From: Lutibacter citreus
Lineage (GTDB): Bacteria > Bacteroidota > Bacteroidia > Flavobacteriales > Flavobacteriaceae
Reading direction: 5' to 3'
Assembly: GCF_003260195.1 (NCBI RefSeq)
Contig: NZ_QEIH01000008.1
Location: 1 to 64,000, forward strand
Length of the DNA stretch: 64,000 nt
The notes below the pieces were generated by a model that saw only the letters and a list, made by a program, of their open reading frames with translations, did not search any database and was not told where the DNA came from. This document shows, one piece after another, positions 1-64,000 of this stretch (its first letter is position 1; each line of letters opens with the position of its first letter). The position numbers and the translations under genes were made by a program.

Positions 1-70
1 TCCGAACAGAGAAGTTAAGCCTATCAGCGCAGATGGTACTGCCACTAGGTGGGAGAGTATGTCACCGCCT
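1..70 (+). rRNA. rrf: 5S ribosomal RNA, 3' part (cut by window start)
   Basis: The window opens inside a 5S rRNA. The segment CCGAACAGAGAAGTTAAGCC and the following GGTACTGCCAC...GTGGGAGAGTA are the conserved loop and helix sequences of bacterial 5S rRNA. The molecule ends near GTCACCGCC, just before a strong terminator. The 5' end and the rest of the rRNA operon lie outside the window. Confidence 0.93.
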
Positions 71-78
71 TTCTTTTG

Positions 79-114
79 AAAAACCTTCAATTTAATTATT
101 GAAGGTTTTTTTTT
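79..114 (+). terminator. Rho-independent terminator of the rRNA operon
   Basis: A hairpin with arms AAAACCTTCAAT and ATTGAAGGTTTT and a short TTAATT loop is followed by a long T run. It sits directly after the 5S rRNA. Confidence 0.9.
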
Positions 115-216
115 GCCCTTTTTTTAACTCAAAACCTTCGTTTAATTCATTCTTAACCTTGAATTATAGGTGTATTAGCATATACCACTATTAATTTAAA
201 TACTTTTGTTGTTATT

Positions 217-240
217 AGTTACCTAAATAGTTACCTAATT
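217..240. repeat. 12-bp tandem direct repeat in the upstream region of the DUF6526 gene
   Basis: AGTTACCTAAAT is followed immediately by AGTTACCTAATT. It overlaps a possible -7 element and could be a regulator site or simply a slippage duplication. Confidence 0.4.
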
Positions 241-243
241 TTG
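236..243 (+). promoter_or_regulatory. Candidate -7 element (TAnnTTTG)
   Basis: TAATTTTG matches the Bacteroidetes -7 consensus TAnnTTTG and lies about 40 bp before the start codon of the DUF6526 gene. No TTG is found at the ideal -33 spacing, so the call rests on half of the promoter. Confidence 0.35.
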
Positions 244-281
244 TTTAACTTTAAAAATAAATAAACTAATAAAAATAATTT

Positions 282-710
282 ATGAAACATCAAAATTTAG
301 AAAATCACGGTAGAATTGTAATAGGTTTTCACGGTTTAACATTCTTAGCTATTATTGTATTGTTAATAGGCTCCATTATGTCATTGGTAAAATCAAATGA
401 AGAGACTTTATATACTGCTTCATTGCTTGTTTTGATTGCAGTTATTTTGTTGATTTTATCTTATTATATTAGAGGATTTGCGTTAAAAGCTCAAGATAGA
501 GCAATTAGAGCTGAGGAAAAGTTAAGATATTTTATATTAACGGGAAAGGCAGCACCGAATGAGTTAACTACACGTCAGTTTATTGGTCTTCGTTTTGCTC
601 CTGATGATGAATTTGTAGAGTTATGTAAGAAAGCTATAAAGGAAAACCTTTCTGAAAAAGATATTAAAAAATCTATTAAGAATTGGAAAGCTGACAATTA
701 TAGAGTGTAA
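282..710 (+). CDS. DUF6526 family membrane protein
   Basis: This 142-residue protein has two membrane segments (about residues 17-37 and 45-63), followed by a soluble C-terminal half with the motif ALKAQDRAIRAEE and a charged tail ending in KNWKADNYRV. That layout and those motifs are what I know as DUF6526, a short family common in Flavobacteria with no assigned function. The long soluble tail probably lies in the cytoplasm. The gene stands alone between the rRNA operon and a convergent operon, with a shared terminator behind it. Nothing in the neighbourhood suggests a role. Confidence 0.8.
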   Translation: MKHQNLENHGRIVIGFHGLTFLAIIVLLIGSIMSLVKSNEETLYTASLLVLIAVILLILSYYIRGFALKAQDRAIRAEEKLRYFILTGKAAPNELTTRQFIGLRFAPDDEFVELCKKAIKENLSEKDIKKSIKNWKADNYRV

Positions 711-734
711 ATTTTTGTACCTAATAACTTAATT

Positions 735-770
735 AAAAAATCCTTATAATTTATTTTATAAGGATTTTTT
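735..770. terminator. Bidirectional terminator between convergent genes
   Basis: Arms AAAAAATCCTTATAA and TTATAAGGATTTTTT surround a 6-nt loop and carry A/T runs on both sides, so the hairpin works in both directions. It overlaps the last codons of the minus-strand permease gene. Confidence 0.85.
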
Positions 771-1973
771 AGTTATATTTTTTCGCTCTTTAGTTGATTG
801 TAATTTTAATGTAATTGTAGCTAGTACAAAATAAATAAGGGCTAATAACCATAAGTGATTCCATTCAGGTGAGACTTCACTAAAAGATGCTTTCATTTGT
901 GTTAGTTTTACAAATCCATTGATACCTGGTGTTGAAGGTATTGTTTGAGTAATATATTGGTAAAATTTAGGAAATCCTTCCATAGGAAAGGATAATCCGC
1001 TTAACATTAAAGATGGTATTGACGTTAAAACTATAAATACAACAGAATCTTCTCTTCTTTTAAATAATGAACTCATAGCGATACCAAAAAATACCACAGC
1101 TAATAAATAAGGTAAAGAGAATATATAGACCATCCATAAAGAAGATCTAACAGGTATAGAAAATAGAGTATACACAATACCAATTTGGATTGGTAAAATA
1201 ATTGAAAATAAAGCGGTATAAACAAATGATTTCCCTAATAATACTGGAATCGTTCCACCTTTGTGAAGGATTCGAGGGAAATTTGACAACATGTTGTTAT
1301 CCTCATGTCTTGTACCATTTATGATACCTATAGCCATTAATAAAACTAATTGAACTATTAATGCAGTTAAAACGGGAATTAAATAAGTAGCATATCCTGA
1401 AGATGTGTTAAATAAACTGGTTGTAACTGTTTGAACAGGAGTATAGTTAGCCTTCGCTTGTGCTATTGAATTTCCCTTTGCCATATTTTTTTTAATGACA
1501 ATACCTGCGTTAAAATATCCTGTAGCAACCGTTACATCTCCTATTACTTCTTTGTAAAAGAGCATATTTGAAGCATCAGCATAAGTTGTTATGGTTGTTT
1601 GTCTCCCTCTCCTAAGATCTTTTCCAAAATTCTTAGGGATTATTACAACTCCCATAATTTTGTTCGAATAGAAATGCTGTTTAGCTTCTTGTAAATCGGC
1701 ATAATTTGTTTTTGTATCTATACCTTTTGAAGTATTTAGCATTGAAATATAATCCCTACTTGTTTTAGAAGCATCTTGATTTACAATTGCTATAGGTACT
1801 TCTTTAACAACTTCGTTCGAGTATAAATACGTGTAAACAATTAAAATTATAAATGCTACCGATAAAAAAGTACTAACTAAAGCTTTGTCTAATTTTATAG
1901 CATTCCATTCTGTAGCGACAGAGTTCCAAAATGATATTTTAGCACGATGATATTTTTTATAAAATGATTTCAT
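756..1973 (-). CDS. ABC-2 type transporter permease (YbhR/YbhS-like), second of pair
   Basis: This 405-residue membrane protein has one N-terminal membrane helix (about residues 33-52), a periplasmic domain of roughly 150 residues containing VPIAIVNQDASKTSRDY, and a cluster of five or so helices in the C-terminal half. This is the ABC2_membrane_3 architecture of drug or lipid exporters such as YbhS/YbhR. It is the last gene of a tight minus-strand operon (TetR, TolC, HlyD, permease, permease) and starts 2 bp after the preceding permease. The pair likely forms the inner-membrane part of a tripartite efflux pump. No ABC ATPase is encoded in the operon, which is unusual. The substrate is unknown. 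Confidence 0.85.
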   Translation of the reverse strand: MKSFYKKYHRAKISFWNSVATEWNAIKLDKALVSTFLSVAFIILIVYTYLYSNEVVKEVPIAIVNQDASKTSRDYISMLNTSKGIDTKTNYADLQEAKQHFYSNKIMGVVIIPKNFGKDLRRGRQTTITTYADASNMLFYKEVIGDVTVATGYFNAGIVIKKNMAKGNSIAQAKANYTPVQTVTTSLFNTSSGYATYLIPVLTALIVQLVLLMAIGIINGTRHEDNNMLSNFPRILHKGGTIPVLLGKSFVYTALFSIILPIQIGIVYTLFSIPVRSSLWMVYIFSLPYLLAVVFFGIAMSSLFKRREDSVVFIVLTSIPSLMLSGLSFPMEGFPKFYQYITQTIPSTPGINGFVKLTQMKASFSEVSPEWNHLWLLALIYFVLATITLKLQSTKERKNITKKSL

Positions 1974-1975
1974 AT

Positions 1976-3145
1976 TTATGTACGTTCTAAAAATGAACCT
2001 CTCTTTAATAATTTGTTTAATTTTTTATAGCTAATTAAAAAAACAAAAACATTTATAAATATTAATATTAATATTGGTTTAAAAGAAAAGAATATGGGGA
2101 TTCCTCGTTGTGTTTGATCTACAAATAATTCAAAATAATGTGTAAAAGGGAATATTTGACTTAAATATTGTATGAATTTAGGCATCCCAAAAATTGGAAA
2201 AGTAATTCCAGAGAAGGATAAACTAACAGCTGCAAATCCCGATCCGAAAGTTAACGCTTCCCTAAAACTTCTACTTACTGCTATAAATAATAGCGAAAAA
2301 GCTTGTGTAGAAGTAATTAATAAAAATAGCCCTAAAAGAAGTATTATTTTATTCCCGGTTAAAGGGAAATCTTGTAAAACAAACATACTATAGTACATTA
2401 AAATACCTATAAATAAAAACCATAATGTGTATGGTAATGTTTTTGCAAATATAATTACTGGTAAATTTTCTTTACCTATGTTATATAGTTTTTCTCCTTT
2501 ATTATATTTTAAATCAACACCAAAACAATAAATGGTAGTTAATATTACAAATATTTGTAAAAAATAGGTTAAAAAACCTGAGTTTAAATAATAGGAGTAA
2601 TTGGTGTATGGATTGGATAAAACGTGATTATCTGAAGTTATAGGTTGGAAATTTGCTTTTGCTTGGCTTATTGAGGTTCCATTAGCCATTTGTTTTTGAA
2701 TATTTACACCAGCTGAAAATGTTGCTACGACTTTTCTAAAAGCTTTATTTTCTAAACCAGAAGGCAATAAAACATTGCTATTATATTGGTTTATTACTTT
2801 GGTTTGTTTGCCTTGTTTAAGATCACTTGCAAAATTAGCAGGAATAATGACTAAACCATATGCCTTTATTTCTTTTACCAAGCGCTCTCCTTCTAATTGA
2901 TCGATTGGCTTATATTTTACCAATATTTCAGGAGTAGCATCTAACTGACTTATTAAATTTCTTGATATGGAAGAATTATCTAAATCTAAGACAGCTATTG
3001 GTAAATCTCTTGCAACTCCTTTACTTAGTAGGGTGTTAAAAAAAAGTATAGCTATAATCGGTAGAATAACTGCAAAAATAAAAATTGCTTTATTATGAAA
3101 AAGCATTCTAAATTCACGGTTAATGATGTTTAAAAACGGTTTCAT
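1976..3145 (-). CDS. ABC-2 type transporter permease, first of pair
   Basis: This is the sister of the following permease: one N-terminal helix (AIFIFAVILPIIAILFF), a periplasmic domain with LPIAVLDLDNSSISRNLISQ, and five or more C-terminal helices ending in a basic tail. I place the start at the ATG whose codon lies one base after the HlyD stop (TAA-A-ATG). A start nine codons further up would overlap HlyD by 26 bp and adds only a polar leader. The paralogous pair suggests a heterodimeric ABC-2 exporter. Its energy source must come from an ATPase elsewhere or a different mechanism, since none is nearby. Confidence 0.85.
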   Translation of the reverse strand: MKPFLNIINREFRMLFHNKAIFIFAVILPIIAILFFNTLLSKGVARDLPIAVLDLDNSSISRNLISQLDATPEILVKYKPIDQLEGERLVKEIKAYGLVIIPANFASDLKQGKQTKVINQYNSNVLLPSGLENKAFRKVVATFSAGVNIQKQMANGTSISQAKANFQPITSDNHVLSNPYTNYSYYLNSGFLTYFLQIFVILTTIYCFGVDLKYNKGEKLYNIGKENLPVIIFAKTLPYTLWFLFIGILMYYSMFVLQDFPLTGNKIILLLGLFLLITSTQAFSLLFIAVSRSFREALTFGSGFAAVSLSFSGITFPIFGMPKFIQYLSQIFPFTHYFELFVDQTQRGIPIFFSFKPILILIFINVFVFLISYKKLNKLLKRGSFLERT

Positions 3146-3146
3146 T

Positions 3147-4139
3147 TTAGTTTTTAAATTGAGAAGCATCAATTAAAATACTCATTCCTGGGCGTAATTC
3201 AATTTCTGAATTTACAGGAGAAGCCTTAATTTCAAAAGTTCTAATGTCAAAATCTCCAGTTGTTTTTGTTGCGTTCCAAGTTGCGAAATCTCCTAGGGCT
3301 GCAACATAGTATATTTTAAATGTCACGGATTTGTTTTGTAATGCAGGGATTGTTGCTGTAAATTCTGAACCTTTTTCAAAATTGAATAAACTAGTTTCCT
3401 TCACATTTACAACAGCAAATGAATTTGATAAATCTACTAAATGCACTACAGGATACCCAGCTCCAATTAATTCTCCTTGTTCAGGTAAAAAATCCATAAC
3501 TTCAGCATCAATAGGGCTAGAAATGAATTGTTCACTTTTATAACTTTCTAATTCATCTAAAGCTCCCTCAGCTCTTTTTAGCAATGCATTTGCAGCGGCA
3601 ATATCTTCTTTTCTGGCTCCTTTTAAAGCAATTTTGTATTGTTCATACGCAGCTTCTTGGTCTTTTAATGCAGCATTTTTCTTTGCTAGAATTTCATCTC
3701 TTTGTTGTTCAGAAACCACACCATCTTTAAATAAATTTTCAATTCTATTGTAAGATTTAATCATTAAATCTGCTCCAACTATGGCTTTTTCATAAACACT
3801 TTTGTATGCATTTATTTCTTCAATTCTAGCTCCATTTACTGCTTTATTTTGTTGTGCACTTGCAGCATCTTTTGCCGCCAATGCTTGTCTTTCTTTAGCA
3901 TTAATTTCAGGGCTTTCAAGTGTGGCAAGTAGTTGACCTTTTAAAACACTTGAACCTTCTTTTACTTCAGTAGTTTTTAAACGTGAAGGTATTTTTGCTG
4001 AGAGATATATTTCTTTAGCTTCAATTCTACCTTGAAAAACCACTTCTTTAGGTTTATTTATTAGCCAAATACTTATCAGTAATAATATAGCGATAATTAA
4101 AATGCTTACTATTAATTTTATAGGTTTTGAATTTTTCAT
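3147..4139 (-). CDS. HlyD/EmrA-type periplasmic adaptor (membrane fusion protein)
   Basis: This 330-residue protein has an N-terminal membrane anchor (LIVSILIIAILLLISIWLI), a biotinyl-lipoyl-like strand pair (VVFQGRIEAKEIYLSAKIPS, then VKEGSSVLKGQLLATLESPE), a long alpha-helical hairpin rich in Ala, Glu and Lys (about residues 80-200) and a beta-barrel domain. It closely follows the layout of YhiI/YbhG adaptors that bridge an inner-membrane exporter and TolC. It lies 7 bp after tolC and one base before the first permease, so the complex is encoded as a unit. Confidence 0.9.
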   Translation of the reverse strand: MKNSKPIKLIVSILIIAILLLISIWLINKPKEVVFQGRIEAKEIYLSAKIPSRLKTTEVKEGSSVLKGQLLATLESPEINAKERQALAAKDAASAQQNKAVNGARIEEINAYKSVYEKAIVGADLMIKSYNRIENLFKDGVVSEQQRDEILAKKNAALKDQEAAYEQYKIALKGARKEDIAAANALLKRAEGALDELESYKSEQFISSPIDAEVMDFLPEQGELIGAGYPVVHLVDLSNSFAVVNVKETSLFNFEKGSEFTATIPALQNKSVTFKIYYVAALGDFATWNATKTTGDFDIRTFEIKASPVNSEIELRPGMSILIDASQFKN

Positions 4140-4146
4140 TTTAATA

Positions 4147-5517
4147 TTAAATTTTATTCAAGAATTTTTCTGTTTTGTTGATATTTACCATTAATTCTCC
4201 ATAAGTTTTGTTGTAATGGTAAAGCGCTTTTATTTTGTATAACTTTATTTCAGTTAGTTGCAAGGTGGCATCTATAACTTCTAGGGATGTTCCTGTACCT
4301 TCTTCAAAGGCACGTGTACGCATAAATTTAAGTTTTTCTGCAAGTGCTTCATCATTTTTTAAACTATTGTATTGTTCAAGTTGCTTTTCTAATTCATTGT
4401 AAAGTTTTTCTGTATATGTCAATAAATTTAGCTTTGCTTGTTTTTCGAGTTGTTGAACTTGAATAACCTTATGTTTTGCAGCTTTAATTTTATGTTCTCT
4501 TTCAAAACCATTAAATACATCCCAAGAAGCACCAACACCAACTATCCAATTAAGATCTACTAGCGATAAATTATCTTTCCATAAAGTATGTTTTCCAAAG
4601 AGTGCAACTTTAGGAAAGTATTCGCTAGTTTCAACTTTAACTCCGATTTTAGCTAGTTCTTGATTTTTTTCTAGGAATTTTAGTTGTTCATTTTCTTTAA
4701 TCATTTCAGTTTGAAATTCCTTTAAAGAAGTTTGTATTGAAGGAATTATAAAATCTGATGAAGTAGTATTAAAATCTTTACCGCCAATTAAATTTTTAAT
4801 AGCTGTAGTAGCGAGTGAGACATCTTTTTCAGCGGCTAATAATTCTCTTTTTGCGTTTGAAAGGGCTACTTTAGCATTTAAAGTTTCAACTTCAGGAATT
4901 ATTCCATTTTCAAATAATTTTGTTGCGTGATCACTATGTATTTGAATTGTTTGGTAAACTTGTTGCCGTAATTCTTTAGCTTCATTTGCTAATTTTAATT
5001 TATAATAATAGTCTATTAAGTTAATTATTAGCGAATTTTCTTTAATTGTATGACTATTTTCAGAAAGTTCATATTTAATTTGGGAAGCTTTATTGGCAGC
5101 ATTTATTTTTCCACCAGCAAAAATTGGCCAATTAATATCAGCAGTAGCAAATCCTAAATTTTTTTCAAGGGCTGTAAAATTCCAATCACCAAGTACTGTA
5201 GGATCTGAAATACCAAGAAGTCCGCTAGCCATATTCCGTTGTTCGTTTAAATCAAATCCGATATCATTTTGTAAATGTACATAAGTACCAGATAGACTAA
5301 GAGAAGGATAGCGCAATCCTTTAATAGCTTTTTGTTCCTCTTTTTTTGCATTTACTTCTTGTTGAGAAGCATTTATATCTCCATTTTTTAAAATCATTAA
5401 TTCGTAAGCTTCTTTTAATGATAATTCTTGAGCATTAGTAAAAGTGCTTAAAAAAAGTAATAGGAGAGGGATTGTTTTAGCTGATTGTTTTAACAGCAAT
5501 TTAAAATTGATAAACAT
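4147..5517 (-). CDS. TolC family outer-membrane efflux protein
   Basis: This 456-residue protein has a signal peptide ending near TNAQELSLKEAYELM and two repeats of the OEP (outer membrane efflux protein) domain, each with long helices. Typical elements are INLIDYYYKLKLANEAKELR and GTGTSLEVIDATLQLTEIKL. It should form the trimeric outer-membrane channel for the HlyD-permease system encoded after it. The gene starts 1 bp after the TetR gene, so regulator and pump are probably one transcript. Confidence 0.92.
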   Translation of the reverse strand: MFINFKLLLKQSAKTIPLLLLFLSTFTNAQELSLKEAYELMILKNGDINASQQEVNAKKEEQKAIKGLRYPSLSLSGTYVHLQNDIGFDLNEQRNMASGLLGISDPTVLGDWNFTALEKNLGFATADINWPIFAGGKINAANKASQIKYELSENSHTIKENSLIINLIDYYYKLKLANEAKELRQQVYQTIQIHSDHATKLFENGIIPEVETLNAKVALSNAKRELLAAEKDVSLATTAIKNLIGGKDFNTTSSDFIIPSIQTSLKEFQTEMIKENEQLKFLEKNQELAKIGVKVETSEYFPKVALFGKHTLWKDNLSLVDLNWIVGVGASWDVFNGFEREHKIKAAKHKVIQVQQLEKQAKLNLLTYTEKLYNELEKQLEQYNSLKNDEALAEKLKFMRTRAFEEGTGTSLEVIDATLQLTEIKLYKIKALYHYNKTYGELMVNINKTEKFLNKI

Positions 5518-5518
5518 T

Positions 5519-6112
5519 TTAATTATCTTTTTTTAGTATGTTTAGTATGTTTTCAGTTAAATAAATAACATCATTATTATTTATAGTTTCAATTCCAAAA
5601 TTGTTTACCTTTTTAAAATTAATATAATCTACTACGTAAATAAAAAGGTGAAAATGTATTTGTAATATGTTGATGTTTTTTCCTATTTCACCAGATTTTT
5701 GGCCAATACTTTTAAGGTTTTCTATTAGTAGTAAGTTTCGTTCTTTTAAACTTTTATCAACCTTAAAATTATTGTTGTGAAGTAATTGGTAATAAAATTT
5801 TGAAGCTTCAGGTTTGTTTACGGCATAATTAATTCTGTTTTTAATAAAAGCTGTAACAATTGCAGTTACACTTGTTGGATTTGAATTAATTAAAATTTCT
5901 AATTCATTATTAATTGAAACAACTTTATCGAAATAAAGTTCATCTATTAAGGCTTGTTTACCGCTGTAAAGTCTATATAGATATCCTCCACTAACATTGG
6001 CATTTTTAGCGATCATTGCAATGGTGGTTTTTTCTATTCCACGATCAACAATAGTTTTCATTGTAGCTTTTTTAATTCTTACAAGCTTATCATTATCAAT
6101 TTTCCGAGCCAT
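5519..6112 (-). CDS. TetR/AcrR family transcriptional regulator
   Basis: The protein has an N-terminal helix-turn-helix typical of TetR (MKTIVDRGIEKTTIAMIAKN, then NVSGGYLYRLYSGKQALIDE) and a helical ligand-binding domain. I choose the ATG at MARKIDND because AAGGTG, a good Shine-Dalgarno sequence, lies 2 bp upstream; the longer frame adds a 16-residue extension without support. The gene heads the TolC-HlyD-permease operon and most likely represses it and itself, as is usual for efflux-linked TetR proteins. A candidate operator lies about 30 bp upstream. Confidence 0.9.
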   Translation of the reverse strand: MARKIDNDKLVRIKKATMKTIVDRGIEKTTIAMIAKNANVSGGYLYRLYSGKQALIDELYFDKVVSINNELEILINSNPTSVTAIVTAFIKNRINYAVNKPEASKFYYQLLHNNNFKVDKSLKERNLLLIENLKSIGQKSGEIGKNINILQIHFHLFIYVVDYINFKKVNNFGIETINNNDVIYLTENILNILKKDN

Positions 6113-6140
6113 TACACCTTTTAAAATAGAGTGTAAATGT

Positions 6141-6160
6141 ATGAATAAACATTCATTCAT
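6141..6160. promoter_or_regulatory. Candidate TetR operator
   Basis: ATGAATAAACATTCAT has 6-bp inverted arms (ATGAAT/ATTCAT) and is followed by another ATTCAT. It lies 29 bp upstream of the TetR start codon. Operators of the TGAATGAACATTCA type are common for TetR/AcrR repressors. The assignment is inference from position and symmetry. Confidence 0.5.
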
Positions 6161-6215
6161 TAATAAACTATATCATAAAATTTTGTTATAAATTTTAAGT
6201 TTATTGTTTGAAAAA

Positions 6216-6250
6216 ACAAAAAAAGTCTGCACTTTTAATGCAGACTTTAA
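6216..6250 (-). terminator. Terminator of the acyl-CoA dehydrogenase gene
   Basis: Arms AAAGTCTGCA and TGCAGACTTT with a 7-nt loop. On the minus strand the hairpin is followed by TTTTTGTTTTTT. It lies just after the dehydrogenase stop codon. Confidence 0.88.
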
Positions 6251-6272
6251 GTATTGTAAGGTATTGTGGAAA

Positions 6273-7415
6273 TTATTTACCTAATACGCTTCTTGAAATT
6301 ACTATTTTTTGAATTTCGGAAGTTCCTTCGTAAATTTGAGTGATTTTAGCATCACGCATTAATCGTTCTACATGGTATTCTTTAACAAAACCATATCCCC
6401 CGTGAATTTGTACAGCTTCAATAGTTACTTGCATAGCCATTTCCGCAGCAAATAATTTAGCCATAGCACTACTTAAGTCATAATTATTTCCTTGATCTTT
6501 ATCCCAAGCAGCTTTCATACAAAGGTGACGAGCAGCCTCTATTTGTGTGGCCATATCTGCTAATTTAAATGCAATTGCTTGATGTTTACTAATTTCTTTT
6601 CCAAAAGATTTTCTTTCTTTTGAATATTTTAGAGCTAACTCATAAGCACCGGAAGCAATTCCTAATGCTTGAGAAGCAATTCCTATGCGTCCACCGGCTA
6701 AAGTTTTCATTGCAAATTTAAATCCAAATCCATCATCTCCAATTCTATTTTCTTTAGGTACTTTTACATTAGTAAACATTAGTGAATGCGTGTCTGATCC
6801 ACGAATACCTAGTTTATTCTCTTTTGGACCAACTATAAATCCTTCCATTTCTTTTTCAACAATAAAAGCATTAATTCCCTTATGGCCTTTTTCTTTATCC
6901 GTTTGGGCAATTACAATATATACACTTGCAGTGTTACCATTTGTAATCCAATTTTTTGTTCCATTTAATAAGTAATGGTCTTCTTTTTCAATAGCAGTTG
7001 TCTTTTGTGAAGTTGCGTCAGATCCTGCCTCTGGTTCACTTAAACAAAAAGCTCCAATAATATCACCTTTAGCCAATGGGACTAAATATTTTTGCTTTTG
7101 TTCTTCTGTTCCATAAGTTTCCAAACCCCAACAAACCAAAGAATTGTTAACCGACATAACTACAGAAGCGGAAGCATCAACTTTAGAAATTTCTTCCATT
7201 GCAATTACATATGAAACAGCATCTAAACCACTACCACCATATTTTGGGTCTACCATCATCCCCAAAAAGCCAAGTTGTCCCATTTGTTTAACTTGTTTGG
7301 TTGGAAATTGTTGGTTTTCATCTCGTTCAATAACACCTGGTTTAAGCTCATTCTGAGCAAAATTTCGAGCTGCATTGCGTATCATTATATGTTCTTCAGA
7401 TAATTTAAAATCCAT
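6273..7415 (-). CDS. Acyl-CoA dehydrogenase
   Basis: This 380-residue protein is full length for the short/medium-chain acyl-CoA dehydrogenase family. It has the signature GAFCLSEPEAGSDATS and the C-terminal signature IYEGTSEIQKIVISRSVLGK. The Glu of IYEGT (residue 363) is at the position of the catalytic base in butyryl-CoA dehydrogenases. It oxidises acyl-CoA to enoyl-CoA using FAD in the cytoplasm and passes electrons to ETF. It is a single-gene transcript with its own terminator. The gene lies back to back with a decayed anmK, an arrangement that, as I recall, is intact in other Flavobacteria. Confidence 0.95.
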   Translation of the reverse strand: MDFKLSEEHIMIRNAARNFAQNELKPGVIERDENQQFPTKQVKQMGQLGFLGMMVDPKYGGSGLDAVSYVIAMEEISKVDASASVVMSVNNSLVCWGLETYGTEEQKQKYLVPLAKGDIIGAFCLSEPEAGSDATSQKTTAIEKEDHYLLNGTKNWITNGNTASVYIVIAQTDKEKGHKGINAFIVEKEMEGFIVGPKENKLGIRGSDTHSLMFTNVKVPKENRIGDDGFGFKFAMKTLAGGRIGIASQALGIASGAYELALKYSKERKSFGKEISKHQAIAFKLADMATQIEAARHLCMKAAWDKDQGNNYDLSSAMAKLFAAEMAMQVTIEAVQIHGGYGFVKEYHVERLMRDAKITQIYEGTSEIQKIVISRSVLGK

Positions 7416-7452
7416 AATTGATAAATTTTTTAGAAAATTGATTGATGTATCT

Positions 7453-7460
7453 CAAATATA
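7453..7460 (-). promoter_or_regulatory. Candidate -7 element for the acyl-CoA dehydrogenase gene
   Basis: On the minus strand the sequence TATATTTG fits TAnnTTTG and lies about 40 bp before the start codon. No clear -33 TTG is present at the right distance. Confidence 0.4.
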
Positions 7461-7708
7461 GTTTTTTTTTAATAGTTTTTTATTAAATATGCCTATCAAA
7501 TAGGTACAAAAATTTGAGTTGGAGAAACATTTAGTAATAAAACGAAATTAATGGTTGTTTGTTATTTTAGAATTTAAGATTTTGTGTTTGGAAGGTAAGG
7601 AACTCCTTTATTACTAATTAGAGATTTATTATTATTTAATTATGTTTATTATTTAAGTTTAAAAGGATTTTCTTTTAACATTTACCAATTAAATTTTTTA
7701 GGTTTTAA

Positions 7709-8056
7709 AATAGTAAAAAAACTAATTTTATTAATAATTATAAATTATCTATTGAAGCTGTTTTAAGAATTTTTATAGAACATATTACAAAATAAACCTT
7801 GGTAATTATTAATACTAATTCTACAATAAAAATATTAATCACTAGAGCTAGAGTGACCAATAAATTTTTTATTTTAAGAATAATAACCTTGGTAAAATGT
7901 ATAAATGGAATACCTAATACATTATTAATTGATTAGGAAGAAGTTCTAGTTTTAGTATTATTAGAAGTGTTAAGTATTGAAAATGAGGTTGATTGGTTAA
8001 ACGATGTAACAGTGTCTATAAAAAATAATTCTTCATGTAAAATCATTATATATTAA
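7709..8056 (+). pseudogene. anmK: Decayed 3' remnant of anhydro-N-acetylmuramic acid kinase
   Basis: This stretch reads in one frame with only two stops (7793 and 7934). The translation follows the AnmK C-terminus: KLSIEAVLRIFIEHIT matches the EDVLRTFVEHIA region, KILITRARVTNKFF sits where VLVTGGGAYNTFL is expected, and then comes NEVDWLNDVTVSIKNNSSCK, where EINVLSSVTGA is usual. The glycine-rich GGGA motif is lost (RARV). The first two thirds of the gene, including the ATP-binding MSGTSLDG region, are absent from the 290 bp upstream. The identification is from memory of the family, not a search. AnmK recycles cell-wall anhydroMurNAc, so the strain would lack this copy. The rest of the 7,416-8,199 interval shows nothing else I can assign. 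Confidence 0.62.
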
Positions 8057-8199
8057 CCATGAAGTTTATTATATTTGTTATTCACACAAATTCTAATTAA
8101 TCAAATATAGAGGTTTAAATAATTTAAATTTTAAAGGGACTTAATATAAAATTTATAATAACCTATATTTACAGCAAAACAATAAATTAATAATAACAA

Positions 8200-9564
8200 A
8201 TGGATACACTAATAATTATAATTTTTATTTTAGGTTATTTAGCGATAACCCTTGAGCACAATTTAAAATTGGATAAGTTAATTCCTGCTTTAGCAATGAT
8301 GGCAATTCTATGGGCATTAGTATCATTTGGGATTGATGATTTTACCAGCTGGTTTGATTCTGCTGGACATAAATTAGTAGAAGGGTTTTCAGGTTTTACT
8401 AGTGAAGAAAAACATCATTTACTAGAGGAAACATTGTTACATCATTTAGGGAAAACAGCAGAGATATTATTTTTCTTATTAGGAGCAATGACTATTGTTG
8501 AAATAATTGATTATTTTGATGGTTTTGCAACTTTTAAAAACTATATAAAAACAAAGAAAAAGAAAAAATTATTATGGATTTTTGCTGCATTAGCGTTTAT
8601 ATTATCTGCTATTATAGATAATTTAACGGCTACAATTGTTTTAATTACAATTCTGCAAAAAATTATTAATGATAAAAATACAAGGCTATGGTTTGCAGGA
8701 TTAATAGTTATTGCAGCAAATGCTGGAGGAGCTTGGAGTCCTATTGGAGATGTTACAACTACAATGCTTTGGATTGGTAAAAAAGTAACTACTTTTAAAT
8801 TAATTGAATACTTAATTATACCATCTTTATTATGTGTTTTAGTTCCTGTTTTAATAGCTTCATTTATGAAACCATTTAAAGGAAGTTTAGATGTTGTTGA
8901 AGGAGAGACAAATGGTAAACCTAATAAATATGGTCCAATAATGCTTTATTTAGGTTTATTTGCAATCATATTTGTACCTATATTTAAAACAATTACGCAT
9001 TTACCACCATATGTTGGTATGATGTTGTCATTATCTGTTGTTGGTATTTTTGCTGAAATTTATAGTAGATCACAATTTAGTATTTCACATGCAATAGATA
9101 CAGAAGGTGATGATTCTCAAGGGTTTCATAGCCCAGTTCATCAATCATTATCTAAAATTGAAATGCCGAGTGTCTTGTTTTTCTTTGGAATTTTAATGGC
9201 GGTTGCCGCATTAGAATCTTTAGGAATGTTATTTATTGGTGCAGAACATTTAAAAGTAATTATACCTAATAATGATATTGTAATTCTTTTACTAGGTATA
9301 GGATCTGCAGTTGTAGATAATGTACCATTAGTTGCAGCAAGTATGGGAATGTTTCAAGCTGGTATAGATGATCATATATGGCATTTTATAGCTTATTCGG
9401 CAGGAACAGGTGGTAGTATGTTAATTATTGGATCAGCTGCAGGTGTTGTTGCAATGGGAATGGAAAAAATTAATTTCTTTTGGTATTTTAAAAATATTGC
9501 TTGGCTAGCAGCTATTGGTTTTTTAGTTGGAGCACTCGCTTTTATGCTATTAAGAAATTTTTAA
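8200..9564 (+). CDS. nhaD: NhaD-type Na+/H+ antiporter
   Basis: This 454-residue protein has about 11-12 membrane helices. It carries the conserved motifs of the NhaD/ArsB (IT superfamily) antiporters: ILSAIIDNLTATIVLI, then NAGGAWSPIGDVTTTMLWIG, and in the second half GSAVVDNVPLVAASMGMF. The two DN(L/V) motifs lie in opposite halves, as expected for inverted repeats. It exports Na+ (and probably Li+) in exchange for protons at the inner membrane, which suits a marine host. It is a single gene with a strong terminator behind it. Confidence 0.93.
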   Translation: MDTLIIIIFILGYLAITLEHNLKLDKLIPALAMMAILWALVSFGIDDFTSWFDSAGHKLVEGFSGFTSEEKHHLLEETLLHHLGKTAEILFFLLGAMTIVEIIDYFDGFATFKNYIKTKKKKKLLWIFAALAFILSAIIDNLTATIVLITILQKIINDKNTRLWFAGLIVIAANAGGAWSPIGDVTTTMLWIGKKVTTFKLIEYLIIPSLLCVLVPVLIASFMKPFKGSLDVVEGETNGKPNKYGPIMLYLGLFAIIFVPIFKTITHLPPYVGMMLSLSVVGIFAEIYSRSQFSISHAIDTEGDDSQGFHSPVHQSLSKIEMPSVLFFFGILMAVAALESLGMLFIGAEHLKVIIPNNDIVILLLGIGSAVVDNVPLVAASMGMFQAGIDDHIWHFIAYSAGTGGSMLIIGSAAGVVAMGMEKINFFWYFKNIAWLAAIGFLVGALAFMLLRNF

Positions 9565-9573
9565 ATAAATTTT

Positions 9574-9604
9574 AACCCAAGAGTTTAATTCTTGGGTTTT
9601 TTAT
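9574..9604 (+). terminator. Terminator of nhaD
   Basis: Arms AACCCAAGA and TCTTGGGTT with a short loop, followed by TTTTTATT. It lies 10 bp after the nhaD stop. Confidence 0.88.
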
Positions 9605-9666
9605 TAAAATATTATTAAACAATTTTCAGAAATTTTATTCGTTAAAGAAACATAAAAATTAAATTC

Positions 9667-10359
9667 ATGTTATTAAGTATTTTACAAAATCCCCCAGAAG
9701 AATTAGCAGAAGTAGTTTCAGAAGAGAAAACACTTTCCATTTATAAATTAATAATGGATGGAGGTATAGGAGGACAAGTTATAATTGCCATACTAACTGT
9801 TTTATTAGCAGTGGCTTTATATATTTATTTTGAAAGGTTTTTTGCAATTAAAGCAGCTTCAAAAATAGATAGTAACTTTATGAATCAAATTAGAGATTAT
9901 GTTTCAAATGGAAAATTAGATGCTGCTAAAGCATTATGTTCTCAAGCAAACTCTCCAGCTTCAAACTTAGTTGAAAAAGGAATTTCTAGAATTGGAAAAC
10001 CCCTGGCAGACATCAATTCAGCTATTGAAAATGCAGGTAGGTTAGAAATATATAAATTAGAGAAAAATGTTCCGGTTTTAGCAACAATTGCAGGTGCTGC
10101 TCCAATGATTGGGTTTTTAGGAACTGTAATTGGTATGATTGTGGCAATTCATGAAATTGCAAATGCAGGTGGACAAATAGATATTAAAATGCTGTCTGAT
10201 GGATTGTATACGGCAATGACAACTACTGTAGCAGGACTAATAGTTGGTATTATATCTTATATTCAATACAACCACTTGGTGGTGAGAACAAATAAGGTGG
10301 TGTACGAAATGGAAGCCAAATCTGTTGAATTTCTTGATTTATTAAACGAACCTATATAG
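9667..10359 (+). CDS. exbB: MotA/TolQ/ExbB proton channel family protein
   Basis: This 230-residue protein has three membrane helices: one near residues 32-52, and two in the C-terminal part (VLATIAGAAPMIGFLGTVIG and TAMTTTVAGLIVGIISYIQY). The motif APMIGFLGTVIGMI is the hallmark of ExbB/TolQ. With ExbD it forms the proton-driven motor in the inner membrane that energises TonB-dependent transporters. It is the first gene of exbB-exbD-tonB-like-folC. The supply of TonB energy fits the SusC-type transporter encoded later in the window. Confidence 0.93.
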   Translation: MLLSILQNPPEELAEVVSEEKTLSIYKLIMDGGIGGQVIIAILTVLLAVALYIYFERFFAIKAASKIDSNFMNQIRDYVSNGKLDAAKALCSQANSPASNLVEKGISRIGKPLADINSAIENAGRLEIYKLEKNVPVLATIAGAAPMIGFLGTVIGMIVAIHEIANAGGQIDIKMLSDGLYTAMTTTVAGLIVGIISYIQYNHLVVRTNKVVYEMEAKSVEFLDLLNEPI

Positions 10360-10419
10360 TTGATGGTTTACAGTTTCAGTATAAAAATAAAACTATTCAA
10401 CAACAATAAATAATAGCAA

Positions 10420-10812
10420 ATGGATATTAGAGGTAGAAATAAAATAAATCCGAATTTCAATATGTCTTCAATGACAGATATTGTGTTTTTATTACTCATA
10501 TTTTTTATGATTACTTCCACATTGGTAACTACTAGCGCATTAGATATTTTGTTGCCAAAAGCCAGTGGTAAAACGGAAAACAGAAAATCTGTATCTGTGA
10601 GTATAACTAAGAAACTCGCTTTTTATATTGATAATAAAAAAGTAAGTGAATCTAAATTGGAACAAGATTTGTTATCTATTTTAGCAGGTAAGGAAAGTCC
10701 AACAATTGTTTTACGAGCTGAAGAAGGAGTTCCTATTGAAAAGGCTGTAAAAGTAATGGATATAGCCAATAGAAATAGGATTAAAGTTATTTTAGCTGTT
10801 AGACCAAAATAA
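10420..10812 (+). CDS. exbD: ExbD/TolR family biopolymer transport protein
   Basis: This 130-residue protein has a single N-terminal membrane helix that contains the conserved proton-carrying Asp in SSMTDIVFLLLIFFMITS, followed by a periplasmic ExbD domain. It partners ExbB. It starts 60 bp after exbB and ends 4 bp before the TonB-like gene. Confidence 0.93.
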   Translation: MDIRGRNKINPNFNMSSMTDIVFLLLIFFMITSTLVTTSALDILLPKASGKTENRKSVSVSITKKLAFYIDNKKVSESKLEQDLLSILAGKESPTIVLRAEEGVPIEKAVKVMDIANRNRIKVILAVRPK

Positions 10813-10816
10813 GAAT

Positions 10817-11701
10817 ATGTCTACATTATTAAATACAAAACATAAAAGAAAATCAGCTGTTATAACAAGTGTTATAATGAGTTTGTTATTGATAGCAATT
10901 TTTTTTGTTGGAATGAAATATATGGATCCACCAGCAGAATATGGAATTGCTGTTAATTTTGGAACTTCAAGTGTTGGTAGTGGAAATGTTCAACCTAAAG
11001 AACCTTTAAAAGCCGCTTCAGAAGAGAAAATAGTTGAAGAACAACAAGAAGAAATAAAAGAAATTAGTGAACCTAAAGTTGTGGAAGAAACATCTGAAAA
11101 AACTGAAGATGTTGCAACTCAAGAAAACGAAGAGGCAATTGCTATAAAAAAGGAACAAGAAGCAAAAAAAAGAGCTGAAAATATTGCTAAAAAAGCTCAA
11201 TTAGAAAAAGAAAGAATAGAAAGAGAGCGACAAGCCGAAATTGCAAAACAGAAAGCTGAAAAAGAGGCTAAAAGAAAGAAATTAGATGCATTGATTGGTG
11301 GTGTAAAGAATTCTACTGGAACTGCAACCGGAGGAGAAGGAAACGATGGTGTTCCTGGTGATAAAGGAAAAATTACTGGAGATCCTAATGCTAGTGGTTA
11401 CTACGGTAATGGTGGTGGAGGCGGTAATGGAGATTACAACCTGGGTGGAAGAAAACCTTTAAGTAGACCAAAACCAGCATATATTTGTAATGAAGAAGGT
11501 TTAGTTGTTGTTAGAATTGAAGTTGATGTTAATGGTAGAGTAATTAAAGCAACACCAGGTGTAAAAGGATCAACAAATACAGCTTCTTGTTTGTTAACAC
11601 AGGCAAAAGTAGCTGCATTAAAAACCAAGTGGCAGCCAGATTCTAAGGCACCATCTAAACAAGTTGGAACTATAAAATATAGATTTTCATTATCTCAATA
11701 A
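10817..11701 (+). CDS. TonB-like energy transducer
   Basis: This 294-residue protein has an N-terminal membrane helix (AVITSVIMSLLLIAIFFVGM), a long Glu/Lys-rich linker (about residues 70-155) likely to be coiled coil, a glycine-rich stretch (about 170-210) and a C-terminal TonB-type domain with VVRIEVDVNGRVIKATPGVK and a final IKYRFSLSQ. It probably spans the periplasm and couples the ExbB-ExbD motor to outer-membrane receptors. The linker is unusually rich in Glu, Lys and Ala and poor in the Pro repeats seen in E. coli TonB, which is common in Bacteroidetes. Confidence 0.85.
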   Translation: MSTLLNTKHKRKSAVITSVIMSLLLIAIFFVGMKYMDPPAEYGIAVNFGTSSVGSGNVQPKEPLKAASEEKIVEEQQEEIKEISEPKVVEETSEKTEDVATQENEEAIAIKKEQEAKKRAENIAKKAQLEKERIERERQAEIAKQKAEKEAKRKKLDALIGGVKNSTGTATGGEGNDGVPGDKGKITGDPNASGYYGNGGGGGNGDYNLGGRKPLSRPKPAYICNEEGLVVVRIEVDVNGRVIKATPGVKGSTNTASCLLTQAKVAALKTKWQPDSKAPSKQVGTIKYRFSLSQ

Positions 11702-11707
11702 CTTTTA

Positions 11708-12925
11708 ATGGATTATAAGAATACCGTCAATTGGATGTTTTCGCAATTGCCAATGTATCAGAGGCAAGGTGAAACTGCTTTTAAAAAAGATTTATCTAAT
11801 ACTTTAAAACTTGCAACATATCTTGGAAATCCGCAGAGGAATTTTAAGTCTGTTCATGTAGCGGGTACCAATGGAAAGGGATCAACCAGTCATATGATTG
11901 CATCTGTTTTACAAGAAGCAGGCTATAAGGTTGGTTTATATACTTCACCCCATTTAAAAGATTTTAGAGAACGAATTAAAATAAATGGTGAAGTAATTTC
12001 AGAAAGTGATGTTATTAATTTTACTGAAGCAAACAAATCTTTTTTAGAAGAAAATAAATTATCTTTTTTTGAAATGACTGTAGGTTTAGCTTTTAATTGT
12101 TTTGCCAATCATAAAGTAGATATAGCAGTTGTTGAAGTTGGTTTAGGAGGACGTTTAGATTCAACAAATATTATTTCACCAGAAGTTTCTATAATTACAA
12201 ATATAGGTTTAGATCATACACAGTTTTTAGGTGAAACCTTACCCGAAATAGCCTTTGAAAAAGCGGGTATAATTAAAGATTCAATTCCTGTAGTAATCGG
12301 TGAGTATCAAAGTGATGTTTATACTGTTTTTAAGAATGTTTCAGAAGATAAAAATGCAATTATTTACAATGCGTTTGATTTAGAGGGAAATCCTTTTAAA
12401 ACCGATTTACAAGGTGATTACCAAGAGAAAAACATTAAAACAGCTGTTCAGGCAATTGAAGTTCTTAATTTAAAGAAGTACAATATAACTAGGCAACAAA
12501 TTGAAGCAGGTTTATCAAATGTTGTTAAAAATACAGGACTGTTAGGTAGATGGCAGGTTTTAAATGAAAAACCAAAAGTAATTTGTGATACAGGACATAA
12601 TAAGGATGGGTTAACCTATGTATTTAATCAATTAAAAAAACAAAATTATAAGAAATTGCATATAGTAACTGGAGTTGTAAATGATAAAGATTTGAAATCA
12701 ATTTTACCATTGTTTCCTAAAAATGCAATGTATTATTTTTGTAAACCAGACATTCCTAGAGGGCTTTCAGAAAAAGATTTACAAAAAACAGCTTTTGAGT
12801 ATGGTTTAATAGGAGATACTTATAAATCGGTAAATGAAGCTTACAAGTTTGCTCTTCAATCTGCAGATAATAATGATTTAATATTTATAGGAGGAAGTAC
12901 ATTTGTTGTAGCTGAAGTAGTTTAA
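11708..12925 (+). CDS. folC: Folylpolyglutamate synthase / dihydrofolate synthase
   Basis: This 405-residue protein is full length for FolC. It has the P-loop HVAGTNGKGSTSHMIASVLQ, the following GLYTSPHLKDFRERIKING, and the central motif NIGLDHTQFLGETLPEIAFE with KAGIIK. It ligates glutamate to dihydropteroate and folates in the cytoplasm. It starts 6 bp after the TonB-like gene, which makes it the last gene of the exbB-exbD transcript, a common linkage in Flavobacteria. Confidence 0.95.
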   Translation: MDYKNTVNWMFSQLPMYQRQGETAFKKDLSNTLKLATYLGNPQRNFKSVHVAGTNGKGSTSHMIASVLQEAGYKVGLYTSPHLKDFRERIKINGEVISESDVINFTEANKSFLEENKLSFFEMTVGLAFNCFANHKVDIAVVEVGLGGRLDSTNIISPEVSIITNIGLDHTQFLGETLPEIAFEKAGIIKDSIPVVIGEYQSDVYTVFKNVSEDKNAIIYNAFDLEGNPFKTDLQGDYQEKNIKTAVQAIEVLNLKKYNITRQQIEAGLSNVVKNTGLLGRWQVLNEKPKVICDTGHNKDGLTYVFNQLKKQNYKKLHIVTGVVNDKDLKSILPLFPKNAMYYFCKPDIPRGLSEKDLQKTAFEYGLIGDTYKSVNEAYKFALQSADNNDLIFIGGSTFVVAEVV

Positions 12926-13023
12926 TTTTAGGTGAAAGAAATTAAATTTAATTACTAAAATATTGAAATTAAAGAGGTTGTGTTTTATTGTGATTTTTTA
13001 TTAAAAATTATTTCAAATTAGCT

Positions 13024-13053
13024 TTGTTACTATGATAATAGACTGTATATTTG
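13024..13053 (+). promoter_or_regulatory. Bacteroidetes-type promoter of tRNA-Val
   Basis: TTG at 13024 and TATATTTG at 13046-13053 are separated by 19 bp, an excellent match to TTG-N19-TAnnTTTG. The tRNA starts 10 bp after the -7 element. Confidence 0.85.
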
Positions 13054-13063
13054 CATCCGCTTA

Positions 13064-13141
13064 GGGCAATTAGCTCAGTTGGTTCAGAGCACCTCGTTTA
13101 CACCGAGGGGGTCGGGGGTTCGAATCCCTCATTGCCCACCA
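13064..13141 (+). tRNA. tRNA-Val (anticodon TAC)
   Basis: A full cloverleaf can be drawn: acceptor arms GGGCAAT/ATTGCCC, D arm GCTC/GAGC, anticodon stem CCTCG/CGAGG around the loop TTTACAC, T arm GGGGG/CCCTC with TTCGAAT, discriminator A and an encoded CCA. The anticodon TAC reads valine codons. Confidence 0.96.
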
Positions 13142-13145
13142 AAGT

Positions 13146-13177
13146 AAATCCTACTATTTCTAGTAGGATTTTTTTAT
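13146..13177 (+). terminator. Terminator of tRNA-Val
   Basis: AAATCCTACTA and TAGTAGGATTT form the stem around a TTTC loop, followed by a T run. It starts 4 bp after the tRNA. Confidence 0.9.
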
Positions 13178-13670
13178 GCTTTATATTTTGGGAATTAGCT
13201 TATTTAATTGGGTTTAAAACTATGATGGTAAATCAATTCAGATTTAATTGTTTTTAAGAATGACTCTGTCACAGTATTATCTCAACAATTTCCTTTATAC
13301 TCATACTTTGAGTAATTAGTTTATTTGTTTTCTAAATTCTTTACTGGCATATTGGATTCCTTTACACGAATAAAAAAGCAACAATCCAACAACAGTAAAC
13401 TGCAACTAATAAGAAGAAAATACCTATGGTAACGGAACAGAAAGCACATAATTTTTTGAGGATTAGTATATTTAATGTAAATCCAACAATAATAAAAAAA
13501 TAAATATTAAAAGTCTATTTAACCGCAAATAAGATGTTGAAATTTCAAAAACCTATGAAATTGAGTAATTATTTATTTGAATTATATGGCAACACATAGT
13601 ATTGTTTACTTTGATGATTAAAATTACTTAAATCCAGCCAATACTATTTATTAATTAGGCCCACTACTAC

Positions 13671-13814
13671 GTGAGATTTAAAATAGAATCCGTTGCATCT
13701 TTTAAAATAGAAGTAAAAGATAAGCAACTATATTTAAAAGAATGCATCTTAAAAGAAAAGCTAATCCTTTATTGGTTTAAAGGACTAGGCAAAAATCAAA
13801 CTAAACTCAATTAA
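13671..13814 (+). other. Unassigned 48-codon open frame in a 700-bp gene-poor stretch
   Basis: The interval 13178-13881 has no recognisable gene. Within it, a frame beginning with GTG stays open for 48 codons and has coding-like composition (KIEVKDKQLYLKECILKEKL, then YWFKGLGKNQTKLN). I cannot link it to a family. It may be the 3' end of a decayed gene or chance. The stretch also marks the change from core genes to the carbohydrate region. Confidence 0.25.
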
Positions 13815-13881
13815 ATACTGTTACCGTATCTAATATTTAAGATGCGGTAACTTTATGCTTCTATTTCGTACCCTATAGAAA

Positions 13882-14751
13882 TTAAATTGTTTTGATATTT
13901 ATTCTAAATTTAGAGGGTAATGTTTTTTTGTGTTTTTTAAAAGTTCTAATAAAATGAGGGATGCTATTAAAGCCGCAACTAAATCCTATTTCAGATAGGC
14001 TCATTTGATTTTCTTGGATTAATCCACAGGCATAATCAATACGTAATTCATTTAAAAATTCTTTAAAAGTTTTTCGAGTATGTTTTTTGAAATATCTGCA
14101 AAAAGCATTTGGTGTTAAATGAGCGATATTACATAATTCCTGTATAGTTATATCTTTTGTGAAATTATCTGAAATATAATTAATCACATTATTTAATCGT
14201 GTTAAGTTTTTATCATCTAAAGAGAAATTTACTGATGACGACCCCAAGATACTTATACCCCTATCCTTACTAAGAATATCTAATATTTCAATAAAACCAA
14301 TAATTTTTCGGGATTTAGATAATTCTTCAAGTTTATACAATTTTCCAAGAACAGACTGTGTAATTTCCGGACTAAATAAAATACCTTTACTTGATTCATC
14401 TAGAAGTTTCTTAATTAAATTCATTTCAGGAATACTCCAAAAAGATTCACCTAAAAAATTTAATTCAAAATGTATGACAAAAGCATGTGCTTTAAGTTTT
14501 GATTCTTTGGAAAAGTGGGTATGGTCATTTTTCCAACAATGGGGTACATTTGGACCAACAAGAACTAATTCACCAGGAAGAAATTTATGAATACTATTTC
14601 CAACGAATCTAGTGCCTTCACTTTTAATAATATACACAAGTTCTAATTCATTATGATAGTGAAAAGGATTATAGAAAAAAGGAGTTATTTCATTCACTAT
14701 ATAAAACGAAATATCTGTTTTATTTGGAACTTGGATTAATTTAGGCTTCAT
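13882..14751 (-). CDS. AraC family transcriptional regulator with cupin sensor domain
   Basis: The N-terminal half is a cupin-like sensor ([20 protein letters not shown], then [20 protein letters not shown]). The C-terminal 100 residues form the double helix-turn-helix of AraC ([20 protein letters not shown], then [20 protein letters not shown]). I use the ATG start; an upstream TTG would add seven residues. It is divergent from the sugar porter and catabolic genes that follow and probably activates them in response to the sugar or a derivative. Proteins of this layout are often called rhamnose- or fucose-type regulators, but the ligand here is not shown. Confidence 0.9.
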
Positions 14752-14906
14752 ATAAATTACTTTTTCAATCAAAAATAATCATTTAATTAATACATTTAAG
14801 GTAGAATACTGCAATTTTGTGCTTATAAACATAAATTATTTAAAAATATATTTTAATAATTTTGTTATCAAAGAAGTGAATTTAAATAAAGAACCTAAGA
14901 CTGAGT

Positions 14907-16346
14907 ATGAAAATAAAATCAGAAAAATTAAATTACGAGACAAATCGCTCAAACTTTTACTTATGGTTTATTTGTATAATAGCTGCTTTTGGAGGACTCC
15001 TTTTTGGATATGATGCAGTAGTAGTATCAGGTACAAATTCACAAGTGGTTGAGCAGTTTTCTTTCTCAAATGCTGAATTAGGCTTTTATGTAAGTTGTGT
15101 TCTCTGGGGATGTGCAATAGGTTCTGCTATCGCTGGGCCAGTTTCTGATACATTTGGCCGTAAAAAAACTTTAATGATTGCTTCAATATTAATTTTTATA
15201 TCTGCAGCATGGAGCGGTTTAGCAAGTACTCCAACGGATTTAATAATAGCTAGGTTAATTGGAGGGTTAGGAATTGGTTCTGCAACTATGGTTTGCCCTT
15301 TGTATATTTCAGAAGTATCTCCAGAGAAAATGCGAGGTAGAATGGTTACTTTATTTCAGCTAACCATTACTATTGGTATTGTTATGTGTGTATTTGCTAA
15401 TTGGGGGATTTTCAATTTTAAAGAAGTCAATTCAGATAGTATAACCGGAGATACAAGTATCTCTAAACTTTGGAAATGGGTAATAATAGATGAGAATTGG
15501 CGTGCAATGTTTATGGCTGAAGCACTACCTGGATTACTTTTCTTAGGATGTACATTTTTTATACCCGAAAGCCCTAGATGGCTTGTGAAAAAAAATAGAG
15601 GACAAGAAGCTGAAAATATTTTGGCTAGAATTAACGGCCCAAAACGTGCTAAGGAAATAAGAATGGATATAGAAGATACACTTACTGAAGAAGGAAGAAT
15701 TAATTTTTCAGACTTATTCAAAAATCGCCTGCGCCGTCCATTAATTTTGGCAATTTTAATTTGTATATTGTCTGAAGCTTGTGGGGTTTCAGTAATATTT
15801 TATTATGGACCTCAGATTTTTGAAAGTGCAGGTTTTGATTTAGGTGGATCATTAGGTGGCTTTGCAAGTATTGCTATCGTAAATTTTATAGCAACACTTT
15901 TTGCTCTAGTATTTATTGATTCAGCTGGAAGACGAAAACTACTAGCAGTTGGAACAATAGGAGCATTCTTTTCGCACATTGCTATTGGTTTATTATTTAT
16001 GAATGGTTCTACAGGTTGGCCTATTGTACTTGCTATTAACGTATTTATAGCCTTTTTTGCTTGTGCTATTGGTCCAGTAAAATTTGTGATTGTATCTGAG
16101 ATTTTTCCTAATCAAGTTAGAGGAAAAGCCATCGCATTGGCTACGTTTTGTATTTGGATAACTAGCGCTGTTGTAGCACAGGTATTCCCTATAATTGAGG
16201 CATCAACACCAACAGGGACGATTTATTTCTTCTTTGCGATTGAACTATGTATATTACTTTTGGTAGTGAAGTTCTTAATGCCAGAAACAAAAGGGCGAAC
16301 AATAGAAGATATTGAACGGTCTTGGTTAAAAAAAACTAATGAATAA
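14907..16346 (+). CDS. Sugar porter family MFS transporter
   Basis: This 479-residue protein has twelve predicted membrane helices and sugar-porter signatures: [14 protein letters not shown] near the N-terminus, the RxGRK-type loop [17 protein letters not shown] before the central loop, and [13 protein letters not shown] at the C-terminus. It should carry a monosaccharide across the inner membrane by proton symport. It is the first gene of a run (porter, RraA, split UxaA, SDR, GH29) and so likely takes up the sugar that these enzymes release and degrade. A second porter of the same family is encoded at 28.9-30.4 kb. Confidence 0.92.
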
Positions 16347-17049
16347 ATTTTTAAATATGAATCTTTGGAAAAATGACAGTGAGTTATTTCAACTTGCAAA
16401 AAAAGAACTTTTTGTAGCTCTTGTTGGTGATGTAATGGATAAAATGGGATTGTTACACCAATTCTTACCACAACAGATTAAGCCTTTGAATAGTGAAATG
16501 GTTGTAATAGGTAGAGCAATGCCTGTACTTGAAGCAGATGTGTTTTCAGAAAAACTAGAGGGCACGGCAAATCCAATTATGGCAAAACCTTTTGGTTTAA
16601 TGTTTGAAGCTTTAGATAGTTTAAAAAAAGATGAAGTTTACATTTGTTCAGGAGGTTCCTATAATTATGCTATGTGGGGTGGATTAATGAGTACAAGAGC
16701 AACAAATTTAGAAGCAGCGGGAGCAGTAGTAAATGGTTTTTCAAGAGATACAAATGAAATACTACGTCTTGACTATCCTACATTCTCTGGGGGTACTTAT
16801 GCCCAAGATCAAGGACCTAGAGGAAAAGTAATTGATTATGGTATTCCAATTGAGTTTGGTGGTATTCTTGTAAATCCAGGAGATGTGGTTTATGGAGATC
16901 GAGATGGAGTACTAATTGTACCTGCCGAAAGAGTAGAAGAAGCTTTTTCCTTGGCTTTAGAAAAAGCTAGAGGAGAAAAATCTGTTCAGATAGCATTGGA
17001 AAATGGGATGAGTACCGTAGAAGCTTTTGAAACATTTGGAATTATGTAA
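16339..17049 (+). CDS. RraA family protein, putative sugar-acid aldolase
   Basis: This 236-residue protein has the RraA/HMG-aldolase fold motifs [28 protein letters not shown] and FSRDTNEI, with the conserved Arg136-Asp137 pair that in family aldolases binds the substrate and positions the metal. Family members with this pair are class II pyruvate aldolases acting on 4-hydroxy-2-oxo acids; the RNase E inhibitor RraA is a non-enzymatic relative. Between a sugar porter and a UxaA-type dehydratase, cleavage of a 2-keto-3-deoxy sugar acid to pyruvate and an aldehyde is plausible but inferred. It overlaps the porter by 8 bp; an ATG six codons later is an alternative start. Confidence 0.82.
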
Positions 17050-17060
17050 TTTTAAGAAAT

Positions 17061-17342
17061 ATGGCTAAAAGTAAAATTATTATACTGCATCCATCTGATA
17101 ACGTAGGAGTAATAATATCAGATGTTAAAAAGGGTGAATCTATTGAAATTAGTGGGGGAATAATTAAAACAATTTCTGATATAACTTTTGGGCATAAAAT
17201 GGCGCTTAAAAACTTATCTAAAGGAGAAAAGGTGAAAAAATATGGTGTACCTATTGGGATAATTACTTCAAATGTTGATGCTGGTGGTCATGTTCATATT
17301 CATAATATTGAGAGTTTGTACATGAAACAATATACAAAATAA
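17061..17342 (+). CDS. UxaA family hydrolyase, small (SAF-domain) subunit
   Basis: This 93-residue protein is the N-terminal SAF domain of the altronate dehydratase (UxaA) family as a separate gene: ILHPSDNVGVIISDVKKGES, DITFGHKMALKNLSKGEKV and a final GGHVHIHNIES. In UxaA this domain is fused to the catalytic part, whereas in split enzymes such as SuyA/SuyB it is a separate chain. It lies 4 bp before the large subunit, so the two surely act together. The substrate is probably a sugar acid. Confidence 0.88.
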   Translation: MAKSKIIILHPSDNVGVIISDVKKGESIEISGGIIKTISDITFGHKMALKNLSKGEKVKKYGVPIGIITSNVDAGGHVHIHNIESLYMKQYTK

Positions 17343-17346
17343 AGAA

Positions 17347-18537
17347 ATGTTAAGAGGCTATTTAAGAAAAGACGGTAGAAAAGGAATTCGGAATTATACA
17401 CTTGTTGCGTATACGGTTGAATGTGCTCACCATGTAGCTAGAGAAATACAATATCCATTTAGAGATAAAGGTGTACATCTAATTGGATTTCATGGATGTG
17501 CGCCAAACGATTACGCAAATCAAATGATGCAATCACTTTGTACGCATCCAAATGTTGGAGCAGTACTTATTGTGTCATTAGGTTGTGAAAATTTAAATAA
17601 AGAATTACTTGAAGAGAGTATAGGCAAGGCAGGTTTACCAGTTAAAACGATAACTATCCAGAAGTCAAAAGGAAGTAGAACATCTATTTTATTGGGGCAA
17701 GAATGGATTCAAGAACAAATTGAAATTCTTAAAGAAGTACCTACTGTTCATATGGCAGTTGAAGAATTAGTGGTTGGAACAATATGTGGTGGATCTGATG
17801 CAACTAGCGGAATAACAGCAAACCCAGTTATTGGTAAAGTTTTTGACAGCATATTAGCTCAAAAAGCAACAGCTATTTTTGAGGAAACAGGAGAATTGAT
17901 CGGTTGTGAACATATTATGGCTGAACGTGCCTCTACTCCTGAATTGGCAGAACTACTCATTAAAACTGTAAATAAAGCCAAAGATTATTATTTAAAAATG
18001 GGCTTTGGAAGTTTTTCAGATGGTAATGCAAAAGGTGGACTTTCTACAATCGAAGAAAAATCAATGGGAGCCTATAGTAAAAGTGGGAATTCGAAAATTG
18101 ATGGTATTTTAAAACCTACAATACAACCAACAACGAAGGGACTATTTTTATTAGATGTGGTGCCAGATGGTGATCCTTTATTTGGTTGGCCTAATGCTAA
18201 TGATAATGCCGAAATAGCAGAGTTAATAGCTTGCGGATCGCACTTAGTTCTTTTTTCAACAGGAAGAGGGTCGGTAGTTGGATCAGCAGTAGCTCCTGTA
18301 ATTAAAATTTGTGCAAACCCAGAAACCTATGACAATCTTTCTGAAGATATGGATATTAATGCTGGTAAAATTTTAAATGGAGATACAACTATAGAGAAAG
18401 TAGCTAAAGAATTGGAAGATTGTATAATAGATATTGCAAATGGAAATTTATCAAAATCTGAAGAACTATTGCATCAAGAATTTCAGTTAGCGTATAAAAA
18501 ATTTAACAAACTAGAACCTGGTTGTTTACCAGGATAA
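17347..18537 (+). CDS. UxaA family hydrolyase, large (catalytic) subunit
   Basis: This 396-residue protein is the C-terminal catalytic domain of the UxaA/GarD/SuyB family: GYLRKDGRKGIRNYTLVAYT at the N-terminus, GTICGGSDATSGITANPVIG in the middle and TGRGSVVGSAVAPVIKICAN near the C-terminus. Enzymes of this family remove water from sugar acids (altronate, galactarate) or eliminate sulfite from sulfolactate, with a metal at the active site. With the small subunit, the RraA-type protein and the SDR, dehydration of an aldonate such as L-fuconate is a reasonable guess. Sulfolactate lyase activity is the main alternative. Confidence 0.88.
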   Translation: MLRGYLRKDGRKGIRNYTLVAYTVECAHHVAREIQYPFRDKGVHLIGFHGCAPNDYANQMMQSLCTHPNVGAVLIVSLGCENLNKELLEESIGKAGLPVKTITIQKSKGSRTSILLGQEWIQEQIEILKEVPTVHMAVEELVVGTICGGSDATSGITANPVIGKVFDSILAQKATAIFEETGELIGCEHIMAERASTPELAELLIKTVNKAKDYYLKMGFGSFSDGNAKGGLSTIEEKSMGAYSKSGNSKIDGILKPTIQPTTKGLFLLDVVPDGDPLFGWPNANDNAEIAELIACGSHLVLFSTGRGSVVGSAVAPVIKICANPETYDNLSEDMDINAGKILNGDTTIEKVAKELEDCIIDIANGNLSKSEELLHQEFQLAYKKFNKLEPGCLPG

Positions 18538-18547
18538 AAAACAAAAA

Positions 18548-19312
18548 ATGAATTTATCACAATTTAGTTTAAAAGGAAAAACCGCCTTGATTACAGGAGG
18601 AGGCTCAGGAATTGGCCTTGGAATTGCAAAATCCTATATTGAAGCTGGTGGGAAAGTAATAATTATTGGAAGAACAGAAACTACACTAAAAGAGGCTTGT
18701 GAAAATCTAGGTGAAAATTCTGCTTATTATGCTTTTGATATCACTCACCAATTAGGAATTAAAAATTTAGTAAATCAAATAGAAACCGATCACGGCGCAA
18801 TTCACATTCTTGTTAATAATGCAGGAATTCACTTAAAAGCTTCGGTATCTCAAACTACAGATGAAAGTTTTTTGAATGTTATTCAAACCCATTTGTTAAG
18901 CTCATTTACATTAAGTCGAGAGGTAATGGAATCGATGAAAAGAAATAACGTTAAGGGCTCAGTAATAATGATTAGTTCTATGACTGGAATTATGGCAATG
19001 ACTCAGGTTGTTGCTTATACAAGTGCAAAAACAGGTATGTTAGGTCTTATGAGAGGTTTGCTTGCAGATTATGCAGAAGATGGTCTTCGTGTAAACTCTA
19101 TAGCTCCAGGTTGGATTGAATCTAAAATGTTGCATCAAGCATTGGACAATGATGAAAAGCGAAAAAATAAAATTTTAAACAGAATTCCATTTAAGCATTT
19201 TGGTAACCCTGAAGATATTGGGAATGCTGCTATTTTTTTAGCATCAGACGCCTCAATTTATATTAATGGGGTTTTATTACCTGTAGATGGTGGTGCGGCA
19301 GTAGGATTTTAG
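18548..19312 (+). CDS. SDR family oxidoreductase
   Basis: This 254-residue classical short-chain dehydrogenase has the nucleotide-binding TGGGSGIGLGIA, the NNAGIH motif, Ser in MISSMTG, and catalytic Tyr157 and Lys161 (YTSAK). Its length is typical of gluconate-5-dehydrogenase, fucose dehydrogenase or 2-keto-3-deoxy-sugar-acid dehydrogenase relatives. It lies 10 bp after the dehydratase large subunit. It could oxidise the free sugar to a lactone (first step) or oxidise the keto-deoxy acid (third step); the sequence does not decide. Confidence 0.9.
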   Translation: MNLSQFSLKGKTALITGGGSGIGLGIAKSYIEAGGKVIIIGRTETTLKEACENLGENSAYYAFDITHQLGIKNLVNQIETDHGAIHILVNNAGIHLKASVSQTTDESFLNVIQTHLLSSFTLSREVMESMKRNNVKGSVIMISSMTGIMAMTQVVAYTSAKTGMLGLMRGLLADYAEDGLRVNSIAPGWIESKMLHQALDNDEKRKNKILNRIPFKHFGNPEDIGNAAIFLASDASIYINGVLLPVDGGAAVGF

Positions 19313-19374
19313 TAAGTCCTATTTCTTTAAACTTTTGAGACTTTTTTAACTATTTTGAACTATATATTAAAACA

Positions 19375-21213
19375 ATGAAAACTATCTTCTTAACTTCTTT
19401 ACTAATTGTTTTATCGGCAACACTTTTTGGTCAAGAAAACAACGCCCCAACCAAAGTCGAAATTGAACCAATTTCTGATAAACAATACAATAACGATTGG
19501 GCGGAAATAGACAAACGTCCCTTACCTGGTTGGTTCAACAAAGCCAAGTTTGGGATATTTGTAGTTTGGGGTCCTTACTCAGTTCCATCTTATGCACCCG
19601 TTGGACCAAATGGTTATGCCGAATGGTATTGGGCACGTCTTTTAAATGGAGATAAATCCGTAGAGAAATTTCATAAGAAAGTATATGGAGACACAAAAGT
19701 TGAAGACTTGATTCATGATTTTACGGCAGACTTTTTTGATGCGGATGAATGGTGTGATTTATTCGAAAAAAGTGGTGCAAAATATGTTGTAACTACTGCA
19801 AATTACCACGATGGTTTTGCAATGTATCCTACCGAATATTCGGAAACACAATCTACAAAAGAATGGAATAGTATGGTTGTTGGCCCTAAACGAGATGTCA
19901 TAGGGGAACTGAATGATGCTGGCAATAAATTAGGCCTAAAAATGGGGATATATTATTCTTTGTACGAATGGTATCATCCTCTTTGGCTCAGCAATCGCGA
20001 TAAATTTGTGACAGAACAATTCCACCCAAAACTGAAAGAGGTGGTTACAAAATATAAACCTTGGAGTATCTTTTTTGATGGAGATTGGGCTATGTCAGGT
20101 AAGAAGTGGAGAAATAATGAATTAGCGAAATGGCTTTACAACGAATCTCCAGTGAAAGATCATGTGGTAGTGAATGACCGTTGGGGAAGTTCACGTGGTA
20201 TAAACGGTGATGTTTTTGAAAGTGAATACGGTTATGGGAAATGGACTTCTCCTGAGCATCCTTGGCAAGAAGATCGTGGAATTGGACAAAGTTATGGATA
20301 TAATCGAGAAGAGAATATTAACGATTACAATAGTGCAGATGAGTTGATTGAACAATTGTGTTTAGTCACAGCAGGTGGTGGAAACTTCCTTCTTTGCGTG
20401 GGCCCTACAGCCGACGGTCGTATTCCTGTAATTATGCAGGAGCGTTTACTTGAAATAGGTGATTGGCTAAAGGTAAATGGTGATGCAATTTACGATGCAG
20501 GCTCCAATCCATTCTGGCCAAGAACATTCGATTGGGGAACAATAACTTCTAAAACCGATACACTTTATGCTCATGTATTTAATCCGAAAATCAATAAAAT
20601 TACGATTGATGGCTTTTCAGGAAAAGTTACTGAAGCTTATTTCATTGGAGAAAATGGAAAACAGCCAATTAAGTACAAGTCAAAAAAAGGGATGCTGAAA
20701 CTGCAATGGTCAAACGAGGTACATCTTAGTTCTGTGAGTGTTATTACGCTAGTTACTGAAGGAGAATGTACTTACGATAAGATTCAACGTCAATCGAAAA
20801 ATGGTGAACTTTTTTTAACAGCTCGTGCATTTTCTTTCTCAAATTCAGAAATAAAACCGATGTATGGAGGCTTCCGAGATCGTATGAAAGTAGTAAACTG
20901 GAATAACAGGGATGATTTTGCTACTGCCAATGTAATTATTTCAGAACCTGGGAAATACAAGGTTTCATTAACTTATATGGCAACGGCCAACAACCAGACT
21001 GGAAGTGAGCTGGAATTAAGTTTTGCGAATAAAACCTTTCAGCACACAACCATTCTTTGCAAGGAAAATGAAGATTTTATTTTCGAGCCTAAAACCTTAG
21101 GAGAAGTTCAAATAGGTAAACCTGGAAGATACACTATTATCATTAAGCCTAAAAAAGAAGGAGTATGGAATGGCTTAGGTCTACAATCGTTTAAAATTGA
21201 AAAGATAAAATAA
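19375..21213 (+). CDS. Alpha-L-fucosidase, glycoside hydrolase family 29
   Basis: This 612-residue protein has a signal peptide (cleavage near LFGQENN). The GH29 catalytic barrel starts with [20 protein letters not shown] and contains [20 protein letters not shown]. Asp235 in [10 protein letters not shown] is at the position of the GH29 nucleophile. A C-terminal beta domain of about 200 residues follows. It should release alpha-linked L-fucose from oligosaccharides in the periplasm. It shares one base with the next gene (TAATG), so translation is coupled. Whether it accepts sulfated fucose or L-galactose cannot be read from the sequence. Confidence 0.92.
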
Positions 21214-22361
21214 TGAAAAATCTAATAATTGTAGTTGGGATAAGCTTGTTTTTGTTTGCATGTTGCAGGAATAAAACCGAATTTAAAACTACTCAAAAAG
21301 AAGAAGAAATAAAAGCTTTCTGCCTCGATGTTAATTGGCGTATTGCCAGTGATAAGAGAAAAGAAAATATTAATTCTTTTGCACCTCCAGGAGCATGGGC
21401 CGATCTTGATCCTGCGGAGCATGTAGCATGGTGCAAAGAATTGGGTGCCAATGTAATTCAAACCTTTGCTGTCTCTTGTAACGGTTATGCATGGTATAAA
21501 GGAGGGGAAGTACCTGAACAACCGGGATTGAAAACCGACTTTTTAACTGAAATGGTTAAACTTGGACATAAAGAAAATATGAAAGTGTTCGGCTATTTTT
21601 GTGTAGGTTCAAATACTCGATGGGGACTAGAGCATCCAGAACTTAGTTATGGCACACCCAGCCGACCACATATTCCCTTTACAAAAGAATACAATACCTT
21701 TTTAGGCGAATCCATAAAAGAAGCTTTTGAACTTACAGAAATGGATGGATTCATGATTGATTGGTTTTGGAATCCAACAGTAGGTCTTGGAGGGCCAGCT
21801 CTACCAACACGGTGGTTAGCTTGTGAGCAAGAAATGTATGCCGAGTTAATGGGCGAACCCTTTCCTGGCAAGGAACAAGTGAGTGACTCCCTTGAGTTGG
21901 AATTTAACAGAAAAGCCATAAATCGTTGTTGGCAGCATATAAAAAGAACAGCCAAGACGGTAAAATCCAATGGTGTTATTTGGTTGTCGTGCTCAGAATT
22001 AACACATCCCGAGATGCAAAACCACCCCTTAATTAAGGAAGTAGATTGGTTACAAAATGAAGCGGGAGATAAAGAATCATTTGATATAATCCGAACACAA
22101 ACTGGTAAGCAAACACGATTAATAACCACATTTAGCGCAAATTTCTTTAAACGAAATAATTTGAAAGGTGAGGAAGTGGCTACATATGCTCAAAAAGAAA
22201 ACATTGGCATGTACTGTTATGCTGGTCCTAAATCATACGATTATGCATTTCCACCAGTTGAAGATTACATTTCCAAACCTTTAGAGTCGTTCACCGATTT
22301 AGATGAACGTAATATTGCGATTTTAGCGAGAGTTTTTAATAATTTACCCTTTGACAAATAG
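21213..22361 (+). CDS. Putative TIM-barrel glycosidase lipoprotein of unknown family (copy 1)
   Basis: This 382-residue protein has a lipoprotein signal (LFLFACC). I do not recognise an established GH family. Visible elements that suggest a TIM barrel with carboxylate active site are [42 protein letters not shown] (an Asp at a strand end, as in GH29-type barrels), VIWLSCSEL and [13 protein letters not shown] close paralogue lies at 25.3-26.4 kb; by eye most positions between these motifs agree. Translation is coupled to the GH29 gene, so it probably acts on the same fucose-containing chains. Function is inferred only from fold and neighbourhood. Confidence 0.75.
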
Positions 22362-22401
22362 GTTAAATTATTTCTGAATATAATTTTATACAAGTACCAT
22401 T

Positions 22402-24201
22402 ATGAGAAATTTATTGATTTTAATTATTTGCCTAGCTTTTTATGCCTGTAATAATCCTAACACCGAAAGACCAAATGTAATTATCATTTTAACGGATGAT
22501 CAAGGATATGGTGATTTTAGTTGTCATGGAAATCCGATACTTAAAACACCTAATGTGGATAATTTATATAATCAAAGTATTAGGTTTACAGATTTCCATG
22601 TCTCATCGATTTGCACACCTACACGAAGTCAGCTGCTTACGGGTCAAGATGCTTGTCGTAATGGTGCTTTTGCTTGGGCCTATAGCCGTGAAATAATTCA
22701 CTCGAACATTCCAATGATGCCAGAAATATTTAAAGAAAACGGGTATAATACTGGACAATTTGGTAAATGGCACCTTGGGGATAATTACCCATATCGACCT
22801 ATGGATAGAGGGTTCGACGAATCGGTAAAACATGGTGGAGCGTCCATTTTTCAAACGCCGGATTATTGGGATAATGATTATCAGGATGATTTTTTTGAAC
22901 ACAATGGTGTAATGCAACAGTACAAAGGTTATTGTACCGATGTGTGGTTTGAGGAGACCAAAAAGTTTATTCAAAAAAGCAAAAATGATGGTAAGCCATT
23001 TTTTGTATATCTGCCCACTAATACACCCCATTCACCAAATATTGTACATGAAAAGTACAGTGAAAAGTACCGAGATACACTGAATCAAGGTTACGAGCCT
23101 GTTAAAGAGTTTGCCGAAAATAAATTTCACGCTGATGGTATTTCATGGTTTTATGGTATGATTGCCAACATTGATGAGAACATTGGAAAAATGGATGAGT
23201 TCCTAAAAACAAATGATCTTTTTGAAAATACTATTTTCATTTTTATGACTGATAATGGAGGAACAGGTGGTTTGCGTGTTTTTAATGCCGGGATGCGCGG
23301 TGGGAAAACTAGTTTGTATGAAGGAGGGCATCGTGTACCTTTTTTTATACGTTGGCCCAATGGCAACCTGTCAAAACCTAAAAATATTGATAAGTTAACT
23401 CACTCGCAGGATATTTTACCTACGTTGATTGATTTATGTAATTTGAAGTGTGATGAGCAAGACTTTAATGGTGTTAGCTTGAAAAAATTAATGACTGATG
23501 CAGATTCGGAATTGGAAGAACGCATATTAGTGATGCAGAATGCCCAATCTGCACTGCCAAAGAAATTCGATGCTACTGTAATGTGGGGTAAATGGAGATG
23601 GATCAAAAACAATGAGTTATACAATATTAAATCCGATCCGGCACAACAAATCAATATTGCAGATAAGTATCCCATGGTAGTAGAAAAGATGAGAGCTTAC
23701 TATGAACAGTGGTGGTTATCGGTTCAACCTTCATTAGAAAATGTACCTGCATTTCCGGTAGGAGGTGATAAATGTGAGGAGGTAACCCTAACTTGTTTCG
23801 ACTGGCACGGTATTGAAGGTGCAGGAAATGTAACAGTTCAACCTACAATTCGTAAAGGCCAATCGGCAAATGGTTATTGGAACATTGAGATAGTAGAGGA
23901 TGGTGAGTATGAAATTCGCTGTTCCCGTTGGCCTGCTGAAGCCAAAACACCTATAAGAGCCGGATTACCAAAGCATGAAACTATGACCATTACATATCCA
24001 GAAGGGAAGGCTTTGCCAATTGCTTCTGCACAAATTAAAGTAGGGGATGCATCAAAATCAATTAAAATAGAAAATTCTGATTTGTTTGCTTCTGAAAGAT
24101 TTATTTTGTCAAAAGGTAAATACAAACTAAAAACTACCTTTTTTGATAAAGATGGAGAACTTGTTTGTGGGGCATACTATACCTATTTGTATAAAATATA
24201 A
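22402..24201 (+). CDS. Formylglycine-dependent sulfatase (S1 family)
   Basis: This 599-residue protein has a lipoprotein signal (LAFYACN). It has the sulfatase entry motif NVIIILTDDQGYGDF with metal-binding Asp pair, and C71-T-P-T-R, the CxPxR site where Cys is converted to formylglycine. FGKWHLGD and MTDNGGTGG are further active-site motifs. A C-terminal beta domain of about 130 residues is longer than in the other three sulfatases here. It follows the TIM-barrel gene by 40 bp. It should remove sulfate esters from algal oligosaccharides in the periplasm. No maturase gene is seen in the window. Confidence 0.93.
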   Translation: MRNLLILIICLAFYACNNPNTERPNVIIILTDDQGYGDFSCHGNPILKTPNVDNLYNQSIRFTDFHVSSICTPTRSQLLTGQDACRNGAFAWAYSREIIHSNIPMMPEIFKENGYNTGQFGKWHLGDNYPYRPMDRGFDESVKHGGASIFQTPDYWDNDYQDDFFEHNGVMQQYKGYCTDVWFEETKKFIQKSKNDGKPFFVYLPTNTPHSPNIVHEKYSEKYRDTLNQGYEPVKEFAENKFHADGISWFYGMIANIDENIGKMDEFLKTNDLFENTIFIFMTDNGGTGGLRVFNAGMRGGKTSLYEGGHRVPFFIRWPNGNLSKPKNIDKLTHSQDILPTLIDLCNLKCDEQDFNGVSLKKLMTDADSELEERILVMQNAQSALPKKFDATVMWGKWRWIKNNELYNIKSDPAQQINIADKYPMVVEKMRAYYEQWWLSVQPSLENVPAFPVGGDKCEEVTLTCFDWHGIEGAGNVTVQPTIRKGQSANGYWNIEIVEDGEYEIRCSRWPAEAKTPIRAGLPKHETMTITYPEGKALPIASAQIKVGDASKSIKIENSDLFASERFILSKGKYKLKTTFFDKDGELVCGAYYTYLYKI

Positions 24202-24230
24202 ATTTCTTAAGAAGGTAAATATAACGTTTG

Positions 24231-24254
24231 ATATAACAGTCAGGACTGTTATAT
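24231..24254. repeat. Perfect 11-bp inverted repeat between convergent genes
   Basis: ATATAACAGTC, a 2-bp spacer AG, then GACTGTTATAT. The 2-nt centre is short for a hairpin loop and no T run follows, so it may be an operator-like palindrome or a weak bidirectional terminator for the sulfatase and DUF1961 genes. Confidence 0.6.
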
Positions 24255-24324
24255 TAGAATTAGAACCTAACAATTAAGAAAAAAATAAATTTCTAATAAA
24301 GGGTAATGTGTAGTTATTAATGAT

Positions 24325-25122
24325 TTATTCTAACCCCCAAATTTTAAAGTTCTTATATCTTGCACTTCTTGTGTACATATGCCTTAAACCGACCCTTCCA
24401 GATTTGCATGAAGTAAATTTTGAAACATCCCATTTACAAACTAATCGGTCCTCAGCATTCATTTTATTTTGAACGTACATTTCAATTGTATTGTTAAATT
24501 TAATGACTTCAACATGATATGTCACATCTGTTTTAAAAAGTCCCGTTTTAAAATGGTCTCCTAGAACATAGGTTCCTTGAAACCTTTTAAGACTTGGGAC
24601 ATATCTACGTAATCGAATATAATCACTCCCTTTTGAATACTTGTTTGCATCAAAAGCAGCATAGCTTATGTGATATGTGTTCATATTCTTAATATATGTA
24701 CTCATATGCGGTACTGTTCTTTTATTATTCCAAAGTGATATATCCATTGGATATGATGAATCGCCTTTTCCCGTAGCAAGAAAGTATAGAATATTGACAC
24801 AACGTGAAGTAGTATCGGTACGCGTATAATCGTATTCAATAGCTATGTTTCCCTTGAAGCTTTTTTTTGTCCATAGCACCATGTGACATGTGTCATTACC
24901 ATGCTCTGTTCCGGCAATTAACTCCATTCCTTTATCTGAATTTTTAACTTTAGATTTCTCACCATCAAGCATCCATTTTTGCTTCCAATTACTTATGCCC
25001 TTGTCTTCAAATAGCAGCTCCTTTTTTGACCATTTAGCTTTTCGTTTTTCCTTATTTGAACAACTATAAAAGCTACAAGTTAAACAAAGTGTGAAAAATA
25101 AAAAATAGATTTTAGTCGGCAT
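24325..25122 (-). CDS. DUF1961-like lipoprotein (concanavalin-type lectin/lyase fold)
   Basis: This 265-residue protein has a lipoprotein signal (LTCSFYSCSNK). It matches my memory of DUF1961/YesU: KGMELIAG, then VLWTKKSFKGNIAIEYDYTR, YHISYAAFD, and the closing GRVGLRHMYTRSARYKNFKI. This is a jelly-roll fold found in polysaccharide clusters, including the Bacillus rhamnogalacturonan locus. Catalysis is unproven for the family; binding or lyase roles have been suggested. It lies downstream of the second TIM-barrel lipoprotein on the minus strand and may share its transcript. Confidence 0.65.
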   Translation of the reverse strand: MPTKIYFLFFTLCLTCSFYSCSNKEKRKAKWSKKELLFEDKGISNWKQKWMLDGEKSKVKNSDKGMELIAGTEHGNDTCHMVLWTKKSFKGNIAIEYDYTRTDTTSRCVNILYFLATGKGDSSYPMDISLWNNKRTVPHMSTYIKNMNTYHISYAAFDANKYSKGSDYIRLRRYVPSLKRFQGTYVLGDHFKTGLFKTDVTYHVEVIKFNNTIEMYVQNKMNAEDRLVCKWDVSKFTSCKSGRVGLRHMYTRSARYKNFKIWGLE

Positions 25123-25258
25123 ATTTATAGTTTTTAAAATATTGATTCAATGTATTAATTTTATCATTTTCCCAATTATTTTTCATTCTACTTTATTAAT
25201 TACTCAAAGATATTCGATCTTGGATATTTAAGAATTGGAAAGATTCTATGCGTTTTCT

Positions 25259-26413
25259 TTATGGTTTTACAAATTCAGGAGAATAACCATGAAATACACG
25301 AGCCAGTAAGGCAATGTTTTTTTCTACTCCAGTATCAAAATCAGTCAGCGGACGTGTTAAATAACTTTCAACAGGCTCGAAAAATTGGTCATAAGTTTTT
25401 AAACTTGTGTAGCAATAAATACCAATATTATCTTCTAGTGCATACTTTACAACATCTTCTGCTCGTAAATTCATTCGCTTTAAAAAAGTAGTTGATAATG
25501 TCGCAAGTAGACGGGTATGTTCACCTATTTGTTTGCGAGCAAAATCTACAGATTCTTTGTCACCGGCTTCATTTTGTAACCAATCTACCTGTCTTAGTAA
25601 GTCGGAATTTGTAATCTCTGGATTTTCAATTTGAGAACATGAGAGCCAGATAACACAATTGGGTTTTGTAGTTTTTGTTGTTGTATAGATTGCTTTCCAG
25701 CAGCGATCAATTGCTCTTCTTTTGTATTCTAGTAACTCTTGGGAAGTTACATTGTCTTTTCCTGGGAATGGTTTTTTCATTAGCTCAACATACATCTGTT
25801 GCTCACATTTCAACCATTTTTGCTCACGTTCCGGACCACATACTGCAGCTGTTGGATTCCAAAGCCAATCGATCATAAAACCATCCATATCTGTTTTTTC
25901 TATTGCATCTTTTATAGTAGTAGTTAGATAATTCAGGTATTCGGTAGTAAATGGAATATGTGGTTGATGCGGTGTTCCATAACTTAGATCAGGGTGTTCT
26001 AAACCCCATTTTTCGTTTGAGCCTACACAAAAATAGCCAAACACTTTCATGTCATTTTCACGTCCTAATTTTACCAAGTCTGTAAGAAAATCAGTTTTTA
26101 AGCCCGGTTGCTCAGGTACTACACCATCTTTATACCAAGCATAGCCATTAGACGAAACAGCAAAAGATTGAATAACATTACATCCGAGGTTCTTAAGCCA
26201 ATCTACTTGTTCTTTTGGGTCAAAATCCGCCCAAGCTCCCGGAGCCGCAAATTTATTGCCATTTGTTTCTAGAGTATCACTTTTAGTTCGCCAATTGTAA
26301 TCGATGCAGAAGGCCTTAATAGAATTATTTGTTTCAGTCTGACATGAATTTCCAAGGATAATCAGAACTAAGTACAGTGTGCATTTTTTCAATTTTGCAT
26401 AAATGTCGTTCAT
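25259..26413 (-). CDS. Putative TIM-barrel glycosidase lipoprotein of unknown family (copy 2)
   Basis: This 384-residue protein has a lipoprotein signal (ILGNSCQTE). It is a paralogue of the 21.2-22.4 kb protein and keeps all of its motifs: [50 protein letters not shown] and [12 protein letters not shown]. The CSEL glutamate of copy 1 is CSQI here, so that residue is not a shared catalytic acid. The copies lie about 3 kb apart on opposite strands, pointing to duplication with inversion or separate gain. Its role is unknown. Confidence 0.75.
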
Positions 26414-26431
26414 ATGTTTATTGTTATAGAG

Positions 26432-26540
26432 TTATTCATCTTTTATATCTAAAATTACATCTTTCTCCCGTGATAGTGGTGTTACTATTGTTTCTTTAAT
26501 AATTTCGTCTTTAAATATACACTCTACACTTGTAATGTTA
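26432..26540 (-). pseudogene. 3' remnant of a gene cut by the IS6-family element
   Basis: The minus strand reads about 36 codons ending in a stop at 26432, with coding-like sequence (NITSVECIFKDEIIKETIVT, then PLSREKDVILDIKDE). The frame is broken exactly at the terminal inverted repeat of the IS6 remnant. I cannot name the parent gene. It may belong with the signal-peptide fragment on the other side of the IS, with internal sequence lost. Confidence 0.5.
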
Positions 26541-26593
26541 GGTTCTGTCACATCTGTTAAATTTAAGTATAAAGTTTTAAACTAATTTATTTT

Positions 26594-26959
26594 TTAAGAT
26601 GCTAATGATATAAATGATTTGTAGGTTGAACTTTTAGGGTTCAACACTTGATTTTTCTTTATCATTCTAACAACTTCTATTCCTGATACGGTTTGCTTTG
26701 CTGATTCAAATTCTTTAAAACCTAAACATAACATTATACGCCACTTTATCATTGGATGATTTTGTTCTGCAATATTAATCAAATACTTGCATTGCCTTAT
26801 TTTAATGTTTGAATAGTTGCATGATTCACTTTAACCCCCCCCCGCCCCGCCCCTAATAAATAAGAGTTCCTCTACATCTCTATAGCTATGACTAAACCTT
26901 AATTTAAAATAAACCGCTTGTAATATGATTGCCTTGGGGAAACAATGACTTTTAAACAT
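26594..26959 (-). pseudogene. IS6-family transposase with internal deletion
   Basis: On the minus strand the start reads MFKSHCFPKAIILQAVYFKL followed by RFSHSYRDVEELLFI, the IS6 transposase N-terminus. After the C-rich tract the frame resumes with NYSNIKIRQCKYLINIAEQ, then HPMIKWRIMLCLGFKEFESA and SGIEVVRMIKKNQ, the IS6 C-terminus. The middle of the DDE catalytic domain is missing, so no active enzyme is made. Confidence 0.8.
26835..26853. repeat. 19-bp tract of only C and G in an AT-rich context
   Basis: Nine C, then G, four C, G and four C. It lies at the deletion junction inside the IS6 transposase. No other tract like it was noticed in the window. Confidence 0.8.
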
Positions 26960-27017
26960 CTCTTTTTAAAGTAAAGATAGATTTTTAGGTTTTCTTTAAA
27001 CTAGATGCGACAGAACC

Positions 27018-27065
27018 GAATATTAATAGTAAAGAGCAGAACAAGGTCAATGTAAATTTTTTCAT
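27018..27065 (-). pseudogene. 5' remnant of a secreted-protein gene cut by the IS6-family element
   Basis: Sixteen codons, MKKFTLTLFCSLLLIF, form the start of a signal peptide. The ATG follows the stop of the upstream xylose-isomerase-like gene by one base (TAA-A-ATG), the tight spacing of an operon partner. The frame runs straight into the IS6 inverted repeat. Confidence 0.6.
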
Positions 27066-27066
27066 T

Positions 27067-27915
27067 TTAATAATTTGCCCTATGATTATTAATATACTCG
27101 GTTACATAATTAAAATAATCTACCGATTTACTGATGTATTCAACATTACTATTACTAAAATATTCAAACGAGATATTCCCATTAAAATTCTGACGTTTTA
27201 GTTCGTGTAACATTCCTATTACATCCATACAACCAGTTCCCCAAGGAAGAATACCTTCTTTATCACACCTGTCTTTTAATTGAATTCCAATAACCCTGCC
27301 TTCGCAAAGTTTAAGCATTTCCAGCGGGTTTAAACCTGAATAGGCCCAATTATTAGTATCAGGATAAATACCAATGTTTTTACTCAATTTTAATGTTTTG
27401 AAATAAGACATAATAGTACTAGGGTGCCAATATTTTGTTGGTGCCGGGTGGTTATGAATACCAACTGGAATACCATATTCTTGCGACAGTTTATCTACTA
27501 ATTTTAGGTCCTTATATTCGGGTTCACTAATCAGCATTTTCACCCCCATATATTTAGCAAATTCAAATATATCACGCCATTCTTCTTCGCTTTCACCTTG
27601 AATAACACCAAAATGATTTAGCTCCATGCCTTTATCTTTAAAAAGCTTTTTTACCTTGTCCAATTTTTTCTTATCCAACCAATAATGAAGCGTATCAATT
27701 CCTAATCCCACATGCTGAGTACCACGATAAGTATCAACTTTTGTTAGCCCAGTAGCTTTTATGCTATCTAGCGATTCATTAATAGTATTTTCTTTTATAA
27801 AACTAACTGTGTGTACTGAAAGTGTCCAGTTTAGTTTTTCTGCCCCGCTTTTTGTTTGTCCAAATCCTACTATATGAATAGCGAAAAGGATTAATGTAAT
27901 CATGTAATATTTCAT
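27067..27915 (-). CDS. Secreted sugar isomerase/epimerase-like TIM-barrel protein
   Basis: The protein has a signal peptide (MITLILFAIHIVGFGQ) and an AP-endonuclease-2/xylose-isomerase-like barrel. Likely metal ligands are the Glu in LISEPEY, His in IPVGIHNHPAP, Asp in IGIYPDTNNWA and Glu in GNISFEYF. I use the ATG start; a TTG nine codons upstream is possible. Export is typical of the Bacteroidetes branch that acts on glycoside derivatives in the periplasm, some linked to 3-keto-sugar chemistry. It lies downstream of SDR, sugar porter, ThuA and GH50 genes on the same strand. Confidence 0.8.
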   Translation of the reverse strand: MKYYMITLILFAIHIVGFGQTKSGAEKLNWTLSVHTVSFIKENTINESLDSIKATGLTKVDTYRGTQHVGLGIDTLHYWLDKKKLDKVKKLFKDKGMELNHFGVIQGESEEEWRDIFEFAKYMGVKMLISEPEYKDLKLVDKLSQEYGIPVGIHNHPAPTKYWHPSTIMSYFKTLKLSKNIGIYPDTNNWAYSGLNPLEMLKLCEGRVIGIQLKDRCDKEGILPWGTGCMDVIGMLHELKRQNFNGNISFEYFSNSNVEYISKSVDYFNYVTEYINNHRANY

Positions 27916-28032
27916 CAGTAATATATTTAATTTATAAATCAATATTTAAATGGGCTTCACCACCAAACCCGACTTTATAATCTTTGTCTTTAGTGCAAAC
28001 TATCTACTGTTATGGGCTAGAGTAAAAAACTA

Positions 28033-28860
28033 TCACAGAATAACCCTAAGTAGGTTTTTTTCTTGTTTTACAAACTCTTTTTCATTTAAAAGAACCTCTT
28101 CAATATTTTTATCATCCGAGAAAAAATACTTACCTGACAATTTATCTGCTCTCCCACTAATGAGAGCAGAAATTAAGTCAATGGAATCTTGAGCATCAGA
28201 CATTTTTCCATATTTAAGAATTTCTTCTAGTTTGGGCATGTATTTTCGACATACATCGGATTCTACTAGGTCCTCTGTACGTTCATTTTTTATAAAACCG
28301 GGATTAAAGCTAAATGCTTTTATATTTAAATTTTCTTCTTCTAATTCAATATTAACCGTTTCTGTAAATTTCACTATTGCTGTTTTTGCAGCACCGTAAG
28401 CAGAACCAAATGGCTTTGGCTCTTGAACTCCACCACCACCTAAATTAATTATATATCCAGAGTTTCTATTTTTCATAAGGTTAATAGCTGTTCGCGTACC
28501 TATAAAAGCGGTATAAAGATTTAAAGATACTTCGTTCCACCAATTTTCAGGTTCTAGCTCCCATGTTGGGCCAATGGCATTATGATTATTAACACCTACG
28601 TTATTAATCCAAACGTCGACTTTACCAGTGTTTTTAATAATTTTATCGCTAGCGTCTAAAACCATCTGTTCGTTCATCATATCTACAATATTAAAGGAAG
28701 CACTTCCTCCTAGAAGTTCAATATCTTTTACCAATTCCTCTAGACGATTTTTATTACGTCCTAAGCAAATAATATAATTTCCTTTTTTAGCTAAGCCTTT
28801 AGATATCATGCTTCCAACACCTCCACTCGCTCCAGTAATAACGATTATTTTATTTGACAT
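28033..28860 (-). CDS. SDR family oxidoreductase
   Basis: This classical short-chain dehydrogenase has IIVITGASGGVGSMI, NNVGVNNHNAIG, and the YGAAKTA active-site motif. I start it at MSNKIIVITG because the longer frame only adds a lysine-rich leader inside the preceding gene. It still overlaps the end of the porter gene by 11 bp, so translation is likely coupled. It is cytoplasmic and NAD(P)-dependent. It probably oxidises or reduces a sugar brought in by the porter; the substrate is not shown. Confidence 0.88.
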   Translation of the reverse strand: MSNKIIVITGASGGVGSMISKGLAKKGNYIICLGRNKNRLEELVKDIELLGGSASFNIVDMMNEQMVLDASDKIIKNTGKVDVWINNVGVNNHNAIGPTWELEPENWWNEVSLNLYTAFIGTRTAINLMKNRNSGYIINLGGGGVQEPKPFGSAYGAAKTAIVKFTETVNIELEEENLNIKAFSFNPGFIKNERTEDLVESDVCRKYMPKLEEILKYGKMSDAQDSIDLISALISGRADKLSGKYFFSDDKNIEEVLLNEKEFVKQEKNLLRVIL

Positions 28861-30436
28861 TTTTATTTGTTTTTTTAGATAATACATTCTGTATTTGTTC
28901 TATGCTCATGTTTTTTGTTTCTGGTAAATATTTTATTAGTATAGCTAAACCTACTAATCCAAATAAAGCGTAACTCAAAAAGATATAAGCTACCCCCATA
29001 TTTGCTAATTGCCAGGGGAAAAATAATTGCACTAAATAACTTGAAATACTAGTTAAAAACGCAAATGATGGAATCGCAATACTACGTAAAGAAATTGGAA
29101 ATATTTCAGAAAACAATACCCATAGCACAGGGCCTATAGAAAAATGAAATGCGGCTATAAAACTTAAAATTCCAAATAAAATTAGACCTATATTTAACTT
29201 TGCAGCCTTTTGAATAATTGAGCTAGAATGTATTTTAGCTTCGTCTTCCCCTAATAGAAGTATAATTTTATCTTTAAAAACAGTATCACTTTCAAATTCT
29301 TTGTCAGCCAAAGAATTTAACACATGTTTATTTTTGATATCACTTAATTGAGAGACATCTTCCGTAGATAACTTATAGGTAGCGGCTTTAAATCCATAAG
29401 AACAGATGCTCAAACTTATAATTATCCATAAAAGCCCCCATATTACCATAGGTCTTCTGCCAATTTTATCAATTAAAAAGATGGCCAAAACAGTAAATAA
29501 AAGCCCGGTAAGTCCTACCCAAATAGCCTGAACAAAAGCAGCGTCTGTTCCAACTCCTAATTGCTCAAATACGGTAGGGGCATAGAACAAAACAGCATTA
29601 ATCCCGGTTAGTTGTTGTACCAATGCAATGGTTACTCCAATGATTAATGTAAGTCGCATTGGCTTTCCTAAGATCTCTTTAAATTGAATCCAGATAGATT
29701 GATTTTGCTCCGTTTTAGACAAGTTTTCTTGCATGTCAATAATTTGATTATCGACTTCATTGTCTGGATAAATCTTTTTCAAAGTAGCTTTTGCGGCTTC
29801 AATATTATTGGTTAAAACTAACCAAGATGGACTTTCTGGAATAAAAAACAATAATATGAACCATAACAACGCAGGTAAAATTTCGGAACCCAACATCCAT
29901 CTCCAAGTTTGCTCTTTCATTCCCCAAGAATCTATCCAAAGAGCATCACTGCCAACAGCTTGAATAATCAAATAATTTATAAAATATGCCGCCAATAAAC
30001 CAATTACAATATTGATTTGATTTACAGAAACTAGCTTTCCTCGCCATTTGGGTGGAGCAATTTCGCCAATATACATGGCTGCAAGAGATAGCGAACAAAA
30101 TGCCATACCTCCTAGAAATCTAGCGACAACTAAACTGGCATAATTAGGAGCAAAAGTGGAGCATACAGCAGAAATTAAATATACCAGAGCTACTAACTGT
30201 AGCGCTTTTTTTCTTCCAAAACGATTGCTGAGATATCCTGCTAGGGGTAAAGCGGGTAATACCCCCAAACCGGGTGCGCTTACCACAAAGCCTACTTCCC
30301 AATCGTTTAATAAAAATTCTTGAGTTATGTATTTAATTGTTCCTGAAATAACCGCGGCATCTAAACCGAAAACAAACCCTCCTAAAGCTACAATTGCAGC
30401 AAATGTAAATGCATTAATTTTTTCGTAATTTCTCAT
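28850..30436 (-). CDS. Sugar porter family MFS transporter (second copy)
   Basis: This 528-residue protein has twelve membrane helices and sugar-porter motifs: ALGGFVFGLDAAVISGTI, YLSNRFGRKKALQ, RFLGGMAFCSLSLAAMYIGE, FFIPESPSWLV and the C-terminal LPETKNMSIEQIQ. It has a longer loop in the C-terminal half (about residues 345-405) than the porter at 14.9 kb. It lies between the ThuA-like gene and the SDR on the minus strand and should import the product of the GH50 or accessory enzymes. Confidence 0.9.
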   Translation of the reverse strand: MRNYEKINAFTFAAIVALGGFVFGLDAAVISGTIKYITQEFLLNDWEVGFVVSAPGLGVLPALPLAGYLSNRFGRKKALQLVALVYLISAVCSTFAPNYASLVVARFLGGMAFCSLSLAAMYIGEIAPPKWRGKLVSVNQINIVIGLLAAYFINYLIIQAVGSDALWIDSWGMKEQTWRWMLGSEILPALLWFILLFFIPESPSWLVLTNNIEAAKATLKKIYPDNEVDNQIIDMQENLSKTEQNQSIWIQFKEILGKPMRLTLIIGVTIALVQQLTGINAVLFYAPTVFEQLGVGTDAAFVQAIWVGLTGLLFTVLAIFLIDKIGRRPMVIWGLLWIIISLSICSYGFKAATYKLSTEDVSQLSDIKNKHVLNSLADKEFESDTVFKDKIILLLGEDEAKIHSSSIIQKAAKLNIGLILFGILSFIAAFHFSIGPVLWVLFSEIFPISLRSIAIPSFAFLTSISSYLVQLFFPWQLANMGVAYIFLSYALFGLVGLAILIKYLPETKNMSIEQIQNVLSKKTNKNVK

Positions 30437-30445
30437 TTAATATTT

Positions 30446-31192
30446 TCAGTTTCTATTTAAACCAACGTAGTAGAGCGCATTGGTAATTAATTTTTTATAA
30501 GATGTATTTTCGTAAGCTTCTTTTGTAAATCCAGGCATTACATACACAATTTTTGATTTATTATAGTAATGACTCCAAGCGATTACGCTAGAAACGTCTG
30601 AATGATTACTACCTAGCAAAGGATGTACAGAGGGATCTCTATAAATATTTCCGTAATAAGCATCTTTTAGTGTAAAGTTCTCCAGTGCTTTCGTTACTGG
30701 GTGATTCTTATCAATTACCTCAATATCAAGTGTCATGTCTGTGAAATAAGTAGAATGCAGTTTTTCATCTTCAGTATAATTCTTTAAAAACCATTTTCCA
30801 CCAATCAAATCGTGATACTCATCCCACTCTGGTTGAGAGGAGAGTGTAAAATGAAGAAATACCATGCCTATACCATGCTTTGTTAAAACGATATACTTTT
30901 TTTTATTCCAATCGTATTCAGAGTAATGTTTATTCTGATTGAGAAAAAGTATAGCGTCATATTTTTCCTTTATTTCATCTATTTTCATATCATAAAAATG
31001 TGAGTTAAGGACCAATGTTGCATTTACACCATCAAGATTGGAACACATATTTTCAAAATCTGGCGTATCATATGTATGACCTCCTCTAACCACCAAAAGG
31101 GATAATTTATCTTCTTTAGCTCTAAAACAAGACAGCATCAAAAGTGAACAAAGAATATACATCAATGGTGCTTTAAATATTTTAACTAACAT
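30446..31192 (-). CDS. ThuA-like domain protein, probable lipoprotein
   Basis: This 248-residue protein has a lipoprotein signal (YILCSLLMLSC) and a ThuA-like domain (class I glutamine amidotransferase-like fold): LLVVRGGHTYDTPDFENM, YDAILFLNQN, GIGMVFLHF, GGKWFLKNY and IDKNHPVTKALENF. ThuA is linked to 3-keto-disaccharide metabolism in Rhizobium, and ThuA-like proteins are frequent in Bacteroidetes polysaccharide clusters. Placement beside a secreted isomerase-like barrel supports a role in modified-sugar processing, which is inference. A second Met 10 codons in is an alternative start. Confidence 0.82.
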   Translation of the reverse strand: MLVKIFKAPLMYILCSLLMLSCFRAKEDKLSLLVVRGGHTYDTPDFENMCSNLDGVNATLVLNSHFYDMKIDEIKEKYDAILFLNQNKHYSEYDWNKKKYIVLTKHGIGMVFLHFTLSSQPEWDEYHDLIGGKWFLKNYTEDEKLHSTYFTDMTLDIEVIDKNHPVTKALENFTLKDAYYGNIYRDPSVHPLLGSNHSDVSSVIAWSHYYNKSKIVYVMPGFTKEAYENTSYKKLITNALYYVGLNRN

Positions 31193-31249
31193 GTTTCATC
31201 TAATTTTATGATTTTGTTTTGAAGGTGATTTCATTGGCATATTTAACAT

Positions 31250-33598
31250 CTATTCAGACATAATATGCTTCTTTTTCTTCTCTTTTTTTAAATCGCCAAA
31301 ACGTCTTGTATATAAATTTTCATGTAATTCTTTAGCTGCTTTTACCATCTGCGGATAGGGGATATCTGTCCCTGTAACGAAACCAACATTATAATTTTCA
31401 CCATCATGGGCTCTTCCTGATATTGGCGAATCTGTGTATTGAAACCAATGAGCTCCTACGAAATAAGGGTTGTCAATAACGTCTCCAGTATATTGTTTAT
31501 ACATGCGAGCTCGATCTTCTTGATTTGTTGCATGAACAATACCTGGATGAAAAAGCCCTGTATCTAAAGCTCCAATATGATATTCACCTATAATTGCAGG
31601 CTTATCAAGTTTTTCAAGAAATCCCCAAGACTTTTTTCCGATACTCTCTCTATAGTAATTTATACTAAAAACATCAATGTATTTAGCGGCTGCCTGTCTT
31701 ACTTCAGCAGTCATGCCCCAAGGGGTAAATCTAACTCCCATATAAAGATGATTTGGAAGTTTTTCTTTTAACTCTTCATTTACAATTCTAAAATATTCAG
31801 AAGCGTAAACTACAGTCATTTCTGCTAAATCGTCTAATAATCCTTTACTAAAAACGGTGTTATTATCAACTGCGACTCCCTTAGCTAAATCATTCCAAGA
31901 ATTAATTTTTATACCCCAAGACTTACTCAACGATTTTATATTTTTATACTTTTCTTTAAGCAGTTTCATATAAACAGCTTTTGTTGGTTGTTCTTTCGCA
32001 TTTTTCTTTAAAGCATCAATAGCTATAATAAAGCGTTCTTTAGGACTCGTATGATTTCCCCAACTTTTTTCGTTGTCAATAAAAACTCCAATACACCAAG
32101 GGTTACCTTTCACCTCATCTGCGACAACTTCTATGGACTGTTTTGCTCTTCTAGCAAACTCAGGATCAAATGGGTCTGGCATTGCTCCCCAATAGCCTTT
32201 ACTTAGTGTTTTAAAATCACCAATAATCCATCCATTAGCAAAATATGGCATACGTTTGCTGCCATAGAAATCTTCAGCAGCCCAATTACCAAATGAAGTG
32301 AATCCCCAATCTAGCATACGGTCAATAGTTATATCTCTCCATTTAAGGATATAAGAGCCTGGATATTGCTCACCATATTTACGTTCTAAATTTGCTTGGT
32401 AAAAACTATAGGTTTCACCATGCTTAACAGGGCCTTTATGTGTTTCTCTGCGGTAACTGTAATGATTTGCTAATGGGTCGTTGTAGTCTGGAAGTCCAAC
32501 AAACATATCGTTTCGATTAGGGTAAGCCCTGTATGCCGTATTTGTAATTTTCTCATTAAGCGTAACAATCCCTTTCGAATCTTCTGGAGTAACATCTTCA
32601 GGGTCCACATAACGTACAGAATCGTTTTTATAGTCAATCCCCGTAAAAGTTGTGGTGTTAGCCATACGAGCGTTTGCTATTCCTGTCGAGAAAAACAAAT
32701 ACCCTTCAGGATCGACTAAAGCCCACTTCTTTCCAACTTTTTCGGTTCTAAAAAACCCGGTTGCCTTTAATTTTGGACCATCTTTCCACCCGCCATAAGT
32801 ACTACGGTCTGGCATTGGTTTAGATACCGCTAGTTCTCGTAATTCTTTTTCTGCAATTTGCCTTAATTCTTTATCCGATTTAACCTTTAAAGGGAAATCT
32901 AATTTATTACTTTGTCCGTATTTATCTACGATATTTTTTAAATAATCAGGATCAGTTTCGGGACTTTCGACCAAACGGATATTATCTAAAACTACTGTTT
33001 TATCCTTAAAATTACTTTTTACAAAAAACTTTATTTTTGAAATTTCTGAAAAATTAAGATTGTATTTCCATCCATTAATAAGCATTTTAACGGCTTCTGT
33101 TTTAAAAGCAACAGGATCGTCTCGTAATCCATAATCTTCACCAAGGGATTTGCCTTGGGCTTCTAAATAGTATGTTTTAGTTTGCCTTGAAGGTAATGCT
33201 ACAGAACGTGATATGTTTTCATTATTAACGCTTTCAACACCAACATGTAATTGCACAGAAACATCTGTTAAATTAGTAGCATCGAAAACCAAACAAAAAT
33301 TCTTAAACTCATTAGTAATCCATGGGGATTTAGGTTTCAAACTAACCCCCGAAGTTGACTCGTCTCCTTTAAAAGTTACTTTTAAGGCCTTATGACCTAG
33401 AGTTACTCCTTCTCCTCCAACAATTTCGGATGTGCCTTTTTGATATTCAATATCATATAAAATGTTTTTTGATTCGAAATTAAATAATTCCTTTTGCTTT
33501 TGATCTGCCCAAATCATTTCATTATTTTGTCCGTGTGAAATTATTGCGAAGCCATAAGCACACAGAACAATCATTTGTTTTATTAAATGTTTCATCAT
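31250..33598 (-). CDS. Beta-agarase-type glycoside hydrolase, GH50-like
   Basis: This 782-residue protein has a signal peptide (cleavage near ISHGQNNE). An N-terminal beta-sandwich carbohydrate-binding region covers about residues 40-215. The GH50-type barrel has Glu510 in CIGVFIDNEKSWG (acid/base candidate) and Glu672 in PAIIGEYHIGA (nucleophile candidate); their 162-residue spacing is close to that of characterised GH50 agarases. HWFQYTDSPISGRAHDGEN near the end is also typical. GH50 enzymes cut beta-1,4 bonds of agarose, so the target probably contains beta-galactose. It heads the minus-strand block. Confidence 0.85.
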   Translation of the reverse strand: MMKHLIKQMIVLCAYGFAIISHGQNNEMIWADQKQKELFNFESKNILYDIEYQKGTSEIVGGEGVTLGHKALKVTFKGDESTSGVSLKPKSPWITNEFKNFCLVFDATNLTDVSVQLHVGVESVNNENISRSVALPSRQTKTYYLEAQGKSLGEDYGLRDDPVAFKTEAVKMLINGWKYNLNFSEISKIKFFVKSNFKDKTVVLDNIRLVESPETDPDYLKNIVDKYGQSNKLDFPLKVKSDKELRQIAEKELRELAVSKPMPDRSTYGGWKDGPKLKATGFFRTEKVGKKWALVDPEGYLFFSTGIANARMANTTTFTGIDYKNDSVRYVDPEDVTPEDSKGIVTLNEKITNTAYRAYPNRNDMFVGLPDYNDPLANHYSYRRETHKGPVKHGETYSFYQANLERKYGEQYPGSYILKWRDITIDRMLDWGFTSFGNWAAEDFYGSKRMPYFANGWIIGDFKTLSKGYWGAMPDPFDPEFARRAKQSIEVVADEVKGNPWCIGVFIDNEKSWGNHTSPKERFIIAIDALKKNAKEQPTKAVYMKLLKEKYKNIKSLSKSWGIKINSWNDLAKGVAVDNNTVFSKGLLDDLAEMTVVYASEYFRIVNEELKEKLPNHLYMGVRFTPWGMTAEVRQAAAKYIDVFSINYYRESIGKKSWGFLEKLDKPAIIGEYHIGALDTGLFHPGIVHATNQEDRARMYKQYTGDVIDNPYFVGAHWFQYTDSPISGRAHDGENYNVGFVTGTDIPYPQMVKAAKELHENLYTRRFGDLKKEKKKKHIMSE

Positions 33599-33748
33599 AA
33601 TATTTTCTTTTATTAATCTTGATACTTTTATCTTAATGGTTCTAAGTATATTCCTGTTTTAGTTTAAGTAAATAGATAAAACGATTAAAATATAGGTATC
33701 TCAAAAATAACAGAAATAGAATTAAAAAATTAAAATTACTTATGTATT

Positions 33749-33791
33749 TAATATAGACATTTTGTAAAATTCAATAAAAATAATATAGACA
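33749..33791. promoter_or_regulatory. Direct repeat in the divergent GH50/regulator region
   Basis: TAATATAGACA occurs at 33749-33759 and at 33781-33791, 32 bp apart start to start, about three helical turns. It lies between the divergent GH50 and TPR-regulator genes. TATAGACATTTT within the first copy recurs inverted at 40353-40364 upstream of the HTCS. It may be a binding site for one of the two regulators. Confidence 0.45.
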
Positions 33792-33916
33792 AATTGATTA
33801 TTTTTCTATTACAACCCCTTTTATTTTCTTACATTTAATAATTACATTTATTTTGATGATTTTTTTAAGATAATACTTTTTAACAGGGATTCTAACAATC
33901 AAAGATTTATTGACTA

Positions 33917-35520
33917 ATGGTGTTTCATACTGCTTTTATTTTATTAACATTCCTTTATCAATTCGGTTCTAATTTTACTGAAACCGGATTTGAATCATTT
34001 GAGGTAAATCAAAGTCATTTCAATCAAGAAATTTTAGGCTCCGATAGTATGTCTTCTAATAGACAATCTCAAATAGAATACTTTGCTAAAATAGATACCT
34101 TACACGCAATTGATTCAATTATTAAAGGAGCAAATACTAATGCTTCCATTGGGAATTATTCAAAATCTTATGATGGTTATTGGGAAGCTCTAATTTATTC
34201 AAGTGAAATATCAGATAGTACGAGTATTGGTGAAATATATACAGGACTAGGCGTTCTATATAGCATGTTTGGAAGAAGTGTTGATGCTGAGAAATATTTC
34301 AACTTATCGTTATCATTACAAAAGAAAGATACAATAGAATCTGATAGAAAATATGGTTTACTTAGTAATACATATTATATGTTGTCTTGTCATAATAGAG
34401 AAAATAACAATTATGGAATTGCTCAAAGCTACTTAGATAGTTGTTGGGTTTTAATTAGGCAAAATCCATTAAAAATAGAAACCTATTTTTTGGAGGCAGA
34501 GCAAGGTTATCTTTTTTTTTATAAAGGTGAAATAGATAAAGGACTTGATCTTTTACTTAAGACTGAGAATGAATTTATTTCAAAAAACCCTTCATATTTA
34601 GTGATTCTTTATTATTTCTTAGGCAATATGTATTTTGAGAAACGAGATTATAAAAACAGTGAAAAATACTATATAAAATCATTAGAGTTTGCTGAAAAAT
34701 ATAATAGTCATCAAAACTATGTGCCAAGAACTTATCAAAAACTGGCAAATCTATATGTTCAAATAAATAGGGTAGACTTAGCTTTTAAAATTTACAGTTA
34801 TCAAAAGATTTAACAGAACAACTTTTTAGCGCTAGGAGTAAAACAAATGGAGATGTTTTGGAAATTAAAGATGATTTTAGAATAAAAATCGAACTTCAAA
34901 AAAAAAAGCTAGAAACATCTAAATACAATGAATTGAAGCAACAGCAGAAAAATTTATTTTTAAAAAATGTAGTATTATCTATTTCATTTGCTTCTTTAAT
35001 CATAATCTTGAGTTTTATTGCGTGGTATCTTTATAAAAGAAGAAAAACGGAGTACGAGAACTTTTTGATTAATCAAAAAATGAATGAAGAACGTACAGAG
35101 GAAATTATTGAATTTAAAAATAAGGAACTTACCTCATCTGCTCTTCAGCTTATTCAAAAAGATGAACTTATTCTTGAAATTAAAGAAATGTTAACCATGG
35201 TGAGTAAATCCAGTAGTAAAGAAGTTAGCCCGATTTTAGCTAAAATAAAGGTTAATAAAATCATGGATTGGAAAGAATTTAACACTCGGTTTACAACGGT
35301 AAATAAATCCTTTTATAATGCATTGAAAAATCAGTACCCTGAATTGAGTAATCGTGATCATAGGTTGTGTGCTTTAATTAAGCTCAATTTCTCAAGTAAA
35401 GAAATCTCTAGATTAATTGGTGTTTCAATGCAAAGCGTAAATACATCGCGCTATAGACTTAGAAAAAAAATGAATTTAAGTAAAGATGAAAATTTGTCTG
35501 AAGTACTGTTTCTTTTTTAA
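33917..35520 (+). pseudogene. TPR-containing LuxR-type transcriptional regulator, frameshifted
   Basis: The first frame (to 34813) encodes tetratricopeptide-like helices such as GEIYTGLGVLYSMFGRSVDA and RDYKNSEKYYIKSLEFAEKY. It ends in SYQKI-stop. The next frame takes over from the same place: translated without interruption it reads SKDLTEQLFSARSKTNGDV and continues through a membrane helix (VVLSISFASLIIILSFIAWY) and a coiled coil to a C-terminal helix-turn-helix (NFSSKEISRLIGVSMQSVNT). One base in an A run near 34803 separates the halves. Intact relatives are single proteins of about 530-600 residues in Bacteroidetes. It is divergent from the GH50 gene and likely regulated it. A sequencing error is the alternative to true loss. 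Confidence 0.75.
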
Positions 35521-35611
35521 TACAAAATCAATTTTATAATTCTTTCAGATTCTATATCATGTAGTTAAATGGAAAACTAAAACTATATTCAGATACGATA
35601 GAACCATATAT

Positions 35612-36073
35612 GGATTCTGTCGCATCTGTTAAATCTAAGCATAAAGTTTTAATCTAATTTATTTTTTAAGATGCTAATGATATAAATAATTTGTAGGTGG
35701 AACTTTTAGGGTTCGACAGTTGATTTTTCTTTATCATGTGTACAATTTCGATTCCTGAAATAGTTCTTTTGGCTGATTCAAAATTTTTAAAACCAAGACC
35801 TAGCATTATACGCCACTTTATCATTCGATGATCTTGTTCTACAATATTATTCAAGTACTTACATTGCCTTATTTTAATGTTTGAAAAATTTCTCCGATTG
35901 TATCGCTTTATCGCTGCTGTATTCGACTCGCTCTTATCGATGTTTATCAGTTCTGGCATAACATCACTTTCGAGGACTTTAATTAAAAATCTTTGTGCAG
36001 ATATTCGTTGTCTTCTTTTGGTTAACAAAAAGTCTACAGTATTACCATCTTAATCAACCGCTCTATATAAATA
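35612..36073 (-). mobile_element. Truncated IS6-family insertion sequence
   Basis: The terminal repeat GGATTCTGTCGCATCTGTTA at 35612 and the next 150 bp match the IS6 copy at 26541 base by base with scattered changes, in the same orientation. The other end is missing: recognisable transposase sequence stops near 36073 and the HTCS gene begins at 36140. With the copy at 26.5-27.0 kb it brackets an 8.6-kb block. Confidence 0.8.
35666..36073 (-). pseudogene. IS6-family transposase, C-terminal part with nonsense mutation
   Basis: The minus strand reads YLYRAVD-stop-DGNTVDFLLTKRRQRISAQ, where the stop (36050-36052) replaces the usual Lys of RAVDKDGNTVDF. It goes on through NIVEQDHRMIKWRIMLGLGF and SGIEIVHMIKKNQ to its stop. 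This half keeps the last Glu region of the DDE domain, but the N-terminal half is gone. Confidence 0.85.
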
Positions 36074-36139
36074 TCACTGTTTCTATTAATAAGATTTAAT
36101 TAAGAGGATAACTCATTAAAGCGTATATAATACTTTAAA

Positions 36140-39100
36140 TTATGATTCTGAGTGTTTTTTTATGTATTCAGTTGGACTAATACCATATTCTTTACTAAAA
36201 CATTTACTAAAATATTTTTGATTATTAAAACCAGTCATAAAAGCAATTTCAGAAATGTAAATTTTATTTTTCTTTAGTAACTGAGCGGCTCTTTTCAATT
36301 TAATTGTTTTTATAAAGTTTACTGGTGTATCATTTAAAATAACTTGAACTTTTCTGTAAAGGTTGGCTCTACTCATACCTATTTCAGATGCTAGAAACTC
36401 AACATTTAAAATGTTATCACTTATATTATCTTCAATTATTTTTATAAGTTTTTTTATGAATTTTTCATCATTTGAATCTATTTGAATATCTGTAGGAGCA
36501 GTGGTTATTAATTTACTGTATTTTTCTTTAAGCTCTTTTCTTGTTTTAATAGTGTTTTTTATTTTCCATTTTAAAAACTCAATGCTAAAAGGCTTTTCTA
36601 TATGATCATTTGCACCAAGACTTAGACATTCAACTTTTGTTTCACTCGAATTTTTAGCGGTTAACATAAAAATTGGAGTATTATTAAATATTGGGTTTTT
36701 CTTAATCTGTTTAAGCATTGAAATACCGTCTTGTACTGGCATTAAAATATCGCTGATAATAAGATCTGGTTTTTCTTTTACAGCTACCTCATAACCTTCT
36801 TTTCCATTTGAAGCTTCAACTACATCATACTCTTTAAACAATTCTTCCATAATCATTTGTCTTAAATCATCATGATCTTCTACTATTAATATTTTTGTTT
36901 TATTGGTTTGTTTCTTTATTTCATTGTTAGGGTAATTTACTAATTGATGGTCGATAACCTGAAATTCTGAAGTCTTAATGAAATTCTTTTTTAAAGGCAT
37001 TCCAGTTTCAATACGTTCATTTTTATGATATCTATTTTTTGATATAGGAATGTAAAAGGTAAATTCTGTATAAACATTTTCTTCGCTCTCTACCATTATT
37101 ACTCCGTGGTGTGTTTCTATTAGTTTATAAACCAATTCCATACCAATACCTGTTCCTGGAATTTGTTTTTTTTGTGGTTTTGTTGCTTGATAGTAGCGGT
37201 TAAATATATTTTTTATATCTTTTTTTGGAATACCAGTACCATTATCTCTAACACTACATTGTAAATACTTTCCATCTATATTATGGTTGCCAATTAATAT
37301 ATTATCAGCTTTTAAAAGGTTTAAGTTTACTGTTATTTTTCCTTTTTCTCCTTTTTCTTTGGTATACTTAAATGAATTAGATAAAAGGTTAAATAATATT
37401 TTTTCTAAAATATCAACATCGTACCAGCCTTTTATTTCTTTTTCTTCAGATATGAAATTATACTTAATATGATAAATTTTAGCAAAATCATTAAAAGCGT
37501 TTTTAATGATATTTATATCTTTAACAATATCATTTTTAGAAATATGTAATTGAAATTTACCTTCATCAAATTTACGAATATCCATAATTTGATTAATAAG
37601 TCTATGCATTCTTAACGTATTGTTATATATGCGCTGCGAAGTAATGGGGTTTAAAGTATGTGTTTTTTCTTTAATTACTTTTTCAATACTTCCAAGTATT
37701 AAAGATAATGGTGTTCTTAATTCATGTGAAATATCAGTAAAAAAGGTCATTTTCATTCTACTATGTTCATTGTCTTTTTCTCTACTAATAGTTTCTTTTA
37801 ACAAGTTTTTCTTTAACAAATACCATCTTCTAATTAAGAACGTACTTACGTATATAATAATTAATGCTAATAAAACATATATTAAAATAGCCCATAAACT
37901 TTTCCAAATAGGAGGATTTATTTTAAAGGTTACTTTAGATGGTACTTCATTCCAAATACCATCACTATTTGAGCTTTTAACCATAAAAGTATAAGTTCCT
38001 GGAGCAAGATCATTATAGTTTGCATTTCTATTAAATGCGTTGGTATAAACCCAATAATTATTTAAACCCTCTAACTTATAAGCATATTCATTTTTATTAG
38101 GAGCAGTAAGGTCTAATGATGAAAAATTTACATATATATTGTTTTGGTTATATGGTAAAACAATCTGTTTATCAGAGTAAATATTTATTTCGTTTACGGG
38201 GCTTAATGCATTATCTGCATTATTTTCATAAACCTCACCAAGTGTAGAAAAGCTAGTAATTGCTGTTGTTGGAACAATATTTTGGGCAATTAATTTTTTA
38301 GGATATACACTATAAAAACCATTAGCGCATCCAAAATATAAGATTTTTTTTTGTGGATTTGAAGCACTGGAATTAAAAACAAATTGACTTTCATTTATTC
38401 CGTCTTCAACACCAAAAGACATAAATCTTTCAGTTTCTAAATTCAACAAAGCAATTCCGTCTCGGGTACTCATCCAAATATTACCATCAATATCTTCCTC
38501 TATTGCCGAAATTATATTTGGATTATTTGTTTTGGTTTCTCTGAAATTTTTAAACTTTTTTATTTTTTTATCATACATATTTAAACCGCCACCCCTTGTG
38601 CCAATCCAAATATTTCCATTTTTATCTTCATAAAGACTTAAAATGGCATTTGAAGTTAATCCATTTGCAAATGTTGGTAAATAGTGGTTTATACTCTCTT
38701 TAACAAGATCCACAATATATAATCCTTCTCCTCTAGTGCCAATCCATAATTTATTGTCTGATGTTAATAAAAGTTTTGAAGTGTGATTATTTTTTAATTC
38801 TTCTCTAACTTGTTTTTTAAAATCTGATAAGGAATTTTCACTATTAATAATATCTAAACCAGAGCCCCATAATGCAACCCAAACTTCATTTTTATTAATT
38901 GCAATTATGTCTTTAATTGGATTATTGTAAGTCTTAATTTTAACCAGATCAAGTTTAGATTTATTGGGCTTGTAATTTTTAGAAGTGTAAATATTAAGAT
39001 TATCAGCAATTAAAAGTTCTGTTTTATCAAAGTTTTTTGTAACAACATTAACTATTTCAAGATTGGTTTCAATCTTCGAGTAGCTTTTGTTTTTTTGATT

Positions 39101-40225
39101 AAAGTTAAATAATCCATTTAGGGCTACTAAAGTATTATTAGAATTTTGATTATTAATACTGTGTACTAAATTATTTTGAGAATAAAATTCATAAAATTCA
39201 AAAAGAGGTGTTCTACCTAAATATTTATTTACTCCTTTAAATGAACCAATCCATAGATTTCCATAAGTATCAAAAATTGTTGAAGTGATATTGTTATTTA
39301 GTAAATTAATATTATTAGATTCTTTTGAATAATAAGAAAAATCATATTGATTATTTTTTCTGTTACCTTTAATTAATCCAGAAGATGTTCCAATCCAAAG
39401 ATCACTGTTTTTAGGGTTAATTGCTATAGTACTTAAAGTTATATTTGAGTCAAGTTTTTTTAATATTTTAGAATAATGTTCTCGCACTTCCAAGCTACTA
39501 TCCGATTTGTTATAGCCTAAAATGTATATGTCGTTTGGAGTTATAGAAATAATTTGATTATTTCCATAAAGTTTCATATTTACTACGTTTTCTTTAAATT
39601 TTGTTGGTGAAATTTCTCCCTTAGCATTTAGTTTGTAGATGCCATCTTCTGTTCCAATCCAATTTCTTCCAAAATTATCTTCAACTAATGAAATTTGCTG
39701 TTTTTCAATTTTATAAATGTCTTTTATTAATTGAGAACTAAATTCAGCGTTTAATTTTATTTTGTTAATGTCTTTTTCTGATTGGATTTTTAACAATCCA
39801 TAATTTTCTAATTTCACCCATATTTTTCCATTTTTACCTTTATTTGTAACAATAGATGTTCTGTTTTTTAAGAAACCTTTAAACTTATTCTCTTTTCTAT
39901 CAAAGCAAATAAGATAACTTTCACTACCTATCCATAAATTATTAAAATCATCTTCAAAAATTGAATTTATATTATTATTGGGAAGGGAATTTGGGTTAAA
40001 AAGATCATACTGATATTTACTTATATTATGCCCGTCATATTTATATAAACCAGAGTTACTACCAATCCATAAAAACCCAAAACTATCTACAAATAAAGTG
40101 TTTACTTTTTTATTGAATAGTACTCCATGAATATCTAACTTATGAAGATTAATTGAATTAGTCTGTGAATAGATTACTGTAATACTTAACAGTAAAATAG
40201 CTCTTACAAAATATTTTTTAAACAT
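36140..40225 (-). CDS. Hybrid two-component system sensor/regulator (HTCS)
   Basis: This 1361-residue single-chain regulator has a signal peptide, two beta-propellers built of WIGT repeats (about residues 40-660; for example FLWIGSNSGLYKYDG and NGNIWIGTRGGGLNMYD), a Y_Y_Y domain (about 690-770), a membrane helix (about 780-805), a histidine kinase with His834 in DISHELRTPLS and ATPase motifs DNGTGIP and GTGIGMEL, a receiver with Asp1159 in IISDILMP, and a C-terminal AraC helix-turn-helix. HTCS proteins sense an oligosaccharide in the periplasm and activate their own locus. It is divergent from sulfatase-GH95-sulfatase-GH30. A 45-bp inverted repeat upstream recurs before susC. Confidence 0.96.
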   Translation of the reverse strand: MFKKYFVRAILLLSITVIYSQTNSINLHKLDIHGVLFNKKVNTLFVDSFGFLWIGSNSGLYKYDGHNISKYQYDLFNPNSLPNNNINSIFEDDFNNLWIGSESYLICFDRKENKFKGFLKNRTSIVTNKGKNGKIWVKLENYGLLKIQSEKDINKIKLNAEFSSQLIKDIYKIEKQQISLVEDNFGRNWIGTEDGIYKLNAKGEISPTKFKENVVNMKLYGNNQIISITPNDIYILGYNKSDSSLEVREHYSKILKKLDSNITLSTIAINPKNSDLWIGTSSGLIKGNRKNNQYDFSYYSKESNNINLLNNNITSTIFDTYGNLWIGSFKGVNKYLGRTPLFEFYEFYSQNNLVHSINNQNSNNTLVALNGLFNFNQKNKSYSKIETNLEIVNVVTKNFDKTELLIADNLNIYTSKNYKPNKSKLDLVKIKTYNNPIKDIIAINKNEVWVALWGSGLDIINSENSLSDFKKQVREELKNNHTSKLLLTSDNKLWIGTRGEGLYIVDLVKESINHYLPTFANGLTSNAILSLYEDKNGNIWIGTRGGGLNMYDKKIKKFKNFRETKTNNPNIISAIEEDIDGNIWMSTRDGIALLNLETERFMSFGVEDGINESQFVFNSSASNPQKKILYFGCANGFYSVYPKKLIAQNIVPTTAITSFSTLGEVYENNADNALSPVNEINIYSDKQIVLPYNQNNIYVNFSSLDLTAPNKNEYAYKLEGLNNYWVYTNAFNRNANYNDLAPGTYTFMVKSSNSDGIWNEVPSKVTFKINPPIWKSLWAILIYVLLALIIIYVSTFLIRRWYLLKKNLLKETISREKDNEHSRMKMTFFTDISHELRTPLSLILGSIEKVIKEKTHTLNPITSQRIYNNTLRMHRLINQIMDIRKFDEGKFQLHISKNDIVKDINIIKNAFNDFAKIYHIKYNFISEEKEIKGWYDVDILEKILFNLLSNSFKYTKEKGEKGKITVNLNLLKADNILIGNHNIDGKYLQCSVRDNGTGIPKKDIKNIFNRYYQATKPQKKQIPGTGIGMELVYKLIETHHGVIMVESEENVYTEFTFYIPISKNRYHKNERIETGMPLKKNFIKTSEFQVIDHQLVNYPNNEIKKQTNKTKILIVEDHDDLRQMIMEELFKEYDVVEASNGKEGYEVAVKEKPDLIISDILMPVQDGISMLKQIKKNPIFNNTPIFMLTAKNSSETKVECLSLGANDHIEKPFSIEFLKWKIKNTIKTRKELKEKYSKLITTAPTDIQIDSNDEKFIKKLIKIIEDNISDNILNVEFLASEIGMSRANLYRKVQVILNDTPVNFIKTIKLKRAAQLLKKNKIYISEIAFMTGFNNQKYFSKCFSKEYGISPTEYIKKHSES

Positions 40226-40378
40226 AATGTACTTTATTAAATTTTAAAAAAATGAAAGAGTAAAAATGTTTCACTTTTTATGGTTATAAGATTTAAGGCA
40301 ATTTACATAATGTTTGTCTAATTTGCTGAGTTTTTAGAGCTATTAGATAGTGAAAATGTCTATAATGATGGTTAATAA

Positions 40379-40423
40379 TGTTGCAATTTATTGTTTTTAC
40401 TACTGTTTCGAGTTTTTGCAACA
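40379..40423. promoter_or_regulatory. Candidate HTCS operator, site 1
   Basis: TGTTGCAA (40379-40386) and TTGCAACA (40416-40423) are perfect inverted 8-bp arms with 29 bp between them. The site lies between the divergent HTCS and sulfatase genes. A second site with the same arms and the same 45-bp total length occurs at 49702-49746 upstream of susC, so the spacing seems to be selected. No T run follows, so it is not a terminator. Confidence 0.65.
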
Positions 40424-40678
40424 TTTATAGGGAGTGTTTGGTAATATCTTTCATAATTACTGTTGTAAATTCGTTTTTGTTAAATAATCTAACAGTACAA
40501 AATAATACGAGTATTTATATTAGGTGTTTCTTAAAAGAGTAAACAGACTAGGAATTACAAAAAAAAATCAGTTAAATACAATGTTTTAATAGAAGCTAGA
40601 ACGTTTTAAAGGTATTTAATTTTGAATGGGTTTTATTTAAAATTTATTAAATAATATAACATTACTTATGACTTATAA

Positions 40679-40951
40679 GGGCATAAAATTAAAAGACATG
40701 AAAGTGTTTTTAATGTTAGAATTACAGATGAAGTATGTAATTTTAAACATCTAGATTTTATTTAGATGGTTGATGAAAAAAAGTTTGAAACAGGATATCA
40801 TCTTATCTAGATTAAAAGATCTCATAGGCTTACAGATATATCAATTTCAAGAGTAAAAGTTAATTCAAAATATGCACTAAAAGGTTTTGTTACAAATAAT
40901 GGTAAAACAATTGAAAATGCTTTTGTAAATAAACATATAACGAAAAAATAG
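40679..40951 (+). pseudogene. Decayed coding remnant of unknown family
   Basis: This frame runs 90 codons with only two internal stops and looks coding: ESVFNVRITDEVCNFKHLDF, stop, MVDEKKFETGYHLI, stop, IKRSHRLTDISISRVKVNSK, then YALKGFVTNNGKTIENAF and VNKHITKK. I cannot assign it. It lies in the 760-bp region between the HTCS and the first sulfatase of the plus-strand operon. The remaining bases there hold the operator candidate and nothing else I can name. Confidence 0.4.
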
Positions 40952-40987
40952 AATCAAATATATAACCAACAAATAATAGAATTACAA

Positions 40988-42580
40988 ATGAGAAAAATTT
41001 CCTTAATACTGTTACTGTTTTTTGTAATTGGAGCTTGTAAATCAAAAAGAATAGCTGAAGTAACTTTGTCTGTAGAAAATGCCACAAATAAAAAACCTAA
41101 TATTATTTTAATTTTTGCAGATGATTTAGGGATTGGATTATTAGGTCAAAATGGGCAAAAAATCATAACAACTCCAAATATTGATAAATTAGCAGAAGAA
41201 GGAATTACTTTTAAAAATACGTATTCAAATATGTTATGTGCTCCATCCAGAGCGTCCTTAATAACGGGACTAAATGATTGCCACGCTAACAAGTTTGATA
41301 TAACTTCAGGTGGAGTATATAAGAAATTAAGTACCGGAAAAGCTACGTTAAGTGAAGTTGAAAAAAGCATTAACAAAGTGCTAAAACCTATTAATGAAGA
41401 TGCCGTTTTTCTAGGTGCAGTTGCTAAAGAAGCTGGTTACAAAACTGCTCAAGTAGGAAAATTAGAGTGGGGGTTTTCAGCAACTGACACACAAATGAAA
41501 CGTCACGGCTGGGATTATTATTTTGGTTATTTAGACCACGAAAGAGCACACGGTTTTTATCCTTCATTCTTGTTTGAAAATGGAAAAAAGGTTGATATTT
41601 CGGGGAATTTACTTGTAAATTCAGGTAAATCTCACGAACCTGAAACAGCCGAAAGTTATAAAGAAAGACATGATATGACTGGCAAAAAGGTCTATTCTCA
41701 AAACTTATTTATGGAAAAAGTTTTAAGCTTTATAACTGAGAATAAAGAAGATCCTTTCTTTTTATACTTTCCCACACAATTACCGCACGGGCCTGTTTCA
41801 ATTCCTAAGGTACATTTAGATTTTGTGAATGATGATAGACTAACCCCAATTGAAAAAGAATATGCTTCAATGGTAAAAATGTTAGATGATAATGTTGGGC
41901 AAATTATGCAGAAATTAAAAGATGAAAATATAGCTGATAATACCATTGTAATATTTATGTCTGATAATGGGCACGAAATTTATTATGGACAAAAAGGAAG
42001 AGTTCAAAAACCATATATGAATATGAAAACTGGAGAACGCTTTGATAATTTAGAACGCAAATATTACAGCGATTTAGGAGGTGATGTTTTTGATGGTAAT
42101 GGAGGTAGAGCAGGTTTAAAACGAAGTAATTTACAAGGAGGAATAAATGTTCCTTTAATTTTTAATTGGCCAAATAAAATAAAGCCGGGCACTACAAGTA
42201 ATAGATTGGTGGCTAATTACGATATACTTTCTACAATTGCAGATATAACAGGATTTAATAAGCCAGTTAAAACTGATGGAATCTCTTTTTATAATGAGCT
42301 TATAGGAAGTGGAGAAACAAAATCACATGATTTTGTTGTTTATTCATCATACACTGGCCCAACATTAATTACAAACGAAGGCTGGAAAATAAGAACATAT
42401 TTAAAAAAAAATGTGTTCGAACTTTATTATTTACCAAATGATTTTAAAGAAGAAAATAATTTATCTGACGAATATCCAGAAAAATTAGAAGAACTTAAAC
42501 AAAAATTATTAATAGCCTGCGAAGGAGATTTTAATAATGGGTTTTATTCTTCAAAAAATAGCGAAATAAAAATAAATTAA
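40988..42580 (+). CDS. Formylglycine-dependent sulfatase (S1 family)
   Basis: This 530-residue protein has a lipoprotein signal (LFFVIGACKSK). It has the metal motif NIILIFADDLGIGLLGQNG, C84-A-P-S-R (formylglycine site, followed by ASLITG), VGKLEWGFSATD, YFPTQLPHGP and FMSDNGHEI. The KLEWG form instead of KWHLG is seen in several algal-polysaccharide sulfatase subfamilies. It begins the plus-strand run controlled, by position, by the HTCS, and lies 22 bp before the GH95 gene. It probably removes a sulfate group that blocks GH95 or GH30. Confidence 0.93.
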   Translation: MRKISLILLLFFVIGACKSKRIAEVTLSVENATNKKPNIILIFADDLGIGLLGQNGQKIITTPNIDKLAEEGITFKNTYSNMLCAPSRASLITGLNDCHANKFDITSGGVYKKLSTGKATLSEVEKSINKVLKPINEDAVFLGAVAKEAGYKTAQVGKLEWGFSATDTQMKRHGWDYYFGYLDHERAHGFYPSFLFENGKKVDISGNLLVNSGKSHEPETAESYKERHDMTGKKVYSQNLFMEKVLSFITENKEDPFFLYFPTQLPHGPVSIPKVHLDFVNDDRLTPIEKEYASMVKMLDDNVGQIMQKLKDENIADNTIVIFMSDNGHEIYYGQKGRVQKPYMNMKTGERFDNLERKYYSDLGGDVFDGNGGRAGLKRSNLQGGINVPLIFNWPNKIKPGTTSNRLVANYDILSTIADITGFNKPVKTDGISFYNELIGSGETKSHDFVVYSSYTGPTLITNEGWKIRTYLKKNVFELYYLPNDFKEENNLSDEYPEKLEELKQKLLIACEGDFNNGFYSSKNSEIKIN

Positions 42581-42602
42581 TTGACCATTTTAACTATACA
42601 AA

Positions 42603-44981
42603 ATGAGAAGAATATATAGTATTACTAAAAAAACTTCATTACTAATTGTTATGGTTTTTATGTTGGTTTCTTGCAATAAAAGTAACTTAGAACATAAATA
42701 TAAAAATCAAGTGTTATGGTATAAACAACCAGCACAAATTTGGAACCAATCCTTACCGTTGGGTAATGGTAGAATTGGTGTAATGGTGTTCGGGAAAACT
42801 TCAAATGAACGTATTCAATTGAATGATGACTCCATGTGGCCAGGCTCAAACGGCTGGGATGAGCCAGATGGAAATAAAGAAGATCTTCAACAAATAAGAG
42901 AACTTCTATTTGCTGGAGATAATAAAAGTGCAGATAAACTTTTTGTTGAAAAATTTTCTCGAAAAGGAGTTGCTAGGTCTCACCAAACTTTAGGTGATTT
43001 ATATATTGATATTAATCACGAAAATATTACAGATTATCATAGAGAATTAAATATTAGTAATGCAACTTCAACGGTTTCCTATAAATCTAATGGTGCATTA
43101 ATAACTGAAAAAGTATTGGTTTCACATCCCGATCAAGCAATTATAGTTGAATTTGAATCTAAAGCAGAAAATGGTTTAAATGGAAAAATTCGTTTAACAA
43201 GACCAGAAGATAATGGTTTTCCAACTGTTGTTTCTAAAACAACTGAAGACAAGCTTCTTTTAATGACAGGAGAAGTTACTCAACGAGCAGCAGAATTCAA
43301 TTCAGAGCCAAATCCAATATTAGAAGGTGTTAAATTTCAAACTTGTTTAAAAATTAAAAATGAAGGCGGGGAAATTATTAAAGGAGATGATTTTTTAGAG
43401 TTGAAAAACGTGAAAAAAGCTACTTTTTATGTAGTTTCTAACTCTTCATTCTATTTTGAAGATTATGTTCAACAAAATAAAATTGAATTAGCTAATGTAA
43501 TTCAAAAAGACTTTAAAACTATTGAAAAAACTCATATTGAAGATTATAAAAGCTTATTTGATAGAGTTAGATTTGAGCTTCCTGACACTGGTTTAGATTC
43601 AATACCTACGGATGAAAGAATTCAAAGAATTAAAAAAGACAATATAGATTTAGGTTTAGAAGCTTTATTATTTCATTATGGCCGTTATTTACTAATTAGT
43701 TCATCTCGTGATGGTACTAACCCGGCTAATCTTCAAGGTTTATGGAATGAGCATATTATAGCTCCTTGGAATGGAGATTATCACTTAAATATAAACCTTC
43801 AAATGAATTATTGGTTAGCTGATGTCACTAATTTGGGAGATTTAAACGCTCCGTTGTTTGATTATTTGGATAAATTGGTTGAAAATGGCAAAACTACGGC
43901 AAGTAAAAATTTTGGATGTCGTGGTTCTTTTTTCCCCCATGCAACTGATATTTGGGCACCAACCTGGTTAAGAGCTCCAACGGCATATTGGGGTTGTTCG
44001 GTTGGAGCTGGAGGTTGGATGATGCAGCACTATTGGCAACATTATGAATTTACAAAAGACACTATCTTTTTAAAAGAACGTGCTTTTCCGGCTATAAAAG
44101 AAGTTGCATTGTTCTATAGTGATTGGCTAATTGAAGATCCAAGAGATGGAAAATTAGTATCTGCTCCTTCTACATCTCCAGAAAATAGATTTTATAATGA
44201 GAAAGGTGAATTAGTAGCTTCTTGTTTGGGAACCGCAATGGATCAACAAATTATAGCAGAAGTATTTACTAATTATATAAAATCTTGTGAAGTTCTAGGA
44301 GTTAATAATGATCTTTTGAAAAAAATAAAGTCTCAATTAAAACAACTACGATTTGGTTTTGTAATTGGTGATGATGGTCGAATTTTAGAATGGGACAGAC
44401 CGTATGAAGAACACCAAAAAGGTCATAGACATATGTCTCATTTATATGGATTCCACCCAGGAACTAGTGTTTCAAGAGATAAAACACCAGAAATATTTAA
44501 TGCGGTTAGAAAAACGTTAGATTATAGATTGGCAAATGGTGGTGCAGGTACAGGTTGGAGCAGAGCTTGGTTAATAAATTGTAGCGCAAGATTGTTAGAT
44601 GGGGAAATGGCACAAAAACACATTCAATTGCTGTTTAAAAAATCTATGTATCCAAACTTGTTTGACGGGCATCCACCATTTCAAATAGATGGTAATTTTG
44701 GTTATACAGCAGGTGTAGCAGAAATGTTGTTGCAATCTCATGAAGAAAATACTATTAGAATATTACCAGCTTTACCAAATACTTGGAAAAAAGGACAGGT
44801 AAAAGGATTAAAAGCAAGAGGAGGCTTAACCGTTGATATTTCTTGGAGCAAAAATAAATTAGAAGAAGTAATAATTACATCAAAATTTGATACTAATCTT
44901 ACTTTAATTTATAAAGATACTAAAACACCTATAAATTTAAAAAAAGGTCAAACATTTGTATACCAACCATTAAAAAATTAA
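42603..44981 (+). CDS. Glycoside hydrolase family 95, probable alpha-L-fucosidase
   Basis: This 792-residue protein has a lipoprotein signal (MVFMLVSCNKS). The N-terminal beta domain has VLWYKQPAQIWNQSLPLGNG and IQLNDDSMWPG, and the catalytic (alpha/alpha)6 barrel has GDYHLNINLQMNYW. Asn396 and Asn398 match the catalytic pair of the Bifidobacterium enzyme AfcA, Glu527 (TSPEN) its acid and Asp696 (FQIDGNFG) its conserved Asp. His394 stands where fucosidases have His; as I recall, the L-galactosidase member has Thr, so L-fucose is favoured. It inverts configuration, typically at alpha-1,2 bonds. It ends 1 bp before the next sulfatase. Confidence 0.93.
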   Translation: MRRIYSITKKTSLLIVMVFMLVSCNKSNLEHKYKNQVLWYKQPAQIWNQSLPLGNGRIGVMVFGKTSNERIQLNDDSMWPGSNGWDEPDGNKEDLQQIRELLFAGDNKSADKLFVEKFSRKGVARSHQTLGDLYIDINHENITDYHRELNISNATSTVSYKSNGALITEKVLVSHPDQAIIVEFESKAENGLNGKIRLTRPEDNGFPTVVSKTTEDKLLLMTGEVTQRAAEFNSEPNPILEGVKFQTCLKIKNEGGEIIKGDDFLELKNVKKATFYVVSNSSFYFEDYVQQNKIELANVIQKDFKTIEKTHIEDYKSLFDRVRFELPDTGLDSIPTDERIQRIKKDNIDLGLEALLFHYGRYLLISSSRDGTNPANLQGLWNEHIIAPWNGDYHLNINLQMNYWLADVTNLGDLNAPLFDYLDKLVENGKTTASKNFGCRGSFFPHATDIWAPTWLRAPTAYWGCSVGAGGWMMQHYWQHYEFTKDTIFLKERAFPAIKEVALFYSDWLIEDPRDGKLVSAPSTSPENRFYNEKGELVASCLGTAMDQQIIAEVFTNYIKSCEVLGVNNDLLKKIKSQLKQLRFGFVIGDDGRILEWDRPYEEHQKGHRHMSHLYGFHPGTSVSRDKTPEIFNAVRKTLDYRLANGGAGTGWSRAWLINCSARLLDGEMAQKHIQLLFKKSMYPNLFDGHPPFQIDGNFGYTAGVAEMLLQSHEENTIRILPALPNTWKKGQVKGLKARGGLTVDISWSKNKLEEVIITSKFDTNLTLIYKDTKTPINLKKGQTFVYQPLKN

Positions 44982-44982
44982 A

Positions 44983-46407
44983 ATGAAAAATATATTTTTA
45001 TTTACAATTGCCTTACTTCTATTTAGTTGTGCTAAATCTAAAAATAAAACAATTAAAAAAAAGAAGCCTAATATTATTTATATAAATGTAGATGATTTAG
45101 GTTGGATGGATACGGAAACCTATGGAAGTTCATTTTATGAAACTCCAAACATTTCTAAACTAGCCAAAATGGGAATGAAATTTACCCAAGGTTATGCTTC
45201 CGCAGCAAATTGTGCCCCAAGTAGAGCTTGTTTAATTAGTGGTCAAAATACACCTAGACACGGAATTTATACAGTTGGTAATTCAGATAGAGGAAATAAA
45301 AAAACACGTAAATTAATACCTGTAGAAAATACTGAAATACTGCACGATAGTGTTTTTACTTTAGCTGAAATGTTTAAAAAAGCAGGCTATGTTACTGGAA
45401 CTTTTGGTAAATGGCATTTAGGAGAAGATCCTACAACACAAGGGTTTGATGTAAATGTAGGTGGTGGTTTAAACGGTAATCCAGGTTCTGAAGGTTATTT
45501 TAGTCCGTATAATATTAAAAATATTGAAGATAATACACCAAATGAAAATTTAACGGATCGGCTAACTTCAGAAGCTATTAAGTTTATTCAAAAAAATAAA
45601 GAAAAACCATTTTTTGTGTACCTTCCTTTTTATGCAGTTCATACACCTTTGTCTACAACATCGTTATTAGAAAAAAAATATACAGATAAGGGAGGGAATC
45701 AACTTCAAAATAAAGCGGTTTATGCTGGAATGATTGAAACAGTTGATACAAATATTGGCCTTCTATTAAATACTTTAGAAAAGCTAAATTTACAAAATAC
45801 CCTTATAGTATTTACTTCAGATAATGGAGGAATTAGAGCCGTTTCGTCTCAAGAACCGTTAAGAGCAGGAAAAGGTTCTTATTATGAAGGAGGTATTAGA
45901 GTTCCGTATTTAATTAGTTGGAAGGGAGTTATTAAGCCAAATACAGTTTCTAACGTTCCAATTACTAACCTTGATTTTTACCCAACTTTTATGGATGTAA
46001 TAGATGTGAAATTACCAAATAAAATTTTGGATGGTAGATCAATTTTACCAGTTTTAAAAGGGAAATCAATAAATGAAAGGGCATTATTTTTTCATTTTCC
46101 AATTTATTTACAGTCCTATGCAGGAAAAAAAGATGATGCTCGTGATCCATTGTTTAGAACCCGTCCTGGTTCTGTTATTATTGACGGTAATTGGAAATTA
46201 CATCAATATTTTGAAGATAATACTTTAGAATTATACAACTTGAACACAGATATAGGAGAACGAACAAATGTTCTTGATGTTAACCCAAAAAAGGCAGCAG
46301 AACTTTTAGAAAAATTGGATAATTGGAGAAAAAACACAAATGCGCCAATACCAACGGAAATAAATTTAGACTATGATTCTAATTTTGTAAGTAAAAAAAA
46401 TAGATGA
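44983..46407 (+). CDS. Formylglycine-dependent sulfatase (S1 family)
   Basis: This 474-residue protein has a lipoprotein signal (LLLFSCAKSK). It has PNIIYINVDDLGWMDTETYG, C77-A-P-S-R followed by ACLISGQNTPRHG, FGKWHLGEDPTTQGFD and FTSDNGGIR. It is placed between GH95 and GH30, with a 1-bp gap before it and a 4-bp ATGA overlap after it, so the three genes form one transcript. It is likely periplasmic and acts on the same oligosaccharides. The position of the sulfate it removes cannot be told from the sequence. Confidence 0.93.
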   Translation: MKNIFLFTIALLLFSCAKSKNKTIKKKKPNIIYINVDDLGWMDTETYGSSFYETPNISKLAKMGMKFTQGYASAANCAPSRACLISGQNTPRHGIYTVGNSDRGNKKTRKLIPVENTEILHDSVFTLAEMFKKAGYVTGTFGKWHLGEDPTTQGFDVNVGGGLNGNPGSEGYFSPYNIKNIEDNTPNENLTDRLTSEAIKFIQKNKEKPFFVYLPFYAVHTPLSTTSLLEKKYTDKGGNQLQNKAVYAGMIETVDTNIGLLLNTLEKLNLQNTLIVFTSDNGGIRAVSSQEPLRAGKGSYYEGGIRVPYLISWKGVIKPNTVSNVPITNLDFYPTFMDVIDVKLPNKILDGRSILPVLKGKSINERALFFHFPIYLQSYAGKKDDARDPLFRTRPGSVIIDGNWKLHQYFEDNTLELYNLNTDIGERTNVLDVNPKKAAELLEKLDNWRKNTNAPIPTEINLDYDSNFVSKKNR

Positions 46408-47942
46408 ATACAAAACTGAAATATATTTTTATAAGTTTCATTTTTCAATTTTCTTTTGGTCAAAAAAAAGAAGCTTTAAAAATAACTGTTTCTCCTAAAG
46501 TTGAGTATCAAACCATTCATAATTTTGGAGCTTCAGATGCTTGGACTACACAATTTGTAGGTAATTGGCCTTTAAAGAAAAAGAGCGCAATAGCCGATTT
46601 ATTATTTGGTTTAGATTTCGACTCTACAAATTCACCAAAGGGAATAGGGTTGTCGGCTTGGCGATTTAATATTGGAGCAGGAAGTTCAGAACAAGCAGAG
46701 CTAAGTGGTATTAAGGATCCTTGGAGAAGAGCGGAAGGTTTTTTACAAAATGATTTGAGTTACAATTGGAAAAGTCAATTGGGTCAACAATGGTTTTTAA
46801 AAGCAGCAAAACAAAGAGGTGTAAAAGATTTTATAGGTTTTGTAAATAGTCCTCCGGTACAATTAACTAAAAATAAAAAAGCGTATCCATCAGATCCAAA
46901 TTCATCAAATCTTTCAAAAGAAAATTATAAATCTTATGCTGTTTTTTTAGCTGAAATTGTTAATAATTTTAAGAATCGTTTAAATATTGAATTGAACTAT
47001 ATAAGTCCTTTTAATGAACCTCAATGGGATTGGGTTAAAGGAAATCAAGAAGGGTCGTCTTGGAACAATGATGAATTGGCAATGGCAACAAAAGTTATTG
47101 ATTCAGTTTTTAATAATGAAAATATTAAAACAAAGTTAGAGCTTACTGAAGCAGGATCTATTGATTACTTAACTTCAGAAAAAAATAAATTAAAAAATAG
47201 AAGTAATCAAGTAGATGCATTTTTTAATTCAGAAAGTAGTAATTATCTGGCTAATTTAAATTCTGTGGCTTTAAAATTTGCAGGACATAGCTATTTTACA
47301 ACTTGGGATATTTCAAAATTAAAAGAGGAACGAGAAAAGATAGCTCAGAAATTAAAACAATATACTAATCTGGAATATTGGATGACAGAATATTGCGTTT
47401 TAGAAAATAATGAGGAAATAAGAGGAAAGGGAAAAGATTTAGGAATGAAAACAGCGCTATATGTTTCAAGGATTATTCATTCAGACTTAACAATTGCAAA
47501 TGCAAGTGCCTGGCATTGGTGGATTGCATTAAGTGCTTATAATTATAAAGATGGATTAATTTATGTAGATAAAAACACCAATAGTGGTGATTTTGTAGAT
47601 TCTAAATTGTTGTGGGCATTGGGTAATTATTCACGGTTTATTAGACCAGAAGCGAAAAGAATAAAAGTTGATTATAAAGAATTAAATTTAATAGATAATT
47701 TAAAAAATGGACTGTTAGTTTCAGCGTATAAAAATATTGATAATAGTGTTGTGGTGGTTATTGTTAATCAACAAGAAGAAGCTGTTTCTATAGATTTATT
47801 AATAGATGATGTTCCTGCCTTTAAAGCTTTAAAAATGTTTACAACAAATAAAACTTTAAACTTAAAAAGTGTTGAAATAAAGAAAAATAAGCAATTTTTG
47901 GTTTCTGGTAAGTCTGTAAATACTTTAATTTATACAAAATAG
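46404..47942 (+). CDS. Glycoside hydrolase family 30 enzyme, possible endo-beta-1,6-galactanase
   Basis: This 512-residue protein has a signal peptide (FISFIFQFSFGQKK). It opens with the GH30 hallmark IHNFGASDAWTTQFVG and LSAWRFNIGAGSSEQ. Glu205 in ISPFNEPQWDW is the acid/base and Glu329 in EYWMTEYCVLEN the nucleophile. AWHWWIALSAYNYKDGL and a C-terminal beta domain complete it. The NFGASDAW form resembles GH30 beta-1,6-galactanases more than glucocerebrosidases, but subfamily assignment is from memory. It would cut a galactan backbone or branch. It is the last gene before IS3-type debris and a terminator. Confidence 0.88.
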   Translation: MNTKLKYIFISFIFQFSFGQKKEALKITVSPKVEYQTIHNFGASDAWTTQFVGNWPLKKKSAIADLLFGLDFDSTNSPKGIGLSAWRFNIGAGSSEQAELSGIKDPWRRAEGFLQNDLSYNWKSQLGQQWFLKAAKQRGVKDFIGFVNSPPVQLTKNKKAYPSDPNSSNLSKENYKSYAVFLAEIVNNFKNRLNIELNYISPFNEPQWDWVKGNQEGSSWNNDELAMATKVIDSVFNNENIKTKLELTEAGSIDYLTSEKNKLKNRSNQVDAFFNSESSNYLANLNSVALKFAGHSYFTTWDISKLKEEREKIAQKLKQYTNLEYWMTEYCVLENNEEIRGKGKDLGMKTALYVSRIIHSDLTIANASAWHWWIALSAYNYKDGLIYVDKNTNSGDFVDSKLLWALGNYSRFIRPEAKRIKVDYKELNLIDNLKNGLLVSAYKNIDNSVVVVIVNQQEEAVSIDLLIDDVPAFKALKMFTTNKTLNLKSVEIKKNKQFLVSGKSVNTLIYTK

Positions 47943-47997
47943 CTTATATTTTCTGTTACATATTATTAATTTACATTTTCAATATTAATCTTTATTT

Positions 47998-48060
47998 TAT
48001 CTTGTATTTCCATAAAAAAAATAGTGTTAAGAGTTACACTATATAAGAATGAGACAAACA
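47998..48060 (-). repeat. End fragment of an IS3-type element (copy A)
   Basis: About 63 bp resemble the sequence at 49440-49500, with most bases equal. On the minus strand it reads from TGTTTGTCTCATTCTTATAT inward to ATGGAAATACAAGAT, that is, the element's end and the first codons (MEIQD) of a transposase subunit gene that then loses homology. It lies right after the GH30 gene. Confidence 0.6.
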
Positions 48061-48063
48061 TTT

Positions 48064-48103
48064 AAAAAAAAGCCTAGCTAATTTTATTTAGTTAGGCTTT
48101 TTT
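48064..48103. terminator. Bidirectional terminator
   Basis: AAAAAGCCTAGCTAA and TTAGTTAGGCTTTTTT form a stem with one G-T pair around a TTTTAT loop, with A and T runs on either side. It can serve the GH30 operon on the plus strand and the hypothetical gene at 48124 on the minus strand. Confidence 0.85.
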
Positions 48104-48123
48104 AATTATTAATAGCTGTATTT

Positions 48124-48606
48124 TTATTTTTTACTTTCTAGCTTGTTATTAATCAATTTGTTCCATTTTTGTATTGATTGTAATTCTCCACTTAATTGAA
48201 AACTCTCTTCTGAATTATAAAATTCAAATAAAATATTGCTTTGATTTTTATTAATAGGAATAAAATCTAAATTTAATTGTTCAATTTCTTTATCATTATA
48301 GGAATTAGAGCTGCTATAATTTGCGAGTTTACATTTTTTAATTGTTGCAAGATCAATAAATTGCTCCTTAATTACATTTTTATTTTTTAATTGAAAGAAA
48401 ACAAAGTTTTTAGTCTCGTCTATACCAATGGCATAATTCCCACAAGTTTCGTATTGTGTTATTTCACTATCTTGTTTTTTTGCCAATTCTTTTAGCGACG
48501 ATATTAGTGCTTTTTCATTTTTTTTTCTACTTCTTGTTGTTATTACAAAGGGTATTGCACATACCGTTGTACTAATAATACCTATTAGGGCTGTTCCTAA
48601 ATCCAT
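48124..48606 (-). CDS. Hypothetical membrane-anchored protein
   Basis: This 160-residue protein is not recognised. An N-terminal membrane helix (LIGIISTTVCAIPFVITTRS) is followed by a basic turn and a soluble cytoplasmic domain with mixed alpha/beta character (YAIGIDETKNFVFFQLKNKN and LQSIQKWNKLINNKL). The layout recalls small Flavobacterial proteins of unknown function near the membrane. It lies in a 1.4-kb island bounded by IS3-type remnants within the sugar cluster and does not look related to polysaccharide use. Confidence 0.65.
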   Translation of the reverse strand: MDLGTALIGIISTTVCAIPFVITTRSRKKNEKALISSLKELAKKQDSEITQYETCGNYAIGIDETKNFVFFQLKNKNVIKEQFIDLATIKKCKLANYSSSNSYNDKEIEQLNLDFIPINKNQSNILFEFYNSEESFQLSGELQSIQKWNKLINNKLESKK

Positions 48607-48698
48607 TTTTTTAATTTTTTAATTTTAATACAATAAGTTTTTTGCGAGGTGGAAAGCCACAACGCATTTAAATAGTTTATTTTAATACCAAAAAAGTA

Positions 48699-49073
48699 TT
48701 ACCAAAAATTATGAAAAGGGAAAATAAGGTCGGATTTTCTATTTCTTATAAGTACATTTTTAAAATAGTTTTTATATTGTCTGTACTTATTTTTAAATAT
48801 TAATTCACTTGAAACTACGGTTTCCCAAAAGCTTTTGTAGTGTAAATTAAAATTAGGTGTTATATATTCTATATTTTCTGAAACTAAATTTTCAGATTGT
48901 TGTGTGTGAACAATTGGAGCTTTATATACGTTTGTATAGTACTCTTTCTGTTTCTTGTTTTGTTCAATTTTTTGAGCACTAGAATAGGCTACTGTTTTTA
49001 CAGGTGCAAAAATGCCAAAACAATAAATTGAAATGAGCAATAATACTTTTAATATTTGATGTAACTGGTTCAC
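48699..49073 (-). CDS. Hypothetical small secreted or membrane-anchored protein
   Basis: This 124-residue protein is not recognised. It has an N-terminal hydrophobic segment (ILKVLLLISIYCFGIFAPV) that may be a signal peptide or anchor, then a polar region and an aromatic and basic C-terminus (FKNKYRQYKNYFKNVLIRN). It shares the island between IS3-type remnants with the gene at 48124 on the same strand, 92 bp apart. Confidence 0.55.
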   Translation of the reverse strand: MNQLHQILKVLLLISIYCFGIFAPVKTVAYSSAQKIEQNKKQKEYYTNVYKAPIVHTQQSENLVSENIEYITPNFNLHYKSFWETVVSSELIFKNKYRQYKNYFKNVLIRNRKSDLIFPFHNFW

Positions 49074-49269
49074 CTTTAATTTAATTTTTTTTATAAAGTA
49101 ATTATTTACTTCTAAAAAAATTGATAATTATTAATCTATAAAATTCGTGTAAAAAAAATCAACAAATAAAAATATTTCAATTTTTTAATTGCTGTTTACT
49201 TTTTTTTCGAGAGCAAAATTAGTTTTTTTATTAATTATTATAATTAAAATTATTATTTATTTTTAGGTT

Positions 49270-49500
49270 CTAATTAATATTTTTTTCAATTAATATAATT
49301 AGTTTAATAATTTCATTATTATCAACTCCATATTTATCTGGCGCTCTTGCTATATTTAATAATCTTTGTTCAATTTCTTCAATTATTTTAAGTTTTAAAC
49401 TTAAACTATAATCTTTTTGTGTTCGCTTTCTTTAATTTTAATCTTGTATTTTCATAAATAAGTTGTGTTAAGTGTTAAACTATATTAAGATTAGACAAAT
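49270..49500 (-). mobile_element. IS3-type element remnant with broken orfA (copy B)
   Basis: On the minus strand, from 49455, the translation is MKIQD, stop, N, stop, RKRTQKDYSLSLKLKIIEEI, the N-terminus of an IS3-family OrfA (compare KRTQRDYSLSFKL). Both stops are TAA where Lys AAA is expected. After about 30 codons the sequence (LLNIARAPDKYGVDNNEIIK) no longer fits OrfA, so an internal deletion or fusion has occurred. The outer part (to 49500) repeats the fragment at 47998-48060. The rest of the 49,074-49,850 interval has only the susC regulatory region. Confidence 0.6.
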
Positions 49501-49701
49501 ACCTTAAAAAAAGAACTCATAATTATATTTAAATAAGATTTTCATGCTTTTCAAATACTAGAGATATACAATATTATAATAAAATAAAAACATTAGTTTT
49601 TATTTTATTGAATGATATGGTAAAAGATTAAAAGTATTTTAATAGTTAAATTAAATTTTCTGTAATTATATAGATTTAGAATGTTTTAATAGATGTAAAA
49701 T

Positions 49702-49746
49702 TGTTGCAGAGGGTTTAATATTTGTTAATTATTGCAATTTGCAACA
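49702..49746. promoter_or_regulatory. Candidate HTCS operator, site 2 (upstream of susC)
   Basis: TGTTGCAG (49702-49709) and TTGCAACA (49739-49746) form inverted arms (7 of 8 complementary) with 29 bp between them, the same geometry as the site beside the HTCS. It ends 43 bp before the candidate susC -7 element, a proper place for an activator. Confidence 0.65.
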
Positions 49747-49788
49747 TAAGTACCCCTTTTTAGAGAACCTTACTTGTTATTTATCTTC

Positions 49789-49796
49789 TAAATTTG
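49789..49796 (+). promoter_or_regulatory. Candidate -7 element of susC
   Basis: TAAATTTG fits TAnnTTTG and lies 54 bp before the susC start. No TTG lies at the consensus -33 distance, which fits a promoter that depends on an activator such as the HTCS. Confidence 0.5.
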
Positions 49797-49850
49797 TTTT
49801 AATCATTTGTTATAATGATGCAACCAAACTATAAATAAATATTAAGTAGT

Positions 49851-52800
49851 ATGAAATTAAAACTAAGTATTTTATTACTGTTATGTTGTGGTTTTATGTC
49901 CTTAAAGGCACAAACAATCATTTCAGGAACAGTTACAGACAACACAAACCAGCCTTTACCAGGAGTTAACGTTTTGGTGAAAGGAACAAATCGGGGAGCA
50001 AGTTCCGATTTTAACGGGAATTATTCTATTGAAGTTTCTAAAGGAGAAACTTTACAATTTTCATATGTTGGATTTGTTATCCAAGATATTTTAATTGGTA
50101 ATCAAAAGGTATTGAATGTTACCTTAAAAGGAGATTCACAACAATTAGATGAAATTGTGGTAATTGGGTACGGAACTACATCTAAAAAAGATTTGGTTTC
50201 TTCAGTTTCCTCTGTGAAATCAGATGTTTTAGAGAATCAACCAGTTGCAAGATTAGATCAAGCATTGCAAGGTAGAGCAACAGGTGTTTCAGTAACATCT
50301 AATAGTGGTGATCCTGGTTCAGGTTCAACTATTAGAATTAGAGGTACAAGTTCAATAAATGGAAATAACAACCCATTATACGTTGTTGATGGATTTATTG
50401 TTGGAACTGGATTTAACTTAAACACTTTAAACGTAAACGACATTAAATCTGTTGAGGTTTTAAAAGATGCTACTGCATTGGCGATTTATGGAACCAGAGG
50501 TGCTTCAGGGGTTATTTTAGTTACAACTAAAAATGGTACTGAAGTTTCAAAAGGAAAACCAAAAATTAGTTTAAACCATTATAACAGTATTCAAGAAGTA
50601 GCTAATGAAATTGATATTGTAAACGGACAAGATTATGTAAATTATATTAATGAAGCAGGTCAATTTAATCCAAATTTAAATAACGGATTTGGGGGTACAG
50701 ATGCTAGTTTACCATTATTGTTTGATGAGCCAGGAGTTGTTGAAACAACTGATTGGCTAGATCTTGTTTCTCAAACGGGTCATGTAATGAATACTGATTT
50801 ATCAGTAATGGGTAATTCAGAAAATTCAAATTATTATATTTCTTTAAATCATTTTGATCAAGAAGGGATTTTAAAAGGTTCTGGTTTAGAAAGAGTTACT
50901 TTTAGAACTAATATTGATGTAAAACTTTCTGACAAGTTTAAAATGGGAATTCGGTTAAATGCTACTCATTATAAAAAAGAGAATAATAAAGTAAATTATT
51001 CAAATATTGTTGATCAAGTTTTACCAATAAGAACTGTGTATGATGCAAATGGGAATTATACAGGAATTAATCCAATAAGTTCAGCAACTGAGCGAAATCC
51101 TGAAGCGGATATTCAATTAAGAGTTGACCATGATTTAATAACAAAACTTGTTTCTAATGCATACTTTGAGTATGAGTTATTTGAAAACTTTAAATTAAAA
51201 TCAACTATTGGTGCTGAATTAACACATGCTAAATACAACGATTATCTTCCTGGAACTTTACCAGATAGAGTAATTAGTAAAGGTGGTACAGGATATGGTA
51301 AAGTAGCAACAAACTTTGCTAAAAGTGTTTTGAACGAAAATACATTTACTTATGATCTAGATTTAGATGATCATTCTGTTAAATTATTAGGAGGATTTAC
51401 TTGGCAAAAAGACAATAATGAAAGTACAGTTTCAGAAGCTGATGGTTTCCCTAATGATGCGGTATCATTTAATAACCTGTCTTTAGGAGATGCAGAACTT
51501 TATTTTGCTAATTCAGGATATAGCCAAAGAACTTTAACTTCATTTTTAAGTAGGGTAAATTATGGTTATAAAAGTAAATATCTTTTAACATTAGTTGGTA
51601 GATATGATGGTTCTTCAGTTTTTGAAGAAGGAAATAAATATGCATTTTTCCCTTCAGTAGGTGCTGCTTGGAATGTTACTGAAGAAAGTTTTATGGAAAA
51701 TGTTGATGTTATTAATAAATTAAAAGTTAGAGGTAGTTACGGTATTGTTGGAGAACAAGGTGTAAACCCTTATAACTCTATTGCAACATACAATAACACA
51801 ATAAATATTTTTAATGATAATGTTGTAAATGCGGTTCAATTAGGATCTGTACCAAGTGATGGATTAAAGTGGGAAACTACTAAACAGTTAGACCTTGGTT
51901 TTGAAGTAAGTCTTTTAGATGATAGAATTTCATTTGAAGCAGATTATTATAACAAAACTACAGAAGATTTATTATTAGCTAAAGCTTTATCAGCTCAAGC
52001 GGGTGGTGGAACTCAATTACAAAATGTAGGTTCTGTAAGAAATAGTGGATTTGAGTTTTCATTAAACACTATTAATATTGAGAAAAAAGATTTTTCGTGG
52101 AATTCAACATTAACAATTTCAACAAATAAAAGTGAAGTTATAGAATTAGATGGTAGAGATTATATTGATTTGCAATCTACGGGTAATCAAGGTGGTACTT
52201 CAGCAAGACTGATTGTTGGTGAATCTATGCCTGTATTTGTTGGTCTTAATTATTTAGGTACCTATAAAACGGCAGAAGAAATAACTGCAGATGGAAGAGA
52301 AGGAATGTCATTTATTGGTGGTCCAAGATTTGAAAATTTAGATGATAACCCTACTTGGAATGATGAAGACGCAACTATAATTGGTAGCCCTGAGCCAGAT
52401 TTTTATGGAGGTTTTAGAAATACATTTACATATAAAGGACTTTCCTTAGATGTCTTTTTTCAAGGTCAATATGGAAGTGATATATTTAATATAAGAACTC
52501 AAACTTCATATTACGGTAGAGGTGAAAAGAATTTAGATTCAAGAGTCTTAGATCGTTGGCAAGAAGGAGTTAATGAAAGTTCAGATGTTCCAAGAGCTGG
52601 AGCTTCTACAAGTTTATTTAATCCAAATAGTACTGTTAATATTGAAGATGGTTCATTTTTAAGATTAAAAACTACTACTTTAAATTATAATCTTCCATTG
52701 GAGAAATTAGGATGGAATGATACCTTCAGTGCATTTAATGTTTATGTTACAGGTTCTAATTTATTTTTAATCTCTAAGTTTAAATTAGGAGATCCAGAAA

Positions 52801-52910
52801 CAAATAATTTTAGCTCAGGTAGTGGTTTTGGATCAGTATCTCAAGGTTTTGCTGGTGGAACTTACCCGTATGCAAAGTCTGTTACATTAGGATTAAAAAT
52901 GGAATTTTAA
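49851..52910 (+). CDS. susC: SusC/RagA family TonB-linked outer membrane protein
   Basis: This 1019-residue protein has a signal peptide (cleavage near SLKAQTIIS). A CarboxypepD_reg-like domain (about residues 24-100: SGTVTDNTNQPLPGVNVLVK) precedes the TonB box and plug (LDEIVVIGYGTTSKKDLVSS; then RIRGTSSINGNNNPLYVVDG), and the remainder is a 22-strand barrel typical of the family. It imports oligosaccharides across the outer membrane using TonB energy. With the SusD protein 12 bp downstream it forms the uptake complex of this locus. It has its own upstream regulatory region with a putative HTCS site. Confidence 0.96.
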   Translation: MKLKLSILLLLCCGFMSLKAQTIISGTVTDNTNQPLPGVNVLVKGTNRGASSDFNGNYSIEVSKGETLQFSYVGFVIQDILIGNQKVLNVTLKGDSQQLDEIVVIGYGTTSKKDLVSSVSSVKSDVLENQPVARLDQALQGRATGVSVTSNSGDPGSGSTIRIRGTSSINGNNNPLYVVDGFIVGTGFNLNTLNVNDIKSVEVLKDATALAIYGTRGASGVILVTTKNGTEVSKGKPKISLNHYNSIQEVANEIDIVNGQDYVNYINEAGQFNPNLNNGFGGTDASLPLLFDEPGVVETTDWLDLVSQTGHVMNTDLSVMGNSENSNYYISLNHFDQEGILKGSGLERVTFRTNIDVKLSDKFKMGIRLNATHYKKENNKVNYSNIVDQVLPIRTVYDANGNYTGINPISSATERNPEADIQLRVDHDLITKLVSNAYFEYELFENFKLKSTIGAELTHAKYNDYLPGTLPDRVISKGGTGYGKVATNFAKSVLNENTFTYDLDLDDHSVKLLGGFTWQKDNNESTVSEADGFPNDAVSFNNLSLGDAELYFANSGYSQRTLTSFLSRVNYGYKSKYLLTLVGRYDGSSVFEEGNKYAFFPSVGAAWNVTEESFMENVDVINKLKVRGSYGIVGEQGVNPYNSIATYNNTINIFNDNVVNAVQLGSVPSDGLKWETTKQLDLGFEVSLLDDRISFEADYYNKTTEDLLLAKALSAQAGGGTQLQNVGSVRNSGFEFSLNTINIEKKDFSWNSTLTISTNKSEVIELDGRDYIDLQSTGNQGGTSARLIVGESMPVFVGLNYLGTYKTAEEITADGREGMSFIGGPRFENLDDNPTWNDEDATIIGSPEPDFYGGFRNTFTYKGLSLDVFFQGQYGSDIFNIRTQTSYYGRGEKNLDSRVLDRWQEGVNESSDVPRAGASTSLFNPNSTVNIEDGSFLRLKTTTLNYNLPLEKLGWNDTFSAFNVYVTGSNLFLISKFKLGDPETNNFSSGSGFGSVSQGFAGGTYPYAKSVTLGLKMEF

Positions 52911-52922
52911 AAAAATAATAAA

Positions 52923-54500
52923 ATGAAAAACATACTAAAAAATAAAGTAGTCCTAGTATTATTAGGTTTATTTGCTATAATTTCATGTGATGAATATTTA
53001 GAAGAAGATTTGAGGGATGCAATTACTCCTGAGAACTTTTATAATAATGACAAAGAGGCTGAATTAGCTGTAAACGGAATTTATAGAATATTCCATGATA
53101 ATAATTTATATAGACAAAGAGGATTAGATAATTATTATACACATGGTGCTGATGTAGTTGGACCAAATAGAAATGTAAACGGATCTATTCACAATTATTT
53201 AATTGCAGAAGGTGTAGCCGACGGAAACGGTACCTGGGCTCAATTATATGAAGTAGTAAATGGAACAACTGAATTTTTGGCAAATATTGATGGTAATGAA
53301 AAACTAACTGAAGCCAATAAAAACCAAGCAGTAGGAGAGTTGTTATTTTTAAGAGCCTTAGCTTTTTACCATTTAACAAATTTATGGGGAGATGTTCCTT
53401 ATTTTAGAGAAATGTTAAATCCTATAGAAGCAGGAGAATTAGGTAGATATGATAAAGATTTAATTAGAACCGATATGAAAGATGATTTAACAAGAGCTAT
53501 ATCTTTGTTACCATCATCATACAGCGGTTCAGATTTAGGAAGAGCAACAAAATGGGCTGCATATGCTTTAAAAGCAAAGTTTCATTTATTTGACAAAGAA
53601 TGGGCGTTAGCTAAAAGTGCTTGTGATGAAATTATTAATAATTCACCACACACTTTATTAGATAATTATGCAGATGTTTTTAACCAATTAGATCCTACAA
53701 ATGCAATAAATAACGAACATATATTTATTATTGATTTTAAAGCAGATGAGCTTGCTACAACAAGAACTGATGATTATAATCCTCGAATAAGAGATGAACC
53801 TTCAAATAGAAATGGTAATGCTGTAGACGAGTTTGGAAACCCAGTTCTTAAAGCAAATGGTACACAAATGAAACGTTGGGAATATTTTCAAAGTTTAATG
53901 TTAGAACAAGAAGAAGATATGCAAGGGTATGGTTGGTCTGTACCTTTACCTGAAATAGCTGACAGAAACAATTGGCAAGAAGGAGATTTACGTTATGACG
54001 CTTCTATTGTAACCGAATATTTAGGTTTTCAACTTGCATTCCCATATTACAGAAAAAACTGGAATTTAGATCAAGTTAACTCACTAAGAGGAAATCACCA
54101 TGAAAACTATATTGTTTTCCGTTTGGCAGATATTTATTTAATGGCTGCTGAGGCAGAAAATGAAATGAATGGACCTGCAAATGCATATGCATACGTAAAT
54201 AAAGTTCGTGAAAGAGCTTTTGATCCTGATCAACCTTGGAGTGGAATGTCTCAAACTGAGTTTAGAGAAGCTATGTATTCTGAAAGAAAATTTGAACTTG
54301 CTGCCGAAGGACACAGAAAAATGGATTTAATTAGATGGGGAATATTGTTAGACGTAGTTAAGTCTACAGTTCACAGAAATTGGAATAATCCAGCGGCAAA
54401 TATTCAACCGTATCATGTGTTACTTCCAATACCACAAGCGCAAATATTGCTAAATGAAAATTTATTAACATCAGATCCTTCAAATAACGGTTACCGTTAA
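52923..54500 (+). CDS. susD: RagB/SusD family surface glycan-binding lipoprotein
   Basis: This 525-residue protein has a lipoprotein signal (LLGLFAIISCDEYLEED) and the SusD fold: N-terminal TPR-like helices (ELLFLRALAFYHLTNLWGDV), the insertion with LDPTNAINNEHIFIIDFKAD and the C-terminal RLADIYLMAAEAENEMNGPA and ERKFELAAEGHRKMDLIRWG motifs. It covers the SusC barrel at the cell surface and binds the incoming glycan. A terminator follows it, so the genes behind may be expressed at a lower level. Confidence 0.96.
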   Translation: MKNILKNKVVLVLLGLFAIISCDEYLEEDLRDAITPENFYNNDKEAELAVNGIYRIFHDNNLYRQRGLDNYYTHGADVVGPNRNVNGSIHNYLIAEGVADGNGTWAQLYEVVNGTTEFLANIDGNEKLTEANKNQAVGELLFLRALAFYHLTNLWGDVPYFREMLNPIEAGELGRYDKDLIRTDMKDDLTRAISLLPSSYSGSDLGRATKWAAYALKAKFHLFDKEWALAKSACDEIINNSPHTLLDNYADVFNQLDPTNAINNEHIFIIDFKADELATTRTDDYNPRIRDEPSNRNGNAVDEFGNPVLKANGTQMKRWEYFQSLMLEQEEDMQGYGWSVPLPEIADRNNWQEGDLRYDASIVTEYLGFQLAFPYYRKNWNLDQVNSLRGNHHENYIVFRLADIYLMAAEAENEMNGPANAYAYVNKVRERAFDPDQPWSGMSQTEFREAMYSERKFELAAEGHRKMDLIRWGILLDVVKSTVHRNWNNPAANIQPYHVLLPIPQAQILLNENLLTSDPSNNGYR

Positions 54501-54514
54501 AATACCAATAATTT

Positions 54515-54554
54515 AAAGTCAGGGTGTAAATGTTAATTGCACTCTGGCTTTTTT
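54515..54554 (+). terminator. Terminator after susD
   Basis: AAAGTCAGGGTG and CACTCTGGCTTT pair over 12 bp with two G-T pairs, followed by TTT. It lies 14 bp after susD and 15 bp before the next sulfatase gene; it may act as partial attenuator. Confidence 0.8.
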
Positions 54555-54568
54555 AAAATATTCTATTT

Positions 54569-56047
54569 ATGAAAAGATTACTGCTTTTTACACCCTTTTT
54601 ATGTTTTTTAATTAGCGTTGTTTCTTGTTCTAATAAGAAAGAAAAAGATACAGATTTAATTACAGTACAAAAGAGTTCAAACAAACCTAACATCATTTAT
54701 ATTCTTGCTGATGATTTAGGTTACGGAGATTTAAGTTCCTACGGGCAAGAAAAATTTACAACACCAAACATTGATAAACTGGCCTCTGAAGGTTTAGTTT
54801 TTACACAACATTATGCAGGTAATACTGTATGCGCACCATCAAGGTCTGCGTTATTAACTGGAATGCATACAGGTCATACGCCTGTAAGAGGAAATAAAGA
54901 AATTCAACCAGAAGGACAATATCCAATACCTGCAGATACTTATACTATGGCAGAAGCTCTTAAAAAAGGAGGTTATGTAACAGGAGCATTTGGAAAATGG
55001 GGATTAGGTTACCCTGGTTCCGAAGGAGACCCTGTATATCAAGGTTTTGATACTTTCTACGGATATAATTGCCAACGTTTAGGGCATAATTATTATCCTT
55101 TTCACTTATGGTCTAATAGAGATTCTATTGTTTTAAGTGGTAACAAAGGACACCTAAAGGAGCAATACGCTCCAAATTTAATTCAAGAAAAAGCTATTGA
55201 ATTTTTAGAGAAAAATAAAGACACTACATTCTTTTTGTATGTACCAACTATAATTCCTCATGCAGAATTAGTTGCGCCAGATTCAATAATGAATAAATAC
55301 AAAGGTAAATACCTTCCTGAAACAAAATATGAAGGAGTTGATGGAGGGCCAGATTACAGACTTGGTTTTTATGAGTCTCAAGATGAACCACATGCCGCTT
55401 TTGCTGCTATGATTGACGTAATGGATACTCAAGTGGGAGAAATCATGAAAAAAGTTAAAGAACTGGGAATTGAAGACAATACAATTTTAGTATTTGCCTC
55501 AGATAATGGCCCACATACTGAAGGTGGTGCAGACCCAGATTATTTTAAGAGTAGCGGACCTTTTAAAGGAACAAAAAGAGATTTATACGAAGGAGGTATT
55601 CGTGTTCCAATGATTGTTAAATGGCCTGGAAAAATTAAAGCAGGAACAAAAACAGATTTAGTTTCAGCTTTTTGGGATGTGTTTCCAACATTTTCAGAAA
55701 TAGCAGAAATACCTGTACCAGATAATTTAGATGGTATTTCATTTTTACCAACATTGTTAAATAAACCTGAAGAACAAAAACAACACGAATATTTATATTG
55801 GGAATTTCACGAAAAAGGAGGAAGACAAGCAGTTAGAAAAGGGAATTGGAAAGCCGTTAAGTACAATGTTTTAAAACATCCAAATGCTCCTATAGAATTA
55901 TATGATCTTTCAAAAGATGAAGGGGAAACAAATAATATTGCAAGTAAACATCCCGAAATAGTTAAAGAAATGGAGCTTATTTTAAAAGAAGCGAGAACTC
56001 CTTCAGATGTTTTTACATTTAGTCAAAGTACTTTTGTAGCAGATTAA
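54569..56047 (+). CDS. Formylglycine-dependent sulfatase (S1 family)
   Basis: This 492-residue protein has a lipoprotein signal (LISVVSCSNKK). It has the motifs PNIIYILADDLGYGDLSSYG, C88-A-P-S-R followed by SALLTGMHTGHTPVRGN, FGKWGLGYPGSEGDP, VPTIIPHAEL and ASDNGPHTEGG. The GKWGLG and RGNKE features recall the arylsulfatase-A branch that acts on galactose or fucose sulfates, but the subfamily cannot be fixed by eye. It lies just behind the susD terminator and before a GH30-like gene. Confidence 0.93.
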   Translation: MKRLLLFTPFLCFLISVVSCSNKKEKDTDLITVQKSSNKPNIIYILADDLGYGDLSSYGQEKFTTPNIDKLASEGLVFTQHYAGNTVCAPSRSALLTGMHTGHTPVRGNKEIQPEGQYPIPADTYTMAEALKKGGYVTGAFGKWGLGYPGSEGDPVYQGFDTFYGYNCQRLGHNYYPFHLWSNRDSIVLSGNKGHLKEQYAPNLIQEKAIEFLEKNKDTTFFLYVPTIIPHAELVAPDSIMNKYKGKYLPETKYEGVDGGPDYRLGFYESQDEPHAAFAAMIDVMDTQVGEIMKKVKELGIEDNTILVFASDNGPHTEGGADPDYFKSSGPFKGTKRDLYEGGIRVPMIVKWPGKIKAGTKTDLVSAFWDVFPTFSEIAEIPVPDNLDGISFLPTLLNKPEEQKQHEYLYWEFHEKGGRQAVRKGNWKAVKYNVLKHPNAPIELYDLSKDEGETNNIASKHPEIVKEMELILKEARTPSDVFTFSQSTFVAD

Positions 56048-56080
56048 TAAAAGAATATTGTGATTATAAATTTAATATCA

Positions 56081-57409
56081 ATGCAGTTTAAGAATAATTT
56101 ATTTATCACAATATCTTTATTATTGTTATTGTCATGCGGCGGAAATAAGGATGAATTATTAAATGAAGAATCTGAATTTGAGCAAGAAGAAACAATTATA
56201 ACAACAATAAATAGCGTTATTACTTTTAATGAACCAGGTCAGTTAATAAATGTGTTTTATTACGATGTGAAATTTGGTAATAAAGCTGTTACATCTGCTT
56301 CTCAAGCAAAAGAAATTTTTGGAATTGATGATTTAAACGGAATTAGAATACCCATTTTTGGTAATATTAATAAGCCGGCTCATCCTAATGAAGGAGTTAT
56401 AATTGATTCCTATTATGAAGGTATTATTAACTCAATAAATTTTGCAAAAGAGGCCAGAGGAACTAAAGAATTTAAAGTTTTTGCTAGTAAAAAATTGGAC
56501 GGAGCAGATTCTTTTCCAGATTGGGTAAAAGATGATAATGGTATAGTTCCAGAGAAATATGCTATTCTGTTAGCTGATTTTATTGAGTTTATGAATTCTG
56601 AAAATATACAAATTGATTATTTAGGAATTGATAATGAATTTATTTACAATGAAGGAAATATTACTCCAGAAAAATATTCTGAAACAATTGATTTTTTAAG
56701 AAATATAGCTTTAACTCGAGGTTTTGAAATGCCTCTTTTATTAGGTTACGATGATTATGGGCCAAATAAAAGAAATTGGGTAAAAACCTTGATGGATAAT
56801 AATTGGGGAGATAAAATGGATGTTTATGGAACACATTATTATCCAGAATGGAGACCTAAAACCAAATTGTTAAATGATTTAGCCTTAATAGGAAACCGTC
56901 CATTTTGGTCTACGGAACCTCACTGGAATGCTAAATCTGATGTAAATGATTTGGACGAAGCTGAAGCAGGAATGGTAAGTCTTTGGGATCAAATAGATGT
57001 GGGTATGTCTGGTTTTATGTGGTGGGGTTATGGAACAGATAACTCTTTACGAAGTAATTTAATGAGAGCGGCTTCTGTTCCTTTATTAGGGTCCCGACCA
57101 ATAAAAATTACAGATGTAGATGGAGAGGATATTACTGAGCTAGGTAAATTACAAACAAGAGCATTTATTGAAGATAAATCTATTACGGTTTACGCAATTA
57201 ATATGAGTTCTTCTAATAGTTTTGAAAATTATACTTTTAAACTAGATGGAGGAATAATTGAAGAAAAAGTATATTGTAAACAATGGTCTAATGTATTATC
57301 TAATGAGGGTGATACTCATTTAATTAATCCAATTGGAGATAATTCAAATGTATTTTCAATAACATTACCAAAAAGATCAATTTCTAGATTTGTATTTACA
57401 ATAAAGTAA
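56081..57409 (+). CDS. GH30-like clan GH-A lipoprotein of uncertain family
   Basis: The protein has a lipoprotein signal (LLLLLSCGGNK) and the layout of a clan GH-A glycosidase: GIRIPIFGNI, then Glu186 in DYLGIDNEFIYN (acid/base candidate) and Glu279 in RPFWSTEPHWN (nucleophile candidate), with YGTHYYPEW and GMSGFMWWGYGTDN between and after. A C-terminal beta domain ends in RSISRFVFTIK. I prefer the ATG at 56081 over a GTG seven codons upstream because it gives a normal lipoprotein signal. It is not close to the GH30 enzyme at 46.4 kb; relatives with porphyranase or xylanase activity are possible. Confidence 0.7.
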   Translation: MQFKNNLFITISLLLLLSCGGNKDELLNEESEFEQEETIITTINSVITFNEPGQLINVFYYDVKFGNKAVTSASQAKEIFGIDDLNGIRIPIFGNINKPAHPNEGVIIDSYYEGIINSINFAKEARGTKEFKVFASKKLDGADSFPDWVKDDNGIVPEKYAILLADFIEFMNSENIQIDYLGIDNEFIYNEGNITPEKYSETIDFLRNIALTRGFEMPLLLGYDDYGPNKRNWVKTLMDNNWGDKMDVYGTHYYPEWRPKTKLLNDLALIGNRPFWSTEPHWNAKSDVNDLDEAEAGMVSLWDQIDVGMSGFMWWGYGTDNSLRSNLMRAASVPLLGSRPIKITDVDGEDITELGKLQTRAFIEDKSITVYAINMSSSNSFENYTFKLDGGIIEEKVYCKQWSNVLSNEGDTHLINPIGDNSNVFSITLPKRSISRFVFTIK

Positions 57410-57450
57410 GTTTTATAAATAGTTAATTAACAATATTAACTTTCAATTAT

Positions 57451-57633
57451 ATGAGAAAAATAACAAAAATAATATTCCTTTTAGCGTTTGTTTATTCAAC
57501 GTTGTGTTTTTCGCAAGTTAAGTTACCATCATTCTTCAATAATAATATGGTGTTACAACAAAACACCTTAGTTTCTATATGGGGAACTGATAAACCAGCA
57601 TCATCATTTAGAACTGATAATTGGAAAAATTAA
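57451..57633 (+). pseudogene. Internally deleted sialate O-acetylesterase-like gene
   Basis: Sixty codons remain. The first 46 are a signal peptide and the N-terminus of an SGNH-type sialate O-acetylesterase (KLPSFFNNNMVLQQNTLVSI, then WGT). The last dozen, KPASSFRTDNWKN, match the extreme C-terminus of the same family (usually GLPASPFRTDNW). The roughly 450-600 residues between, including the Ser-His-Asp catalytic site, are missing, and the two ends join in frame. Carbohydrate esterases of this type remove acetyl groups from hemicellulose or algal sugars. The gene lies between the GH30-like and GH2 genes. Confidence 0.75.
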
Positions 57634-57655
57634 AAAAATATTAAATCAAAAATAG

Positions 57656-60841
<3,186 letters not shown>

Positions 60842-60887
60842 TGATATTAATTAAGTTGAGTTTAATTATTTTAAGTTAGTTTGATTG

Positions 60888-60927
60888 AAGAATTCTCTGT
60901 CTGTTAGCAGAGAATTCTTTCTGTTTT
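60888..60927 (+). terminator. Terminator after the GH2 beta-galactosidase
   Basis: AAGAATTCTCTG and CAGAGAATTCTT make a perfect 12-bp stem with an 8-nt loop, followed by TCTGTTTT. It lies 47 bp after the GH2 stop. Confidence 0.85.
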
Positions 60928-61064
60928 ATACTTAGGTGAGTTTGGGATATAAATCAATTCAGTAAAGGGAAATCATTAGGTATATTCAATTTTAAGTAAA
61001 TAATTTAAACATAAAGTAATTGATTATTATAATTAAGCGTATTACTATTAAAAGTTATAAAATA

Positions 61065-64000
61065 ATGCAAAAAACAAACTTTATCTTATTTTTTGTAATC
61101 TGTTTAATCCTTAGTGGATGCAATTCTAAATCAGATCAAATTAAAAGGAATCAGAAATCTAGTTTTAATTCAAATTGGAAATTTATTCAAAAAGATGTTG
61201 ATGGAGCTGAACAAATTGAGTTTAACGATACATCTTGGAGAACGTTAAATTTGCCACATGATTGGAGTATAGAAGGTGAGTATAATGAAAACAACCCTAT
61301 GGCTGGTCAATGTGGTTATTTACCGGCTGGATTTGGATGGTATAGAAAAACTATTTCAGTTCCAGAATCGTGGAAAGGACAATATGTAGAAATTGCTTTT
61401 GATGGTGTATTTATGAATAGTACTGTTTGGGCAAATGGTAAAAAATTAGGAAACAGACCTTATGGATGGATCTCATTTTCTTATGATATTAGTGAAATAG
61501 TACAAAATTCAAAGAAAATAACATTTGCCGTACGTGTAGATAATGACAAACAACCATCGGCACGTTGGTATACAGGAAGCGGTATTTATGCACATACATG
61601 GATAAATGTAAAGAATAAAAATCATATTTCTAGAGATGGTATTTTTGTTAGAACAGAAGAGAACAATATTTTTGTTGATACAGATTTAACAAGTATAGAT
61701 GAACAAGCAAAAAAAGGAGTTCTAATCACATCTGTTATAGATAAAAATGGGAAAATAGTAGCAACTGCCGAAAATAATTTAATGTCTAGTGAAGATTTAA
61801 TAGTTAAAACAAATTTAACATTGAATGATCCTAAACTTTGGTCAACTAATTCTCCTTATTTATACACTTTAAAAAGTGAATTAAAAATAAATAAGGAAAT
61901 AGTAGATATTGTTGAAACCAAATTTGGTGTTCGTGATATTAAGTGGATTGCCGAATCAGGAATGTGGTTAAATGGAGAAAATATTAAACTTCAAGGAGTT
62001 TGTAATCATCAAGATGCAGGAGCTTTAGGAGCGGCAGTTCCAGATAAAATACTTCGTTTTAGAATTCAACAATTAAAAAACATGGGTGTGAATGCAATTA
62101 GAACTGCTCATAATCCGCAAACTCCAATCTTTTATGACATTTGTGATGAACTTGGAATGTTAGTAATGGATGAAATTTTTGATGGTTGGAAGAAAAAAGC
62201 TACAAACGATTATGGAGCACATTTCTTTGATGATTGGTGGAAACAAGATTTAACAGATTGGATAAAACGAGATAGGAACCATCCTTCTATAGTTATTTAT
62301 AGTGTTGGTAATGAAACAGGAGGTGCTATTGGTAAAAATTTGGTGGAAGCTTGTAATAATTTAGATCCTACGCGTCCAGTAACTTCAGGTCATTCAGGTT
62401 CAGAATATATGAATGTTTTAGGAGTAAATGGAAGTAGTGAAAAGAAAGGTTATTTAGAAAATTTAGAAAAGAATCAAAAAGGAAAGGTTTTTATTGGAAC
62501 TGAAAATACACATACATGGCAGGTAAGAGGTTATTATAGAACTAAGACCTGGTTTAGAGATGGTTTTCCAAATAAAAACCAAAGACCTTATGCTATACCG
62601 GATCTAACAGAAAAAGAGGTATTTAAACATGATTGGATTGAAGAACTTGATAGAAAGAATAGAAAGCAAATTTTTAATTCAAGTTATGATAATGCAACTG
62701 TACGTGTGTCATCACGATTAAATATTGCTCAACTTCGCGATATTCCAGCCTATGCAGGTTCGTTCCGTTGGACAGGTTATGATTATATTGGTGAAGCTAG
62801 TTATGTGCATGGGGGTTGGCCATTTAAGGCGTTTATGGGAGGTGCTATAGATTTAGCAAATTTTGAAAAAGATTTGTATTTCTTATACCAAAGTCAATGG
62901 ACAACGAAGCCAATGGTTCACATTTTACCACATTGGACACACCCAAAAGTTGATCTAGGTACAGAAATTCCAGTTTGGGTTTATTCTAATTGTGATGAAG
63001 TTGAACTATTTTTTAATGACACATCCTTAGGGAAAATGAAACCAGCTAAAGCTTGGGATAAAATGCAATGTCAATGGTTAGTTAAATGGCAGCCTGGAAC
63101 TTTAAAAGCTGTAGGTTATAAAAATAGTAAAGTTGTTTCTGAAGAAATAATAAGAACAGCTAATGCACCTTCAAAAATTAAATTATCTATTGATGGAGAA
63201 CCTTTAGAAGAGACTAAAAACGATATTGTTCAGGTTAGGGTTACAACAACAGATGATACAGATGAGTTTTACCCTTATGGAGAAAATAGAACTTATTTTA
63301 ATGTAATTGGTGCTGGAAAAATTAAAGCATTAGATAATGGAAGCCCAGTAGATGTTGAACAACATGTTGGCCCAAATCATAGAAAAGCCTTTTATGGATT
63401 AACACGTGCTTACATAGAATCTTCAGATGAATCGGGCGCTATTAATCTTTTAGCAAGTTGTATTCTAGGCGAGAAAAAACAAGTTACTTCTAATAAAGTA
63501 AGTATAGATACAAAAATTATTAATCTAAGAGGTACTAAAATTAATCCTAAAATTGAAATTTTTTACACTACTAATGGTGATGTTCCAACACTTAACTCCA
63601 AACGATATAAATCAAGTTTTGAAATTGCTCCAGAAACTACAGTAAAAGCATTAATAGTTGTTGATGGTAATTCAGTTCAAATTTTAGAAGAAAAATTTGG
63701 CAAGAAAGAAGGATTCACTTGGAACAAAAATACGGGAAATAATAACCAAATAGGAGAACAAGCTGAAGAAGCTACAATAACCAAAGGAAGAGTTTTAACG
63801 AATGGTAAAAACTTTAAAGGTAAAGGTTATGTAAGTTTAGATAAAAAAGCGGGGGCGTCTGTAGCTTGGTATCAAGAAAATGATGGAGGAGCTGGTGAAG
63901 TAGATTTATATATTAGATATAGTTCAAAAATTAAAGATGCTTCTGGTACTTTTATAAAAGTTATTGTAAATGATAAAGTTATAAAAGAGAAGCTTTTCTT
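61065..64000 (+). CDS. Glycoside hydrolase family 2 protein (3' end outside window)
   Basis: At least 978 residues are encoded. The lipoprotein signal is FVICLILSGCNSK. The GH2 sugar-binding domain starts with NLPHDWSIEGEYNENNPMA and AGFGWYRKTI; the barrel has Glu417 in YSVGNETGG (acid/base) and Glu480 in FIGTENTHTWQ (nucleophile). The C-terminal part carries DUF4982-like and beta domains, a chitobiase C-terminal-like segment (IFYTTNGDVPTLNSKRY) and the start of a CBM6/35-like domain (KAGASVAWYQENDGGAGEVD). This is the architecture of many Bacteroidetes GH2 beta-galactosidases. The ORF is open to the last base. Confidence 0.92.
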   Translation, partial: MQKTNFILFFVICLILSGCNSKSDQIKRNQKSSFNSNWKFIQKDVDGAEQIEFNDTSWRTLNLPHDWSIEGEYNENNPMAGQCGYLPAGFGWYRKTISVPESWKGQYVEIAFDGVFMNSTVWANGKKLGNRPYGWISFSYDISEIVQNSKKITFAVRVDNDKQPSARWYTGSGIYAHTWINVKNKNHISRDGIFVRTEENNIFVDTDLTSIDEQAKKGVLITSVIDKNGKIVATAENNLMSSEDLIVKTNLTLNDPKLWSTNSPYLYTLKSELKINKEIVDIVETKFGVRDIKWIAESGMWLNGENIKLQGVCNHQDAGALGAAVPDKILRFRIQQLKNMGVNAIRTAHNPQTPIFYDICDELGMLVMDEIFDGWKKKATNDYGAHFFDDWWKQDLTDWIKRDRNHPSIVIYSVGNETGGAIGKNLVEACNNLDPTRPVTSGHSGSEYMNVLGVNGSSEKKGYLENLEKNQKGKVFIGTENTHTWQVRGYYRTKTWFRDGFPNKNQRPYAIPDLTEKEVFKHDWIEELDRKNRKQIFNSSYDNATVRVSSRLNIAQLRDIPAYAGSFRWTGYDYIGEASYVHGGWPFKAFMGGAIDLANFEKDLYFLYQSQWTTKPMVHILPHWTHPKVDLGTEIPVWVYSNCDEVELFFNDTSLGKMKPAKAWDKMQCQWLVKWQPGTLKAVGYKNSKVVSEEIIRTANAPSKIKLSIDGEPLEETKNDIVQVRVTTTDDTDEFYPYGENRTYFNVIGAGKIKALDNGSPVDVEQHVGPNHRKAFYGLTRAYIESSDESGAINLLASCILGEKKQVTSNKVSIDTKIINLRGTKINPKIEIFYTTNGDVPTLNSKRYKSSFEIAPETTVKALIVVDGNSVQILEEKFGKKEGFTWNKNTGNNNQIGEQAEEATITKGRVLTNGKNFKGKGYVSLDKKAGASVAWYQENDGGAGEVDLYIRYSSKIKDASGTFIKVIVNDKVIKEKLF

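Follow-up and report, generated by a model that had tools for sequence, protein, structure and literature searches.

Among PUL regulators, HTCS proteins form a major class. In the araC-araBAD system of E. coli, the gene order is divergent and the proximal site overlaps -35. The available part of PMC4760080 describes a proximal site pair at the promoter of this system and an intermediate pair upstream. A published HTCS motif set was found for Bacteroides (Ravcheev et al. 2013, PMC3878776, available part), with direct-repeat half-sites at a mean distance of 21 bp, upstream of the target operons; the available parts of PMC12125979, PMC5061871 and PMC10994844 offered no useful HTCS site structure. 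Bacteroidetes sigma-A promoters carry a -7 box, TAnnTTTG, at -12 to -5 according to the available part of PMC9723704, and this position was used to place the transcription starts predicted here.

We analysed a 64,000-nucleotide stretch of Lutibacter citreus DNA (the window), in which an AraC-type HTCS lies beside susC and susD and the half-site distance on the HTCS-facing side is 22 bp, similar to the Bacteroides systems in the text available from PMC3878776; the comparison covers layout and half-site distance. Unlike the Bacteroides sites, described in that text as direct repeats only, two opposed sites share one divergent intergenic region here, and the distance to TAnnTTTG is a rigid 48/49 bp. 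The locus resembles araC-araBAD, as far as described in PMC4760080, in its AraC-family binding domain and its two site pairs, promoter-proximal and upstream, whereas the regulator is a membrane hybrid kinase and not a soluble sugar-binding AraC. In contrast to plain sigma-A promoters (PMC9723704, in part), a conserved arm and a TGA(G/T)A box are fixed upstream, over the -33 region. The arms, their spacing, the 22-bp repeat, the -7 box distance, the association with one HTCS group and the kinds of downstream genes were read directly from the sequence. They suggest that the paired words are very probably binding sites of the neighbouring HTCS, and that an HTCS-activated promoter module is probably joined head-to-head to an HTCS-facing tandem site, with the inner half-sites opposed.

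Results

The locus and its two inverted repeats

The locus combines a hybrid two-component regulator carrying an AraC-type HTH with susC and susD, and the two target operons were predicted from gene spacing:

36140..40225, minus strand: HTCS gene, with two-component propeller repeats (Reg_prop), Y_Y_Y, HisKA, HATPase_c, Response_reg and AraC-type HTH_18
40988..47942, plus strand: predicted target operon 1 (sulfatase, GH95, sulfatase, GH30)
49851..57409, plus strand: predicted target operon 2 (SusC, SusD, sulfatase and a protein whose GH59 match is weak and under the Pfam cut-off)
40379..40423, no strand: site 1, TGTTGCAA-N29-TTGCAACA, in the middle of the intergenic control region between HTCS and sulfatase, kept in orthologues
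49702..49746, no strand: site 2, TGTTGCAG-N29-TTGCAACA, with corresponding sites in two other genomes (G025 and G026)

Site 1 is flanked by the starts of the HTCS gene (40225, minus strand) and of the sulfatase gene (40988, plus strand), and 104 bp separate the end of site 2 from the start of susC (49851). A preliminary description had reported both 45-mers at these positions, which we confirmed; its statement that the arms agree holds overall, except that the left arm of site 2 is TGTTGCAG, matching at 7 of 8 arm bases. The window has exactly two copies of the pattern TGTTGCA-N31-TGCAACA, which is absent from 100/100 dinucleotide shuffles. The whole genome (5.1 Mb) contains exactly two copies, both within the locus, and no match to the reversed control pattern; the many unrelated same-spacing copies that would have spoken against an operator were not found, an outcome in favour of the preliminary description. 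The words had also been noticed otherwise only in coding sequence, in agreement with our counts: TTGCAACA has four copies in the window, of which the two intergenic ones are the two sites, and TGTTGCAA has six, one of them intergenic. The repeat pair is far above chance.

Promoter-near inverted repeats in Bacteroides can mark invertible DNA (PMC10994844, available part), so the repeats might be the ends of an invertible promoter, or else an RNA hairpin or chance. We give these readings hardly any probability: two copies were found against none expected, the arms are 7-8 bp long, and position and partners are conserved across genera.

Orthologous upstream regions

Exact arms adjoin the HTCS gene in 11/16 orthologues from 397 family genomes. 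Absence of the pair from orthologous loci had been named as a result that would contradict an operator; of 29 non-redundant regions upstream of orthologous HTCS genes, 22 contain the pair and seven lack it. The exact spacing, true of both window sites, does not extend to the relatives, where the 22 regions have spacers of 30 (3), 31 (9), 32 (3), 33 (6) and 34 bp (1). In 26/29 regions the regulator and a target diverge from the shared intergenic region (sulfatase 14, susC 11, GH2 1), and the predicted back-to-back control region is common to related marine bacteria. The half-sites of site 1 are:

40370..40385, minus strand: R1, HTCS-facing half-site, TGCAACATTATTAACC, conserved as TGCAACATt...AC.C
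40356..40363, minus strand: R2, second HTCS-facing half-site, ATAGACAT, 22 bp from R1
40417..40424, plus strand: L1, sulfatase-facing half-site, TGCAACAT

R1 was accepted in 25/29 non-redundant regions. A second copy (two mismatches or fewer in 8) follows 22 bp on in 14/25 of these, against a mean of 0.11 at other offsets (z 6.7), giving a direct repeat on the HTCS-facing side at offset 22, close to the distance of about 21 bp expected of HTCS half-sites. Positions +26 to +29 on this side read A (24/25), C (24/25), A (23/25) and T (22/25). The R1 and L1 positions were hand-picked from the listed arm-like words and other such words were left out, including an exact inverted pair in L013 (spacer 13) and, at the +22 place in L062, a copy with one mismatch. 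No outward arm at the usual spacing was found in the Polaribacter regions L009, L013 and L015, and no arm at the HTCS was accepted in L018, L020 and L075. The more distant SusC genes L096 and L097 (43-44% identity), in orthologue-bearing genomes, have no such arm pair upstream.

The predicted promoter module and its -7 box

On the side of the outward arm lies a susC, a sulfatase or a GH2 gene, and TAnnTTTG, counted with at most one mismatch, is at +48/49 in 23/23 regions with such an arm; in 2000 mononucleotide shuffles, no pair of adjacent offsets exceeded 7. The box is also at +49 in five susC promoters not divergent from an HTCS, one from each near-identical set, with the more distant SusC L096, L097 and L098 excluded and L095 positioned by eye on an arm with two mismatches. 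The resulting 57-bp module consists of TGCAACAT followed by a TGA(G/T)A-type box (+21/22) and TAnnTTTG (+48/49). At the two sites its parts are:

40439..40446, plus strand: box at +22 of site 1, TGGTAATA, a weak match to TGA(G/T)AATT, of putative role
40466..40473, plus strand: predicted -7 box of site 1, TAAATTCG, which differs from TAnnTTTG at one base and lies 49 bp from the arm
49740..49756, plus strand: susC-facing half-site, TGCAACATAAGTACCCC, the genome's only exact match to TGCAACATNNNNACCCC
49762..49769, plus strand: box at +22 of site 2, AGAGAACC, about -39 to -32, identical in G025 and G026 (L090, L091)
49789..49796, plus strand: predicted -7 box of site 2, TAAATTTG, 49 bp from the arm
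49701..49708, minus strand: inverted half-site of site 2, facing outward, where no divergent PUL gene follows

Transcription is predicted to start near 40478 at site 1, the weaker module match with a leader of ~510 nt before the sulfatase, and near 49801 at site 2. From the module geometry, the target-facing site therefore would extend from about -61 to -32 and overlap the -33 region. This predicted position is as expected of a class-II AraC-family activator: the proximal site lies over the -35/-33 region at a fixed distance and would activate from there. On the HTCS-facing side, a -7 box at a fixed distance was not found.

Statistically, the TGA(G/T)A box does not qualify as a plain copy of TGCAACAT, with no +22 peak on the target-facing side; this reading is kept as a supposition. 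At the susC promoter the direct repeat would be formed by the box at +22 (AGAGAACC), which is not a clear arm copy. By eye, TGAGACAT, two mismatches from TGCAACAT, replaces R1 in L062 and the +21 box in L071.

Allowing up to three mismatches, the module matches only sites 1 and 2 in the window, against 0.02 expected. The exact module occurs in 4/299 genomes, and all four carry an HTCS of the orthologue group, of which there are 12 bearers among the 299; three of the four matches had helped to define the module and one is new. The new match is a third site in the Lutibacter citreus genome, before a sulfatase-like gene at G000:C35 near 13187. By Pfam, 10 downstream proteins comprise four sulfatases, three GH2 enzymes, two proteins with carbohydrate-binding-type domains and one with no hit.

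These data bear on the reading, implied by the preliminary description, of the 45-bp repeat as one palindromic operator, with a symmetric HTCS dimer or tetramer bridging both arms. Consistent with it, both arms are retained at site 2, which lacks divergent gene order, and at its G025 and G026 counterparts without a divergent PUL gene behind (in G025, no minus-strand ORF of at least 30 aa was found behind the outward half-site), and the third own-genome site has an inverted arm with one mismatch at spacer 30. However, the spacer is not invariant (30-34 bp), each arm has its own partner at a fixed distance, 22 bp or, for the -7 box, 48/49 bp, and among 13 stand-alone promoters in the predicted regulon, 11 have no recognisable inverted arm (best arm with 3-4 mismatches in 11, two mismatches in 2). 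We reject the single palindrome as very unlikely because of the variable spacing and the separate partner of each arm. The 45-bp repeat is the middle of a larger region with two predicted opposed sites, about 100 bp across. Of the operator proposed earlier, HTCS sites remain very probable, while the exactly spaced 45-bp repeat as the operator itself is not supported; the accompanying suggestion of a pair of dimers suits the data better than a single dimer across the arms.

Association with the HTCS orthologue group

Neither 7-mer is present in 40 upstream regions of paralogous HTCS (36 of the 58 listed paralogue matches and four own-genome paralogues; in one region, L183, the anchor was an internal ATG and the 450 bp are therefore coding sequence), compared with 25/29 orthologous regions. 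The DNA-binding domains are 70-85% identical in 32 orthologue sequences, which include five genomes counted twice, versus 34-46% in 20 paralogues. The arms are assigned to the HTCS because they track its orthologue group and the 7-mers are absent from the 40 paralogue regions. Another regulator, co-inherited with the locus, could produce the same pattern, but word presence follows the HTCS orthologue group and not the paralogues, and the tandem period matches HTCS motifs; a different binding protein is very unlikely.

The back-to-back design was also considered as general to other HTCS, and in the 40 paralogue regions inverted pairs were not enriched at spacers 26-38 (word-free count, 3-7 regions at each spacer against an average of 6.3 across all spacers). 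Separately, ACATATG, picked by eye from the paralogue regions, is present in 10/40 of them, with a direct copy at 21 bp in 8 of the 10.

Discussion

We infer the HTCS as the binder of the words, activation from the target-facing site and an autoregulatory role of the HTCS-facing site. The control region probably turns on genes for the digestion of seaweed sugar, and its other side faces the gene of the regulator itself. In the proposed mechanism, the HTCS would sense the sugar and become phosphorylated, and a dimer of the phosphorylated protein on the target-facing site would recruit RNA polymerase to both predicted operons, susC and sulfatase/GH. The tandem pair on the HTCS-facing side, with its 22-bp period, probably serves HTCS control of its own gene, or may aid binding of the first dimer.

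An AraC-type switch, in which the uninduced HTCS spans the inner, opposed half-sites, keeping both genes repressed, and after phosphorylation shifts to tandem, promoter-proximal binding and activates, is an unlikely alternative. The arms lie at variable distances, well below that of the araI1-araO2 loop, and 11/13 stand-alone promoters have no recognisable distal arm. The layout is, on the other hand, like that of the araO1 and araI1-araI2 pairs (PMC4760080, available part), and the HTCS group is mostly without the S/CHIP receiver motif, which is linked to inhibition of DNA binding; the authors of PMC11253607 suggest, in the part available, that non-consensus HTCS may repress. Since the S/CHIP motif is mostly lost, the unphosphorylated kinase may sit on the inner half-sites and repress its own gene and the PUL, and on sensing sugar may turn to the promoter-proximal site. 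That a membrane-bound HTCS works with such a switch, on one compact two-way operator copied from the HTCS/susC intergenic region to separate promoters during PUL rearrangement, is similarly doubtful.

With the head-to-head module as the preferred reading, the word, the half-site period and the rigid -7 box distance are defined for a flavobacterial HTCS group of marine genera. The 57-bp pattern leads to further candidate promoters of sulfatases and GH2 enzymes, one of them elsewhere in the Lutibacter citreus genome, and therefore enzymes with a joint action on a single sulfated polysaccharide can be predicted from sequence. The back-to-back design makes HTCS self-regulation, and repression alongside activation, testable questions.

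Inverted repeats and their conservation

The preliminary description reported two 45-bp inverted repeats, one beside the gene of an HTCS (hybrid two-component regulator with an AraC-type helix-turn-helix; 36140-40225, minus strand) and one upstream of susC, and we detected both, listed here with neighbouring ORFs:

40379-40423, site 1, between the HTCS gene and the divergent sulfatase
49702-49746, site 2, directly upstream of susC
48124-49073, a pair of small ORFs on the minus strand, lying between GH30 and susC; no Pfam match for the first
35666-36028, a short ORF, likely a fragment, adjoining the HTCS gene at its 3' end and matching the transposase domain DDE_Tnp_IS240

The window contains TGTTGCA-N31-TGCAACA exactly twice (0 in 100 dinucleotide shuffles), and the proposed genome-wide search returned exactly these 2 matches in the 5.1-Mb genome (reversed control, 0). 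The motif occurs in 3 of 38 genus genomes (own included), with two copies in each.

A genome scan gave 23 loci, of which 17 (L007-L023) are close HTCS relatives (50-66% identity, best segment); the remaining 6 are more distant and were left out. The search of 397 family genomes detected 16 full-length orthologues, own included, the others at 48-71% identity and clearly apart from partial matches at 34-39%; 11 of the 16 carry the exact arm pair (spacer 29-35) no more than 300 bp ahead of the HTCS start. A loose arm-pair pattern with the same spacers matches 98 of the 397 genomes, the reversed control, not dinucleotide-matched, being much rarer; judged by eye, most of the listed matches away from HTCS loci appear to be chance occurrences.

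We gathered 35 upstream regions and kept 29 after removal of 6 near-duplicates; the genomes are related and not independent samples, so that the counts somewhat overstate the evidence. Divergent from HTCS we found a sulfatase gene in 14 regions, susC in 11 and GH2 in 1 (26/29), and none of these in L018, L020 and L075. The HTCS-facing arm, for which we required TGCAACAT and allowed one mismatch, was present in 25 regions and the outward arm in 23. The expectation of the arm pair at orthologous loci held for 22 of the 29 regions, with spacers of 30 (3), 31 (9), 32 (3), 33 (6) and 34 bp (1), and the pair was not accepted in the other 7. The outward arm was not accepted in L009, L013, L015, L018, L020 and L075, nor the HTCS-facing arm in L018, L020, L062 and L075. 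In the Polaribacter loci L009, L013 and L015, all with a divergent sulfatase, the HTCS-facing arm is retained and repeated after 22-23 bp, but no outward arm stands at the customary spacing; L013 has an exact inverted pair at spacer 13. L018 has a LamG-type gene between susC and HTCS, its start divergent from susC, and a putative variant operator before susC. The middle between the arms, about CTTGTTTTAAAGGCTTAA, is conserved in L016, L017 and L067 (33-bp spacers).

Predicted target-facing promoter module

Counted from the outward arm, TAnnTTTG (the -7 box, one mismatch allowed) begins at +49 in 16 regions and at +48 in the other 7, hence in 23/23; no adjacent offset pair exceeded 7 in any of 2000 mononucleotide shuffles. 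The box is also at +49 in five susC promoters not divergent from HTCS (the window, L090, L092, L094 and L095, the last aligned by eye). No such arm pair was detected at L096 and L097, more distant SusC genes of orthologue-bearing genomes, and a SusC match at 1e-200 was absent in 10 of the 19 such genomes searched.

GAGA occurs at +22/23 in 14 of the 23 regions, the alignment being better if anchored on the -7 box. PMC9723704 places the TAnnTTTG box of a flavobacterium at -12 to -5. Counted from there, the arm would fall near -61 and the second box would span about -39 to -32. The TGAGA box is a candidate half-site at most. Such a promoter location (about -61 to -32) is the position of AraC-family class-II activators. 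The predicted arm and second box resemble the promoter-proximal araI1/araI2 pair of sites described in PMC4760080.

A window scan for the 57-bp module (outward arm, TGA(G/T)A box at +21/22, -7 box at +48/49; up to 3 mismatches) matched only 40417-40473 and 49740-49796, with 0.02 expected. The site 1 -7 box has one mismatch, and some 510 nt separate the predicted start from the sulfatase; this stretch (40478-40987) looks rearranged or decayed. In genome G025 a GH2 gene follows the corresponding arm at a distance of about 160 bp.

Putative HTCS-facing tandem half-sites

The HTCS-facing half-site consensus is TGCAACATt...AC.C. A second copy lies 22 bp on in 14 of the 25 regions (at most 2 mismatches in eight); other offsets average 0.11 such copies and never have more than 1. 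The PWM peaks at +22 (z 6.7), as does the PWM of the other arm (z 6.3). Bacteroides HTCS motifs are described as direct repeats with a mean period of 21 bp (PMC3878776). Read by eye, L062 has TGAGACAT as its inner copy and an outer copy with one mismatch, so that these positions may be exchangeable. No promoter box at a fixed distance was found on the HTCS side of the upstream regions examined.

Neither arm 7-mer was found upstream of 40 paralogous HTCS (one, L183, anchored inside the gene). ACATATG, a word picked by eye, occurs in 10 of these 40 regions, with a direct copy at 21 bp in 8 of the 10 (the flavobacterial L152, L156, L158, L160, L166, L171, L175 and L181). The tandem layout therefore looks general among HTCS, and the inverted arm looks peculiar to this orthologue group.

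The HTCS receiver domain has NNTP in place of S/CHIP, a motif of most HTCS tied to inhibition of DNA binding (PMC11253607). SHIP occurs in 2 of 32 orthologue sequences, among which 5 genomes are represented twice, and S/CHIP in 19 of 20 paralogues.

Sites beyond the HTCS loci

In 20 orthologue-bearing genomes chosen by hand, TGCAACAT-N40/41-TAnnTTTR gave 59 matches versus 9 for the reversed control (not dinucleotide-matched). Twelve were known HTCS-adjacent sites; of the remaining 47, 24 have TGA(G/T)A at +22 (by-eye count), and many of those without it look like chance. From 30 retrieved loci, 13 were stand-alone with a TGAnA box, 12 were prepared and 10 Pfam-scanned, the downstream proteins being sulfatase (4), GH2 (3), F5/8 type C (1), LamG/FIVAR (1) and no match (1). 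Of the 13 stand-alone promoters, 2 carry an inverted arm with 2 mismatches at best and the other 11 one with 3-4 at best, suggesting that this arm is dispensable for the module as such.

The complete module gave 4 matches in 4 of 299 family genomes, all with this HTCS, which 12 of the 299 carry by our own count. Three had already been found by the shorter pattern and used to define the module. The new one, a third own-genome site (L222, G000:C35:13187-13243), is 84 bp before a gene called sulfatase-like from its translation and has an inverted arm at spacer 30, with one mismatch in 8.

Proposed architecture

The HTCS is the likely binder of the candidate sites, because they track its orthologues, have the HTCS-typical tandem period, and its DNA-binding domain is conserved (70-85% within the orthologue group versus 34-46% to paralogues). 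In a search of open-access papers on HTCS motifs and PUL (sugar-digestion gene locus) regulation, we found no description of a back-to-back HTCS operator.

Site 1 would combine a promoter module toward the sulfatase/GH95/sulfatase/GH30 operon, head-to-head with a tandem HTCS site toward the HTCS gene, which from its position we infer to be autoregulatory. Site 2 would direct the same module toward susC/susD, retaining the inverted arm without a divergent PUL gene behind it. Because HTCS and susC diverge from one shared region in 11 of the 29 regions, both sites may descend from one HTCS/susC region, split by the incoming enzyme operon.
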